This document shows positions 1 through 64,000 of a DNA stretch of 64,000 nucleotides, in pieces (the first letter of the stretch is position 1; every line of letters begins with the position of its first letter). Position numbers and translations under genes: made by a program. The DNA is from Siphonodentalium dalli (lineage: Eukaryota; Mollusca; Scaphopoda; Gadilida; Siphonodentaliidae): contig CP136061.1 of assembly GCA_032622095.1 (NCBI GenBank), forward strand, positions 237,880,609-237,944,608. Reading direction: 5' to 3'. The notes under the pieces were generated by a model. It had not been told where the DNA came from. It worked only from the letters and a program-made list of their open reading frames with translations, and made no database searches.

Positions 1-135
1 TCGGAAGGGGTTGGGACCCCAAGATTGGCATATTTCATTGCTCCAATGTTCAGTTAACATGCACTATATACAATAAATTCACAATTCTCAACCAGTTCCG
101 AACATCAGAAACTGATATTAAAGATATTAGTGAAA
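1..135 (+). repeat. outer end of long-inverted-repeat family D
   Basis: This stretch matches, with substitutions, 22245-22390 on the same strand and the reverse complement of about 9470-9640. All three share a GGGACC block, an ATTTCATTGCTCC block and the phrase CAGAAACTGAT followed by GATATTAGTGAAAA. It is therefore the end of the same dispersed repeat whose most complete copy lies at 9.3-12.6 kb. No coding potential is seen. Confidence 0.6.
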
Positions 136-589
136 ACAATTCCAGTTCCGGCAGCCATTTTTGGCGGCCATCTTGGGCGGGGAGTTCCAATTTTGCCCTA
201 AAAATGTGGTATTATATCTTAGCTGCCCAATTTTTTTTGCATTTGTATACATATGACAATATTTTCGCACTATAATTTGCATTAAACTGACTTAGCGACC
301 CGTCTGAAAATCGGCGGCCATGTTGGACTGGTGACCAGAAATAAAGCTCAAAATGTCGATTTCCCGGACTAAATTTGATGCACACATACATATATACATA
401 TGTCGCTAATACACTCTACTAGAATGTTCACTGTTTTATTTACCCCTACCCTATTTGAAATCTTGAACACATTACGCACTGAAGGGATAATCACACCGAC
501 CATTCAAAAACGTACATATATATATATGTTGCCAAACATGCGGCATGAAAATTGAATAAAAAAGTAAAAATGATAATGTACTATAGTAC
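136..589. other. no gene recognised
   Basis: AT-rich sequence with scattered GGCGGCCAT/CCATCTTGG phrases that recur at 3.1 kb, 9.25 kb, 19.05 kb and 58.9 kb as part of old dispersed repeats. I see no open frame, splice pair or promoter worth calling. Confidence 0.4.
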
Positions 590-596
590 TACTATT

Positions 597-710
597 ATAC
601 CTTACTCGTATTTAAATTCGCGCAGTACTATTTTTCGCGCACCCATCGGTGCGCGAATTTAAAACTGAGCGAAAAATAATACGACTCATAAGTTTATACC
701 AAAGGAATAT
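597..710 (+). repeat. short hairpin element, copy 1
   Basis: A fold-back sequence around GCGCACCCATCGGTGCGC, flanked by the blocks CTCGTATTTAAATTCGCGCA and AAAACTGAGCGAAAAATA. The same blocks occur in reverse complement at 1799-1905, so this is a small MITE-like hairpin present twice in opposite orientation about 1.2 kb apart. Confidence 0.6.
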
Positions 711-1140
711 AAGAGGGTTATTTTAAATAGAAAATAGACAATTATATTTACATGCGGGGAAACGAATCTTAACGACATTATCAATATGTATAGGCTACAC
801 GTAAACCATTTAATCATGTTTCGATCTTTTGAAATGCTTCTAAGAAGCTATTGTAGCCTGGAGGTGCACGAAAGCACTCTTTCACAACCCTGCATGGGGT
901 AACACTGTGGTCAAACAATCTGAATTAGTCATGCATTCAAAACACGCAACCAAGAGTTGATTCTTCTGAAGTCAGCAAGTCAAGTTCAGTTCCAGGATGT
1001 CCATAAATATTTATTAAATACCAGCATGCATGATAAATTGTACCATGCATGAATATAAGCACGCATCTTCACAATGAAATGATGATGCAGTTGTGTTATA
1101 TTCGATGTATATTTTCTTCGAGGTTGTCTTTATATATACA
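711..1140. other. no gene recognised
   Basis: AT-rich DNA between the hairpin element and the first HINE-like repeat. I see no coding signal. Confidence 0.4.
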
Positions 1141-1142
1141 CA

Positions 1143-1672
1143 CTAGCCGATGAGCCCGACGTTGTCCGGGCTATTCAAAAACCAAATTTCCAAGTCGATA
1201 GCTCCACCCGTTTCCGATATCTGGTCTGCGCATGCGCGAAGCTGGTGTCGCACGGGCTCGGCGACCCGATAAAATTCGTATCCGGGGCAAGATACATTCA
1301 CATAGCAAATTTCAAGTCGATAGCTCCACCAGTTTCCTATATATCGTCTGCGCATGCGCGAAGCTGGCGTCGCACGGGCTCGGTGACCCGATAAAATTCG
1401 TACTCGGGGCAAGATACATTCACATACCAAATTTAAAGTCGATAGCTCCACCCGTTTCCGAGATCTCGTCTGCGCATGCGCTGCACGGGCGTCGCACGGG
1501 CTCGCCAATACGACAACGACCACCGCCTGGTCAAACTACACACACGTACCAAGTTTCGTCCCGATCGGTCGAGAATCGTAGATTTGTATTAAGGACAGAC
1601 AGACAGACATCAAACTACACACACGTACCAAGTTTCGTCCCGATCGGTCGAGAATCGTAGATTTGTATTAAG

Positions 1673-1706
<34 letters not shown>

Positions 1707-1727
1707 GGTCTTCAAAATATATATGAG
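1143..1727 (+). mobile_element. pearl/HINE-like element with 122-bp tandem core, first copy
   Basis: The unit starts at ACTAGCCGATGAGCCCGACG, has three degenerate units of about 120 bp (each with TGCGCATGCGCGAAGC, CAAGATACATTCACAT and TCGATAGCTCCACC), then CCAAGTTTCGTCCCGATCGG (partly duplicated), a CAGACAGA microsatellite, and an AT-rich end GGTCTTCAAAATATATATGAG. The order of head, tandem core, ACAG-type microsatellite and AT-rich tail is that of bivalve pearl and Helentron-associated (HINE) elements. The assignment is inferred, because I see no Rep/helicase gene or decisive terminal hairpin. ORFs in both strands here are by-products of the repeat. Confidence 0.65.
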
Positions 1728-1798
1728 ATGTATCATTAGTGATAATTAAGAACTGAAACTGTCATCAGATACAAGACATTTACGAACATATTTCTATC

Positions 1799-1905
1799 AG
1801 TTTTGAATTCGCGCACCAGGGTGCGCGAATTCAAAGAGCGCGAATTCAAAACTGAGCGAAAAATAGTACTGCGCGAATTTAAATACGAGTAAGGTATAGA
1901 TAATG
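1799..1905 (-). repeat. short hairpin element, copy 2
   Basis: Contains GAATTCGCGCACC, AG, GGTGCGCGAATTC: 13-bp arms around a 2-base loop. It then shares the GCGAAAAATAGTACTGCGCG and TTAAATACGAGTAAGGTAT blocks, inverted relative to 597-710. Confidence 0.65.
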
Positions 1906-2524
1906 AATGGCTTGTCGACAAGACCTTAATTATTTATTATATTATATCGAACATTGGTGTCAATTATCTCACAATGTATGTGTCTGATTTTGTCACATTT
2001 TTATTTACCGTGAATTTTGGAAATCGGTATCAGATTTTACAATTTACGGCATTCTTTTTACGATGGCACGGGCGCAGCATAACTATTGTTATTAGTTACA
2101 TCTAGCAGCATCTCTTCATTATTCATGCATTTATTTCTATAAATACGTCATTAGCAAAGAGATTTCGGCCAGCTTTTAGAAAACGGAAAGGAAGCTATAA
2201 ATAACGTCTACTGGCATTACAAAATTAGGACTGGTCGCTTGCCAAGTAAACGGACAAACTATTAAATACATTGAATAGCTATGATCGTACATTTGTAAGA
2301 TCATTACAATTCACAATAAATCTAATGTAAAACCGATATTGCAACAAGTATCGTACAAGTTATAGTTTGAGATTAGCCTTATCTCCAGGCGGCTCATCCG
2401 ATTTCGCGAAATAAGATTGTTACCATAAATAGAAAAAGAATAGTAGGCATGTAGGAATCCTACTGGGGTACTATAGTAAAATAGTATAGCAGTGTGCAGC
2501 CAATAAGAATGCGAGAAAGTCACG
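1906..2524. other. no gene recognised
   Basis: AT-rich, no convincing open frame or repeat boundary seen. Confidence 0.4.
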
Positions 2525-2810
2525 TGAGATATAATATAGTGTATTATACCATGGTAGTACTTTATACCGTACTATAGTACTACTACATTAGAAGTACCGT
2601 AGTTCTACCACAGTAAATTTACCAAATATACCATAGTAATACTATATTTAAAGTATACCATAGAAAAAAGTGTCCAAAATACTCCAGTGCATTTGTACTA
2701 GAGTACTAATGTGGTACTTTCTAAAAGTACCATAGTAAAGTGTCCAATATACTGTAGTACATTTGTACTGGAGTATTAATTTCTATAGTGCTTTTATAAG
2801 GGTATATATA
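2525..2810. repeat. TAGTAC/TATGGTA-rich degenerate repeat
   Basis: Dense alternation of ACTATAGTACT, TACCATAGTA and GTACTAGAGTAC words, many of them palindromic. Within it, GTACCATAGTAAAGTGTCC and a variant starting TACCATAGAAAAAAGTGTCC repeat about 70 bp apart. Similar words recur at 570-600, 5640-5720 and 6160-6300, so this is a dispersed family rather than one array. Confidence 0.55.
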
Positions 2811-2959
2811 GGCCTAATTAATCCATGCATGTACAACATTTAGATGCAAATACTACTGGTAAGGCTGATGGGGGAAAGATATTTTGCGTTTGGTTGCTCG
2901 ACTGAACAGGCGGCGAGATGTGTTTAGATCGCCAATTATTGTCATCGCATTTCGAAAGA

Positions 2960-3330
2960 AATGGATGGTTCATTGGTTCCCAACCAGAGGTCACCCCAAA
3001 ATCCATATGAAGTTTGGTAAGGATCATATGAGGGATGTGGTCTGTAGGTGTGTCAAAGATTTAGTCATGCAAAGAATAAATTCCAAGATGGCTGTGGGCG
3101 GCCATGTTTTTCATCGAAAATCGTTCATATTCGATAGCTCATAATCAAAAGGTGATCAAAAACATGCTGTAAATATTCGAAAAAAAATCTCCAATAATTG
3201 CGGGATGCAGGAGGTGGTGATGGATTCAAATTTTAAATCCAAGATGGCTGCTGGCGGCCATGTTTTAATGAATTTCGGGGGGGGGGGTCGATTGCTCCAA
3301 TCTAGAAGTCACCTCAAACTTTCAAAGAAC
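2960..3330 (+). repeat. dispersed repeat family F fragment
   Basis: The phrase GAGGTCACCCC, then CCATATGAAGTTTGG occurs here and in reverse complement at about 22525-22580. A second GTCACCTC block lies at 3308. CCAAGATGGCTG and GGCGGCCATGTTTT blocks repeat at 3088 and 3240. It is old and divergent. Confidence 0.45.
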
Positions 3331-4186
3331 CGAATGTAGTATAGTGGTCTGTATGGGGTGCGGAAAAGTTAATTGTTGAGGGACGCACGCACAACGACAA
3401 ACCATGACAATAGCTTAAAGATGGGTTATCTCTTTATTTAATGGTACTCAATCCGATCAGATGGTCCCCATACCACCAAGATACAACAACAACAACAATA
3501 TTTCTTCAAAATACGCTTTAGTTATCAGAATCGATTTATTGCAACAAAATAATGCTAACCACTGTCAACTATGGTATCAAATTTTCCAAAACTTGTTTAT
3601 TTATCAACATTTTGTTCAACAAAATAAGGCCATATTATCACTAAAGTATCACGAAATTTGACCGTATTACCACGTGATTTTAGAGTTATCCATCTTCATC
3701 CGCAAATTTGTGCGAGACCCTCCGTTTGACCACGTGTTTCTGGGCCACACAATATTACACATCTCGAGAAATAACAAACTTCAAAAATCGATATCTGATC
3801 ACTCTGACCTTTGATGGGTGGGTTCCTCGACTCGAATCAAATATGTTTTCACCCCAGGCCAAAGAAATAGTAATTTAGGAGCGTCTGAGTACCTTTAACA
3901 ATTTTGAATTAGTTTCGTGGGTATAAAATAATAAATATGATTTGAAGACCCATGTCCGGAAACGCTTCTCTCAAATAATATTGATTTTATTTAGAATATT
4001 ATATCATAAAATGAGATGATTAAGTGGGACACTTTATTATTCTATTTTTAGAACAGACCATTCAGGCGACACCATATAGCGATATAGACATTAAGTTGTT
4101 TCCATAGCTATGCTCCGAACGTCAAATATCCCAGATTGATTGTGTGTATTGTTTTATTATATAGTCATAAGCGATAATGAGTCTAA
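3331..4186. other. no gene recognised
   Basis: The short open frame at 3461-3661 is asparagine/glutamine-rich translation of AT-rich, AAC-repeat DNA and shows no domain or codon pattern. Nothing else can be supported here. Confidence 0.4.
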
Positions 4187-4190
4187 TTAA

Positions 4191-4694
4191 AGGTACGGGC
4201 GGTGTTAGCGGTGGGTATGCTGTTAAAATATTCTCCTTCGTCAAAAACCGCCATAAACAGAAAGAATAGTAAAATATAGACATACCTTGTTCTTATACCA
4301 ATCAGAAATATGGCATAAACAGTATGTTATTGTCAAATGTTTTTCCTTTGTTATGTAAACAAAAGCAAAAAAAACGTACAGAACCTGGCTTTTGTTTAGA
4401 TCCGGATATGGTAAACATAAAGAGCGTTATTTGCTACTGTTTTCCTGATATGGAAATAATAAAGAGCGTTTATACCATTTGTGTGTGATTAACCAATAGA
4501 ATTGAGCTGCGTTATGTAAACAGAAGCAAAACTTATGTAACACGAGCAGGTTCTTGTTTACGTACGCCATCGTACGTCTTGACGACAATATACTATTTAC
4601 GCGCTGATTATGTTTGGCATATGTAAAAAACTATATATATTTTAATATTCCTTCTCTTGAATATTTCTACAACGAACGCCACACGTACGTGCCT
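4191..4694. mobile_element. non-autonomous TTAA-flanked element (Kolobok/piggyBac-type MITE), 504 bp
   Basis: TTAA lies on both sides (4187-4190 and 4695-4698). The ends are AGGTACGGGCGG on the left and the complement of AGGCACGTACGTG on the right. TTAA duplications are made by piggyBac and Kolobok/T2 transposases; the TTAAAGG start favours Kolobok/T2. There is no transposase frame inside. Two copies of the word AAAGAGCGTT lie at 4419 and 4461. Confidence 0.5.
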
Positions 4695-5555
4695 TTAACG
4701 TTTATTTCTGACCAATTATAAAATATTATTTCTGGTCTCTGTTAACAGTAACAACTATGGTTCGTTAGCTAAACAACCACACGTTTTAGACCAGAAACTA
4801 TTCGAAATATAATCAATAGTAATCGATAGAAGCAATTCCGGATACGGGTCTTCGGTTAATATCTTATATTTTATACCCCGGTAACTATATCACACATGTT
4901 TACAACGAGATAGACCACCTTTAAACTTGACTTTCAAGTCGAGCTAAAAATGTTAGAATTAATTACGAAAATATACTTAGCGGGCCCCTGGACCTGGAGT
5001 AACATCATGTCTGGATTATCGCGAAACGCGCTGTCTGGATTCCGGCTCGACGCAACTTTGTTGCATGGTGGGAAACGAGTTATATTTTTAGTTTATACTG
5101 GCGGGTTTTCCCATACGGTATATTTAGAACAAGGAAACTGGTGAAATTGTTGTGCAACTAAATTTTACGAGGAATGAATATGCCAAATGTTCAACATTAA
5201 CAGCATATATAAAGGTAAGATACTTCCCGTGAGTGCTTTGTTTTTGCTGATCTCTTATCTGCGAACATAAACTTAGGCGTATCGACTCGTATTCGATAGT
5301 CATATTTAAAATATCAACATATTTCAGACCCGGAACCGAAACTAATTATATGTAATTTATTACCTTGGCTAGAACAACGAAAACGGCGCTTTTTAGGCCG
5401 TCGCCTGGGGCACCAAAGAAACAGAAATCACTGACTTTTAGACCACTATTTATAGATTATCTGGTGAGTTATAATCTATAACTCCCTGGATAATCTTTAA
5501 TTCTAAAAGTGGCATAAAAGTAAGTTATTGCAGCCTCCGTGGTTTCATGCATGGA
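4695..5555. other. no gene recognised
   Basis: The open frame at 4950-5144 (64 codons) has no recognisable domain, and the flanks lack splice sites that would extend it. I treat it as chance. Confidence 0.35.
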
Positions 5556-5564
5556 ATTTCCAAA

Positions 5565-5625
5565 AATGGGGGTGTGCATCACGAGACACCCCAACCCCCT
5601 GTCATCACACATGTCCCTGTACACA
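5565..5625 (-). repeat. terminal fragment of the hAT-like family
   Basis: The reverse complement reads CAGGGACATGTG, then GACAGGGGGTTGGGGTGTCTC. This is the left end of the hAT-like element seen complete at 51045-52170. Only about 60 bp is kept. Confidence 0.5.
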
Positions 5626-5639
5626 TGTGTCCATATGTA

Positions 5640-6300
5640 CCACAGTACATGTAATTTAACTATGAGTTTATAGTAAACTATAGTATTACTATATTATAGT
5701 ATGCTATAGTCCAGTATTACTATAGTATAATGTGAAAGGGTCACTCTCACACAAAAAAGTGCTGAAGGGTACACAGGTTTTGAAAATGTGCTGAAGGGTA
5801 CACAGGGTTTGTGATCGGTACTAATGCAGTTACTGTAACTGTGTTCCCGAAAGTCTGGCGCCCATCAGCAGTTCGTATTCAGTTCAGTTTAATTTTCCTT
5901 GGAACATACACTATTATTCTCTAACAGAAATCATGGCAGACACGAAAACTAAAAGTCATTTAGGAGAGGGGGTACCCATAAGTGAGTTAGCTCTTGTCCT
6001 CCAATCCCATTGTCTGTATAAAAAATGTATGTGTTATATATCATGTGTTATATAAATTAGACAAATAAATATGTTTAAACTAAAAGTCATTTAGAACGAT
6101 ATTTCAAAACCTGCGTACCATTCAGCACGTTTTCAAAAACTGTATCACAGTAAATATAAGTGTACTATGGTACTTCCCATAATACTACTGTGATATACCA
6201 TGGTATACTATAACACCTAGTAAAATGCCCTTTTATCGCTGTAAGGTATGATGGTTTACTATGAAAACTGAGGTATTGTACCATTCTCTCACTGTGTATA
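5640..6300. repeat. TACTATAG-word region
   Basis: AT-rich, with the same ACTATAG/TAGTACC/TACCATGG words as 2525-2810, plus a short tandem of GTGCTGAAGGGTACACAGG at 5760-5810. The weak exon candidate at 5934 lies inside. Confidence 0.4.
5934..5981 (+). other. possible orphan first coding exon (weak)
   Basis: An ATG with an acceptable start context is followed by 16 sense codons and then a very good splice donor (ATAA|GTGAGT). The encoded start is MADTKTKSHLGEGVPI. I cannot find the next exon, and the word AAACTAAAAGTCATTTAG is repeated 130 bp downstream, so part of this may be repeat-derived. Recorded only as a weak candidate. Confidence 0.15.
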
Positions 6301-6880
6301 AATTTTACATAACATACCATGTCAATCTAGCAATGGTTACCCAGTGTCTGTTTATTTGAATCTACTGTTAAAGGTCAAAAGATAAAATCGTCACAACTTG
6401 GTTTTTACATGCCCGAAGCCAGCCATATCACATGAGGCCGAATGTTATCTATTTGACCTTCAAAAGTAGATTCAAATCAACGTATCATTTCTGTTCCCCC
6501 ATAGAAATGAATAGGGTAATTTGAACCCAATATTTGAGTATTTGATCATTTTGAACTAAATAAAGAATAAATTCAAATTCATGTACTGTTTGATATTTTT
6601 ACCATAACAGATTGCACCATAAATAACTTAACACAAATTGAATTGTCACAAGTATTTACAAATACTGATATATCACTCTTGAAATCATTCCTCTCTTTTG
6701 TTTGACAAATATACAATACAGACACATTTCTGTGCGGTTCACAGAACTATCTTGGGGTTTACTTCCGCGTTATGACGCAAACGAAAATATGATATTCCGG
6801 AATCGAGACAGCTGCGTACACGATATGGAAAAAAAAATCTGTGTCATGGTTCCCAGAAATATCATGGGGTTCAATGTTGA
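6301..6880. other. no gene recognised
   Basis: The overlapping plus and minus frames at 6702-6974 are mirror images of one AT-rich segment that ends in a palindrome. Neither has a domain. Confidence 0.35.
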
Positions 6881-6881
6881 C

Positions 6882-6938
6882 CACACAATACGGGTTTATC
6901 TTGTGTATACACAAGATAAACTCGTACGTATTGTGTGT
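6882..6938. repeat. near-perfect palindrome, ~26-bp arms
   Basis: Arms CACACAATACG...TTTATCTTGTGTA and TACACAAGATAAA...GTATTGTGTG meet at GTGTA|TACAC with no loop; a few bases are unpaired in one arm. It sits directly upstream of a CCAAT/TATA pair. Confidence 0.75.
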
Positions 6939-6947
6939 AGCTATCGA

Positions 6948-7040
6948 CCAATCAAATTGAAGATAGCACACTAGTCAGTCGATAATTGCATATGAATACT
7001 ATATATATAAATAGCTAACAGCCAGTTCACCATCTAAGTT
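6948..7040 (+). promoter_or_regulatory. candidate RNA polymerase II core promoter
   Basis: CCAAT at 6948-6952 is followed about 50 bp later by TATATAAATAG (7004-7014), a good TATA box, with a C-rich stretch about 25-35 bp further where a start site would fall. No open frame follows; the first ATG (7267) stops after seven codons. If real it drives a spliced or non-coding transcript, or belongs to a decayed gene. The TATA match in AT-rich DNA could be chance. Confidence 0.3.
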
Positions 7041-7287
7041 CAACCAACCAACTTCCACACACAATTCAGTGACAATTTACACCATTGAGCAATAGTAATT
7101 GTGCATAGCGGCGAATCGTATTTGCTCATAGAGTGATCTTTTGTAAATCTGAAGTACCCAAACGTGATATATAGTGTTACCTATTATATCCCGCAATCGA
7201 AAATTGTAAAAGGTCGTCACATTTGGGCATTCTCAAATGTGATTTACTGTTACAATTTCTAAGTGAAATGTACATATTGCCAGGGTC

Positions 7288-8322
7288 ATAGACGTGGCAA
7301 CAGGGGGGGGGGGGGGTGGTGTCTCACGCCCCTAACTTTGGTCAAAATTTTCAACAGTTGGAAATTTCATACCTGACACAACATTAGTTGGAAATTTCAC
7401 ACCAACAATACGTTGAAAATGTTCTTGTAGTTTGATTTTCAAACAATTTATTGGGGGGAATTTATTGTTTTTGGACCAATATTTGCATATTTTCCTTCTT
7501 TTGGTAAAATTTTTGGACTGAAATGGCCATCAGTTAGAAATTTTCCAACCTTAGGGGGTGTCAGGTTGGAAATTTCCAACACTTGGAAAGCTTGTGTCCT
7601 GGTCCATCCATCCCCCATGGCCAGTCAGAAACTTCTAGTTAATTTAAGAAAACAATATTGTCCTACATTTGGTCAAAATTGTCACGGGAATTGTCATCAG
7701 TTGTAAATTTTCCAATCTAAGTCGGGGTATCAGGTTTGAAATTTGCTAGGATTTTGCGATTTTCTTGTTCAGATTTCAAAATTTTCGTACACCAGGCCGA
7801 ACCATGGTCGGCCCGGTGTGTCCTGGTCCCTCCCTGTGGCCAATAAAAACTGCTAATGAGTTTAAGAAAACAATATTTTACTACAATTGGTTAAAATTGT
7901 TGACTGAAATGGTAATCAGTTGGAAAAATTCAAAACTAAGGGAAAGTATGAGGTTTGAAATTTCCAACACTAGGGAAGCTTGAGGTCAGTCTAGATGCTA
8001 TGATTTTGCGATTTTCTTGTTTAGTTTTCAAAATTTTCTCACACCGGGCCGAACAACTATGTGTGTCCGGTTATATTGCCCGTAGTCGTGTGCATTTGTC
8101 TGGAGTTAGACCACTAGATGTTAGGATTTGTGCAATTTTCAGGTTCAAAATATATGAATATTATCATACCGGGTAGATAGAGGCATGTGAACACTTAGGT
8201 GCAAAGGGGGGGGGGTGCAAATGGAATTATGCAAAACCTTGTCTCTGCTCTGATTCAAGGGGGTGCAGTTGGAATTATCAAGGTGGACACCCCCCCCCCC
8301 CCTCCCAACGGAGATCCTCCAG
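7288..8322 (+). mobile_element. hAT-like non-autonomous element, copy 1
   Basis: Left end GACGTGGCAACAGGGG, right end GCCACGTCCCGG. The interior has the GTTGGAAATTTCAT and GGTTTGAAATTTCC modules shared with 51045-52170. Flanks GCCAGGGT and CCCAGGGT match at seven of eight bases, fitting an 8-bp target duplication. It lacks a transposase frame. Long poly-G/poly-C runs lie near both ends (7302 and 8290). Confidence 0.6.
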
Positions 8323-8335
8323 CCACGTCCCGGGC

Positions 8336-9299
8336 CCAGGGTCACCTCATATGAGTATTGTACATGTAGACAGTACTGGCAGAGGTTCCACGTGTCGCTT
8401 CTGTTTTATGGTTGACCGGTGTCCAGCGGGCAGTGGGTATATAACGAGTCTGGTAGCTCTCCAGTAAAATATAAAACAACCATCCATAGTATACGTACAC
8501 CAAGTGCCTCCTGTCCATCGTGCATTATAGATTTGGGTTTCGCGCAGCTTGCACGTAATTTACATTTAGCGGATCGGATATGTGCCAGAAAATAGGCGAA
8601 TCGTTACACTTTGTGAATAAATTACGAAATTTCGCACACTTAATCTTTGGTATGTCTCAGTTTAAAAAAATCGGTAGGCACAAAAATCCAAAATGTTGTT
8701 TGTTGCCATGGAAACGAATAGATTTTTTTTCAAAAACTAGTAAACAAAAATTAAAATTGGACTTAGTTTGTACCAATTTCATATGATAAGTTTCAATTTA
8801 AGATAATATCATCATCGGTAGCCAAGACAATATGACAGATTTTTCGGATTCAGTTATTGATTGACCACAATAAACGAAGTTTTATATGAACACTGGTTGG
8901 CGAGAATTGGAAATATCAAGTTCGAGATTGGCCGGTTGTTGACAAATTGAAGTTCAGGTAGTAGCTCTTGTGCACATGATAAGAATGGGAATTCATGCTT
9001 TAAGATTACCTTCGCAGCTCTGAAATGCTATATATATATATCCTCAAAGCAGGTTTCACCATACCCATACTTAGGCCCTAGTTTCCATGGGAACAATAGT
9101 TCCCCAATTAACTCTGCCAACACGTACACTTGCCCAGGAGCTGATAGGGTTAGTCACCCCCAAGATTTAACTTCACATGACTCATTTTCTTCCTTATGAT
9201 GCCCCTCAACTTTGAATGAATGTTAACACGAAAAAAAAATGGCCGTGTAGACACCAGACAAGATGGCGTCCAACATGGCCGCCGTTATTCAGATGGGTC
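8336..9299. other. no gene recognised
   Basis: The open frame at 8580-8786 (68 codons, lysine-rich) has no recognisable domain. A GTATATAAC box at 8436 lies in the right setting for a promoter but leads to nothing coding. The 3-prime 100 bp holds the GATGGCG/ATGGCCGCC words seen in other old repeats. Confidence 0.35.
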
Positions 9300-12200
9300 A
9301 CTAAGTCAGGTCGATGCTAATGATAGTGAGAAAATCTTGTCATATGTATACAAATGTATATACTTTTGTGAAGATAAGATACAATTCCACTTTTTATAGT
9401 AAAATGGGAACTCCCGATCCAAGATAGTCTCCAAAATGGAAGCCGGAAGTGGAAAATTTGATTTTTTTTTCCTAATAACAACTTGATCAATTTCTGCTGT
9501 ATGGAACTGACTGATAATTCTGGCTTTATTTTGTACTTTTCATTTAAGTGATCGTTGGAGCAATGAAATATGCTATACATGTGGTCCCAGTCTCTTCCGA
9601 TCCCTAAAAAATTTGATTTTACAGAATGCGGTAAAAAATTCACCAAAAATCACCATTGGGATTGTAGTCATATTTCAACAAGAAATGGGCAGAACTGTGC
9701 ACTGTAAGTAAGGCATACCATTACTTATGAATATTCCAACTCAATCTGACTCAATGCATGCCAAAATGACGGCCAAAATATTAAAAATGGTAGATTTCGC
9801 CCTAGCGTGTCATGCAATTGATTAAAAGTTGGGATATAATTAATACAATTGGCTATTGTGTATCTTATACATTGAATACTAACATTTCTGATGCACCTCG
9901 CTTGATTGTTATTATTGTTAATAGCCACTGACATTACCAGAATTATTGGATTTTTTTCTATCACAAACTTGACATCAAAATCGGCAAAAAAAATTAACTT
10001 TTCGGGTTTGGACTATTTGTTCAAGTAAAATGGAACTATCATTGGTATAAAATCTGGTTATTGTTTTTATATGTCTTAAATGCGTGGCACTGATGTGTTT
10101 TAGGCAAAGTTACCCAATATAGCTTGTAAAATGGCAACCAAATGGTAAAAAAAGTCTAAATGTTCTATTCTGGTTGTATCAGTACCTTAATTATGCGACA
10201 TGACACATTCATGCTAAAGGATGCAGTATGGGATGTTACCAAAAACTTCTTTTGGGATACTGGCCATGATCGTTTTGACCGGAAATGGGCAGAACTTTGA
10301 AACTGAACTGAGATGGGCCATATTATGTGGCTACTCTGCCAAATAACACCAAAATTCGGACCCATTGGCATCAAAATTGATTGACTTATGTCAGGAAAAC
10401 CGTTTCCTCCTTTGTGCAGATAACACGCCATCATGCTATGGAACACTCTGACATTACCTCTCTATCAATTAACATATCCATGAGTTATTGTGGAAAGCGA
10501 TAGTCACCCAAAGGTACACCTGCGCAACCCACCCATGAACATGCAATCACTCCATATGTAGCCACTCGCTTCATATACATACACCTCACGCGTGACCATA
10601 CAGCCACACTTGGTATACCCGTACACCCGTACATGACTGTACAGTCACACCAGGTATTACCCTACACCTCACCATTGACTATATGATGTGTACTTGTTCA
10701 CCACATCGATTATCATACAGTCACTTCTTGTCAGTGACAATACAATCACTCCCTGTATATGTATTTCCCACACCCATGGCCTTATAGCCACTCAAGATAT
10801 ACATATACACTGCAACCATAACCATAGTCACTCCAGGTATACATATACACATCACCAATGGCCATACAGCCCTTCTATATATCCCATACTCTGCACACAC
10901 GGCAATTCATACACGCCAGGCATCAATGTACATCTCGCTCATGCCAATTCGGCCACTCGCTGTATACTAACACACCACATTCGTGGTAATACAGTAACTC
11001 CTCGTATGCATATTCCCTCCACCATTTGGCCATACTTTTGCTCTTTCTGCACCTATTTGCCACACATATGGACATATATACATATAAACCCCACCCATGC
11101 ATATATATAGTCACTCCAGGTATACATAAACACCTCACCTATGGCCAGACAACCATATATATACCAATACCCCGCATTACACCTCAACATTGACCATACA
11201 GTCATTCCCGGTATACATTTGGCAACACCCATTACAATATAGCCACTCAATATATACATATACACCCCACTCATGGCCATACAGTATCTCCGGGTATACA
11301 TCTACACCCCACCAATGGCCATGGAGCTCTTTAATATATACCAATACCATGAACACACGGCCATCCATACACTCCAGACTTGCATATACATCTCACCAAT
11401 GGCAATTCAGACACTCGCTGTATACTCACACACCGCATTGTATATCCATTTATTCACTCAGTGTATACCTCTGACCACACCCATTACCACAGAGTCACGG
11501 CATGTATACATATACAGGACACCTCATCAATAGATATACCAATATCCCGCACACACGGCCATTTGCACACTCCAGACTTGCACATACACATCAACCATGA
11601 CAACCCAGCAACTCGCTGTATACTGATACACACACCCATGAAATACAGACACAGCAAAGATGCATATACATACCATATACACACATGACCACAAGGGCAG
11701 TTCCTATATACACACACGCCCGCCGATGACTATCCATCTATACATGTACTCCATGTATGCATATGCACTTCAACAACCATGACCGTACATTCATTCCTTG
11801 CACGCCTATATACATTATCCATAAGCATATAACCACTCCCCATGTGTCCGTACACCCACCCATGATCATACAGCCAACACGTGTATTGATATACACCCAT
11901 CCATGACAATACTACCAAGGTACACCTGTAAATCCCACACAAGGCTATCTCGGCACGTCACATATACATAAACAACACGCCGATGACCATGCAGCTACTC
12001 TCGTTATACCCATACACCACTTCAGTGATTATACAGCCTCTCCCTATATACCTAATCACTTCGTGCATGGCCATACATCCACTCCTTGTATACACATGCA
12101 TCTCATGGACACCCATCCATGACCATATAGCCACTCCTTGTATAACTATTCACATCGTTCATGATCGTACAATAGCTCCCTCTAAACATATTCACCTCAC

Positions 12201-12640
12201 ATATGACCACACATGCAGTCACGCCCCGGCTGCCATTTTGACATACATAATGCATTAAGTTGATCAATTGTGAAGCTAATGGACAAGAGTAGCCACACAA
12301 TATGGTTCCTCTCGGTTCTGTTTCGAAGTTTTGCCCATTGCCGTTCAGAAATATGACCAGAATCCCAAAAGCCGTTTAGGAAGAATTCCATATTGCATCT
12401 TTAAAATGAATTTGTCATCCCGAGAAGGTACTGGGACAACCTGAATAAAACATTTAGTTGTCAGTTCATTATGTAACGTGGTTAATAGCTACAACCTATG
12501 CTACCTTTTTTTTCAGAACAGCAGAGAATAATGTTCGGGATATATGTGACAAATCAACTTTTTTTTAAAACAAATTTGTTTGCCAGTTTGGAAGCCATCT
12601 TGAATAATTGTACGAATAAATGTCAACCTACACACTATTA
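9300..12640. mobile_element. long-inverted-repeat (foldback) element with minisatellite core, family D
   Basis: The left arm (about 9300-10490) is related in reverse complement to the right arm (about 12230-12600). Shared blocks are GTAGCCACAYAATATGG, TTTCRAAGTTYTGCC, and AACATTTAG near AACCAGAATA. The same arm occurs alone at 21290-22400 in intron 1 of the Hsp70 gene, and its end at 1-135. Between the arms lies a 1.7-kb degenerate minisatellite. Arm lengths are unequal and divergence is considerable, so it is old. I see no transposase; the class is unknown. Confidence 0.6.
10500..12225. repeat. degenerate TATACATATACACC / GGCCATACAG minisatellite
   Basis: Units of roughly 40-50 bp follow the pattern GTATACATATACACC, then TCACCCATGGCCATACAG, then CACTC. 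They are imperfect but persist for 1.7 kb. The many short frames here on both strands are translations of the repeat. A 350-bp block of the same family in the opposite orientation is at 20935-21290. Confidence 0.75.
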
Positions 12641-13240
12641 GACAGGTTTGAGCTATCACATAACTTATTTGATATTCAGATGGTTATATTAACTAGCATA
12701 ATTAAAGCTAGCGCATGTGTGTTGATAAAGACATTGGCGATTGGTGGAAAATATATTTCTAGAAATGTCCACTTTTTCGAGAGTAATTTGGGTGTTTTAA
12801 GTAATCCCAATTTTATATGGTTTCCGTTATTATAGCAGTATACGATCAAACAATATTTAATATGACTACAATCGCGGAAGAGTAACCACGATTTAGTTCT
12901 AAATACCAATTGAGTTGAAGTCATCCCATGTACCATTCAGCTACAAATTGGTCACGATATTGTGTATATTATGTTGCCATAGCAACCAACCAGAACCTTA
13001 GTTGCCAAAAAGTTGTCGGATAATACAGCTGTCACTAGCGAGGCGGAAATACCTCTGATATACCCACATTCTCTGGTTCTGTATGCATATTTCTGTAAAA
13101 AGTAGGCTGCAGTGGTGTTCGTTGCTATGGAACCCCCCCCCCCCCCCCAAAAACCTAAAAATGGTCCGATCTAGTTGCCTACCGAAAATATTTTCAAAAA
13201 ACCCAACCAGGAACGTCTGGGCCAAATTTCACAATTTATC
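12641..13240. other. no gene recognised
   Basis: AT-rich DNA with a 17-base poly-C run at about 13131-13148. The overlapping frames at 12620-12936 on the two strands have no recognisable domain. Confidence 0.35.
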
Positions 13241-15583
13241 GTATCCGGGGCAAGATACATTCACATAGCAAATTTCAAGTCGATAGCTCCACCCGTTTCC
13301 GAGATCTCGTCTGCGCATGCGCTGCACGGGCGTCGCACGGGCTCGCCAATACGACAACGACGACCGCCTGGTCAAACTACACACACGTACCAAGTTTCGT
13401 CCCGATCGGTCGAGAATCGTAGATTTGTATAAATGACATACAGACAGACAGACAAACAGAGGTCTTCAAAATATATAAGAGACTAGCCGATGAGCCCGCC
13501 GTTGTCCGGGCTATTCAAAAACCAAATTTCAAGTCGATAGCTCTACCCAGCCCGACGTTGTCCGGGCTATTCAAAAACCAAATTTCAAGTCGATAGCTCT
13601 ACCCGTTTCCGAGATCTGGTCTGCGCATGCGCGAAGCTGGCGTCGCACGGGCTCGGAGACCCGATAAAATTCGTATCCGGGCAAGATACATTCACATAGC
13701 AAATTTCAAGTCGATAGCTCCACCCGTTTCCGAGATCTCGTCTGCGCATGCGCGAAGCTGGCGTCGCACGGGCTCGGAGTCCCGATAAAATTCGTATCCG
13801 GGGCAAGATACATTCACATACCAAATTTCAAGTCGATAGCTCCACCAGTTTCCGAGATCTTGTCTGCGCATGCGCGAAGCGAGCGCCGCACGGGCTCACC
13901 AATACGACAACGTTCACCACCTGGTCAAACTACACACACGTACCAAGTTTCGTCCCGATCGGTCGAGAATCGTATATTTGTATCAATGACATACAGACAG
14001 ACAGACAGACAGACAAACAGAGGTCTTCAAAATATATATGAGACTAGCCGATGAGCCCGACGTTGTCCGGGCTATTCAAAAACCAAATTTCAAGTCGATA
14101 GCTCCACCCGTTTCCGAGATCTGGTCTGCGCATGCGCGAAGCTGGCGTCGCACGGGCTCGGCGACCCGATAAAATTCGTATCCGAGGCAAGATACATTCA
14201 CATAGCAAATTTAAAGTCGGTAGCTCCACCCGTTTCCGAGCGACAGACAACGCATTCTTTGTTTTTCAATGAGTTAATTCATGGTACCCGTCCTAAACTT
14301 CCCCCGTCGTTGAATTGTAAACAAACGCTTCTTAGATCAATTCTGCCTTTTTAATCGAGATAATTGCATTTCGCCCCGCATCCGTATTTTACGCACGGGT
14401 AGCCGTTTAGCAGCGTCGATTATTACAGTTCAATTCTGCCTTTTTAATCGAGATAACAGCGTCGATTGTAATAAAGAGCGTTCGTCGTTAACAACTCCGT
14501 ATATGGTCAATATAAAGATCGTTGATGCCTTAACCCCCGAAGTGGCGTTTGCGGTGATTTTGATGATTGGGAGTGGAGAATCGGCGACCCGATAAAATTC
14601 GTATCCGGGGCAAGATACATTCACATAGCAAAATTCAAGTCGGTAGCTCCACCCGTTTCCGAGATCTGGTCTGCGCATGCGCGAAGCTGGCGTCGCACGG
14701 GCTCGGCGACCCGATGAAATTCGTATCCGGGGCAAGATACATTCACATACCAAATTTCAAGTCGATAGCTCCACCCGTTTCCGAGATCTGGTCTGCGCAT
14801 GCGCTGCACGGGCGTCGCACGGGCTCGTCAATGCGACAACGTCGACCGCCTGGTCAAACTACACACACGTACAAAGTTTCGTCCCGATCGGTTGAGAATC
14901 GTAGATTTGTATAAATGACAGACATACAGACAGACATACAGACAAACAGAGGTCTTCAAAATATATATGAGACTAGCCGATGAGCCCGACGTTGTCCGGG
15001 CTATTCAAAAACCAAATTTCAAGTCGATAGCTCCACCCGTTTCCGAGATCTGGTCTGCGCATGCGCGAAGCTGTCGTCGCACGGGCTCGGCGACCCGATA
15101 AAATTCGTATCCGGGGCAAGATACATTCACATACCAAATTTCAAGTCGATAGCTCCACCCGTTTCCGAGATCTGGTCTGCGCATGCGCGAAGCTGGCGTC
15201 GCACGGGCTCGGCGACCCGATAAAATTCGTATCCGGGGCAAGATACATTCACATAGCAAATTTCAAGTCGATAGCTCCACCCGTTTCCGATATCTCGTCT
15301 GCGCATGCGCGAAGCTGGTGTCGCACGGGCTCGGCGACCCGATAACATTCGTATCCGGGGCAAGATACATTCACATAGCAAATTTAAAGTCGATAGCTCC
15401 ACCCGTTTCCGAGATCTCGTCTGCGCGGGCTCGCCAATACAACAACGCCGACCGCCTGGTCAAACTACACCCACGTACCAAGTTTCGTCCCGATCGGTCG
15501 AGAATCGTAGATTTGTATAAATGACAGACAAACATACATACAAACAGACAAACAGAGGTCTTCAAAAATATATATGAGACTAG
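13241..15583 (+). mobile_element. head-to-tail array of pearl/HINE-like elements (left array)
   Basis: Successive copies run 13241-13482 (5-prime truncated), 13484-14042, 14043-14240 (3-prime truncated), 14580-14972 (5-prime truncated) and 14973-15583. The best one has perfect 122-bp spacing of the core units (15061, 15183, 15305). Each full copy ends with a CAGACAGACA/CATACAGA microsatellite and GGTCTTCAAAATATATATGAG, immediately followed by the ACTAGC head of the next, so they are nested or tandem at one target. A piece of a different member (14240-14580, with AATAAAGAGCGTT) separates the third and fourth. Confidence 0.7.
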
Positions 15584-16672
15584 CAGGTTAGCCCGCCACT
15601 GGCGTGCTTGGTCAGAAACATGACAATGTTTTATGTTTTGTTTGTGTTTTTCAATGAGTTAATATTGGGTTTTTCAATATTTTACCCGATTTGACCTTGA
15701 ATTGATCATTTTCAAGGTCAAGGTCATGTCGGGGTCACAATATATAATTTGTGGGTACCCGTTTGAAGGTTAAGACTGACCCGATGAAAAATTCCCCAGT
15801 TCCTAGGAACGACAGACATAAGAATGTTTCACACAATGCGACGTCGACGATCCCCGTGTGTTTTTACACTTATATACGAAGTTTGAGCTCACCTAGGGCG
15901 AAAAAACTTACCCGATCCGCGTTCTTAGGAACACAACACGCTCATGTCTATACACGCCCAGACCCAGAAGAGGTATGATTTTTTTAACCTGCCCGTGGCC
16001 ATTGAGCAGCCCCTGACAGAGGTTGTCCACCCTTACGAGATGGTCAATAGTCCCCGCAAAGTTAATCCCGTCGTGAACCCCATCCTCGCAAAGAGCGGAC
16101 AGTCAATTAATCCCGTCGTGAACGCCATCACCAACGCGACGTAATTTTGTTTGGTATCATGTGTTGCGTTCTAAAAATAGGAAAGCACTTGTTCACGTAT
16201 ACGTTTGCGTAAATACGAAATTGTGAGTGTTGGTTTGTAACCGGGATTTCTGAGAAGCATTATGCCTATAACTACCCCCCCCCTAAGCCCTGACATAAGT
16301 GTCATACATACTATAACAATGATGTTGTAAGAGTACTATGGCATCCAATAAATCTCCCCGCATAGGAAACCACTCAATGTTCCCGTATATCTCTCTGCAG
16401 ATGCTAATAACGTTGAATGGTAAATAGACGCTCTTTATAGCGATGCGTCAAAAACAAACGCTCATTAAATAATCACTTGATTAACCCACGCCGTGCCTTT
16501 GCTGTGATTTGGGAGTGGATAAAGGGTGCTCAGAGCTTCTCCAAAACGCGACAACTACGGTGTTCGTGGGTTTTTACCCTTAGATGGGAAGTTTGAACTC
16601 AATCGAGCCAGCCGTTTTCGATTCTATAAAGTACATATATATATATACGAAAGTCTCAAAATATATAGTACT
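15584..16672 (+). mobile_element. HINE-like family C element carrying an extra coding-like segment
   Basis: The head ACTAGCAGGTTAGCCCGCCA, the TTGACCTTGAATTGATC block, the GGGTTTTTACCCTTAGAT block and the tail AAAATATATAGTA match the copy at 29285-30022. This copy is about 350 bp longer. The surplus lies between about 15963 and 16420 and contains the coding-like segment described separately. Confidence 0.6.
15944..16144 (+). pseudogene. coding-like fragment of unknown origin inside a HINE-like element
   Basis: The frame starts at an ATG that belongs to the repeat (the ACACGCTCATGTCT block also occurs at 29740) and runs to TAA at 16142. From about 15975 the codon use changes: C or G ends most codons, in contrast to the AT-rich surroundings. 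The peptide contains two copies of NPVVN (VNPVVNPILAKSG and INPVVNAITNA) and a proline-rich start (NLPVAIEQPLTEVVHPYE). I do not recognise the family. Its absence from the sister copy suggests a captured exon, as Helitron-type elements do, but another inserted DNA is equally possible. Confidence 0.35.
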
Positions 16673-17092
16673 AGCAGGTTAGCCCGCCACCGGCGGCTTG
16701 TCAGAAACATGACATTTTTATATATATTTTTTAAATTTTTAGCTCCACGCGTTTCAATAAGAAAAATTTGTACCCGGTAGCTCCACCAGTTTCCGAGATC
16801 TGGTCTGCGCATGAAAATTTGTACCCGGCGCAAGATACATTCACATGCCAAATTTCAAGTCGATAGCTCCACCCGTTTCCGAGATCTCGTCTGCGCATGT
16901 GCTGCACGGGCATCGCACGGGCTCGGCGACCCGATAAAATTTGTACCCGGCGCAAGATACATTCACATAGCAAATTTCAAGTCGATAGCTCCACCCGTTT
17001 CCGAGATCTCGTCTGCGCATGCGCTGCACGGGCGTCGCACGGGCTCGGCGACCCGATAAAATTTGTACCCGGCGCAAGATACATTCACATAG
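16673..17092 (+). mobile_element. chimeric HINE-like element (family C head, 122-bp-type core)
   Basis: It begins with ACTAGCAGGTTAGCCCGCCA like family C, switches at about 16740 to core units with TTTGTACCCGGCGCAAGATA (a diverged subtype of the 122-bp unit), and passes into the family G tail at 17093. The switch points look like template exchange or nested insertion. Confidence 0.5.
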
Positions 17093-17480
17093 TACCACTT
17101 CTTCTTGATAATTGAGGCAGATAACTAAAACGGATACATACGCATTATATGTCGTTGGAAAGAGGAAACACGAAAGATTCTCACAGTGTCATTATTATGA
17201 CCGGCATTTTATTATTCGCGCTGTTTCGAATCGATTTGTAAGCACCGAACTCAAATGAAAGTCCCGTAACACAGCGTAAAAACAGATTTGACCTCGGCAC
17301 GTGAAAAGTTGACCTCGGATCTGAAAATTAATATGCATATGCCCCTTCCCGACCGATAGTAACCTCACATACGAAGTTTCATCGAAATCGGGTCGGCCGT
17401 TTTCGAGTTCATCGCGAACACACACACAGACAGACACACCACACACACACAGACAGATCTTCCAAAATATATAATAGATA
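17093..17480 (+). repeat. 3-prime half of a family G element
   Basis: Nearly identical to 33292-33661 and 34074-34444: it starts at CACTTCTTCTTGATAATTGA and ends with an ACAC/ACAG microsatellite and AGATCTTCCAAAATATATAATAGA. It marks the right border of the left repeat array, about 430 bp upstream of the Hsp70 start codon. Confidence 0.65.
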
Positions 17481-17710
17481 GATGAACCCGTTAGACTTTC
17501 GCTCCAATCGGCATTTTGCAACAGTGTTATACAAGTGTTCCAAATATTAAAAGCCTTAAATTGGACTATAATCTGTATAATTGGGGGGGGGATTAAACAT
17601 CCCTGTCTCTCGCCATAATAGAGAACAATCCATAAACTACCTCTTCAGACTTCATCCCAATTCAACGTATAGTTGGGATCCCACGAAACACCATACCTTA
17701 TCCGCACACT

Positions 17711-17913
17711 CGGTATAAAGACACACCCCGTCTCATTAAACAGTTTCCAACATCGAAAAATAGCTCTGTCCTCTGAAGATGGTAAGACCCACCCCCTTCC
17801 ACAAAGAATGAGTTGTGTAAACCTGTTGTTTATGTTTTCAGAGTTACGTAATTTTAAGTAAACTTCAACCTCTGGATAAATTCATACTGATGAAAACACG
17901 ATAGAGCGGTGGC
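17711..17913 (+). promoter_or_regulatory. candidate promoter and 5-prime leader of the HSPA12-like gene
   Basis: A TATA-like GGTATAAAG (17712-17720) lies about 195 bp before the start codon. A possible 60-bp leader intron runs from the donor ATG|GTAAGA (17782) to the acceptor TTTTCAG (17835-17841). An in-frame TAG at 17902-17904 shows that the ATG at 17914 is the first usable start in this exon. I see no clean array of heat-shock elements, consistent with HSPA12 proteins not being classical heat-induced Hsp70s. The transcription start is inferred. Confidence 0.35.
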
Positions 17914-18210
17914 ATGTCGAAAACAGATAAGCTTATAACAGCTGCGATAGACTTCGGAACAACCTTCTCTGGTTATGCATACGGCTTCAAGAATGACTTG
18001 AAGATGGATCCACCCAGAATTCTCTTCAATACATGGGCTGGACATGAGATCTCACACAAAGCTCCAACCGATGTCCTGTTTGACCCCAACAAGAAGTTTG
18101 ATTCGTTTGGGTATGATGCAGAAAAGAAATATGCTGAATTGTGTGAGGCTAAAGTGGAGAAAACCTGGTATTATTTCCAAAGATTCAAAATGAAATTGCA
18201 TACTGCCACG
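17914..18210 (+). CDS. HSPA12-like exon 1 (residues 1-99)
   Basis: Encodes the first nucleotide-binding strand (AIDFGTTFSGYAY) through the conserved YYFQRFKMKLHTAT. It ends at ACG|GTAATT in phase 0. Reading on past the donor gives only four codons before a stop, which supports the splice. Confidence 0.85.
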
Positions 18211-21200
18211 GTAATTACCTAACTCAATTAACCCTTTCTTTATTAAATCGATTCGCCCATTCAGTTATGAAAAATATACATTGGAATATGTTGGAATGGT
18301 CAAATATTCATCTGAAAGGATGTTCAGAAAATATAAGCAGACGAAAAGTTAATACAATTGCAGAAGTTAAGTCATATTTATAATTTATTGTTGGGAAATG
18401 TTCAGACAATAAGTTCAACAAACGATCTGATTTTGTGTTGAAATTATATTAAGCCTGAAAGAGAAACAGTGATGTTTCCGGGCGGGCAGAATTAATTAGT
18501 GATGCGGACCTGACCGCAAAAAAAACGGTCCGGTACCGGTCCACAGCTGTACCAGACCGGGGACCGGACCACCCCTTCTGGACCGGTCCAGTCGGTCCGG
18601 TCCGGTCTAAACTATATAGCTTTTGTGGAACTATTACATATAGTTTACAAATGTATATGACTTCAACATGTATACTGTCGTCTGCTGTTGTGAGATTCCG
18701 TCAGGTTTCAAATGCTGCCAAATGCAAATTGTGACAAATCTCCCATACAAGCAGGGGGGGGGGGGGGGTCAGAAAAAAAATTCAGGCACGTATGGCATTT
18801 TTTCCCTTTCGATCATTTTTTGTACCCACCCACCCCCACCGCCAAATTTTTTTCCGTTTTCGGCAGTTTTTTCCGACCATTTTTTGACACCCACCCCCCC
18901 TTTTAACACTAAAACAGAGATTTGCGGGGGGGAATTCACTGTAAACAACTGTATATGAATTTCTGTGCATACTATTTATCATGGATGTTAACATGGACAT
19001 GTAAATAGGAATGAGTCATTTTGAGGTCATTCGGCCAAAAAAACATGGCTGCCAGCGGCCATCTTGGATTTCAAAATTTGCAACAAAATACAACACGATA
19101 ACTGCCTGCAGTCAGTTTACAGTTAGAATTACATTATTTCTCTCATTCAAAGTGGGTTTGAAGCCCAACTCATTGCCAAAACACTAAAAAACAAGCAGGA
19201 ATTTTTGTTTTTAGTTGCGGAAAAAATTGCTTGTTGGTGGCTTTGACCACCCACCCACCCCGGCAATTTTTTTTTCACCCCCCCCCCCCCTGATACAAGT
19301 TACCTTCATCTTCGGTATTGACACTAAGAATCAAAGACTAACTATTTCATTGATATTTTGTTTCTGTTTTTGTAACGATAAAATTTAAAATATCACAGTC
19401 AATTAGTCTGATCAAATTTTCAAGACCAAATGGCCCACCATGCATAGTCGGAAATATCTCAAACACGTCATTATGTTTCCCTGCCAGGGCACCGGGTGCA
19501 TGGAGTCATCATATAGTGTTCCCGGCCTGGAAATTATATTCAACCTCACCGCTTGGGCGGCTCGATTGAATATAATTTCCAGAAGGGGTGGTCCGGTCCG
19601 GTCCGCGGGAACATGACACCATTTACCCTGGCAGGAAACAGAATAACTTGTACTTTTCAAATAGCAATCTTACCCTCCAGAATGTGTAATGTGCATCTTT
19701 AATGGCCTAATATACATAACACCATTGGTAAATCATCTCTAAAAGTTTATATTCAAAGTACACTGTAAATAAAAGTGTTCAAATTTTAACACACAAAATG
19801 CAACAGATAAAATGACCACTGTTCAATGTTCAGTTTAGAACAGATGTGTTCAATTACCCTGAACGGTTCCTGGTGTTCAAATCACATGTATTCAATTAAT
19901 TGAATGGAAGTGTTCAATGTATGAATGCATATAAGCGTTCAGTTTTGAACACATCATGTTCAGATTATGAACATGAGTGTTCGAAATATGTGAACACTTG
20001 ATGCGTTCCGAACACTGCAACAGCTTTTGAACTGTTAATTATATGTGTTCAAAGAACGAAATCTGAACACACATGTTCACAAAAGAACTAATTTTAACAC
20101 TACCATTCTTCATACGAACATAAGACTTCACAAACATGAGTCCAAATTCAAATGGGTTAGAAATTATATTATGAATTATCAGTTTATGGCCAGAATGGTC
20201 GCAACAGCATCTGAGTACAGGCTTACAGAGCCCGATTTATTTCAAATAGAAATGCAATTTTGTAAATTCAGCTCGACAGTAAAAAATTTAAAAAATGGCT
20301 ATTACCATGGAAATTATTTTGCAGAGCGCATGAATCCGGTAGATCAATATTTAGTGTATTTGTCGACTTATGCCGCCTTCCAAATTACGTAGACAAATTT
20401 TTGAAGCTCGAATGAGCCATGTCCGTTTAACATTTTGTTAATTTCGTTCAATAAACTGCAATAACAATAAAATATTAGCAGCATCTGAACATACTAAAGC
20501 AGATCTCACACATGGTGTAGGGACATATATGTAGGGACTTGGCGACAGGGGTGTCCCTCGTCTTTGGTAACATTTTTAAGAGTTGGAAATGTTATGCCCG
20601 ACACAACATTAGTTGGAAATTTTAGACAACATATAGGTTGAAATTGTCTCATCCTTTGATATTCCATAGCCGATAATTTTTTAACAAAAGTGCAAGGAGG
20701 TAAGACCACATCCAAATAACAATTATAATTTCAATACAATTAACATGTGTCACCAATATGTGTTGTGTTTTTGTGTTGATTTAATTATTGATTTTATTCT
20801 GAGTAACAAATACAGTTTAAAACAAATATTTTAGTCATCAATTGTGAACCGCCCAGAAAATGATGATTTAATATGGCCAAAGTTTTTTTTAATTTGGCCA
20901 AAAAATCATTTGACCAAAGTGTTGAGTGGCTATTTGGCCATGTGTGTGGAAAATAGATACACATAGAGTGGCTACTGGTGAGGTTAACAGGTATACAATG
21001 ATTGACTGTGTATGATCAAGAATGTGGTGAATATGTATACAAAGAGTGACGATATGGTCATGGGTCAGACGTATACCTGGTGTGCCTGCGATGTTACACT
21101 GGTAGATGTATGGTCATGCGAGATGTGAATGTATATACACAAGTATGTGTGTGTGGTAATGGGCGAGGTGTATGTGTATAAAGCGAGCGACTATATTGTC

Positions 21201-24200
21201 ATATGTGTGGTGTTTATTTGTATATGAAGTGGCTGTATGGTCCTGGTGGGTTGTACATGTGTACCTTGTGTGGCTATCGCTTTACACAATAACTCACTGA
21301 TATGTTAATCGATAGAGAGGTGAATACAGAGAGTTCTCCTTCTTGGTGGCGTTTATGCACAATGGAGGAAATACTAAACGATTTTCCTGACAATAGTTGA
21401 CCAATTTTATGCTAATGGGCTAGAGTAGCCACATATTATGGTCCCTCTCAGTTCAATTTCAAAGTTCTGCCGATTTCCTTTCAAAAACACGGCCAGATTC
21501 CCAACAGACGTTTCGGCACAATTCCACACTGCATACTTTAAAATTAAATGTCCATGCCTCATAATGTACCGTGACAACCAGAATATAATATCTAGTTGTC
21601 AGTTGATTAACTAACATGTCTATAGCTTTTTGGAACATCGGAAAATTGTGTTCAGGTTATATGTGAAAATCAACTTTTTACCTTATTAATTTGCCATTTT
21701 GGAAGCCACCTTGAGTAATTGGGTCATTAAACACCTTAGTGTGACACATAAAAAATAGATCAAAACAATAAACACCTTTCGTACCAACGATAGTTACATT
21801 TTACTAGAAAAATAATGGTTCAAACCATAAAAGAGATTTATTGCCGATATGTCATGTTTGTGAGAGTAAAACCCAATAACTCTGGTATTGTCTTGGCTAT
21901 AGTAGTAACAATAAACCAAGGTGCATCAGACATGTTAGTATCCAATGTCTGGAAGGCAGAATAGCCCATTTTATTCATCAACCACATCAACCTGTAAGCG
22001 ATTGCAGTGCACTTTGGGCAATATCTACCATTTTCCACATTTTGGCGGCCATTATGGTGGCCATTTTGAGCCAAAGTAATCACTTTTGTTTCTATGAGTT
22101 GGAATATTCATGGGTTATGGTATGCCTCACTTACATTTCACAGTTCTGCTCATTCCTTCCTTGTTGAAATATGACTAGAAACCCAATTGCGATTTTTTTT
22201 GGTGATATTTTATACCACGTTCTGTAAAATCTAAATTTTGAGGGATCTGAAGGGGCTAGGACCCCAAGAATTGCTTTTTTTCATTACCCGAATGATCATT
22301 TAATATAAAAAATACAAAAATAAGGTCACAATCATCAAACAGTTCCAAACAGCAGAAACTGATCCAGAAGATATTAGTGAAAATGCGTATATATATTAAT
22401 ATATGAAATTTATTCAATTATCAAAGGAATGACATATCGCACAACTTAATACCGCATAAACTCCCTGGATTTTACTCTTTGTATGACTAAATCCTTTAGC
22501 GCACCTTACCGGTCGCAATTTTGATCCAATCGTCACCAAACTTCATATGGATCTTCGGGGTGACCTCTAGATTGGGGCCTCCCTTTTTTCTCGAAATTAG
22601 TTTTTTTTAAATGGCCGGCAATAATTATTTAGCGACAGATCAACTCTTTCATACAAAAAAACTCGACGAGCGCCATCTTCCGATGCGCACCCCTTATCAA
22701 TTCTCCTCATCCAGTAGTTTCTGTATGTACCTAGCTGATCTCATGGAGAATTTACGTTGCAGGATATCACAATGCAGACTACTATCAATGACGTGCATGG
22801 GAGAACCTTGCCAGCTGTTGATGTCTTTAGTGAAGCAATTCGGTTTCTCAAGAGCCATGTGATATCTTCTGTGCAATCAAAACTGGCGGACATAAAACTG
22901 GATGATATCCACTGGGTTCTCACGGTGCCTGCTATCTGGAAAGATTCAGCAAAGCAATTCATGCGCATGGCAGCTCAAAAGGTAATACACCAAAGGCCAA
23001 CATTTTAATAGAGAAATTTACATTAAAAACTTCTAACTTCGCTCTTCGGACTAGACTATTCCTCATGGTATCGGTATAGTGAGAGATCGTGTTAAATTTG
23101 TGAATGCTACACATAGTTATTGACCTTATTTAATGTTGATTATAGTATGTCACATTTCGTTTTTCATTGATAACTAACGAAATCACTGGAATGTTGAACA
23201 GACTTCGTTTGGAAATAGAACATAGCTGTCTGACAACTGAATAATATGTTCATGCCTAGTGTATTGAGAATTATAGACTGTTATGGTATGTGCTTGAAGT
23301 TAGAATGTTTTCAATCTAAATATCCCAAATGTTTTCTTTCTCAGGCAATCCATCACTTATGGTGGGAGGCTCAATGACCTTTTTTTATTGGGATAATTGA
23401 TAACTATGCCGTTTAAACATAAATATGGCCATTTCTGCCACTATGCTGTTAAACAATAATATGACCATTTCTGCTACTACATATATTATTTTATTCAATT
23501 TTATAAAGTTCCCCGTCAGAACACCAAAACGTTCCCATGTTTTGAACCGGTGGAATATGATCTCTCCACAGCCAGAGTAGACAATTATGGCACGATATAC
23601 GTGTCTCAAATCTTCTTAATCAGTAACCCATCAGATAGGGAGACAATTTCTTCATTGATAAATCAGTTTCTCTATTGATGGTATGAATTTCATCGCATTC
23701 TTTCAGGCAGGAATATGTAGCGAAAATTTGACAATTGCTCTAGAACCTGAGGCTGCTGCAATACATTGTCAGCGGGTCCCTATTGGAAAATCAGAAGATG
23801 GGTCTCAACTTAGCATCACAAAAGTTGGTTCCAAGTACATGACACTCGACTTAGGAGGTGAGAGTTATAGTTATAGAGGAATTGTATTGTAATTTATATG
23901 TTTAGATTTCAACTGGCCTAGATGCAGGCGTAGATGAACATTTTCATACAATTGATCCCAAACTGCATATGGTTCCGTCTTAGGGTTGATCTCTGGTATT
24001 TAAAATGTCTGCATTCCTTATCACTCATTGACTGCAATGTATAACTTTATCCCCTCTCCAAGTTGAGCTTTGACTCAATGACACTTTCATTTTATTTTAC
24101 CAGGTGGAACAGCTGACATAACAGTTCAAGAAAAACTGGACGGTGGAAAATTAAAGGAAATCTATAAAGTGACAGGGGGTGCGTGGGGTGGGACTAAAGT

Positions 24201-25167
24201 TGATGAAGAATTCATGACCTTAGTCAATAAACTTTTTGGTGAAGATGTTATGAATGAGCTCAGATCAAAAAGCATGGAGGATTATATAGATTTGATGAAG
24301 CAGTTTGAAATAAAGAAAAGACAGGTGACTTTGGAATCAAATTGTCAAACCACAATACGGATGCCTGCATTATTAACCACTTCATTTAGAAAGAAAAGGG
24401 GACAGAATCTGCAGCAGCGTATATCGGATTTGGGGTATGCAAATTCCATAACAACAACATCAGCAGATAAACTCAGAATCGGGCATGATTTAATGAAAAA
24501 CATTTTCAAATCATCTATCGATAGAATAATAGAACATTTGAGAGAACTGTTCAAGAAACCTGAATTGACAGAAGTTGAAACACTACTGATGGTTGGAGGT
24601 TTTTCAGGTTCAATAATTGTTCAAGATGCTGTAAAGAAAGAATTTCAGAAGAAAAAAATATTTGTCCCGGGAGAACCAGATAAGTCTGTTCTATTGGGTG
24701 CTGTTTTGTTTGGGAATGACCCCAACATCATCCAATCAAGGATTGCTAAATACACATACGGAATAGCTACACGCCGTCCATTCAATCCTGATGTTCATCC
24801 AATTGAGAACAGGGTTGAATACAAAGATGGCTTTCATTGTCGAAAGGCATTTGGTGTTCACATTTTAGCAGATGAAGTATTGACAGTTGGTAAGCCTGGA
24901 AAAATACACACTTATTATCCAATGTCGATAGGACAGACACAGATGGATTTTCCAATCTATTTCTCAATCAATGAGCACCCAGTATTGGTCACAGATAAAG
25001 GTTGTGGGTTTCTTTGGAAACTGACAGTAGATATGCCTGACCTCACAGGAGAACTGGAAAGAGATGTTGAGGTGCAAATGAACTTTGCAGGAACTTTGTT
25101 TGAAGTTGAAGCATTCGATAAGAATACCAAGAAGAAATTCAAGGCCAATGTTGACTTTAAACTATGA
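17914..25167 (+). CDS. HSPA12A/B-like Hsp70-family ATPase (four exons, 576 aa)
   Basis: Exons 17914-18210, 22763-22981, 23707-23857 and 24104-25167 join in frame (phases 0, 0, 1) with GT donors and AG acceptors, giving 576 codons and a TGA stop. Residues 11-23 hold the phosphate-1 motif AIDFGTTFSGYAY, and the MKLHTA and WVLTVPAIW phrases are HSPA12 signatures. IALEPEAAAIHC follows, then the phosphate-2 motif LDLGGGTADIT near 218-228 and the adenosine motif MVGGFSGS at 385-392. The protein ends in a short beta-rich tail without the canonical substrate domain, EEVD or a signal peptide, so it is probably cytosolic. HSPA12 proteins bind ATP through an atypical Hsp70 fold and are greatly expanded in bivalves; the client is unknown. 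Slightly shorter than the human protein (675 aa). No lesion is visible. Confidence 0.9.
18480..18612. repeat. ACCGGTCC/GGTCCGG-rich segment in intron 1
   Basis: Repeats the words ACCGGTCC, GGTCCGGT and GACCGG several times over about 110 bp; a GGTCCGGTCCGGTCCG block recurs at 19590. It starts at AGTGATGCGGACCTGACCG and looks like the end of a decayed DNA transposon, but no partner end was found. Confidence 0.4.
18752..19292 (+). mobile_element. non-autonomous DNA transposon family B, copy 1 (541 bp)
   Basis: Bounded by CAGGGGGGG...GTCAGAAAAAAAATT and the complement of CAGGGGGGG...GTGAAAAAAAAATTGCC, with a 7-bp target duplication ATACAAG on both sides (18745-18751 and 19293-19299). A close copy lies at 58600-59153. 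No transposase. Superfamily uncertain; hAT-like by its CAGG start. Confidence 0.75.
19474..19640. repeat. nested triple hairpin in intron 1
   Basis: Three concentric inverted repeats: TGTTTCCCTGCCAGGG pairs with CCCTGGCAGGAAACA, GTGTTCCCG with CGGGAACATG, and TGGAAATTATATTCAA perfectly with TTGAATATAATTTCCA. Total span about 167 bp. It may be a small MITE or a structured RNA element in the intron. Confidence 0.65.
19770..20100. repeat. TGTTCA/TGAACA-dense segment in intron 1
   Basis: The hexamer TGTTCA or its complement, plus close variants (GTTCAG, AGAACA, TGTTCG), appears well over fifteen times in about 330 bp in both orientations. It resembles steroid-receptor half-sites but may simply be an eroded repeat. 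Confidence 0.5.
20101..20520. other. intron 1, no separate gene recognised
   Basis: The frame 20045-20392 (115 codons) starts inside the TGTTCA repeat and has no recognisable domain. It is probably chance, though it is the longest unexplained frame of the intron. Confidence 0.3.
20533..20715 (+). repeat. hAT-like family, 5-prime fragment in intron 1
   Basis: GGGACTTGGCGACAGGGGTGTC, then CAACATTAGTTGGAAATTTT match the left end of the element at 51045. The right half is missing. Confidence 0.5.
20935..22400 (-). repeat. half of a family D foldback element in intron 1
   Basis: 20935-21290 is the GTGTATA/GGTCATG minisatellite in the orientation opposite to 10.5-12.2 kb. 21290-22400 is the long arm, matching the reverse complement of 9300-10490 end to end, including GGCTATCGCTTTACACAATA and GATATGTTAATCGATAGAG. 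It inserted into, or was captured by, the Hsp70 intron. Confidence 0.6.
22763..22981 (+). CDS. HSPA12-like exon 2 (residues 100-172)
   Basis: The acceptor is TTGCAG|GATATC and the donor AAAG|GTAATA. It carries VFSEAIRFLK and the WVLTVPAIWKDSAKQFMR block typical of HSPA12. The acceptor is preceded by only a modest pyrimidine tract, so the exact left border is slightly less sure than the others. Confidence 0.85.
23707..23857 (+). CDS. HSPA12-like exon 3 (residues 173-223)
   Basis: Acceptor TTCTTTCAG|GCAGG, donor GGAG|GTGAGA. It carries IALEPEAAAIHC and ends inside the phosphate-2 glycine run, with the glycine codon split G|GT across the junction. Confidence 0.88.
24104..25167 (+). CDS. HSPA12-like exon 4 (residues 223-576)
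   Basis: Acceptor TTTTACCAG|GTGGA completes LGGGTADI. The exon holds the rest of the nucleotide-binding domain (GGAWGGTKVDEEF, then MVGGFSGS, then VLLGAVLFG) and the C-terminal region, including RRPFNPDVHP and a run of beta-strand-like segments. It ends at TGA. Confidence 0.92.
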
Positions 25168-25558
25168 ATATCACATATCATAAAGTGCATACAGAACATT
25201 GTATATACAGATATTCATATGTTTGCCATATGTACAATTTAAATTGACAAATCAGAGGTCGAAACTACTGACAATGTGTGTATATATAGCAGATTTTGGT
25301 GCAGAAACAAATTTATAACCGATTACTAGGTTACAAATATGTCAACGTTTCCTCGTGTGTTAGCGTCAGTAAACGCCATTTTGAAATGTTGGTTTATTTT
25401 GTTCGCTTTGAGTTGAAAACGTGTATATTTGTAAGTAAGTATGTCTGATGTTAGTTTCCATCATTTCCAGTTCAAGGATAAAATCTAGGCAAAATCCTTG
25501 TTTTAAACGAAATCGATATCACGTCTGCAAATGTTGGGAGAAACATACAATAATGATC

Positions 25559-25564
25559 AATAAA
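25559..25564 (+). terminator. candidate poly(A) signal of the HSPA12-like gene
   Basis: AATAAA about 390 bp after the stop codon, just before the Kolobok-like insertion. It is the first canonical hexamer on this strand after the coding region. Confidence 0.45.
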
Positions 25565-25621
25565 TACAATTGACAAGGTTGCACATGTGTCCTTTACATA
25601 ACTGTTCGTAATTTAGTTTAA

Positions 25622-26206
25622 AGGGGTACTGTACGCCAAATGTTGTTGTTGGTTTCTATAGTCTCCGAGTCGGAGAATAAGGTAACAATTTTTTCATTAT
25701 TTGAAAGTCTGTTGAGTACGAAGTAGTGTTATACGGATGACAAATTTACCGGAATGCAAAAATACAAATTGTCGTTGTCGAGTAATTTTTGTACAGTTTT
25801 CAACCAAATGAATCAAATAAAAGTTATATTATAGGCATACTAGTCCCATATAATCATTTAAGTTATTGTATCGTTGCTAGTCAGTGAGTGGCTTGAGTAT
25901 TCTCCCCGTATCATCATAATATTTTAAGCGATCGTGTGTGCGATCGGTTTAACAATCCAGTATCCCTCAATTACTTTGTTTGATTACGGAAATTCGTAAT
26001 TTAATTGACGCCATTTTATGGCTCCAGTCATAAATTCAATTTATATCAAATTATTAACTTTTAAATTATTAAATTTTAAGATAGCCTATTAACCTGAGCG
26101 TTTACAGAATACATCTTCGACTCAAATTACTTATGTTTCTATATATTATCGATATTAGATCGTTGTTGTCACCGGAAATTTAATGAAAATGACGTACAGT
26201 ACCCCT
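25622..26206. mobile_element. Kolobok/T2-like MITE with TTAA target duplication (585 bp)
   Basis: TTAA at 25618-25621 and 26207-26210, with terminal inverted repeats AGGGGTACTGTACGCCA and the complement of AGGGGTACTGTACGTCA (16 of 17 bases match). TTAA plus an AGGGGTACT start is the pattern of T2/Kolobok MITEs. No coding capacity. It lies about 450 bp downstream of the Hsp70 stop codon. Confidence 0.7.
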
Positions 26207-26491
26207 TTAACATTTTGTCAGTTTGCTAATAGATTTGGCGCTGATATTACAATGTTATCCGTATATACCTTATTTTGATATATACCTAACTTTTGACCGA
26301 TTCCATGTGAAAATATTCGTTCGAAACATATTTAAATGCGCACGGAAAGGCGCAGACGGTTATCTTGCAAACTCCAGGCAGAGTTATCTCCCATCGCTCT
26401 GTTGAGATACCACTGCCATAAGGACATTTGGTAAGGATTTCTTACGTGTTCTCAGTTCTCAGTTCTTATGTTTTATGATTAAAATTGTCGA

Positions 26492-27001
26492 TGTCTGGCT
26501 CAGTTCACATTGTTCTTATCAATACCGAAAGAATTACCATTATTGCAAACTTTTGGTGGTCAAAATAAGACAATAGGTGACTAAATATAGTTCCGACGAA
26601 ATGTAAAAATAGATGTATCGGTCCGCAAAGTACCATCCTTGTGGCAGTGCTATATCGCAGTACTAACGTATAGGGCTCTGCATGGAGTTTGGTTATATCG
26701 TAGGTTAGCGCGTTTCAGGATAGATAATTCTGCAAACCTACAAAGACAACTCTTTTCGCATAAAATTAGTGGTTACAAACCAAACTCCATACAGCGCCCT
26801 CTACGCTATCGCTGCGATATATCACTGCCACAATGAGTGTACTTTGCAGACGATAAATCTATTTTTACATATCGTCGCGGAACTGTATTTACTACTATTT
26901 AGTCACCTATTATCTTGTTTTGACCACCAAATTTTGTTTAAAGTTTGCAATAAATGTAATTCATTCGGTATTGATAAGAACAATATGAACTGAGCCAGAC
27001 A
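26492..27001. mobile_element. foldback element (510 bp)
   Basis: The left half from TGTCTGGCTCAGTTC is an inverted, diverged copy of the right half ending GAACTGAGCCAGACA. Matching internal blocks are CTTATCAATACCGAA, TAGGTGACTAAATA, TGTAAAAATAGAT, GTGGCAGTG and ATGGAGTTTGGTT. Arms are about 220 bp with a loop of about 60 bp. Confidence 0.7.
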
Positions 27002-27387
27002 AACACCTAATTATTTTCCATAGACGACAGTGTTAACTAGAAGTCCCGCCGGCCATGGGTTAAGCCTATTTGAACGGGTTAGTCTCCGAATGCCAGTCAA
27101 CTTTAGGTGTGAAAATTAATTAGTGGGATGTCCTTCTCGATCTGGATTGACGCAGGTCATTATCCCAGCCCAATCTTTCGCCCAAGTGGAAGTTTATGAT
27201 AATGGTCGAATGAACAATTGGACGTTGAGTTGAGGTTTTTATTCATATCCATTATTTACATAGCTTACTCATTTTATATGTGAAATTATATACAACAGTT
27301 ATACAAAATGACATCATATCTTCACAATAATATAATTCTAGTCTAATGTCCAGACAAACGACCCATTGCATCGAGAAACTCCATTTT

Positions 27388-27860
27388 GTCTATTTCTCCT
27401 CCTCTATGAACTCGCTTATAGTGGCCGATGCTGTTCTCGATGGCTCTATATTTTCTCTTTCTTGGAGCAACTTTTCCACCACATGCCAATTGAAGAATCG
27501 TCGCTTCTTCAAATCACTAACAGCGGTACTCGTTAGAAGTAACCAATTATTCACACCTCCGTTCACACCTTCCAAAACAATAGCGACTGGCATTCGGAGA
27601 CGACCCCATTTGAACTTCCAAGTGGTCAATTTTCCCTTAGAACGTCATCCGCTGCACCAGTCTGTGACAACAAACGCGCCCTTTTCGGTATTTTTTTTCA
27701 AACGATAATCTTGCATTTCCACAACTACCCCATTTACTGCACAAAATTCAGCAGTATAAAAATAACCAGACCCCTTCCATAACTTCGGGACCCCACCAGA
27801 CTCTCCCTGAACATCTAAACATACATATTTACGTAGGCTATGATTTTCTGTTCCCGTTTA
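27388..27860 (-). pseudogene. unrecognised coding-like sequence interrupted by one stop
   Basis: On the minus strand a frame reads from about 27857 (TENHSLRKYVCLDVQGESGG, then GYFYTAEFCAVNGVVVEMQDY) to a TGA near 27650. It continues in the same frame (KLTTWKFKWGRLRMPVAIVL, then NNWLLLTSTAVSDLKKRRFF) to TAG at 27388. A partial copy at 28736-29000 differs by a 9-base in-frame insertion and mostly conservative changes, which suggests real coding history. I do not recognise the family. It could be an exon of a duplicated gene or a transposon protein remnant. Confidence 0.35.
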
Positions 27861-27915
27861 GGGATATTTCCCTCAATGATAATCAACCAATCTTTACTGT
27901 GATATTATACAATAT

Positions 27916-28670
27916 AGAAAGATATGAGTCATTGGACATCCTATTATCTCCCAGCGGTCCTTTAACCCACATACCCCGTTTTAAAATTAACCATTTTTTT
28001 TGGGGTAAGAAATAACACCGATAATCGCATCCTGATAACTCTGGAAGCACAGTTTAGTAGAAAAGATACTAACGTGTCATGCTTGTCATAGACATATATA
28101 CTGCACAGTGTCGCATGTCCCATGTCCATCCACTCACTAATGGGAATAGTATGACCACAAATGTGACCACACCCAAATTTCACGGTTGAAAACTAGTTAC
28201 GTATATCTACCATACGCCTTAAGGAATTTATCTCATTTTGAACAGTACAATGTTTAATTGGATTTGAAATATACCCCCCCCCCCCTCAAAATTTCACCAT
28301 CCGACGATGATTTGGTTCAATGATAGGCGAATGTTCCTTTAAATTTCAGTACCTTTTAGAAGTTTGGGTCGAATTCCTATTTGAGAAACTTCCATCACCT
28401 CGATCGTGCTATATTGAACATTAAAGGTCCACCCATATGTACAAAATTTATGATTTTCAGAAAATTAAGCCTCCGGAAAAAAGTTGAAGTTCCGGCGACA
28501 GAGGGTTAATAATTGTCTCGCATAATCTGAAAATGGGTCGGAAGGGCGTAAAAATACAATGGCTCAACAAAACGAGACAGACTTTGTTTATCAGTGCTTC
28601 TAAATTCTCTGCCCTGAACGATATTTGAAAAATGTGAATTGTCTACCTATAGGTACAAACACCTATATTT
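27916..28670. other. no gene recognised
   Basis: AT-rich, with a poly-C run at 28274-28286. A single TTAAAGGTCCACCC resembles the start of a TTAA-type element at 28423 but has no partner end. Confidence 0.35.
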
Positions 28671-29008
28671 TCCATATAGGCGACAGTGTTAACTAGAAGT
28701 CCCGCTGGCCATGGGTTAAGCCTATTTGAACTTCAAGTGGTCAATTTTCCCTTAGAACGTCATCCGCTGCACCAGTCTGTGACAACAAACGCGCCCTTTT
28801 CGGTATTTTTTTTCAAACGATAATCTTGCATTTCCACAACTACCCTATTTACTGCACAAAAATCAGCAGCATAAAAATACCCAGACCCCTTCCATAACTT
28901 CGGGACCCCACCAGACTCTCCCTGGACATCTAAACATACATGGTCGCCATATTTACGTAGGCTATGATTTTCTGTTCCCGTTTAAGGATATCAATGATAA
29001 TCAACCAA
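28671..29008 (-). pseudogene. partial duplicate of 27017-27915 with internal deletion
   Basis: Shares the block CGACAGTGTTAACTAGAAGT with 27025, then jumps at ATTTGAAC to the sequence corresponding to 27608, so about 540 bp are lost at an 8-base microhomology. The remaining minus-strand frame corresponds to the N-terminal part of the fragment at 27388-27860. Confidence 0.6.
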
Positions 29009-29284
29009 TCAGCAGCCCGATTTTTTTTTATGCAGACTCGAGTTTCCCCAATCGGACGATTGGAGTTTCCCTACACAAATTCAAGAAGCGTAACTCTATA
29101 TAATTAGTTGCCTGTAACCAAGTGCACACTTCGGATATGAATCTATTTAAATACATGAGTAATCGTACATCTTGCCGTTTACCCAATGTAACTCATGCAG
29201 TGTCAATTAGCCCCAACATGACAACGGCTCCCAATGTCACATATATTGCTGCCAGTGCCTCACCTGTAACGTTATTTATATAGG

Positions 29285-30022
29285 TACTAGCAGGTTAGCC
29301 CGCCACTGGCGGCAATCGTCAGAAACATGACAATTTTCTATTTTTTTAATTAATTTTTTAATTTAATTTTTTGTTTTTCAATGAGTTAATTGTGCCTTTT
29401 TAATTTACAGGCTTTTTTAATTAATTATTTTATTTAATTTTGTGTTTTTCAATTTTACCCGATTTTTTTATATTTTTTTTTTCAATTTTACCCGATTTGA
29501 CCTTGAATTGATCATTGTCAAGGTCAGGTCGGGTGCACAATTTAACCCGTCCATGACACTTCCCGTAGGTAGCAAGTTTGAGCTCAATCGGTTCGAGTCT
29601 ATAAAGGACACACACATATATATCATTTGTGGGTACCCGTTTCAAGGTGAAGATCACATCGGGCGGAAAAAGTGACCCGATGAAAATCTCCCCCGTTCAT
29701 AGGAAGCCCTAAGTACGTAATAATCACACAACACGCTCATGTCTGGATACAGTCTCATACTACACGACCCAGACGTTAGAATCACATTACACGCATACGC
29801 TCTTTATTAACGACACTGTGGATACGAACGCTCTTTAACTATCAACGCGATTATAACCCCACAGTGACGTTTTGTGTGACTGAGAGTGGAGAACGGGTGC
29901 TCGGAACTTCTCCAAAATGCCGCGACGACCATTCCCGTGGGTTTTTACCCTTAGATTGTAAGTTTGGTCTCGATCGGTGCAGCCGTTTTCGATTCTATAA
30001 AGTATCAAAATATATAGTAGAA
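29285..30022 (+). mobile_element. HINE-like family C element, shorter copy
   Basis: Runs from ACTAGCAGGTTAGCCCGCCA to CTATAAAGTATCAAAATATATAGTAG. It shares the TTGACCTTGAATTGATC, TTGTGGGTACCCGTTT, ACACAACACGCTCATGTCT and GGGTTTTTACCCTTAGAT blocks with 15584-16672 but lacks the coding-like segment. Two GCTCTTTA words (complement of TAAAGAGC) lie at 29799 and 29830. Confidence 0.65.
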
Positions 30023-30083
30023 GATTATATAATTATGTGTTACATGTGCCTGTGGACTGGACCTTTCAGTTTTAGTATAGCAA

Positions 30084-30241
30084 TCGATTTGCAAAGTGCA
30101 ATTGTTCAGGTAGCAAGCGATGTCAGACTAAGAGATGCAAATGTTTCAAAGCAGGACTGCTATGTAACTCACGATGCCACTCAAGTCTTGACTGTAAGAA
30201 TAAGAACTAATGAACTATTACTACATGCTGGTTCAAGATGA
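30084..30241 (+). other. possible orphan terminal exon with poly(A) signals
   Basis: A CCTTTCAG acceptor-like site (30061-30068) precedes an open frame to TGA at 30239-30241, whose last 52 codons (IAIDLQSAIVQVASDVRLRD onward) have no low-complexity bias. AATAAA follows at about 30315 and 30334. No upstream exon was found and the peptide is not recognised. It may be the end of a gene whose other exons lie outside or have decayed. Confidence 0.2.
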
Positions 30242-30636
30242 TTAAGATGTATAACGCAATATTATTGTTTGTCAAATGTTATTGATGTAATTTGTGTGTG
30301 ATTTTAATGTTTCAAATAAATATCTTATGGTTAATAAATATGTTGATGAACTCACACAAGTTGTTATTGTCAATTTTCAAAATCAGTTAATATGTCTAAT
30401 AAAACACTCCTAATTTCAGGTATTATACATATTAACTGAGTGAATCAGGTATTACACATAATAACTGAAAATTTCAATTATTATACATAATAACTGATAA
30501 TACATATTAACTGTAACATATACACTTAATATTGCTTCAGCTTTTCTCATAGTGCTACGACACCCACTCCACGTCCCCTGAGCCAATGTGGCCATAATTA
30601 ACCTATAACCATGCACAGCAACACAAGGTAATCATT

Positions 30637-30782
30637 TAAGAAATAACTCTTAACTCGATTAAGGTTATGCAGTTATAACCGAAAAGTTTGAAGACAAATT
30701 CTATAGCACGTTATAGTAAATTTGTAATCGAACTTTTCGGTTATAGCTCCTAACATTCATCGAAACAAGAGTTATTTCTTAT
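30637..30782. repeat. imperfect long hairpin (~146 bp)
   Basis: TTAAGAAATAACTCTT pairs with AAGAGTTATTTCTTA at the outside; inside, GTTATAACCGAAAAGTT pairs with AACTTTTCGGTTATA and ACAAATT with AATTTGT. Likely a small MITE; a precursor-RNA role cannot be excluded from sequence alone. Confidence 0.6.
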
Positions 30783-31251
30783 AATTTAATCCGTCATTTC
30801 ACAGGAGAACCACCACAAGGTACAAGTATAACGAGCGTACAACTTTGAGATTATTTCCAACGAAAAAAAAACACACATGAAGTTGAAAGAGACACCTATC
30901 ACTGAAAACCTGTACTTATCGATTGATCAAGTGGCCTCAGAAATTCAGCGTTTTTGATTGGCCATTCGCAACTGAGTCGCACCCGGCAGCTGTGGGGTGC
31001 AAGTGGGATTGAAATATTCGACCTCGGTGACACTAACCTTTGTTAGTTTAAAGGCCCACTTAATTTCGAACTCCCAGATTACATTATATAAGATATTGCC
31101 ATCGTACATTCCATTTGAAAGAGGAAGCTCCAAAACATTGTATTATCAACTTATCCGGTGTAATAAACTCTGTACGTGTTGTTTTTGTTGATTCGCCAAC
31201 GCGTTCGGTCATCTAGATTGCAGTAAAAGCAGTATTATTTTAAATGCAGGA

Positions 31252-31291
31252 GGAATAACTCTATATATTGAAAATAGAGTTATTCCCCTTC
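31252..31291. repeat. short hairpin GGAATAACTCTAT/ATAGAGTTATTCC
   Basis: Thirteen paired bases around a loop of about 10. It shares the AATAACTCT word with the longer hairpin at 30637, so the two may be related. Confidence 0.6.
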
Positions 31292-32160
31292 CATTGAAAA
31301 AGATTGAATTCTGTTGCATTCTGGGAAATTCATTCTATGCTTTTTCTATTTCTCTGTGGGCATCTTCTGAGACACAGATGTTTCAAATAGTGATGAATTA
31401 TAGTATTTTAATCATATTTTATGGCATAGATTGATATTAAAACCGTATATCAAGTCACTATAAAAAAAATAATCGGCGACTCGAAAATTAAGTTGGCCTT
31501 TAATTGCCCTGTTTCATTTCTATGTAAATGTTTGGCCTTGTTTTGTCTGGTCACTTGTGCATTGGTAATTAGTAGCGAGTCGGAATTTCATTTTAAATCA
31601 TAGGAAGTATCGAATGGTTTCTAAGAATGCTGTATACATAGGCGTGGTCACTCGAAGCTGCTATAATTTCTGTAGAGGAAAAGTAATCAAGAAATTTAAT
31701 TTCGAGAAATAACCTTAATGGAAAAATGTGTGACAGCCAATTGTTTTATAGTATTCTTTGGATTGACAGCTTGTCGTCCTTAAATTATAAACCTATCACC
31801 ATGTGTGATGTAGTGTCTAGTTGTGAAGGTAGAGTGGCCGCGTACGGAAACAAATGAAGAGTCCAGAAGATTTGATAACGTTATGTTTTTATAAGTCTCT
31901 GCCGGTAAACACAATAGGTGGATGAACACAGGTGTTGGTTGTTCGGTGGACCAAGCGGTAGTGACTCTGTATTTCTCGATACGAGTAGTTATTCCAACGT
32001 ATGGTGTATCATGCGTCCAAATAAGGTATGAGATACCATGATACCCTTGTCTATGACGTGTACCATTCTATTGTTTACTATAGAATGATACTGGTTCGAT
32101 TCTCCCTCACTTATACAATGGTTGCTGCACGTCATAACCAATTAAGATTATGATCTTGTT
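31292..32160. other. no gene recognised
   Basis: AT-rich DNA without an open frame of note. GGTTCGATTCT at 32095 resembles an internal B box, but no tRNA fold or matching A box could be made. Confidence 0.35.
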
Positions 32161-32219
32161 AATTATGTGTGTGTGTTCTTGTACTATATCATTCACATCC
32201 TCCATCACGTATTGTGCTT

Positions 32220-35200
32220 ATCTATACAATTAACCCTATCATTACAAACACAGGGGAAAGGAAGTGTATCCTAGATCCGGGAACACTTATAACAATAACT
32301 ACTATCGGACATATGCACTTTTTCTATATACATATAGTACTAGAAGGTCACCCGACTTCGTCCGGGCTTTGACCTTGAATTGTCTATTTTGAAGGCCAAG
32401 GTCAAGTGGGGTCACGATTTGACCCGTCCAAAACATAGTGCCCGAACAAAAGTACCCGACAAAAGTACCCGTCGAAATCCATCCGGTTTTACCCGATTTG
32501 ACATTGAATTGACCATTTTGAAGGTCAAGGTCAGGTGGGGTCAAACACCAACACCCCAAAAATGGTGGAAATCGGCCCAGCGGATACCGGGAAATTGGCC
32601 TAGCGGATACCGAGATACCCTATGCATCAAATTTCGTCCGTAAAAATCCGCCAGTTTAACCCGATTTGATTTCCACTTAAGTATATAAACGCGCCTCATA
32701 TACACACGCTCATTAATTATCAAGTTTCAACGTAAAGATAAATTACCATCGGTGCCCGAGATATCGCCAAGACGTCTGAAACAGTCAAATGCATCGGCCG
32801 GTTAAGCGTTAACGTGATCTAACGTTATGATATCTAACGACGTCATAGAAGTTACGCATTGTTTTTATCCTGATGGAAGATGGTGACCCGACTTCGTCCG
32901 CGCTTTGACCTTGAATTGACCATTTTGAAGGTCAAGGTCAGGTGGGGTCAAACACCAACACCCCAAAAATGGTGGAAATAGGCCCAGCGGATACCGGGAA
33001 ATCGGCCCAGCGGATACCGAGATACCCTATGCATCAAATTTCGTCAGTAAAAATCCGCCAGTTTAACCCGATTTGATTTCCACTCAAGTATATAAACGCG
33101 CCTCATATACACACGCTCATTAATTATCAAGTTTCAACGTAAAGATAAATTACCATCGGTGCCCGAGATATCGCCAAGACGTCTGAAACAGTCAAATGCA
33201 TCGGCCGGTTAAGCGTTAACGTGATCTAACGTTATGACCTCTAACGACGTCATAGAAGTTACGCATTGTTTTTATCCTGATGGAAGATAGTACCACTTCT
33301 TCTTGATAATTGAGGCAGATAACTAAAACGGATACATACGCATTATATATCGTTGGAAAGAGGAAACACGAAAGATTCTCACAGTGTCATTATTATGACT
33401 GGCATTTTATTATTCGTGCTGTTTCGAATCGATTTGTAAGCACCGAACTCAAATGAAAGTCCCGTAACACAGCGTAAAAACAGATTTGACCTCGGCACGT
33501 GAAAAGTTGACATCGGATCTGAAAATCAGTAGGCCTATATCACCCCCGGCCGAAAATACCCCCACATACCAAGTTTCATCGAAATCGGGTCGGCCGTTTT
33601 CGAGTTCATCGATTACACACAAGCAAACAAAAAAACAGATCTTCCAAAATATATAATAGACTAGAAGATGACCCGACTTCGTCCGGGGTTTGACCTTGAA
33701 TTGACCATTGTGAAGGTCAAGGTCAGGTGGGGTCAAACACCAACACCCCAAAAATGGTGGAAATCGGCCCAGCGGATACCGGGAAATCGGCCCAGCGGAT
33801 ACCGAGATACCCTATGCATCAAATTTCGTCCGTAAAAATCCGCCAGTTTAACCCGATTTGATTTCCACTCAAGTATATAAACGCGCCTCATATACACACG
33901 CTCATTAATTATCAAGTTTCAACGTAAAGATAAATTACCATCGGTGCCCGAGATATCGCCAAGACGTCTGAAACAGTCAAATGCATCGGCCGGTTAAGCG
34001 TTAACGTGATCTAACGTTATGACCTCTAACGACGTCATAGAAGTTACGCATTGTTTTTATCCTGATGGAAGATAGTACCACTTCTTCTTGATAATTGAGG
34101 CAGATAACTAAAACGGATACATACGCATTATATATCGTTGGAAAGAGGAAACACGAAAGATTCTCATAGTGTCATTATTATGACGGGCTTTTTATTATTC
34201 GCGCTGTTTCGAATCGATTTGTAAGCACCGAACTCAAATGAAAGTCCCGTAACACAGCGTAAAAACAGATTTGACCTCGGCACGTGAAAAGTTGACCTCG
34301 GATCTGAAAATCAATAGGCCTATGTTACTCCTGACCCGAAAATACCCCCACATACCAAGTTTCATCGAAATCGGGTCGGCCGTTTTCGAGTTCATCGATT
34401 ACACACACACAAACAAACAAACAGATCTTCCAAAATATATAATAGACTAGCCGATGAGCCCGACGTTGTCCGGGCTATTCAAAAACCAAATTTCAAGTCG
34501 ATAGCTCTACCCAGCCCGACGTTGTCCGGGCAATTCAAAAACCAAATTTCAAGTCGATAGCTCTACCCGTTTCCGAGATCTGGTCTGCGCATGCGCGAAG
34601 CTGGCGTCGCACGGGCTCGGCGACCCGATAAAATTCGTATCCGGGGCAAGATACATCCACATAGCAAATTTCAAGTCGATAGCTCCACCCGTTTCCGAGA
34701 TCTCGTCTGCGCATGAGCGAAGATGGCGTCGCACGGGCTCGGCATCCCGATAAAATTCGTATCCGGGGCAAGATATATTCACATAGCAAATTTCAAGTCG
34801 ATAGCTCCACCCGTTTCCGATATCTCGTCTGCGCATGCGCGAAGCGGGCGCCGCACGGGCTCGCCAATACGACAACGTCCACCGCCTGGTCAAACTACAC
34901 ACACGTACCAAGTTTGGTTCCGATCGGTCGAGAATCGTAGATTTGTATAAATGACAAACATACAGACAAACATACAGACAAACATACAGACAGAGGTCTC
35001 AAAATATATATGAGACTAGCCGATGAGCCCGACGTTGTCCGGGCTATTCAAAAACCAAATTTCAAGTCGATAGCTCCACCCGTTTCCGAGATCTGGTATG
35101 CGCGTGCGCGAAGTCTGCGCATGCGCGAAGCTGGCGTCACACGGGCTCGGCGACCACATACAATTCGTATCCGGGGCAAGATACATTCACATACCAAATT

Positions 35201-37888
35201 TCAAGTCGATAGCTCCACCCGTTTCCGAGATCTGGTCTGCGCATGCGCGAAGCTGGCGTCGCACGGGCTCGGCGACCCGATAAAATTCGTATCCGGGGCA
35301 AGATACATTCACATACCAAATTTCAAGTCGATAGCTCCACCCGTTTCCGAGATCTCGTCTGCGCATGCGCGAAGCGGGCGTCGCACGGGCCCGCCAATAC
35401 GACAACGTCCACCGTCTGGTCAAACTACAAACACGTACCAATTTCGTCCCGATCGGTCGAGAATCGTAGATTTGTATAAATGACAAACAAACATACAGAC
35501 AAACAAACATACAGACAGAGGTCTTTAAAATATATGAGATACTAGCCGATGAGCCCGACGTTGTCCGGGCTATTCAAAAACCAAATTTCAAGTCGATAGC
35601 TCTACCCAGCCCGACGTTGTCCGGGCTATTCAAAAACCAAATTTCAAGTCGATAGCTCAACCAGTTTCCGAGATCTGGTCTGCGCATGCGCGAAGCTGGC
35701 GTCGCACTGGCTCGGCTACCCGATAAAATTCGTATCCGGGGCAAGATACATTCACATAGCAAATTTCAAGTCGATAGCTCCACCCGTTTCCGATATCTCG
35801 TCTGCGCATGCGCGAAGCGGGCGCCACACGGGCTCGCCAATACGACAGCGTCCACCGCCTGGTCAAACTACACACACGTACCAAGTTTGGTTCCGATCGG
35901 TCGAGAATCGTAGATTTGTATAAATGACAAACATACAGACAAACATACAGACAAACATACAGACAGAGGTCTTCAAAATATATATGAGACTAGCCGATGA
36001 GCCCGACGTTGTCCGGGCTATTCAAAAACCAAATTTCAAGTCGATAGCTCCACCCGTTTCCGCGATCTGGTATGCGCGTGCGCGAAGTCTGCGCATGCGC
36101 GAAGCTGGCGTAACACGGGCTCGGCGACCACATAAAATTCGTATCCGGGGCAAGATACATTCACATACCAAATTTCAAGTCGATAGCTCCACCCGTTTCC
36201 GAGATCTGGTCTGCGCATGCGCGAAGCTGGCGTCGCACGGGCTCGGCGACCCGATAAAATTCGTATCCGGGGCAAGATACATTCACATACCAAATTTCAA
36301 GTCGATAGCTCCACCCGTTTCCGAGATCTCGTCTGCGCATGCGCGAAGCGGGCGTCGCACGGGCCCGCCAATACGACAACGTCCACCGTCTGGTCAAACT
36401 ACAAACACGTACCAATTTCGTCCCGATCGGTCGAGAATCGTAGATTTGTATAAATGACAAACAAACATACAGACAAACAAACATACAGACAGAGGTCTTT
36501 AAAATATATGAGATACTAGCCGATGAGCCCGACGTTGTCCGGGCTATTCAAAAACCAAATTTCAAGTCGATAGCTCTACCCAGCCCGACGTTGTCCGGGC
36601 TATTCAAAAACCAAATTTCAAGTCGATAGCTCAACCAGTTTCCGAGATCTGGTCTGCGCATGCGCGAAGCTGGCGTCGCACTGGCTCGGCTACCCGATAA
36701 AATTCGTATCCGGGGCAAGATACATTCACATAGCAAATTTCAAGTCGATAGCTCCACCCGTTTCCGATATCTCGTCTGCGCATGCGCGAAGCGGGCGCCA
36801 CACGGGCTCGCCAATACGACAGCGTCCACCGCCTGGTCAAACTACACACACGTACCAAGTTTGGTTCCGATCGGTCGAGAATCGTAGATTTGTATAAATG
36901 ACAAACATACAGACAAACATACAGACAAACATACAGACAAACATACAGACAGAGGTCTTCAAAATATATATGAGACTAGCCGATGAGCCCGACGTTGTCC
37001 GGGCTATTCAAAAACCAAATTTCAAGTCGATAGCTCCACCCGTTTCCGCGATCTGGTATGCGCGTGCGCGAAGTCTGCGCATGCGCGAAGCTGGCGTAAC
37101 ACGGGCTCGGCGACCACATAAAATTCGTATCCGGGGCAAGATACATTCACATACCAAATTTCAAGTCGATAGCTCCACCCGTTTCCGAGATCTGGTCTGC
37201 GCATGCGCGAAGCTGGCGTCGCACGGGCTCGGCGACCCGATAAAATTCGTATCCGGGGCAAGATACATTCACATACCAAATTTCAAGTCGATAGCTCCAC
37301 CCGTTTCCGAGATCTCGTCTGCGCATGCGCGAAGCGGGCGTCGCACGGGCCCGCCAATACGACAACGTCCACCGTCTGGTCAAACTACACACACGTACCA
37401 ATTTCGTCCCGATCGGTCGAGAATCGTAGATTTGTATAAATGACAAACAAACATACAGACAAACAAACATACAGACAGAGGTCTTCGAAATATATGAGAT
37501 ACTAGCCGATGAGCCCGACGTTGTCCGGGCTATTCAAAAAACAAATTTCAAGTCGATAGCTCTACCCAGCCCGACGTTGTCCGGGCTATTCAAAAACCAA
37601 ATTTCAAGTCGATAGATCTACCAGTTTCCGAGATCTGGTCTGCGCATGCGCGAAGCTGGCGTCGCACGGGCTCGGCGACCCGATAAAATTCGTATCCGGG
37701 GCAAGATACATTCACATAGCAAATTTCAAGTCGATAGCTCCACCCGTTACCGAGATCTCGTCTGCGCATGCGCGAAGCGGGCGCCGCACGGGCTCGCCAA
37801 TACGACAACGTCCACCGCCTGGTCAAACTACACACACGTACCAAGTTTCGTCCCGATCGGTCGAGAATCGTAGATTTGTATAAATGAC
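32220..37888 (+). mobile_element. left arm of a 13-kb inverted HINE-like repeat array
   Basis: From the common flank (CTATCATTACAAACACAGGG, 32235) the arm contains three family G units (32339-32880, 32881-33662, 33663-34445) and a run of 122-bp-core elements starting at 34446, 35015, 35541, 35989, 36515, 36975 and 37501. All point to the right. The reverse complement of this arm makes up 37889-41325 and again 41400-45260. No frame here is a gene; all are translations of the repeats. Confidence 0.75.
35015..37500 (+). repeat. tandem triplication, units of 974, 986 and 526+ bp
   Basis: Copies start at 35015, 35989 and 36975. The second unit differs from the first chiefly by one extra 12-bp microsatellite step (ACAGACAAACAT). 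Near identity implies very recent amplification. The third copy runs into a different element at 37501. Confidence 0.8.
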
Positions 37889-40800
37889 AAGACTCATATA
37901 TATTTTGAAGACCTCTGTCTGTATGTTTGTCTGTATGTTTGTCTGTATGTTTGTCATTTATACAAATCTACGATTCTCGACCGATCGGGACCAAACTTGG
38001 TACGTGTGTGTAGTTTGACCAGGCGGTGGACGTTGTCGTATTGGCGAGCCCGTGTGGCGCCCGCTTCGCGCATGCGCAGACGAGATCTCGGAAACGGGTG
38101 GAGCTATCAACTTGAAATTTGCTATGTGAATGTATCTTGCCCCGGATACGAATTTTATCGGGTCGCCGAGCCCGTGCGACGCCAGCTTCGCGCATGCGCA
38201 GACCAGATCTCGGAAACTGGTAGAGCTATCGACTTGAAATTTGGTTTTTGAATAGCCCGGACAACGTCGGACTGGGTAGAGCTATCGACTTGAAATTTGG
38301 TTTTTGAATAGCCCGGACAACGTCGGGCTCATCGGCTAGTATCTCATATATTTTGAAGACCTCTGTCTGTATGTTTGTCTGTATGTTTGTCTGTATGTTT
38401 GTCATTTATACAAATCTACGATTCTCGACCGATCGGGACCAAACTTGGTACGTGTGTGTAGTTTGACCAGGCGGTGGACGTTGTCGTATTGGCGAGCCCG
38501 TGCGGCGCCCGCTTCGCGCATGCGCAGACGAGATCTCGGAAACGGGTGGAGCTATCGACTTGAAATTTGCTATGTGAATGTATCTTGCCCCGGATACGAA
38601 TTTTATCGGGTCGCCGAGCCCGTGCGACGCCAGCTTCGCGCATGCGCAGACCAGATCTCGGAAACTGGTAGAGCTATCGACTTGAAATTTGGTTTTTGAA
38701 TAGCCCGGACAACGTCGGGCTGGGTAGAGCTATCGACTTGAAATTTGGTTTTTGAATAGCCCGGACAACGTCGGGCTCATCGGCTAGTATCTCATATATT
38801 TTGAAGACCTCTGTCTGTATGTTTGTTTGTCTGTATGTTTGTTTGTCATTTATACAAATCTACGATTCTCGACCGATCGGATCCAAACTTGGTACGTGTG
38901 TGTAGTTTGACCAGGCGGTGGACGTTGTCGTATTGGCGAGCCCGTGCGGCGCCCGCTTCGCGCATGCGCAGACGAGATATCGGAAACGGGTGGAGCTATC
39001 GACTTGAAATTTGGTTTTTGAATTGCCCGGACAACGTCGGGCTGGGTAGAGCTATCGACTTGAAATTTGGTTTTTGAATAGCCCGGACAACGTCGGGCTC
39101 ATCGGCTAGTCTATTATATATTTTGGAAGATCTGTTTGTTTGTTTGTGTGTGTGTAATCGATGAACTCGAAAACGGCCGACCCGATTTCGATGAAACTTG
39201 GTATGTGGGGGTATTTTCGGGTCAGGAGTAACATAGGCCTATTGATTTTCAGATCCGAGGTCAACTTTTCACGTGCCGAGGTCAAATCTGTTTTTACGCT
39301 GTGTTACGGGACTTTCATTTGAGTTCGGTGCTTACAAATCGATTCGAAACAGCGCGAATAATAAAAAGCCAGTCATAATAATGACACTGTGAGAATCTTT
39401 CGTGTTTCCTCTTTCCAACGATATATAATGCGTATGTATCCGTTTTAGTTATCTGCCTCAATTATCAAGAAGAAGTGGTACTATCTTCCATCAGGATAAA
39501 AACAATGCGTAACTTCTATGACGTCGTTAGAGGTCATAAAGTTAGATCACGTTAACGCTTAACCGGCCGATGCATTTGACTGTTTCAGACGTCTTGGCGA
39601 TATCTCGGGCACCGATGGTAATTTATCTTTAAGTTGAAACTTGATAATTAATGAGCGTGTGTATATGAGGCGCGTTTATATACTTGAGTGGAAATCAAAT
39701 CGGGTTAAACTGGCGGATTTTTACGGACGAAATTTGATGCATAGGGTATCTCGGTATCCGCTGGGCCGATTTCCCGGTATCCGCTGGGCCGATTTCCACC
39801 ATTTTTGGGGTGTTGGTGTTTGACCCCACCTGACCTTGACCTTCAAAATGGTCAATTCAAGGTCAAAGCCCGGACGAAGTCGGGTCATCTTCTAGTCTAT
39901 TATATATTTTGGAAGATCTGTTTGTTTGTTTGCTTGTGTGTAATCGATGAACTCGAAAACGGCCGACACGATTTCGATGAAACTTGGTATGTGGGGGTAT
40001 TTTCGGCCGGGGGTGATATAGGCCTACTGATTTTCAGATCCGATGTCAACTTTTCACGTGCCGAGGTCAAATCTGTTTTTACGCTGTGTTACGGGACTTT
40101 CATTTGAGTTCGGTGCTTACAAATCGATTCGAAACAGCACGAATAATAAAATGCCAGTCATAATAATGACACTGTGAGAATCTTTCGTGTTTCCTCTTTC
40201 CAACGATATATAATGCGTATGTATCCGTTTTAGTTATCTGCCTCAATTATCAAGAAGAAGTGGTACTATCTTCCATCAGGATAAAAACAATGCGTAACTT
40301 CTATGACGTCGTTAGAGGTCATAACGTTAGATCACGTTAACGCTTAACCGGCCGATGCATTTGACTGTTTCAGACGTCTTGGCGATATCTCGGGCACCGA
40401 TGGTAATTTATCTTTACGTTGAAACTTGATAATTAATGAGCGTGTGTATATGAGGCGCGTTTATATACTTGAGTGGAAATCAAATCGGGTTAAACTGGCG
40501 GATTTTTACGGACGAAATTTGATGCATAGGGTATCTCGGTATCCGCTAGGCCAATTTCCCGGTATCCGCTGGGCCGATTTCCACCATTTTTGGGGTGTTG
40601 GTGTTTGACCCCACCTGACCTTGACCTTCAAAATGGTCAATTCAATGTCAAATCGGGTAAAACCGGATGGATTTCGACGGGTACTTTTGTCGGGTACTTT
40701 TGTTCGGGCACTGTGTTTTGGACGGGTCAAATCGTGACCCCACTTGACATTGGCCTTCAAAATAGACAATTCAAGGTCAAAGCCCGGACGAAGTCGGTGA

Positions 40801-41400
40801 CCTTCTAGTACTATATGTATATAGAAAAAGTTACAACGATGCAATGTGACGAATAATCAAGTAGATAGATACATTTTATTTATAAGTCGGAGGTAAAACC
40901 CACAAACACATACTATGAAGAGCTTTTGACCGACTGTATAAGGATAAATATAGTTTATATGTCGTTCATGTCTGACAATCTCCGGTGATTTGCATCACCG
41001 ATTGTGGTTGTGACTACATTGGGTCAATGTGCATGGCTATATGTTTATGACTATATATGGTGTCAATGTGTATGGCTATATGTTTATGACTATATATGGT
41101 GTCAATGTACATGGCTATAGGTTTATCACTATATGTGGTGTCATTGTGCATGGCTATAGGTTTATGACTATATATGGTGTCAATGTGCATGGTTATACGT
41201 TTATGACTATATTTGGTGTCAATGTGCATATGTCCGATAGTAGTTATTGTTATAAGTGTTCCCGGATCTAGGATACACTTCCTTTCCCCTGTGTTTGTAA
41301 TGATAGGGTTAATTGTATAGATAAACACACAGACAAACATACAGACAAACATACAGACAAACATACAGACAGAGGTCTTCAAAATATATATGAGTCTTGT
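37889..41400 (-). mobile_element. right arm of the inverted array, first copy
   Basis: The same element types as the left arm, all inverted: 122-bp-core copies 37889-39110 (including two tandem ~448-bp units with equivalent points at 37968 and 38416), family G copies 39111-40810, then a segment with the 39-bp minisatellite and the common flank at 41222-41325. The junction ATGACAAGACTCATA at 37888 is tail to tail; the same junction recurs inverted at about 41397 and 45332. Confidence 0.75.
41018..41225. repeat. 39-bp minisatellite, copy 1
   Basis: GTCAATGTGCATGGCTATA recurs at 41023, 41062, 41101, 41140, 41179 and (partial) 41218, an exact 39-bp step (13 codons, hence the open frames on both strands). 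The left arm lacks this block at the equivalent place (32310). Confidence 0.9.
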
Positions 41401-44400
41401 CATTTATACAAATCTACGATTCTCGACCGATAGGGACGAAACTTGGTACGTGTGTGTAGTTTGACCAGGCGGTGGACGTTGTCGTATTGGCGAGCCCGTG
41501 CGGCGCCCGCTTCGCGCATGCGCAGACGAGATCTCGGAAACGGGTGGAGCTATCGACTTGAAATTTGCTATGTGAATGTATCTTGCCCCGGATACGAATT
41601 GTATCGGGTCGCCGAGCCCGTGCGACGCCAGCTTCGCGCATGCGCAGACCAGATCTCGGAAACTGGTAGAGCTATCGACTTGAAATTTGGTTTTTGAATA
41701 GCCCGGACAACGTCGGGCTGGGTAGAGCTATCGACTTGAAATTTGGTTTTTGAATAGCCCGGACAACGTCGGGCTCATCGGCTAGTATCTCATATATTTT
41801 GAAGACCTCTGTCTGTATGTTTGTTTGTCTGTATGTTTGTTTGTCATTTATACAAATCTACGATTCTCGACCGATCGGGACGAAATTGGTACGTGTGTGT
41901 AGTTTGACCAGACGGTGGACGTTGTCGTACTGGCGGGCCCGTGCGACGCCCGCTTCGCGCATGCGCAGACGAGATCTCGGAAACGGGTGGAGCTATCGAC
42001 TTGAAATTTGGTATGTGAATGTATCTTGCCCCGGATACGAATTTTATCGGGTCGCCGAGCCCATGCGACGCCAGCTTCGCGCATGCGCAGACCAGATCTC
42101 GGAAACGGGTGGAGCTATCGACTTGAAATTTGGTATGTGAATGTATCTTGCCCCGGATACGAATTGTATGTGGTCGCCGAGCCCGTGTGACGCCAGCTTC
42201 GCGCATGCGCAGACTTCGCGCACGCGCATACCAGATCTCGGAAACGGGTGGAGCTATCGACTTGAAATTTGGTTTTTGAATAGCCCGGACAACGTCGGGC
42301 TCATCGGCTAGTCTCATATATATTTTGAAGACCTCTGTCTGTATGTTTGTCTGTATGTTTGTCTGTATGTTTGTCATTTATACAAATCTACGATTCTCGA
42401 CCGATCGGATCCAAACTTGGTACGTGTGTGTAGTTTGACCAGGCGGTGGACATTGTCGTATTGGCGAGCCCGTGCGGCGCCCGCTTCGCGCATGCGCAGA
42501 CGAGATATCGGAAACGGGTGGAGCTATCGACTTGAAATTTGGTTTTTGAATTGCCCGGACAACGTCGGGCTGGGTAGAGCTATCGACTTGAAATTTGGTT
42601 TTTGAATAGCCCGGACAACGTCGGGCTCATCGGCTAGTCTATTATATATTTTGGAAGATCTGTTTGTTTGTTTGTGTGTGTGTAATCGATGAACTCGAAA
42701 ACGGCCGACCCGATTTCGATGAAACTTGGTATGTGGGGGTATTTTCGGGTCAGGAGTAACATAGGCCTATTGATTTTCAGATCCGAGGTCAACTTTTCAC
42801 GTGCCGAGGTCAAATCTGTTTTTACGCTGTGTTACGGGACTTTCATTTGAGTTCGGTGCTTACAAATCGATTCGAAACAGCGCGAATAATAAAAAGCCAG
42901 TCATAATAATGACACTGTGAGAATCTTTCGTGTTTCCTCTTTCCAACGATATATAATGCGTATGTATCCGTTTTAGTTATCTGCCTCAATTATCAAGAAG
43001 AAGTGGTACTATCTTCCATCAGGATAAAAACAATGCGTAACTTCTATGACGTCGTTAGAGGTCATAAAGTTAGATCACGTTAACGCTTAACCTGCCGATG
43101 CATTTGACTGTTTCAGACGTCTTGGCGATATCTCGGGCACCGATGGTAATTTATCTTTAAGTTGAAACTTGATAATTAATGAGCGTGTGTATATGAGGCG
43201 CGTTTATATACTTGAGTGGAAATCAAATCGGGTTAAACTGGCGGATTTTTACGGACGAAATTTGATGCATAGGGTATCTCGGTATCCGCTGGGCCGATTT
43301 CCCGGTATCCGCTGGGCCGATTTCCACCATTTTTGGGGTGTTGGTGTTTGACCCCACCTGACCTTGACCTTCAAAATGGTCAATTCAAGGTCAAAGCCCG
43401 GACGAAGTCGGGTCATCTTCTAGTCTATTATATATTTTGGAAGATCTGTTTGTTTGTTTGCTTGTGTGTAATCGATGAACTCGAAAACGGCCGACACGAT
43501 TTCGATGAAACTTGGTATGTGGGGGTATTTTCGGCCGGGGGTGATATAGGCCTACTGATTTTCAGATCCGATGTCAACTTTTCACGTGCCGAGGTCAAAT
43601 CTGTTTTTACGCTGTGTTACGGGACTTTCATTTGAGTTCGGTGCTTACAAATCGATTCGAAACAGCACGAATAATAAAATGCCAGTCATAATAATGACAC
43701 TGTGAGAATCTTTCGTGTTTCCTCTTTCCAACGATATATAATGCGTATGTATCCGTTTTAGTTATCTGCCTCAATTATCAAGAAGAAGTGGTACTATCTT
43801 CCATCAGGATAAAAACAATGCGTAACTTCTATGACGTCGTTAGAGGTCATAACGTTAGATCACGTTAACGCTTAACCGGCCGATGCATTTGACTGTTTCA
43901 GACGTCTTGGCGATATCTCGGGCACCGATGGTAATTTATCTTTACGTTGAAACTTGATAATTAATGAGCGTGTGTATATGAGGCGCGTTTATATACTTGA
44001 GTGGAAATCAAATCGGGTTAAACTGGCGGATTTTTACTGACGAAATTTGATGCATAGGGTATCTCGGTATCCGCTGGGCCGATTTCCCGGTATCCGCTGG
44101 GCATATTTCCACCATTTTTGGGGTGTTGGTGTTTGACCCCACCTGACCTTGACCTTCAAAATGGTCAATTCAAGGTCAAAGCGCGGACGAAGTCGGGTCA
44201 CCATCTTCCATCAGGATAAAAACAATGCGTAACTTCTATGACGTCGTTAGATATCATAACGTTAGATCACGTTAACGCTTAACCGGCCGATGCATTTGAC
44301 TGTTTCAGACGTCTTGGCGATATCTCGGGCACCGATGGTAATTTATCTTTACGTTGAAACTTGATAATTAATGAGCGTGTGTATATGAGGCGCGTTTATA

Positions 44401-45340
44401 TACTTGAGTGGAAATCAAATCGGGTTAAACTGGCGGATTTTTACGGACGAAATTTGATGCATAGGGTATCTCGGTATCCGCTAGGCCAATTTCCCGGTAT
44501 CCGCTGGGCCGATTTCCACCATTTTTGGGGTGTTGGTGTTTGACCCCACCTGACCTTGACCTTCAAAATGGTCAATTCAATGTCAAATCGGGTAAAACCG
44601 GATGGATTTCGACGGGTACTTTTGTCGGGTACTTTTGTTCGGGCACTGTGTTTTGGACGGGTCAAATCGTGACCCCACTTGACATTGGCCTTCAAAATAG
44701 ACAATTCAAGGTCAAAGCCCGGACGAAGTCGGTGACCTTCTAGTACTATATGTATATAGAAAAAGTTACAACGATGCAATGTGACGAATAATCAAGTAGA
44801 TAGATACATTTTATTTATAAGTCGGAGGTAAAACCCACAAACACATACTATGAAGAGCTTTTGACCGACTGTATAAGGATAAATATAGTTTATATGTCGT
44901 TCATGTCTGACAATCTCCGGTGATTTGCATCACCGATTGTGGTTGTGACTACATTGGGTCAATGTGCATGGCTATATGTTTATGACTATATATGGTGTCA
45001 ATGTGTATGGCTATATGTTTATGACTATATATGGTGTCAATGTACATGGCTATAGGTTTATCACTATATGTGGTGTCATTGTGCATGGCTATAGGTTTAT
45101 GACTATATATGGTGTCAATGTGCATGGTTATACGTTTATGACTATATTTGGTGTCAATGTGCATATGTCCGATAGTAGTTATTGTTATAAGTGTTCCCGG
45201 ATCTAGGATACACTTCCTTTCCCCTGTGTTTGTAATGATAGGGTTAATTGTATAGATAAACACACAGACAAACATACAGACAAACATACAGACAAACATA
45301 CAGACAGAGGTCTTCAAAATATATATGAGTCTTGTCATTT
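41401..45340 (-). mobile_element. right arm, second copy (tandem duplication of ~3.5-3.9 kb)
   Basis: Equivalent points are offset by 3528 bp in the first part (39641 and 43169) and 3935 bp in the second part (40426 and 44361). The difference is one extra ~407-bp family G segment (43800-44210) that is present in the left arm and missing from the first right-arm copy. Sequence identity is very high. Confidence 0.8.
44953..45160. repeat. 39-bp minisatellite, copy 2
   Basis: Same array as 41018-41225, offset by 3935 bp and with the same internal variants, so it was duplicated as part of the large block. Confidence 0.9.
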
Positions 45341-46302
45341 ATACAAATCTACGATTCTCGACCGATAGGGACGAAACTTGGTACGTGTGTGTAGTTTGAC
45401 CAGGCGGTGGACGTTGTCGTATTGGCGAGCCCGTGCGGCGCCCGCTTCGCGCATGCGCAGACGAGATCTCCGAAACGGGTGGAGCTATCGACTTGAAATT
45501 TGCTATGTGAATGTATCTTGCCCCGGATACGAATTTTATCGGGTCGACGAGCCCGTGCGACGCCAGCTTCGCGCATGCGCAGACGAGATCTCGGAAACGG
45601 GTGGACGTTGTCGTATTGGCGAGCCCGTGCGGCGCCCGCTTCGCGCATGCGCAGACGAGATCTCCGAAACGGGTGGAGCTATCGACTTTAAATTTGGTAT
45701 GTGAATGTATCTTGCCCCGGATACGAATTTTATCGGGTCACCGAGCCCGTGCGACGCCAGCTTCGCGCATGCGCATACCAGATCTCGGAAACGGGTAGAG
45801 CTATCGACTTGAAATTTGGTTTTTTAATAGCCCGGGCAACGTCGGGCTGGGTAGAGCTATCGATTTTGAAATTTGGTTTTTCACGTTGTCCGGGCTATTC
45901 AAAAACCAAATTCCAAGTCGATAGCTCTACCCAGCCCGATGTTGTCCGGGCTATTCAAAAACCAAATTTCAAGTCGATAGCTCTACCCGTTTCCGAGATC
46001 TGGTCTGCGCATGCGCGAAGCTGGCGTCGCACGGGCTCGACGACCGATAAAATTCGTATCCGGGGCAAGATACATTCACATACCAAATTTCAAGTCGATA
46101 GCTCCACCCGTTTCCGAGATCTCGTCTGCGCGTACGCGAAGCTGGCGTCGCACGGGCTTGGCGACCCGATAAAATTCGTATCCTGGGCAAGATACATTCA
46201 CATAGCAAATTTCAAGTCGATAGCTCCACCCGTTTCCGAGATCTCGTCTGCGCATGCGTACACACGCGTACCAAGTTTCGTCCCGATCGGTCGAGAATCG
46301 TA
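45341..46302. mobile_element. scrambled HINE-like copies with head-to-head junction
   Basis: Copies in minus orientation (45341-45880) meet copies in plus orientation (45885-46302) at a head-to-head joint near 45883. A partial 150-bp unit is duplicated at 45600-45680. The plus-oriented copy is cut at GATTTG (46303-46308) by the Polinton-like element. Confidence 0.65.
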
Positions 46303-46308
46303 GATTTG
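46303..46308 (+). repeat. 6-bp target-site duplication, left (GATTTG)
   Basis: Part of CGTAGATTTGTATAAATGAC of the host HINE-like repeat. The same six bases follow the element at 58486-58491, after which the host repeat continues with TATAAATGAC. Confidence 0.85.
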
Positions 46309-47560
46309 AGAAGAATAGATGTCTCGTTACCCCCACATCTAAAAATAGAATTTGTGGGTCTAAAATTGGTTGTACTAAAATATTCCCAAAATATCAAAAC
46401 CCAAAAAAAAATTCAAAACTTCCAAAATTTATTTTTTCCAAAAAATTTCAAAAACCCAAAACTTCCAAAAAATTTCAAAACCCCAAAATTTCAAAAAAGA
46501 AAAAATTTCAAAACCCCCCAAAATTATTTCTCTAAAAAAAAAGTTTAAATAAAAAATTTATAACGAGTTTTCGGTTTCTGATAATCTCGATATTAAAAAA
46601 TGTCGAATGTTTATTAAAATTATTTGCGTGTAATATCTTTCGTTATTTTTTTTGTTCAAATATTTTTCATGAAATTATTAATCGATGTTTAGAAATAGCT
46701 TTATTGGACATTGTGACCATCGGTATGAATGCATACATTCCAGTGTTTATCGGACGCAGTTCATACATATATAATTGTCATACCTGAAAATAGACACCAT
46801 TACTCTTACATAAATAATAAAGAGCGTTTATTCTTAACTTCTCTATCCCAGATGAAGTTATTGAGTATATGACAGGTGTGTATTATCGTGAATTATTGGA
46901 AGTATTGAGATGTACTATCTTGAATCACGAGTGGACGAAAAGGGTAATGTGAAATTACAACCCCCAGAATGAATTGTCATATTCGATGGAACATATTATG
47001 TACAAGTAATCACACACGACATTGTGGGTAACAATGTGTCTTTCACACCTTGCTTTACCAAATGAATTCTATTATATTCCCGTTCACAGTTATATGCTGT
47101 TCAGAAAACATATCGATTTAATGTCTGAGCAGAATTAGTTGTTTAACGGGTTAGTATTAATTAAGGTTGATAAACTGTGTCATTGTTAGCATTAACACGA
47201 TAATTAGTTATCCAAAACATGCATACATATTACGTCCAGGTCGTGAGACACTCAATTATAGAAATTGCTTCGGTGTCATTGTTATAACAACATTACGTAA
47301 TAACCACTTATCACTCCATTCACACTTACGATCATTTTTTATACCGAAAACTCCAGTTAGCACCGATGATGTAACATTATATCACTGCTATTGTATCAGT
47401 TGATAGGTTCAGACAAGTTCGATGTTTAGAAAATAGATAATGTGCAGGTGTTCACTTGACAAGAGATTTTGTACACTCAATCACAGACCAACGTGATAAT
47501 ACCAGCCCAAATCCGATGTTTATCAAAAATAGTACAACTTCCAGTTGGTAATTACTCTTA

Positions 47561-48108
47561 CGAATGAAGAGCGTTGAACATATACGAAATTATTACACGA
47601 ATGAACTGAAATTTATATTTCACATCTTACCAACAACAGATACAGACATAGTCATAGTGTTATACTATCTTACATGTACCCATGCTATGACATCATTCGA
47701 AGGGGCAATACACTCAAGGAGTTAAAGTGACACGAAACAAGGGACGTGATGTAATATTGGTGTATGAATCTTAAAGGAACACAAGACACTCTAAAGGGAC
47801 ACTCATTATGAAGGAATGTTAACAATACAAGCGCACGAATGAAGAGCGTTGAACATATACGAAATTACTACACGAATGAACTGAAATTTATATTTCACAT
47901 CTTACCAACAACAGATACAGACATAGTCATAGTGTTATATTATCTTACATGTACCCATGCTATGACATACTTAAAGGGGGATAATGCACACACGGTGTGT
48001 GGAATGTTAAAGTGACACGAGGTAAGGGACGTTATGTAATATTGGTGTGTGAATATTAAAGGAGCATTCTCGCTATACAAACCCCCCTCCCCACTTATAG
48101 ATATATAA
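47561..48108. repeat. ~275-bp tandem duplication within the arm
   Basis: CGAATGAAGAGCGTTGAACA through ATGCTATGACAT is present at 47561 and again at 47836, followed in both by AAAGTGACACGA and GTAATATTGGTGT blocks. The mirror image is at about 56500-57050. Both copies lie downstream of the ATPase gene. Confidence 0.8.
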
Positions 48109-48147
48109 CGAAGACGAGAATAACATGTTGATGAAGTTTATTGAAAT

Positions 48148-49687
48148 TTAATCATTGTCTGAATCTTCGACCGTTAGATTTACTTCTAAGAGTTTCTTGA
48201 ATTTTCTCATCGCTTCATCTGCAGCCCATTCATTATTATATCCGCGTTTGGTCAGTTTGACCATTTTCTTCATGATCGTGTTATGTATGGGTGATGTTTT
48301 CAATCGATACTGGTATTCTATTAATCGTCTATAACTTTTGAGAAACAGAACAAACTCTGTGTCGATGGTATCCTCTTTTCCCGACATGCTCTCATCTCCC
48401 GAAATGCTCTCTTCTTCTTTCACATCATTGGTGACGCGTTTCATCATACTTTTGAATGTGTCCATCTCGTTGACACATCGCGCAGCTTTCTTAAGACCGA
48501 ATACCGTTCTACTACCGACGACATTACCATCTTTTGAATCTGATAGCGTTCCCCGTTCATCTTCATCTGTATCTTCTCCGAAGAGAGTTGTTTTTGTCTC
48601 GGACATAGCTCCGTGTTCATCCGGGTCCTCAGTTAATTTTCGTTTTAACTTATTTTCTTGACACCAGTTTTTTACGTGTCTCTGAACATCATAATGATCT
48701 GCGAACAAAAGCCCGCATTCATTACAAGGGTACGACATGTCTTCTCGAATGTTTTGACGGTTCTTCTTATTAATTTCATCGAGCTCACCAGGTGGCCGTA
48801 TGTCGTTAGTATAGTCATTATGTTGACCCTGGGGCACAATATAATTATATGTTATGCCCTTCTGTTGACCAGGGAGTTCTCTGTCATCGTATTTCATCGC
48901 ATTCTGTTGACCCTGGGTCTCAGTGTCTTTTGTATGTTTTTTCATCCCATTCTGTTCATCTGGGTGTTCTCTGTCTTTTTGGAGATTATATTTCATGCCA
49001 TTCCATTCACCCCTATGTTGGTTCGTGTCCTCTTTTAGTACATTCTGTCGCAGACGTAATGTGTCCGGTGTTGCGGCTTTTAAATCCACCAGTAGGTAAC
49101 CGTACGGTTCACTCGTCGCTTCCGAAAACTCTCGAACCATACGCTGAGGACATTCAGGATACATCTGTCTTGATAATGTTGAAATTAATCCCTTGTCGAT
49201 TGGGTTATTGAACAATACCAAATATTGACAATTTCGTCGTTGCGTTGGATCTTTGTTGTAGTAGAAATTCTGGTTCAAACTTATCAAAGATAAGTTCAAA
49301 TGGTGACTTCCTTCGGAATGCAAATCATTAACTCTCTGGTCTTTTGATGAAGTTTGCATCAAGTCATCGAGTATAACTAGATTTTTATACCGGGGGTTGA
49401 TAAGCGAATCCAAGTTTGCTGGTATTCCTCGTATAAAGTTGACCTGAGGGGTGACGGTATACTTTAATTCGTCATATAGGGGCTGCCAATATTTATAAAA
49501 CCATATTATTCTGTCAGGTGCGGGTGATATTTTTGAGGCAGACTTTTGTAGTAAGGTTTTCACGAAGTATGTCTTACCACAAGATGTCGGTCCACTTACA
49601 CATGCCGTGAATGGATGCTTGAAAATAAAATCTTCATGGACATTGGCCATTGGATCATCAAAGCAGGATGTTATGTCGCTTGGTGGC

Positions 49688-49721
<34 letters not shown>

Positions 49722-49882
49722 GGGGTGATGATACTGTTGTTGTTGTTGTTGTTGTTGTGGCTGATGATACTGTTGTTGTTGTTGTTGTTGTTGTTCTGAA
49801 GGCGTGTGTTTAACTTTGATATGACGCTTCAAACTATCTTGCCAAGCATAGACACTTAAGCACTCTCACATTGATACTTCAT
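48148..49882 (-). pseudogene. A32/FtsK-type packaging-ATPase-like gene, left copy (5-prime frameshift)
   Basis: A 500-codon frame (49650 down to 48148) begins at an internal ATG. Residues 20-27 are the Walker A motif GPTSCGKT and 91-97 the Walker B LVILDDL. Residues 213-290 are a degenerate Q/G repeat (DEQNGMKK, QGQQNAMKY, PGQQKGITY). Residues 308-330 form a zinc-finger-like CX2C...HX3-5C motif, followed by an acidic linker and a basic C-terminus. Upstream, the N-terminal C2H2 finger and polyglutamine tract are out of frame because one base is missing near 49866 relative to the right copy. TTTATT (complement of AATAAA) lies 6 bp past the stop. The ATPase fits the packaging NTPases of Polintons and related dsDNA viruses; the family call is inferred from motifs and element type. 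Confidence 0.65.
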
Positions 49883-50379
49883 TTAACTAGTTCAGGCTGT
49901 CGTTCACAACGTCTCTGAGGCCCGTTCCAAACGACGGATTTTTGTCGACTCGAATCTAATACCAGACCCACAATTGTATTAAATGCGTCTAAAATGCGAC
50001 GTTTGAAACAATTAGATCCGTGTCAGACGCACCACAGACGAATCTCCGTCCAATTCAGACGAATCTTCGTCGGTGATGCGTCTGAAATCCGTCTTGGTTT
50101 CAAACGACGGATTTTTGTCGACTCGAATCTAATACATGTGACGAGAAGAGCCGAAAGTTGCCGAATAACGAATGCAAATGATATGATAATGATATGATAA
50201 TGACATAATAATGAGGGAGTTCCCCTTATCTGCGGAAATACCCACATGACGTCATTTGTCGCACGCTCTCTTTGTTATAAAGAAAGATATATCTATAAGA
50301 ATTGCTTAGGTAACATTGTGAAAATTGTAATTATTATGGTAGTTTGATTTCTCAACGAACATGGCATGTCACTGACTCA

Positions 50380-50930
50380 CATCTTATAATGGATATAGTA
50401 TCAATGATTTATAAAAAATCATATATACCGGTATAAGGGATATGGGTTGTAGCAACTGATTTATACTAATTCATATATACCGATGTTCCTTATTGTAAGG
50501 GAAAGGGGTGGTAGTCTCTGATGTATAATAATGAATATATACCGGTATTACTTATTATAAGGGATATGGGTGGTACCACTGATTTATAATAATTCATATA
50601 TACCGGCATTACTTGTTTTGAGGGGTATATGGGTGGTAACCTCTTATTTATAATAATTCATATATTCCGGTATTCCTTATTATAAGGGGCAGAGTGGTAG
50701 CCTCAGATTTATAATAATTCATATAAACCGGTATTACTTATTATGAGGGGTAGGGATAGTATAGCCTATGATTTATAATAACTCATATATACCGGTATTC
50801 CTTATTATAAAGGATATAGGGTGGTAGCCTATGATTTATAATAATTAATTTATTCCGGTATTCCTTATTATAAGGGGTAGGGGTGGTAGTCTCTGATTTA
50901 TAATAATTCTTGTATACCGGTAATTACATG
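50380..50930. repeat. ~60-bp AT-rich minisatellite in Harbinger-like element 1
   Basis: About nine units of the form GATTTATAATAATTCATATA, then CCGGTATTNCTTATTATAAG, then a GGGTAGGGGTGGTAGCCTCT-type end. Each unit varies by a few bases or small indels. Confidence 0.8.
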
Positions 50931-51044
50931 CATGGTATACACATAGATGGCAATTTGTTGCACGATATAACATTTATTTGTAGCGCCTATTATAGTATAT
51001 TATATATCTGTATGTACTAGTCTATATACATCCTCATATACATG

Positions 51045-52170
51045 CAGAGACGTGGCGACAGGGGGGGTTGGGTGTCTCACCCCCGCCCCCAACTTTGGTA
51101 AAAATGTTCAACAGTTGGAAATTTCATACCTGCCAAAACATTAGTTGGAAATTTCACACCAACAATAGGTTGAAAATGTTCTTGTAGTTTGATTTTCAAA
51201 CAATTTATTGGGGGGAATTAATTGTTTTTGGACCAATATTTGCGTATTTTCCTATTTTTGGTCAAAATTTTGGAATGAAATTGTCATCAGTTGGAAATTT
51301 TCCAACCTTAGGGGGGGGCGACAGGCTGGAAATTTCCAACACTTGGAAAGCTTGTGTCCTGGTCCCTCCCCCGTGGCCAGTCAAAAACTGCTAGATAATT
51401 TAAGAAAACAATATTGTCATACATTTGGTCAGCATTGTCATTGCAATTGTCATCAGTTGGAAATTTTCCAACCTAAGTGTGGATGTCAGGTTTGAAATTT
51501 CCAACTCTAGGAAGGCTTGATGCTAGTCTAGATGGTAGGATTTTGCGATTTTCTTGTTCAGATTTCAAAATTTTAGCACACCGGGCCGAACCATGGTCGG
51601 CCCGGTGTGTCATTGTCCCCGTGGCCAATAAAAAACTGCTAATTAGTTTAACAAAACAATATTTTACTACATTTGGTCAAACTTGTGGACTGAAATGGTC
51701 ATCAGTTGGAGAATTTTCCAACCTTAGGGGGAGTATTAGGTTTGAAATTTCCAACACTATAGGAAAACTTCAGTTGAGGCCAGTCTAGATGCTATAGAAT
51801 TTGCGATTTTCTTGTATAGTTTTAAGAAATTTTCTCACACCGGGCGGAACAACCATGGTCAGCCCGATGTGCCCTGATCTGTTGCCCGTAGCCGTGTGCA
51901 ATTGTCTGGAGTTAGACCACTAGATGTTAGGATTTATGCAATTTTTCAGGTTAAAATATCTGAATGTTCTCATACAGGGGAATTTAGAACCATGGTTTAT
52001 GAATATATAGGATATTAGGCCTGAGAGCACTGAGGTGTAAGGGGGGGGGATGCAAATGGAAATTATGCAAAACTTGTGTTTGGTCCGAATCTTATTCAAG
52101 GGGGTGGGGTGCAGTTGGAATTTCCCAAGGTGGACACCCCCCCAACGGAGACCCTATAGCCACGTCCCTG
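51045..52170 (+). mobile_element. hAT-like non-autonomous element (1126 bp) nested in Harbinger-like element 1
   Basis: Terminal repeats CAGAGACGTGGC and GCCACGTCCCTG with an exact 8-bp duplication TATACATG (51037-51044 and 52171-52178). Element 2 supplies the unoccupied site (CATCCTCATATACATATGCACAT at 53788), confirming the borders. 8-bp duplications and CAGNG ends define hAT. The interior has no transposase, only GTTGGAAATTT modules. Relatives lie at 7288, 20533, 59816 and 61089. Confidence 0.85.
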
Positions 52171-52467
52171 TATACATGAGCACATAAATTCGCGCGCTGC
52201 AGTCGCGCATATATATATACATAATTTATACTGTATTTTAGTATATATATGTATAACATATACCGGTATATATAGGCCTCTATATCTACGCGTGATCATT
52301 TTTGACGGTAACCGGGAATCCACATTTAAATAAATCTAACGATGTATTAGATTCGACGCGACAAAGATGCGTCCGTCTGTAACAAAATCGACCGCAGACG
52401 CATCAACGACGGATTTAATACAATTAGATTCGAGTCGACAAAAATCCGTCGTTTGGAACGGGCCTGA

Positions 52468-54078
52468 GGCCCGTTCCAAACGACGGATTTTTGTCGACTC
52501 GAATCTAATACCAGACCCACAATTGTATTAAATGCGTCAAAAATGCGACGTTTGAAACAATTAGATCCGTGTCAGACGCATAACAGACGAATCTCCGTCC
52601 AATTCAGACGAATCTTCGTCGGTGATGCGTCTGAAATCCGTCTTGGTTTCAAACGACGGATTTTTGACGACTCGAATCTAATACATGTGACGAGAAGAGC
52701 CGAAAGTTGCCGAAGAACGAATGCAAATGATATGATAATGATATGATAATGGATAATAATGAGGGGGCTCCCCTTATCTGAGGAAATACCCACATGACGT
52801 CATTTGTCGCACGCTCTCTTTGTCATAAAGAAAGATATATCTATAAGCATAGCTTAGGTAACATTGTGCAAATTGTAATTATTTTGGTAGTTTGATTCCT
52901 CAACGAACATGGCATGTCACTGACTCACATCTTATAATGGATATAGTATCAATGTTTTAGAATAATCCATATATACCGGTATAATGGGTAGGGGTTGTAG
53001 CAACTGATTTATAATAATTCATATAAACCGATATTCCTTATTGTAAGGAATAGGGGTGGTAGTCTCTGATGTATAATAATTAATATATTTACCGGTATTA
53101 CTTATTATAAGGGGCAGAGGTGGTACTTCTGATTTATAATAATTCATATATACCGATATTACTTATTATGAGGGGTAAAGGGGTGGTAACCTCTTATTTA
53201 TAATAATTCATATATTCAGGTATTACTTGTTATAAGGGGCAGAGTGGTAGCCTATGATTTATAATAATTTATATATACCGGTATTCCTTATTATAAGGGG
53301 TAGGGGTGGTAGCCTCAGATTAATAATAATTCATAAAAACCGGTATTACTTAGTATGAGGGGTAGGGATGGTAGCCTATGATTTATAATAATTCATAGAT
53401 ACCGGTATTCCTTATTATAAAGGATATATAGGTGGCAGCCTATGATTTATAATTTATAATTAATATATTCCGGTATTCCTCATTATAAGGGGTAGGGGTG
53501 GTACCACTGATCTTATTTATAATAATTCATATATACCGGTATTACTTATTATGAGGGGCATAGGGGTGGTAACTTCTTATTTAGAATAATTCATATATTC
53601 CGGTATTCCTTATTATAAGGGTAGGGGTGGTAGTCTCTGATTTATAATAATTCTTGTATACCTGTATTTACATGCATGGTATACACATATATGGCAATTG
53701 GATGCACGATCTAACATTTATTTGTAGCGCCTTTTATATTTTATTATATTATATTATATAACTATATGTACTATAAACATCCTCATATACATATGCACAT
53801 ATATTCGCGCTGCAAGCACGCATATATTTATACATAATTTATATACTGTATTTTAGTATATATATGTATAACATACCGGTATATATAGGCCTCTATATCT
53901 ACGCGTGACCATTTTGTGAAGGTAACATGGAGTACACCTTTAAATAAATCGACCGATGTATTAGATTCGACACGACAAAGATGCGTCCGTCTGAAACAAA
54001 ATTGGCCGCAGACGCATCACCGACGGATTTAATACAATTAGATTCGAGTCGACAAAAATCCGTCGTTTGGAACGGGCC
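52468..54078. mobile_element. PIF/Harbinger-like non-autonomous element 2 (1611 bp)
   Basis: Same ends, same internal ~60-bp minisatellite (52925-53680) and same 3-prime region as element 1, without the hAT insertion. It is preceded by TGA and followed by TTA. The two elements abut with only TGA between them, as expected from tandem duplication or insertion at the same site. Confidence 0.75.
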
Positions 54079-54080
54079 TT

Positions 54081-54685
54081 AGTGTTGTTTGTACTGGATA
54101 CAAATTTATCACATTAGCTACAATACAACCTACCTATCCAAATGTCAATGCAATTATGAGTGATTTCAATATGAACACTCTATTATATAGATATGTGTAA
54201 CCTGGTGACTGACATGATGATACAGTTATGCACTAAATAATGGACTGCTTAACCACAGCAGAATTATAGGTAACTTTTCAGGAGTTAGTCGGAAATATGG
54301 CTTGTTGCCATTCATCGGAAAGCTCTCGCCGCCGGCGGATGTTGTCGGCGGATGTTGTTGGCGGCGGCATTGCGGTATTTTACTGCGGCGGCGGTGCCGC
54401 CGCCGCCAACAACATCCGCCGACAACATCCGCCGGCGGCGAGAGCTTTCCGATGAATGGCAACAAGCCATATTTCCGACTAACTCCTGAAAAGTTACCTA
54501 TAATTCTGCTGTGGTTAAGCAGTCCATTATTTAATGCATAACTGTATCATCATGTCAGTCACCAGGTTACACATATCTATATAATAGAGTGTTCATATTG
54601 AAATCACTCATAATTGCATTGACATTTGGATAGGTAGGTTGTATTGTAGCTAATGTGATAAATTTGTATCCAGTACAAACAACAC
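54081..54685. mobile_element. 605-bp near-perfect palindromic element
   Basis: It begins GTGTTGTTTGTACTGGATAC and ends with the complement, flanked by TA on both sides (54079-54080 and 54686-54687 within slight boundary uncertainty). The whole element folds on itself around a GC-rich core of GCCGCC/GGCGGC words at 54345-54420. The identical peptides on the two strands here are a consequence of the palindrome. A TA duplication is the mark of Tc1/mariner-type insertion, but no transposase is present. Confidence 0.75.
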
Positions 54686-54721
54686 TAAGAGACGTTGTGA
54701 ACGACAGCCTGAACTAGTTAA

Positions 54722-54884
54722 ATGAAGTATCAATGTGAAGAGTGCTTAAGTGTCTATGCTTGGCAAGATAGTTTGAAGCGTCATATCAAAGTTAAACACA
54801 CGCCTTCAGAACAACAACAACAACAACAACAACAGTATCATCAGCCACAACAACAACAACAACAACAACAGTATCATCACCCCC

Positions 54885-54918
<34 letters not shown>

Positions 54919-56460
54919 GCCACCAAGCGACATAACATCCTGCTTTGATGATCCAATGGCCAATGTCCATGAAGATTTTATTTTCAAGCATCCATTCACG
55001 GCATGTGTAAGTGGACCGACATCTTGTGGTAAGACATACTTCGTGAAAACCTTACTACAAAAGTCTGCCTCAAAAATATCACCCGCACCTGACAGAATAA
55101 TATGGTTTTATAAATATTGGCAGCCCCTATATGACGAATTAAAGTATACCGTCACCCCTCAGGTCAACTTTATACGAGGAATACCAGCAAACTTGGATTC
55201 GCTTATCAACCCCCGGTATAAAAATCTAGTTATACTCGATGACTTGATGCAAACTTCATCAAAAGACCAGAGAGTTAATGATTTGCATTCCGAAGGAAGT
55301 CACCATTTGAACTTATCTTTGATAAGTTTGAACCAGAATTTCTACTACAACAAAGATCCAACGCAACGACGAAATTGTCAATATTTGGTATTGTTCAATA
55401 ACCCAATCGACAAGGGATTAATTTCAACATTATCAAGACAGACAAATCCTGAATGTCCTCAGCGTATGGTTCGAGAGTTTTCGGAAGCGACGAGTGAACC
55501 GTACGGTTACCTACTGGTGGATTTAAAAGCCGCAACACCGGACACATTACGTCTGCGACAGAATGTACTAAAAGAGGACACGAACCAACATAGGGGTGAA
55601 TGGAATGGCATGAAATATAATCTCCAAAAAGACAGAGAACACCCAGATGAACAGAATGGGATGAAAAAACATACAAAAGACACTGAGACCCAGGGTCAAC
55701 AGAATGCGATGAAATACGATGACAGAGAACTCCCTGGTCAACAGAAGGGCATAACATATAATTATATTGTGCCCCAGGGTCAACATAATGACTATACTAA
55801 CGACATACGGCCACCTGGTGAGCTCGATTAAATTAATAAGAAGAACCGTCAAAACATTCGAGAAGACATGTCGTACCCTTGTAATGAATGCGGGCTTTTG
55901 TTCGCAGATCATTATGATGTTCAGAGACACGTAAAAAAAACTGGTGTCAAGAAAATAAGTTAAAACGAAAATTAACTGAGGACCCGGATGAACACGGAGC
56001 TATGTCCGAGACAAAAACAACTCTCTTCGGAGAAGATACAGATGAAGATGAACGGGGAACGCTATCAGATTCAAAAGATGGTAATGTCGTCGGTAGTAGA
56101 ACGGTATTCGGTCTTAAGAAAGCTGCGCGATGTGTCAACGAGATGGACACATTCAAAAGTATGATGAAACGCGTCACCAATGATGTGAAAGAAGAAGAGA
56201 GCATTTCGGGAGATGAGAGCATGTCGGGAAAAGAGGATACCATCGACACAGAGTTTGTTCTGTTTCTCAAAAGTTATAGACGATTAATAGAATACCAGTA
56301 TCGATTGAAAACATCACCCATACATAACACGATCATGAAGAAAATGGTCAAACTGACCAAACGCGGATATAATAATGAATGGGCTGCAGATGAAGCGATG
56401 AGAAAATTCAAGAAACTCTTAGAAGTAAATCTAACGGTCGAAGATTCAGACAATGATTAA
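54722..56460 (+). pseudogene. A32/FtsK-type packaging-ATPase-like gene, right copy (stop and frameshift)
   Basis: Unlike the left copy, this one keeps the N-terminus in frame: a C2H2 finger (C5, C8, H21, H26), a polyglutamine tract encoded by CAA repeats broken by YHQP and YHHP, then the ATPase domain with GPTSCGKT and LVILDDL. It is broken at 55829-55831, where TAA replaces the GAA of the left copy (369 codons read). A second lesion at 55933-55940 has eight A where the left copy has six, shifting frame before the C-terminal zinc-finger region. The 152-codon frame at 56002-56460 is the remaining C-terminus. AATAAA overlaps 56466-56471, 6 bp after the stop, a compact virus-like ending. Confidence 0.65.
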
Positions 56461-58128
56461 ATTTCAATAAACTTCATCAACATGTTATTCTCGTCTTCGT
56501 TATATATCTATAAGTGGGGAGGGGGTTTGTATAGCGAGAATGCTCCTTTAATATTCACACACCAATATTACATAACGTCCCTTACCTCGTGTCACTTTAA
56601 CATTCCACACACCGTGTGTGCATTATCCCCCTTTAAGTATGTCATAGCATGGGTACATGTAAGATAATATAACACTATGACTATGTCTGTATCTGTTGTT
56701 GGTAAGATGTGAAATATAAATTTCAGTTCATTCGTGTAGTAATTTCGTATATGTTCAACGCTCTTCATTCGTGCGCTTGTATTGTTAACATTCCTTCATA
56801 ATGAGTGTCCCTTTAGAGTGTCTTGTGTTCCTTTAAGATTCATACACCAATATTACATCACGTCCCTTGTTTCGTGTCACTTTAACTCCTTGAGTGTATT
56901 GCCCCTTCGAATGATGTCATAGCATGGGTACATGTAAGATAGTATAACACTATGACTATGTCTGTATCTGTTGTTGGTAAGATGTGAAATATAAATTTCA
57001 GTTCATTCGTGTAATAATTTCGTATATGTTCAACGCTCTTCATTCGTAAGAGTAATTACCAACTGGAAGTTGTACTATTTTTGATAAACATCGGATTTGG
57101 GCTGGTATTATCACGTTGGTCTGTGATTGAGTGTACAAAATCTCTTGTCAAGTGAACACCTGCACATTATCTATTTTCTAAACATCGAACTTGTCTGAAC
57201 CTATCAACTGATACAATAGCAGTGATATAATGTTACATCATCGGTGCTAACTGGAGTTTTCGGTATACAAAATGATCGTAAGTGTGAATGGAGTGACAAG
57301 TGGTTATTACGTAATGTTGTTATAACAATGACACCGAAGCAATTTCTATAATTGAGTGTCTCACGACCTGGACGTAATATGTATGCATGTTTTGGATAAC
57401 TAATTATCGTGTTAATGCTAACAATGACACAGTTTATCAACCTTAATTGATACTAACCCGTTAAACAACTAATTCTGCTCAGACATTAAATCGATATGTT
57501 TTCTGAACAGCATATAACTGTGAACGGGAATATAATAGAATTCATTTGGTAAAGCAAGGTGTGAAAGACACATTGTTACCCACAATGTCGTGTGTGATTA
57601 CTTGTACATAAAATGTTCCATCGAATATGACAATTCATTCTGGGGGTTGTAATTTCACATTACCCGTTTCGTCCACTCGTGATTCAAGATAGTACATCTC
57701 AATACTTCCAATAATTCACGATAATACACACCTGTCATATACTCAATAACTTCATCTGGGATAGAGAAGTTAAGAATAAACGCTCTTTATTATTTATGTA
57801 AGAGTAATGGTGTCTATTTTCAGGTATGACAATTATATATGTATGAACTGCGTCCGATAAACACTGGAATGTATGCATTCATACCGATGGTCACAATGTC
57901 CAATAAAGCTATTTCTAAACATCGATTAATAATTTCATGAAAAATATTTGAACAAAAAAAATAACGAAAGATATTACACGCAAATAATTTTAATAAACAT
58001 TCGACATTTTTTAATATCGAGATTATCAGAAACAGAAAACTCGTTATAAATTTTTTATTTAAACTTTTTTTTTAGAGAAATAATTTTGGGGGGTTTTGAA
58101 ATTTTTTCTTTTTTGAAATTTTGGGGTT

Positions 58129-58314
58129 TTACATGGGCCCTGAATAAATTTGAGTTTAATATCAAATATCTAAGGTACTGTGGAAAAAAACAACCCTGGG
58201 GTCTTTGCAGATACTCAGGATACTATACAGATGTCATAGCTGAAAAGAACCGATCCATCCTTTATCACCCTAAAGTGGTTCATAAGGAAATTGCTGAATT
58301 TTAATCGTGGTCAA
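58129..58314 (+). mobile_element. ~186-bp insertion in the right arm
   Basis: It interrupts GGGGTTTT|GAAATTTTTTGG, which is continuous in the left arm. It reads from ACATGGGCCCTGAATAAATT to GAATTTTAATCGTGGTCAA. An inverted, nearly identical copy is at 59328-59513. No obvious terminal repeats or tail. Confidence 0.7.
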
Positions 58315-58485
58315 TTTGAAATTTTTTGGAAGTTTTGGGTTTTTGAAATTTTTTGGAAAAAATAAATTTTGGAAGTTTTGAAAAAAAATTTGGGTTTTGA
58401 TATTTTGGGAATATTTTAGTACAACCAATTTTAGACCCACAAATTCTATTTTTAGATGTGGGGGTAACGAGACATCTATTCTTCT

Positions 58486-58575
58486 GATTTGTATAAATGA
58501 CAAACATACAGACAAACATACAGACAAACATACAGACAAACATACAGACAGAGGTCTTCAAAATATATATCAGAT
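58486..58575 (+). mobile_element. right remnant of the HINE-like repeat split by the Polinton-like element
   Basis: It begins with the second GATTTG, continues TATAAATGACAAACATACAG, has the CATACAGACAAA microsatellite and ends GGTCTTCAAAATATATATCAG, which is exactly what is missing from the copy ending at 46302. Confidence 0.85.
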
Positions 58576-58599
58576 ATCATAAACATATTCATATGTGAT

Positions 58600-59153
58600 C
58601 AGGGGGGGGTCGGAAAAAAAATTCAGGCACGTATGGCATTTTTTCCCTTTCGATCATTTTTTGTACCCACCCACCCCCACCGCCAAATTTTTTTCCGTTT
58701 TCGGCAGTTTTTTCCGACCATTTTTTGACACCCACCCCACCTTTTAACACTAAAACAGAGATTTGCGGGGGGAAATTCACTGTAAACAGCTGTATATGAA
58801 TTTCTGTGCATACTATTTATCATGGATGTTAACATGGACATGTAAATAGGAATGAGTAATTTTGAGGTCATTCGGCCAAAAAAACATGGCTGCCAGCGGC
58901 CATCTTGGATTTCAAAATTTGCAACAAAATACAACACGATAACTGCCTGCAGTCAGTTTACCAGTTAGAATTACATTATTTCTCTCATTCAAACTGATTC
59001 AAAGTGGTTTTGAAGCCCAACTCATTGCCAAAACACTAAAAACAAGCAGGAATTTTTTTTTTTAGTTGCGGAAAAAATTGCTTGTTGGTGGTTTTGACCA
59101 CCCACCCACCCCGGCATACGTGCCGGAAGAAATTTTTTCACCCCCCCCCCCTG
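58600..59153 (+). mobile_element. non-autonomous DNA transposon family B, copy 2 (554 bp)
   Basis: Same sequence as 18752-19292 with few changes, flanked by a 7-bp duplication ATGTGAT (58593-58599 and 59154-59160). The run lengths of G and C at the ends differ. A short CGTACGTGCCGGAAGAA variant is present near the right end. Confidence 0.8.
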
Positions 59154-59327
59154 ATGTGATCGGAATAAACATTATTTTAAAAACACTGGCAATTAGTGTT
59201 ACGAATGGGCACTCCGCAGTTCAACTAAATACAGGGATTTATACAAAACAATCCTAATTTGTAATTTATTTAAGTAAATTTATGTAAATATAAGTAATAA
59301 ATGGCGGACTCAATGTGGTCACGGGTT

Positions 59328-59513
59328 TTGACCACGATTAAAATTCAGCAATTTCCTTATGAACCACTTTAGGGTGATAAAGGATGGATCGGTTCTTTTC
59401 AGCTATGACATCTGTATAGTATCCTGAGTATCTGCAAAGACCCCAGGGTTGTTTTTTTCCACAGTACCTTAGATATTTGATATTAAACTCAAATTTATTC
59501 AGGGCCCATGTAA
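59328..59513 (-). repeat. inverted twin of the 186-bp insertion
   Basis: The reverse complement of 58129-58314, from TTGACCACGATTAAAATTC to GGGCCCATGTAA. The two copies flank about 1 kb containing the arm end, the HINE-like remnant and family B copy 2. Confidence 0.75.
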
Positions 59514-60745
59514 ATTTTAAGGTGATAAGTATTCATTTTCTAGACAAAAAGAACAGCAATTGAGTTGGTATTATATTTTGCTTTCTCTTTGGAGCCCAAT
59601 ATCATAATATAATCATGCATGGATCTGGTGAATGGGGCGGGGTTTCTCCCCAAAGTTGTGGGGCTTGTGGGTGCAATTGGAAATTTCAAGGTGGACACCC
59701 CTCCCCATATCAAGGGAGATCATCTAGCCTGCGGAACTAACTGCACGGAACATTAATTCCTTTACAGAAATAAATACCTGAACTTTCTTGTAAACTTGAG
59801 TGCAGAGACATGGCGACAGCGGGGGGGTGGGGGGTGGGGTGTCTCACCGCTACATCTGTTTAACATATCCATTGCTTGGCTTTGATAGGTTAAAAGTTGA
59901 AATTATTGCGCTCAACATATAGCAGCAACAGCATGCAACTGGTGCATATAAGATGTTAAATTATCCAGCTGGTTACTACTTACTTACTTACATTTTGGGT
60001 ATTGTGGGGGACACACAATCAATGAAGGAAAAGTAAGGGTACATAATACAGAAGGCATTTTCACAATGTCATCACAAACATTCAATTGTACCGGTGCTGG
60101 CACAGGACAAGGAGAGCTTATAGATGCCTATAAATAAATCAATGGGAATCAAGAAGAACTGAAGTATGTTTCCAGTTATCGGCTGCTAATGATAAAGTGC
60201 TTAAAATAAGGAAACAATGAGATCATGAAATTCCACCTTCCAACGTTCATATAAATGGGAAGGGGAGACAGCTTAATTTGTCACTAACATTACCACATTA
60301 TTGAACTGTGTAGCTTAATCATCCATCCATATGCCCTATCACTAACTCGCGGCCATTTTGGATCCACCAGGTCCGGTTCCGTGGTTTTACTTAAAGTGGT
60401 GTGAAACACTCCGGTAGGGTGATCAAATAGAAATGGAGAATAATCTTGCTCAAAGTAGTTATTTTTACGAATATTAATCCAAACTGACAACACACACCGT
60501 CATTCTGATATATTAATTAAATGCAACGACCCTCGATGTCGAAATCATTTGTGTGTGTTTGTCGTCGATAGTTGCGTCCCGAATCGAGATGTAAATATTT
60601 ACAATCGAGCGTTGTTCACTGAGACGATGTTTTATATGGAGTGGTATGGTCAATTTCTTTGAAATTGTCGGCGATGTTAGTACAATGCTACATTCCCCAG
60701 GTTATCAGTTTCACGCACCCGAACAAGTCCATAATATGTCTTTAA
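59514..60745. other. no gene; hAT-family end fragments
   Basis: 59640-59730 (GGTGCAATTGGAAATTTC, then AAGGTGGACACCCC) is the right part, and 59816-59860 (CAGAGACATGGCGACAG, then GGGGTGTCTCACC) a left end, of the hAT-like family. The rest is AT-rich with no coding signal; the minus-strand frame 60290-60493 has no recognisable domain. Confidence 0.4.
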
Positions 60746-60749
60746 CTTT

Positions 60750-60797
60750 CCATATATGGAAGTCATGAATAAAAAAATTCAAAAGCTCCATATATGG
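60750..60797. promoter_or_regulatory. pair of CArG boxes (CCATATATGG x2)
   Basis: Two perfect CC(A/T)6GG sites at 60750-60759 and 60788-60797, 38 bp apart. This is the binding motif of SRF/MADS-box factors. Each is also a perfect palindrome, so a repeat origin is possible. No nearby gene start can be assigned. Confidence 0.35.
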
Positions 60798-61088
60798 AAA
60801 TGCTTCTCCAAAACTTAGACCTGTAGGGTGCATTTACACTGCTACAGAACTGTACATAGATCTACACGCAGACTAGTGCGAAAGGGTTGATAAAGAAATG
60901 CACACCGAAAGAAAACGGTACTCGTCCCTGTGAGCAAAAATCGTGTCCGCTATACGTCAGGGTCAACGCCGAAACATTGCGAAAGGCAAATCTGTTTTGA
61001 TTAATTGTTACTCGGGCTTGGCGAATAATGTATTACAGTTTTCGTTGTCATTTCAACCCATGTATTTCGTATATTCAAGATGGACAGG

Positions 61089-61440
61089 GACGTGTCAACC
61101 GGGGTGAGGGGTGTCTCACCCCAACTTTGGTCAAAATTTTCAACAGTTGGAAATTTCATATACCTGACAAAACATTAGTTGTAATTTCCAAACCAACAAT
61201 ATGTTGAAAATGATATTGTAGTTTGATTTTCAAACATTTTGGAATATTGTTTTCTGACCAATATTTGCATAATTTCCTACCTTATATGGACAGATTGTGC
61301 CCTGGTCCCTCCCCGTGGTCAGTCAAAACTGCTAGTTAATTTAATAAAAACGATATTGTCCTACATTTGGTCAACGTTGTCATTAGAATAGTCATCAGTT
61401 GGAAATGTTTGCTACATTTGGTCAAATACAGGGTGTTGTA
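61089..61440 (+). repeat. hAT-like family, 5-prime portion
   Basis: CAGGGACGTGTCAACCGGGGTG, then GTCAAAATTTTCAACAGTTGG matches the left half of 51045-52170, with internal deletions. The right end is not found. Confidence 0.55.
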
Positions 61441-62500
61441 GCATGGATAGTAGGATACCCACTCCATACCAATCCAAAATGACCACCTCCCAGATGGTGT
61501 CAAACAGGAGACCTATATATATATATATATGCTGACGCGGCACATACCAAATCGCTGTTGTCTGCTGGTAGTTGATCCATTTTTATGTCTGCCTTAAACT
61601 GAAACGACTCCTAGTGAGTTGTCAATTACCAGAATCACGCTGGTCATCCGTGTAACGAGGACCCGGATAAGTAACGACGGACGCGACTAATCCCTCATGC
61701 TTTCCATGAGCTATGAGTTGAGGTAGGTACACACATATCGTTATTATAATACCTTGTCGGTTTCAGCAGACGATTTTGTTGTATTATTATCGTTAACAAT
61801 AGTTGGTTCTCCAATTACAACTTGCTATGTCATGCTGGATTAGATAATTTAGCATCATTTGTGACACTAAACTATGAGGTTTCGATTTATCGAAGAAAAT
61901 ATGTTCAAATAACTAATGAAAATTCATATATACGAAACCTCCTCCCTAATACATGTTTTCGTGCCGGATGATGTGTGTACCGTTCACATATATAACATAC
62001 CGTACAAAATTCAGGATTGCTATAGTTGCAAGTAAAATGGACTTTTATTCGCGTTTCCAACAACTTTGGTAGTAACGAGGACCCGTTGAATTTTATGTGG
62101 GAAAGTAACTGGACGCGAAAATTTGTAACGACGGACGCGTTTTTTTTTTCCCTCAGAAATATTTACCTTCACCGTGGCTTCACATGATATGTCATGGGCA
62201 TATATGGTCATGTTTGAAAAACAATAAAGGTAAAATATTTAGGATATGTCCAATTAATAATCAGATTTTCTTTTGCACAAGATAATGGGAAATATACTAT
62301 AACACACCGGGGCGTGTCCATGTCGTCTCCGTTGGAGCGGGTGATGCATGTCGACCTGGATTTTTCCAACTGTATCCCTTTTAACCAAACCAAACACTCC
62401 TAAAAGTTCTCAAAATTACATTTGCACCCCCCATATATATAAACAATTAGCCACGAATGAGACGGCGCGTCTTGTTATTTATAAAATCCTATTTTTCATT
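61441..62500. other. no gene; short direct repeat
   Basis: GTAACGAGGACCCG and GTAACGACGGACGCG occur at 61653-61684 and again at 62072-62139 with a longer spacer. The rest shows no coding signal. A CATATGG-type AT microsatellite lies at 61513. Confidence 0.35.
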
Positions 62501-62506
62501 TGCAGA

Positions 62507-63131
62507 CGGGGAAATATTAGTGCCTACTGAAGGCGAATTCCTGGAAGTCGATGACAGCCTAGCTTCCCCAGTGATCCCGCCTTCTGCATGGTGCTGGTAA
62601 CCAACAATGCCACGAAGTGGGAAGAAATATATAAACCTGCAATCATTACGGCAACATTCCCTTTCTCATATAAAAGACAACCCAATGTCGTGTGGAACTT
62701 GTCATAAACGCTTCCGGTCGAGTGATGAATTCAGGGCTCACAGATCTGGCCACCACCATAATGTTCTCTGCGAGAAGTGTGGTGTGATGTTATCCAGTCT
62801 ATCCATGTTCGGACAACATTACAAAATACACAACGAAGCATCAAAACAATGTTGCCCGTTTGAATGATGTGGGAAGACATGTATCAAACCAAATCTCTTC
62901 CAGTCACACGTGAACCGACATACAAAAAAGCTATCCACATGTTTGCAGAGGGTGCAACAAAACCTTTAGTTCAAAGGACATCATAAATCGACACAGCAAG
63001 GTTTGCATCGAGGAAGCCACGCACACATGTACTACATGTAATATATCATTCGTGGATTCGAGTGTACTCCGCAGGCACGAAGCATCAGTTCATGTGTATT
63101 CCCTGGGACTGAACTTGTGCCACTGATTGGC
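62507..63131 (+). pseudogene. C2H2 zinc-finger gene fragment with several breaks
   Basis: An acceptor-like TTTGCAG (62500-62506) leads into DGEILVPTEGEFLEVDDSLA. The finger array then follows: a damaged finger (GKKYINLQSLRQHSLSH), CGTCHKRF...H..H, CEKCGVML...H..H, a finger cut by TGA at 62865-62867 between its two cysteines, and after a frameshift near 62918 two further fingers (CRGCNKTF, CTTCNISF...RRHEASVH). C2H2 arrays bind DNA or RNA. At least three lesions (TAA near 62600, the TGA, the frameshift) make this a decayed exon or an unspliced pseudogene. Confidence 0.55.
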
Positions 63132-63237
63132 CAGTGACAGGTTCAGGTGGCCTGTACCCATGAATGTGCATGTGTATTCCCTTGGACTGAACCTGTGTTA
63201 CTGATTGGCCAGTGACAGGTTCAGGTGGCCTGTAGTG
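63091..63237 (+). repeat. tandem pair, 78-bp unit
   Basis: CATGTGTATTCCCTNGGACTG begins at 63091 and 63169; both units contain CTGATTGGCCAGTGACAGG and GTTCAGGTGGCCTGTA. The unit holds the small inverted repeats CACTG/CAGTG and ACAGG/CCTGT. It overlaps the end of the zinc-finger fragment. Confidence 0.8.
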
Positions 63238-63540
63238 GGGCTCCATGTGTCACAGCCGGTACTGTTACTGGCTGTTGTACAACGCGAGTGGTATGCGCTG
63301 CCCCTCTGAGTAAAAGAGCTGCCCTCTGTGTATCCCAGCTCCCTTGTAGTACCGTCATTTGTGATCGGCTTACTGGGTTGTCATGTCCCACCGGTTCGGT
63401 CGGTCTCAAAGTTGGGCCTTCCCGCCAAGTGGCGGTCCTTGCCCCCATGACATGTCAAGCGACTTTTATCGTCCCTGGCATTATAATTATCTTGGCCTGG
63501 CATCTGTTCATGAGTATAATGGTCCTATGATAGGCACCAT
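63238..63540. other. no gene recognised
   Basis: More GC-rich than its surroundings. The overlapping frames on both strands (63221-63530) are not recognisable. Confidence 0.3.
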
Positions 63541-63544
63541 CGCT

Positions 63545-64000
63545 CGATATTGGTTTGTTTAATTACATTAAATCTTTAAACAACCCAAATCGCTCTTCGA
63601 GGTCAGCCAATAATATTGACTGTCCAGATTAGCCGTGGTGTGATGATAGTTACTATCATCACCTGATAAGCCGACTGGTCCCCCTGTCCATTGGTGGTTA
63701 AAATCACTACCGTGGTAATTACTGTTTGGTGGCTCATATTCTCGTGGGCTTTGGTCCCCTTCTGGAAAACCTTCCCTATAATGGTCACTCGCATTAGCCC
63801 TTGGTTTGTTTAATCTGCTTCAACTCTCCAACAACCCAAATCGTTGTTCCAGCTCTGCAACTTTATTATTCATTTCAGTTGACTGGCCCTATGATTATTA
63901 TTTGAGTGGCTGTATAATCATATTTTGTCGTTTGGGTGTCCGATGCGTATTGGCCGTGGTCATAATTAGCAAAGGTCTGTCCCGAGTAATGACCATCATT
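63545..64000 (-). pseudogene. degenerate duplicated coding-like segment with coiled-coil motif, runs off the window
   Basis: On the minus strand, NDGHYSGQTFANYDHGQYAS onward is open from the window edge. A frame change leads to NNKVAELEQRFGLLES. Then a tyrosine/serine/asparagine-rich stretch (SDHYREGFPEGDQSPREYE, NSNYHGSDFNHQ) leads, after another frame change, to SILLADLEERFGLFKDLM. The (A/D)LE(Q/E)RFGL heptad-like motif thus appears twice, about 270 bp apart, showing a tandemly duplicated coding unit with frame breaks. I do not recognise the family. Confidence 0.35.
63640..63662. repeat. 23-base hairpin GTGATGATAGT-T-ACTATCATCAC
   Basis: Eleven-base perfect arms with a single-base loop, inside the degenerate coding-like segment. 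Confidence 0.75.

Follow-up and report, generated by a model that had tools for sequence, protein, structure and literature searches.

What kind of Polinton-like element consists of almost nothing but two inverted arms, and how would such an element move? The question arises at positions 46309-58485 of the window (the whole 64,000-nucleotide stretch of Siphonodentalium dalli DNA analysed here), where a palindromic element has been inserted precisely. Its termini read AGAAGAATAG...CTATTCTTCT (AG...CT), and a target-site duplication, GATTTG (no strand assigned), is exact on either side (left copy 46303..46308, right copy 58486..58491). The joined flanks align at 97% over 133 bp with an empty-site homologue at 36843-36975, the junction being spanned. 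These borders are as described in a first-pass annotation, which had explained the element as a one-off fossil, the snap-back genome of one Polinton end.

The inverted arms are about 3.9 kb long and near-identical, reaching 100% identity in three blocks (1615, 1058 and 594 bp), and the element contains 7264 inverted 20-mers against a mean of 0.05 in 20 mono-nucleotide shuffles. Its form, a palindrome with a 30-nt centre, is disguised by a 4.2-kb insertion in the left arm and one of about 184 bp in the right. The outer and middle part of the left arm occupies 46309..49918 (+ strand), its outer ~1.1 kb being close to the POL5 Polinton end; the innermost part resumes past the insertion at 54079..54368 (+ strand), where it matches uninterrupted family members. 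The right arm, delimited by inverted-repeat search and arm alignment, covers 54399..58485 (- strand). The left insertion (49919..54078, no strand assigned) is a tandem pair of MITE-like elements, one at 49919-52464 and one at 52468-54078, with inverted ends GGCCCGTTCC and TGA, TGA and TTA at the borders; the right insertion (58131..58314, - strand) has a 100% match, inverted, in host DNA at 59328-59514. The first-pass annotation had recognised the inverted arms, but the lengths that it gave, 3.6 and 3.8 kb, do not hold, since the left arm continues beyond the MITE pair.

When the left arm (46309-49930) is aligned with the right, 3594 columns are identical and 21 mismatch. Five of the latter are at the edge of the MITE insertion, and the 16 left over represent, by our count, about nine events (an A/T run of 6 columns, a cluster of 3 columns and seven lone changes). 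Besides substitutions, the arms differ by a few 1-2-bp indels and by the additional right-arm DNA. The dyad (54369..54398, no strand) consists of 30 nt flanked by exact 20-nt arms, with a GTATTTTAC motif at 54375; its predicted fold has two small side hairpins, and by itself the 30-nt loop shows no stronger folding than shuffles do. Two other readings of the centre were rejected. One took 54080-54687 (~605 bp) as a separate foldback at the dyad; family members show this stretch to be the true centre. The other placed all nested insertions exactly centrally; family comparison leaves only the MITE pair as an insertion there.

Each arm carries one gene for a zinc-finger packaging ATPase, the two being arranged head-to-head. 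The left gene (48148..49882, - strand) is open over 48148-49650 (500 aa), with its first zinc finger frameshifted; the right gene (54722..56460, + strand) is open over 54722-55831 (369 aa), after which come a premature stop and an insertion of 2 bp. Assignment to the FtsK/HerA type is based on Pfam matches to Pox_A32 (8.4e-06 and 4.4e-06) and on fold matches, and it substantiates the packaging-ATPase-like genes of the first-pass annotation. Both ATPase copies are thus broken, and the window element is a decayed copy. Pfam revealed no polymerase among its frames, and neither polymerase nor integrase was found in it, in agreement with the earlier claim that it holds no other Polinton gene; three small frames in the outer arms gave no Pfam match. 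Homologues of the gene product number 543 in the search made, whereas a sequence search of PDB with the ATPase returned only four weak zinc-finger matches. Adenovirus IVa2 had no chain among the PDB entries listed in a second look, which bears neither way. The PHROGs search returned none, no relatives were found in viral_contigs or genome_contigs, and phage records gave no match.

The window element is one of many. In the same 2.2-Gb genome we read 16 further palindromic or palindrome-derived loci of 7.1-9.6 kb, 13 of which mirror themselves along their length. Family arms are 99.5-100% identical (ungapped columns only, the central 0.7 kb left out), AGAAGA stands at all ends listed, and exact 6-bp duplications flank all 15 palindromes that have both ends. 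Both ATPase copies are open in eight of the 12 ATPase-bearing palindromes. An inverted partner accompanied 10/10 further ATPase matches tested, and an inverted second copy was present at all 20 ATPase loci tested besides the window element. Ten of the loci read were picked for a 100% identical piece of the ATPase, so that their core identity and few arm differences are partly due to choice. Twenty-one terminal matches were unpaired, one being the window element and one L033; the remaining 19 are outside these counts. Among frames of at least 300 aa from Met, the 16 palindromes contain only the ATPase, with neither polymerase B nor integrase found, and one locus (L010) has no reading frame of at least 300 aa.

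Long palindromes are hard to assemble, and an assembly artefact might be suspected. We give this next to no credence: the exact duplications lie at differing sites (the window element plus 15/15) with different flanks, an empty-site homologue exists, the two arms of the window element bear unlike insertions, and there are private differences.

Four canonical Polintons reside in the same genome, with polymerase B in 4/4, an rve-chromodomain integrase and an MCP-like protein, for which no PDB match was found by sequence; rve and Chromo occur only in long elements, not in palindromes. A 27-kb element with a run of N (LONG2) carries palindrome-type sequence and was left out of the Polinton count. 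The palindromes resemble Polintons (Mavericks) in their AG...CT ends, repeated terminal triplet, 6-bp duplications and packaging-type ATPase, and they have termini in common with these co-resident elements. They differ in that no polymerase, integrase or capsid gene was found in them and in bearing two copies of a different ATPase, 580-600 aa long with zinc fingers. The Polintons' own ATPase is 230 aa long and 31% identical, its frame being present in three of the four (POL1b has no ATPase frame of at least 150 aa among the frames listed). Judged by their sequences, the resident Polinton ATPase and the zinc-finger ATPase are different genes. PMC8097293 describes end motifs of vertebrate Mavericks and gives inverted repeats of 46-1,447 bp for intact elements, whereas those of the palindrome span the whole element.

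A one-off defective snap-back genome, with the other palindromes derived independently from Polinton ends, would fit the symmetric arms and the outer sequence common with Polintons. Adenovirus has palindromic defective genomes. Snapback genomes are a major class of defective adeno-associated virus particles (PMC8235507). Like the palindrome, such genomes are self-complementary, with one parent-type end present twice. The full elements sharing the outer sequence that the first-pass annotation had proposed to look for are present in the same genome and carry ordinary terminal repeats; the four read do not have the arm at both ends, the zinc-finger ATPase arm being absent from them. Only the outer ~0.9-1.2 kb is common when the three ATPase palindromes L009, L012 and L028 are compared with the four, which does not support a snapback of one end of the resident Polintons. 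The inverted second copy at all 20 tested loci indicates that the mirrored ATPase was inherited, not re-made from Polinton ends, and what is found integrated here is a family in many copies, inherited and equipped with a gene of its own, not a transient defective product. The family contradicts the one-off fossil, and we regard the snap-back reading as very improbable.

The best match for palindrome ends is their own other end in 14 of the 16, yet the Polinton end variant that is matched differs among palindromes. The ends of the window element are not mutually nearest (1.13% between themselves vs 0.9% to POL5). For nine palindromes (L012, L014, L025-L028, L031, L032, L034) the four nearest ends include none from a Polinton, four Polintons having been sampled. 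Where both arms are open, they carry the same finger and tail variants of the ATPase. In eight elements, 4 of the codon differences between arms are synonymous and 6 are not, which gives no firm indication about selection.

Arm identity could instead stem from gene conversion after integration. An ordinary foldback transposon would have arisen through a single inverted duplication in a Polinton derivative and would move by integrase only, with chromosomal gene conversion and no hairpin stage; arms facing each other in the chromosome could mutually convert. FB, TU and Tetris are foldback or foldback-like transposons of this general sort; as in foldback transposons, inverted repeats form most of the palindromes, which are likewise non-autonomous and exchange terminal variants. 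Galileo of D. mojavensis is another, with long, variable, exchangeable terminal repeats and chimeric copies (PMC3573991, in the part available). The same text gives a 7-bp flanking duplication, which the 6-bp duplications of the palindromes do not match, and repeats that reach about 1.26 kb, the longest without a transposase frame. Here, by contrast, a whole half of ~4 kb is mirrored with an open gene in each arm, Polinton ends, full-length symmetry and a recurrent dyad motif. The symmetric end variants (14/16) and the agreement of finger and tail variants in both open arms also count against the foldback explanation, as do L028, L031, L032 and L034, whose 0-1 substitutions between arms allow only a short time for post-insertion conversion. 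We consider it rather unlikely.

The reading that we prefer, and think probable, is that the window element is one decayed member of a family of palindromic Polinton satellites, non-autonomous and present in many copies, which are mobilised in trans and pass through a self-complementary form. We infer the mechanism of movement and replication as follows. The integrase and polymerase B of resident Polintons would act in trans on the common ends, and the DNA would pass through a stage with its two arms paired together. One route would be hairpin formation by a displaced strand; the other would start from a monomer, Polinton-type at one end and hairpin-capped at the other, that is copied round the cap to give a head-to-head dimer. 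The palindrome would be the only form having the two inverted ends required by the integrase, and its arms would be kept identical by pairing and mismatch repair or by copying round the cap.

A GC-rich, hairpin-prone motif stands at the dyad in 13 of the 16 loci, and it folds easily because it is built of GGC/GCC triplets. Clean two-armed dyad folds are found in about five of the 16; several loops, that of the window element included, fold no better than shuffles, and in L028 the motif is absent and the centre is an unpaired 315 nt. The stem with two side arms predicted in some copies would be like the terminal hairpins of parvoviruses, but the palindrome's dyad is internal, in an integrated dimer, and no Rep-type gene was seen. 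We also weighed a flip/flop orientation of the cap but set it aside, since for a symmetric element this simply mirrors the strand that is read.

The satellite perhaps packages itself using its own ATPase, an FtsK/HerA-type enzyme that may direct its packaging into Polinton-made capsids. Satellites that hijack capsids include P4, PICI and virophages; by analogy, the palindrome would bring its own packaging function and rely on helper capsids, but it differs in its palindromic genome and in that hijacking is here a proposal drawn from sequence. More tentatively, the family may represent a satellite of a new kind, a linear Polinton parasite that is self-complementary and capped by a hairpin. Its monomer, with a protein-primed end and a cap, would yield the dimer as the sole form fit for integration, and its own zinc-finger motor, with swappable fingers and tails round a conserved core, would take over Polinton capsids; we rate this as possible and somewhat short of an even chance.

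The palindromes might alternatively be segments of a segmented or multipartite Polinton, supplying a needed packaging ATPase (in subtype B, a relative of a capsid-adjacent gene) and not parasites at all. The ATPase genes are open in most ATPase-bearing copies, POL1b has no listed ATPase frame of at least 150 aa, and one frame of the subtype B palindromes L011 and L013 shares 70-75% identity, over ~95-102 aa, with the Polinton gene beside the MCP-like gene. However, three of the four Polintons have their own ATPase frame and L010 has no frame of at least 300 aa, and we think segmentation quite improbable.

In the portions of the literature accessible to our search, we found no description of end-to-end palindromic Polinton relatives. 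Polintons are regarded as viruses that take the form of transposons, and their particles have been hard to catch. A satellite that retains its own packaging motor, if true, would indicate indirectly that packaging is important in nature. Genome tolerance of kilobase-scale perfect palindromes, and the copying of self-complementary DNA in a protein-primed system, could also be studied in this family as a natural experiment. Gene models of Mytilus show the same ATPase joined to either an adenovirus-type protease or a chromodomain; outside this genome it may therefore be a gene of complete Polintons.

The element at 46309-58485 is a precise insertion with the termini AGAAGAATAG...CTATTCTTCT, flanked on both sides by GATTTG; a relative of the joined flanks lies uninterrupted at 36843-36975 (97% identity over 133 bp). 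The inverted arms described in the first-pass annotation are genuine: when 46309-49930 is aligned to the right arm (54399-58485), 3594 columns are identical and 21 mismatch, five of the latter lying at an insertion border and the remainder amounting to about nine events, and shuffling excludes a chance origin. A MITE-like pair (49919-54078, with TGA/TGA/TTA at the borders) splits the left arm, whose inner piece, 54079-54368, again mirrors the right arm, leaving 30 nt between the arms. That the stretch following the pair is a separate foldback was considered and rejected; it is the true centre of the palindrome. The pair consists of two related tandem elements with ends GGCCCGTTCC; the corresponding site of intact family members resembles the PIF/Harbinger extended target. 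The right arm carries an insertion of about 184 bp (58131-58314). Host DNA lying some 1 kb outside it (59328-59514) has the identical sequence in inverted orientation, and the insertion has the look of a repair event with a local template. Each arm possesses one gene, read from the centre outwards, encoding in order a C2H2 zinc finger, polyglutamine, a P-loop ATPase, a zinc finger and a tail. A frameshift disrupts the first finger of the left copy; the right copy contains a stop and a 2-bp insertion.

A search of the assembly to which the window belongs (2.23 Gb in 9 contigs) with the first 301 bp of the element gave at least 43 matches (40 of 2323 candidates scored). Eleven convergent pairs are among those listed: six of them, L009-L014, span 7.1-9.6 kb and the other five 15-27 kb. 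A further 21 matches are unpaired, including the window's own and one in L033; the remaining 19 were left out of the locus analysis. With a 621-bp piece of the ATPase gene all 40 scored matches (1008 candidates) were 100% identical. Twenty form 10 inverted pairs, read as L025-L034, loci thus selected by the identical piece; the other 20, one of them the window's, are unpaired, and reading 2 kb beyond each of ten others revealed an inverted partner in every case.

In 13 of the 16 loci read, self-complementarity extends over the length of the locus, in a single alignment for nine (96.5-99.2% identity, gaps counted) and in two arms or pieces for four. Arm identity in these 13, counting substitutions only and leaving out the central 0.7 kb or so, is 99.46-100%, and the arms of L032 show no substitution in 4101 columns. 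L009 and L014 are rearranged palindromes, the former 86.6% identical in a simple self-alignment and 98.9-100% across its three outer pieces, and L027 is without one end. All 15 loci with both ends have exact 6-bp duplications, every one different. Among 12 ATPase loci, both copies are open at 564-601 aa in eight, one copy in L030 and L033, and neither in L009 and L029.

Canonical Polintons account for four of the five long pairs (POL1a, POL1b, POL4, POL5); they have the same ends as the palindromes and terminal repeats of about 0.4-1.1 kb. All four contain DNA_pol_B_2 (POL5 3.4e-45, POL1a 6.7e-49, POL1b 1.5e-48, POL4 1.4e-33) and rve plus Chromo, the frame being split in POL4 with rve below the cut-off. 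A P-loop ATPase frame of 228-230 aa occurs in POL4, POL5 and POL1a; POL1b has none among its frames of at least 150 aa. The homologues of a 421-aa protein include bivalve "F54H12.2-like" proteins, a name we take to be a mark of Maverick capsid proteins; searches of Pfam and PDB gave no match. Databases assign Polinton ATPase and capsid-like proteins to bacterial symbionts in some entries (Sedimenticola MAG, Solemya velum gill symbiont); host contamination is the probable cause. In POL5 and POL1b a TBP gene (3.7e-32, 2e-30) adjoins a PC4 coactivator gene (4e-15, 3.4e-15), the pair lying at L036:1437-2587 (+) and L038:1172-2322 (-), and corresponding frames are listed for the other two Polintons (L035, L037); a narrow literature search including TBP found no paper. 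The fifth long pair, LONG2 (G000:C2:19630234-19657158; L023, L024, L039, L040), is 27 kb long and has the same ends, a stretch of N and sequence of the palindrome type; it may be a palindrome that contains insertions and an assembly gap. The 6-bp duplications are exact in POL5, POL1a, POL1b and LONG2, and off by one base in POL4.

The first-pass annotation read the element as the snap-back genome of one Polinton end. In L009, L012 and L028 the sequence in common with the Polintons is limited to the outer 0.9-1.2 kb or so, and the ATPase palindrome is therefore not a folded-over end of these four Polintons. Its ATPase is 31% identical to that of the Polintons (E 3e-30). L010, L011 and L013 have a further match to the Polintons, an end-like piece close to the dyad; L011 and L013 also carry a frame akin to the Polinton one beside the MCP-like gene. 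In this second subtype each arm has such a frame, 70-75% identical over about 95-102 aa (L011:4193-4648 and 5012-5491; L013:4067-4369 and 5724-6026). The end-like pieces are degenerate copies of the element's own terminus (about 78-80%), oriented like the outer end of that arm (L010:3513-3660 and 3986-4180; L011:4570-4763 and 4897-5090). L011 also has a zinc finger fused to the ATPase tail, the core being absent.

Intact vertebrate Mavericks are described as having two gene modules, their repeats measuring 46-1,447 bp (PMC8097293), and one survey reports Mavericks in all its mollusc genomes (PMC10294476). Galileo is described as having long, exchangeable repeats of up to about 1.26 kb (PMC3573991), and snapback genomes as a major category of defective adeno-associated virus particles (PMC8235507). 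No paper on palindromic Polinton satellites was found in the literature searched.

When 1.1 kb of each end was aligned, the two ends of a palindrome were mutually nearest in 14 of 16 cases (0-0.66% different), the exceptions being the rearranged L014 and the window (1.13%, against 0.9% to POL5); the nearest other elements differ by 0.4-9.2%. Besides the window, palindrome ends lie near Polinton ends in L013 (POL1b, 0.5%), L033 (POL1a/b, 1.2-1.3%) and L010 (POL4, 1.7%), and L011 is near LONG2 (0.7%); nine others have no end of the four sampled Polintons among their four nearest. The ATPase gene also shows swaps, with two first-finger and two tail variants around one core, and the variant is identical between arms wherever both are open. 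The cores of the two arms do not differ in seven of 13 elements; in the other six, differences are private states only in five, and L029 has one shared state. Because of the mutually nearest ends, the matching variants and the core differences together, the data suggest that the arms were alike at integration and that changes had been copied to both. A stage at which the arms of the DNA are paired would be expected to give this pattern; alternatively, the likeness may come from chromosomal gene conversion. We infer a satellite that borrows Polinton integrase and polymerase via the shared ends, its palindrome being made and maintained by a self-complementary intermediate. We hypothesize that its ATPase hijacks capsids.

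In 13 of 16 loci a GC-rich motif containing GTATTTTAC/GTAAAATAC is situated no more than about 170 nt from the midpoint. In L013 it sits at about +300, next to a long triplet repeat; none was found in L014 or L028. In the window it lies at 54375, with one other occurrence in the 64 kb (14384). It is absent from all 12 Polinton pieces, occurs once in LONG2 and, by eye, is common to palindromes whose inner arms are of three different kinds. The predicted DNA fold at the centre of L009, L013, L030, L031 and L032 is a stem with two side hairpins. The shape is reminiscent of parvovirus ends. In loop-only folding of 16 loops (window included, L014 left out), seven (L009, L025, L026, L030, L031, L032, L034) beat all 200 shuffles, partly through the stem; for the other nine, the window's included, 1-198 of 200 shuffles fold equally well or better. 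Hairpins come cheaply given the triplet composition of the dyad.

Left of the element, the host repeat array contains large inverted repeats (32317-34619 and 42465-44766; 2.3 kb at 99.2%), which show up as a reversal of base skew near 38 kb. An HSPA12-like (HSP70 family) open frame of 361 aa, stop to stop, occupies 24082-25167 (+); its best-scoring relative is 41% identical, and the named relatives are bivalve.
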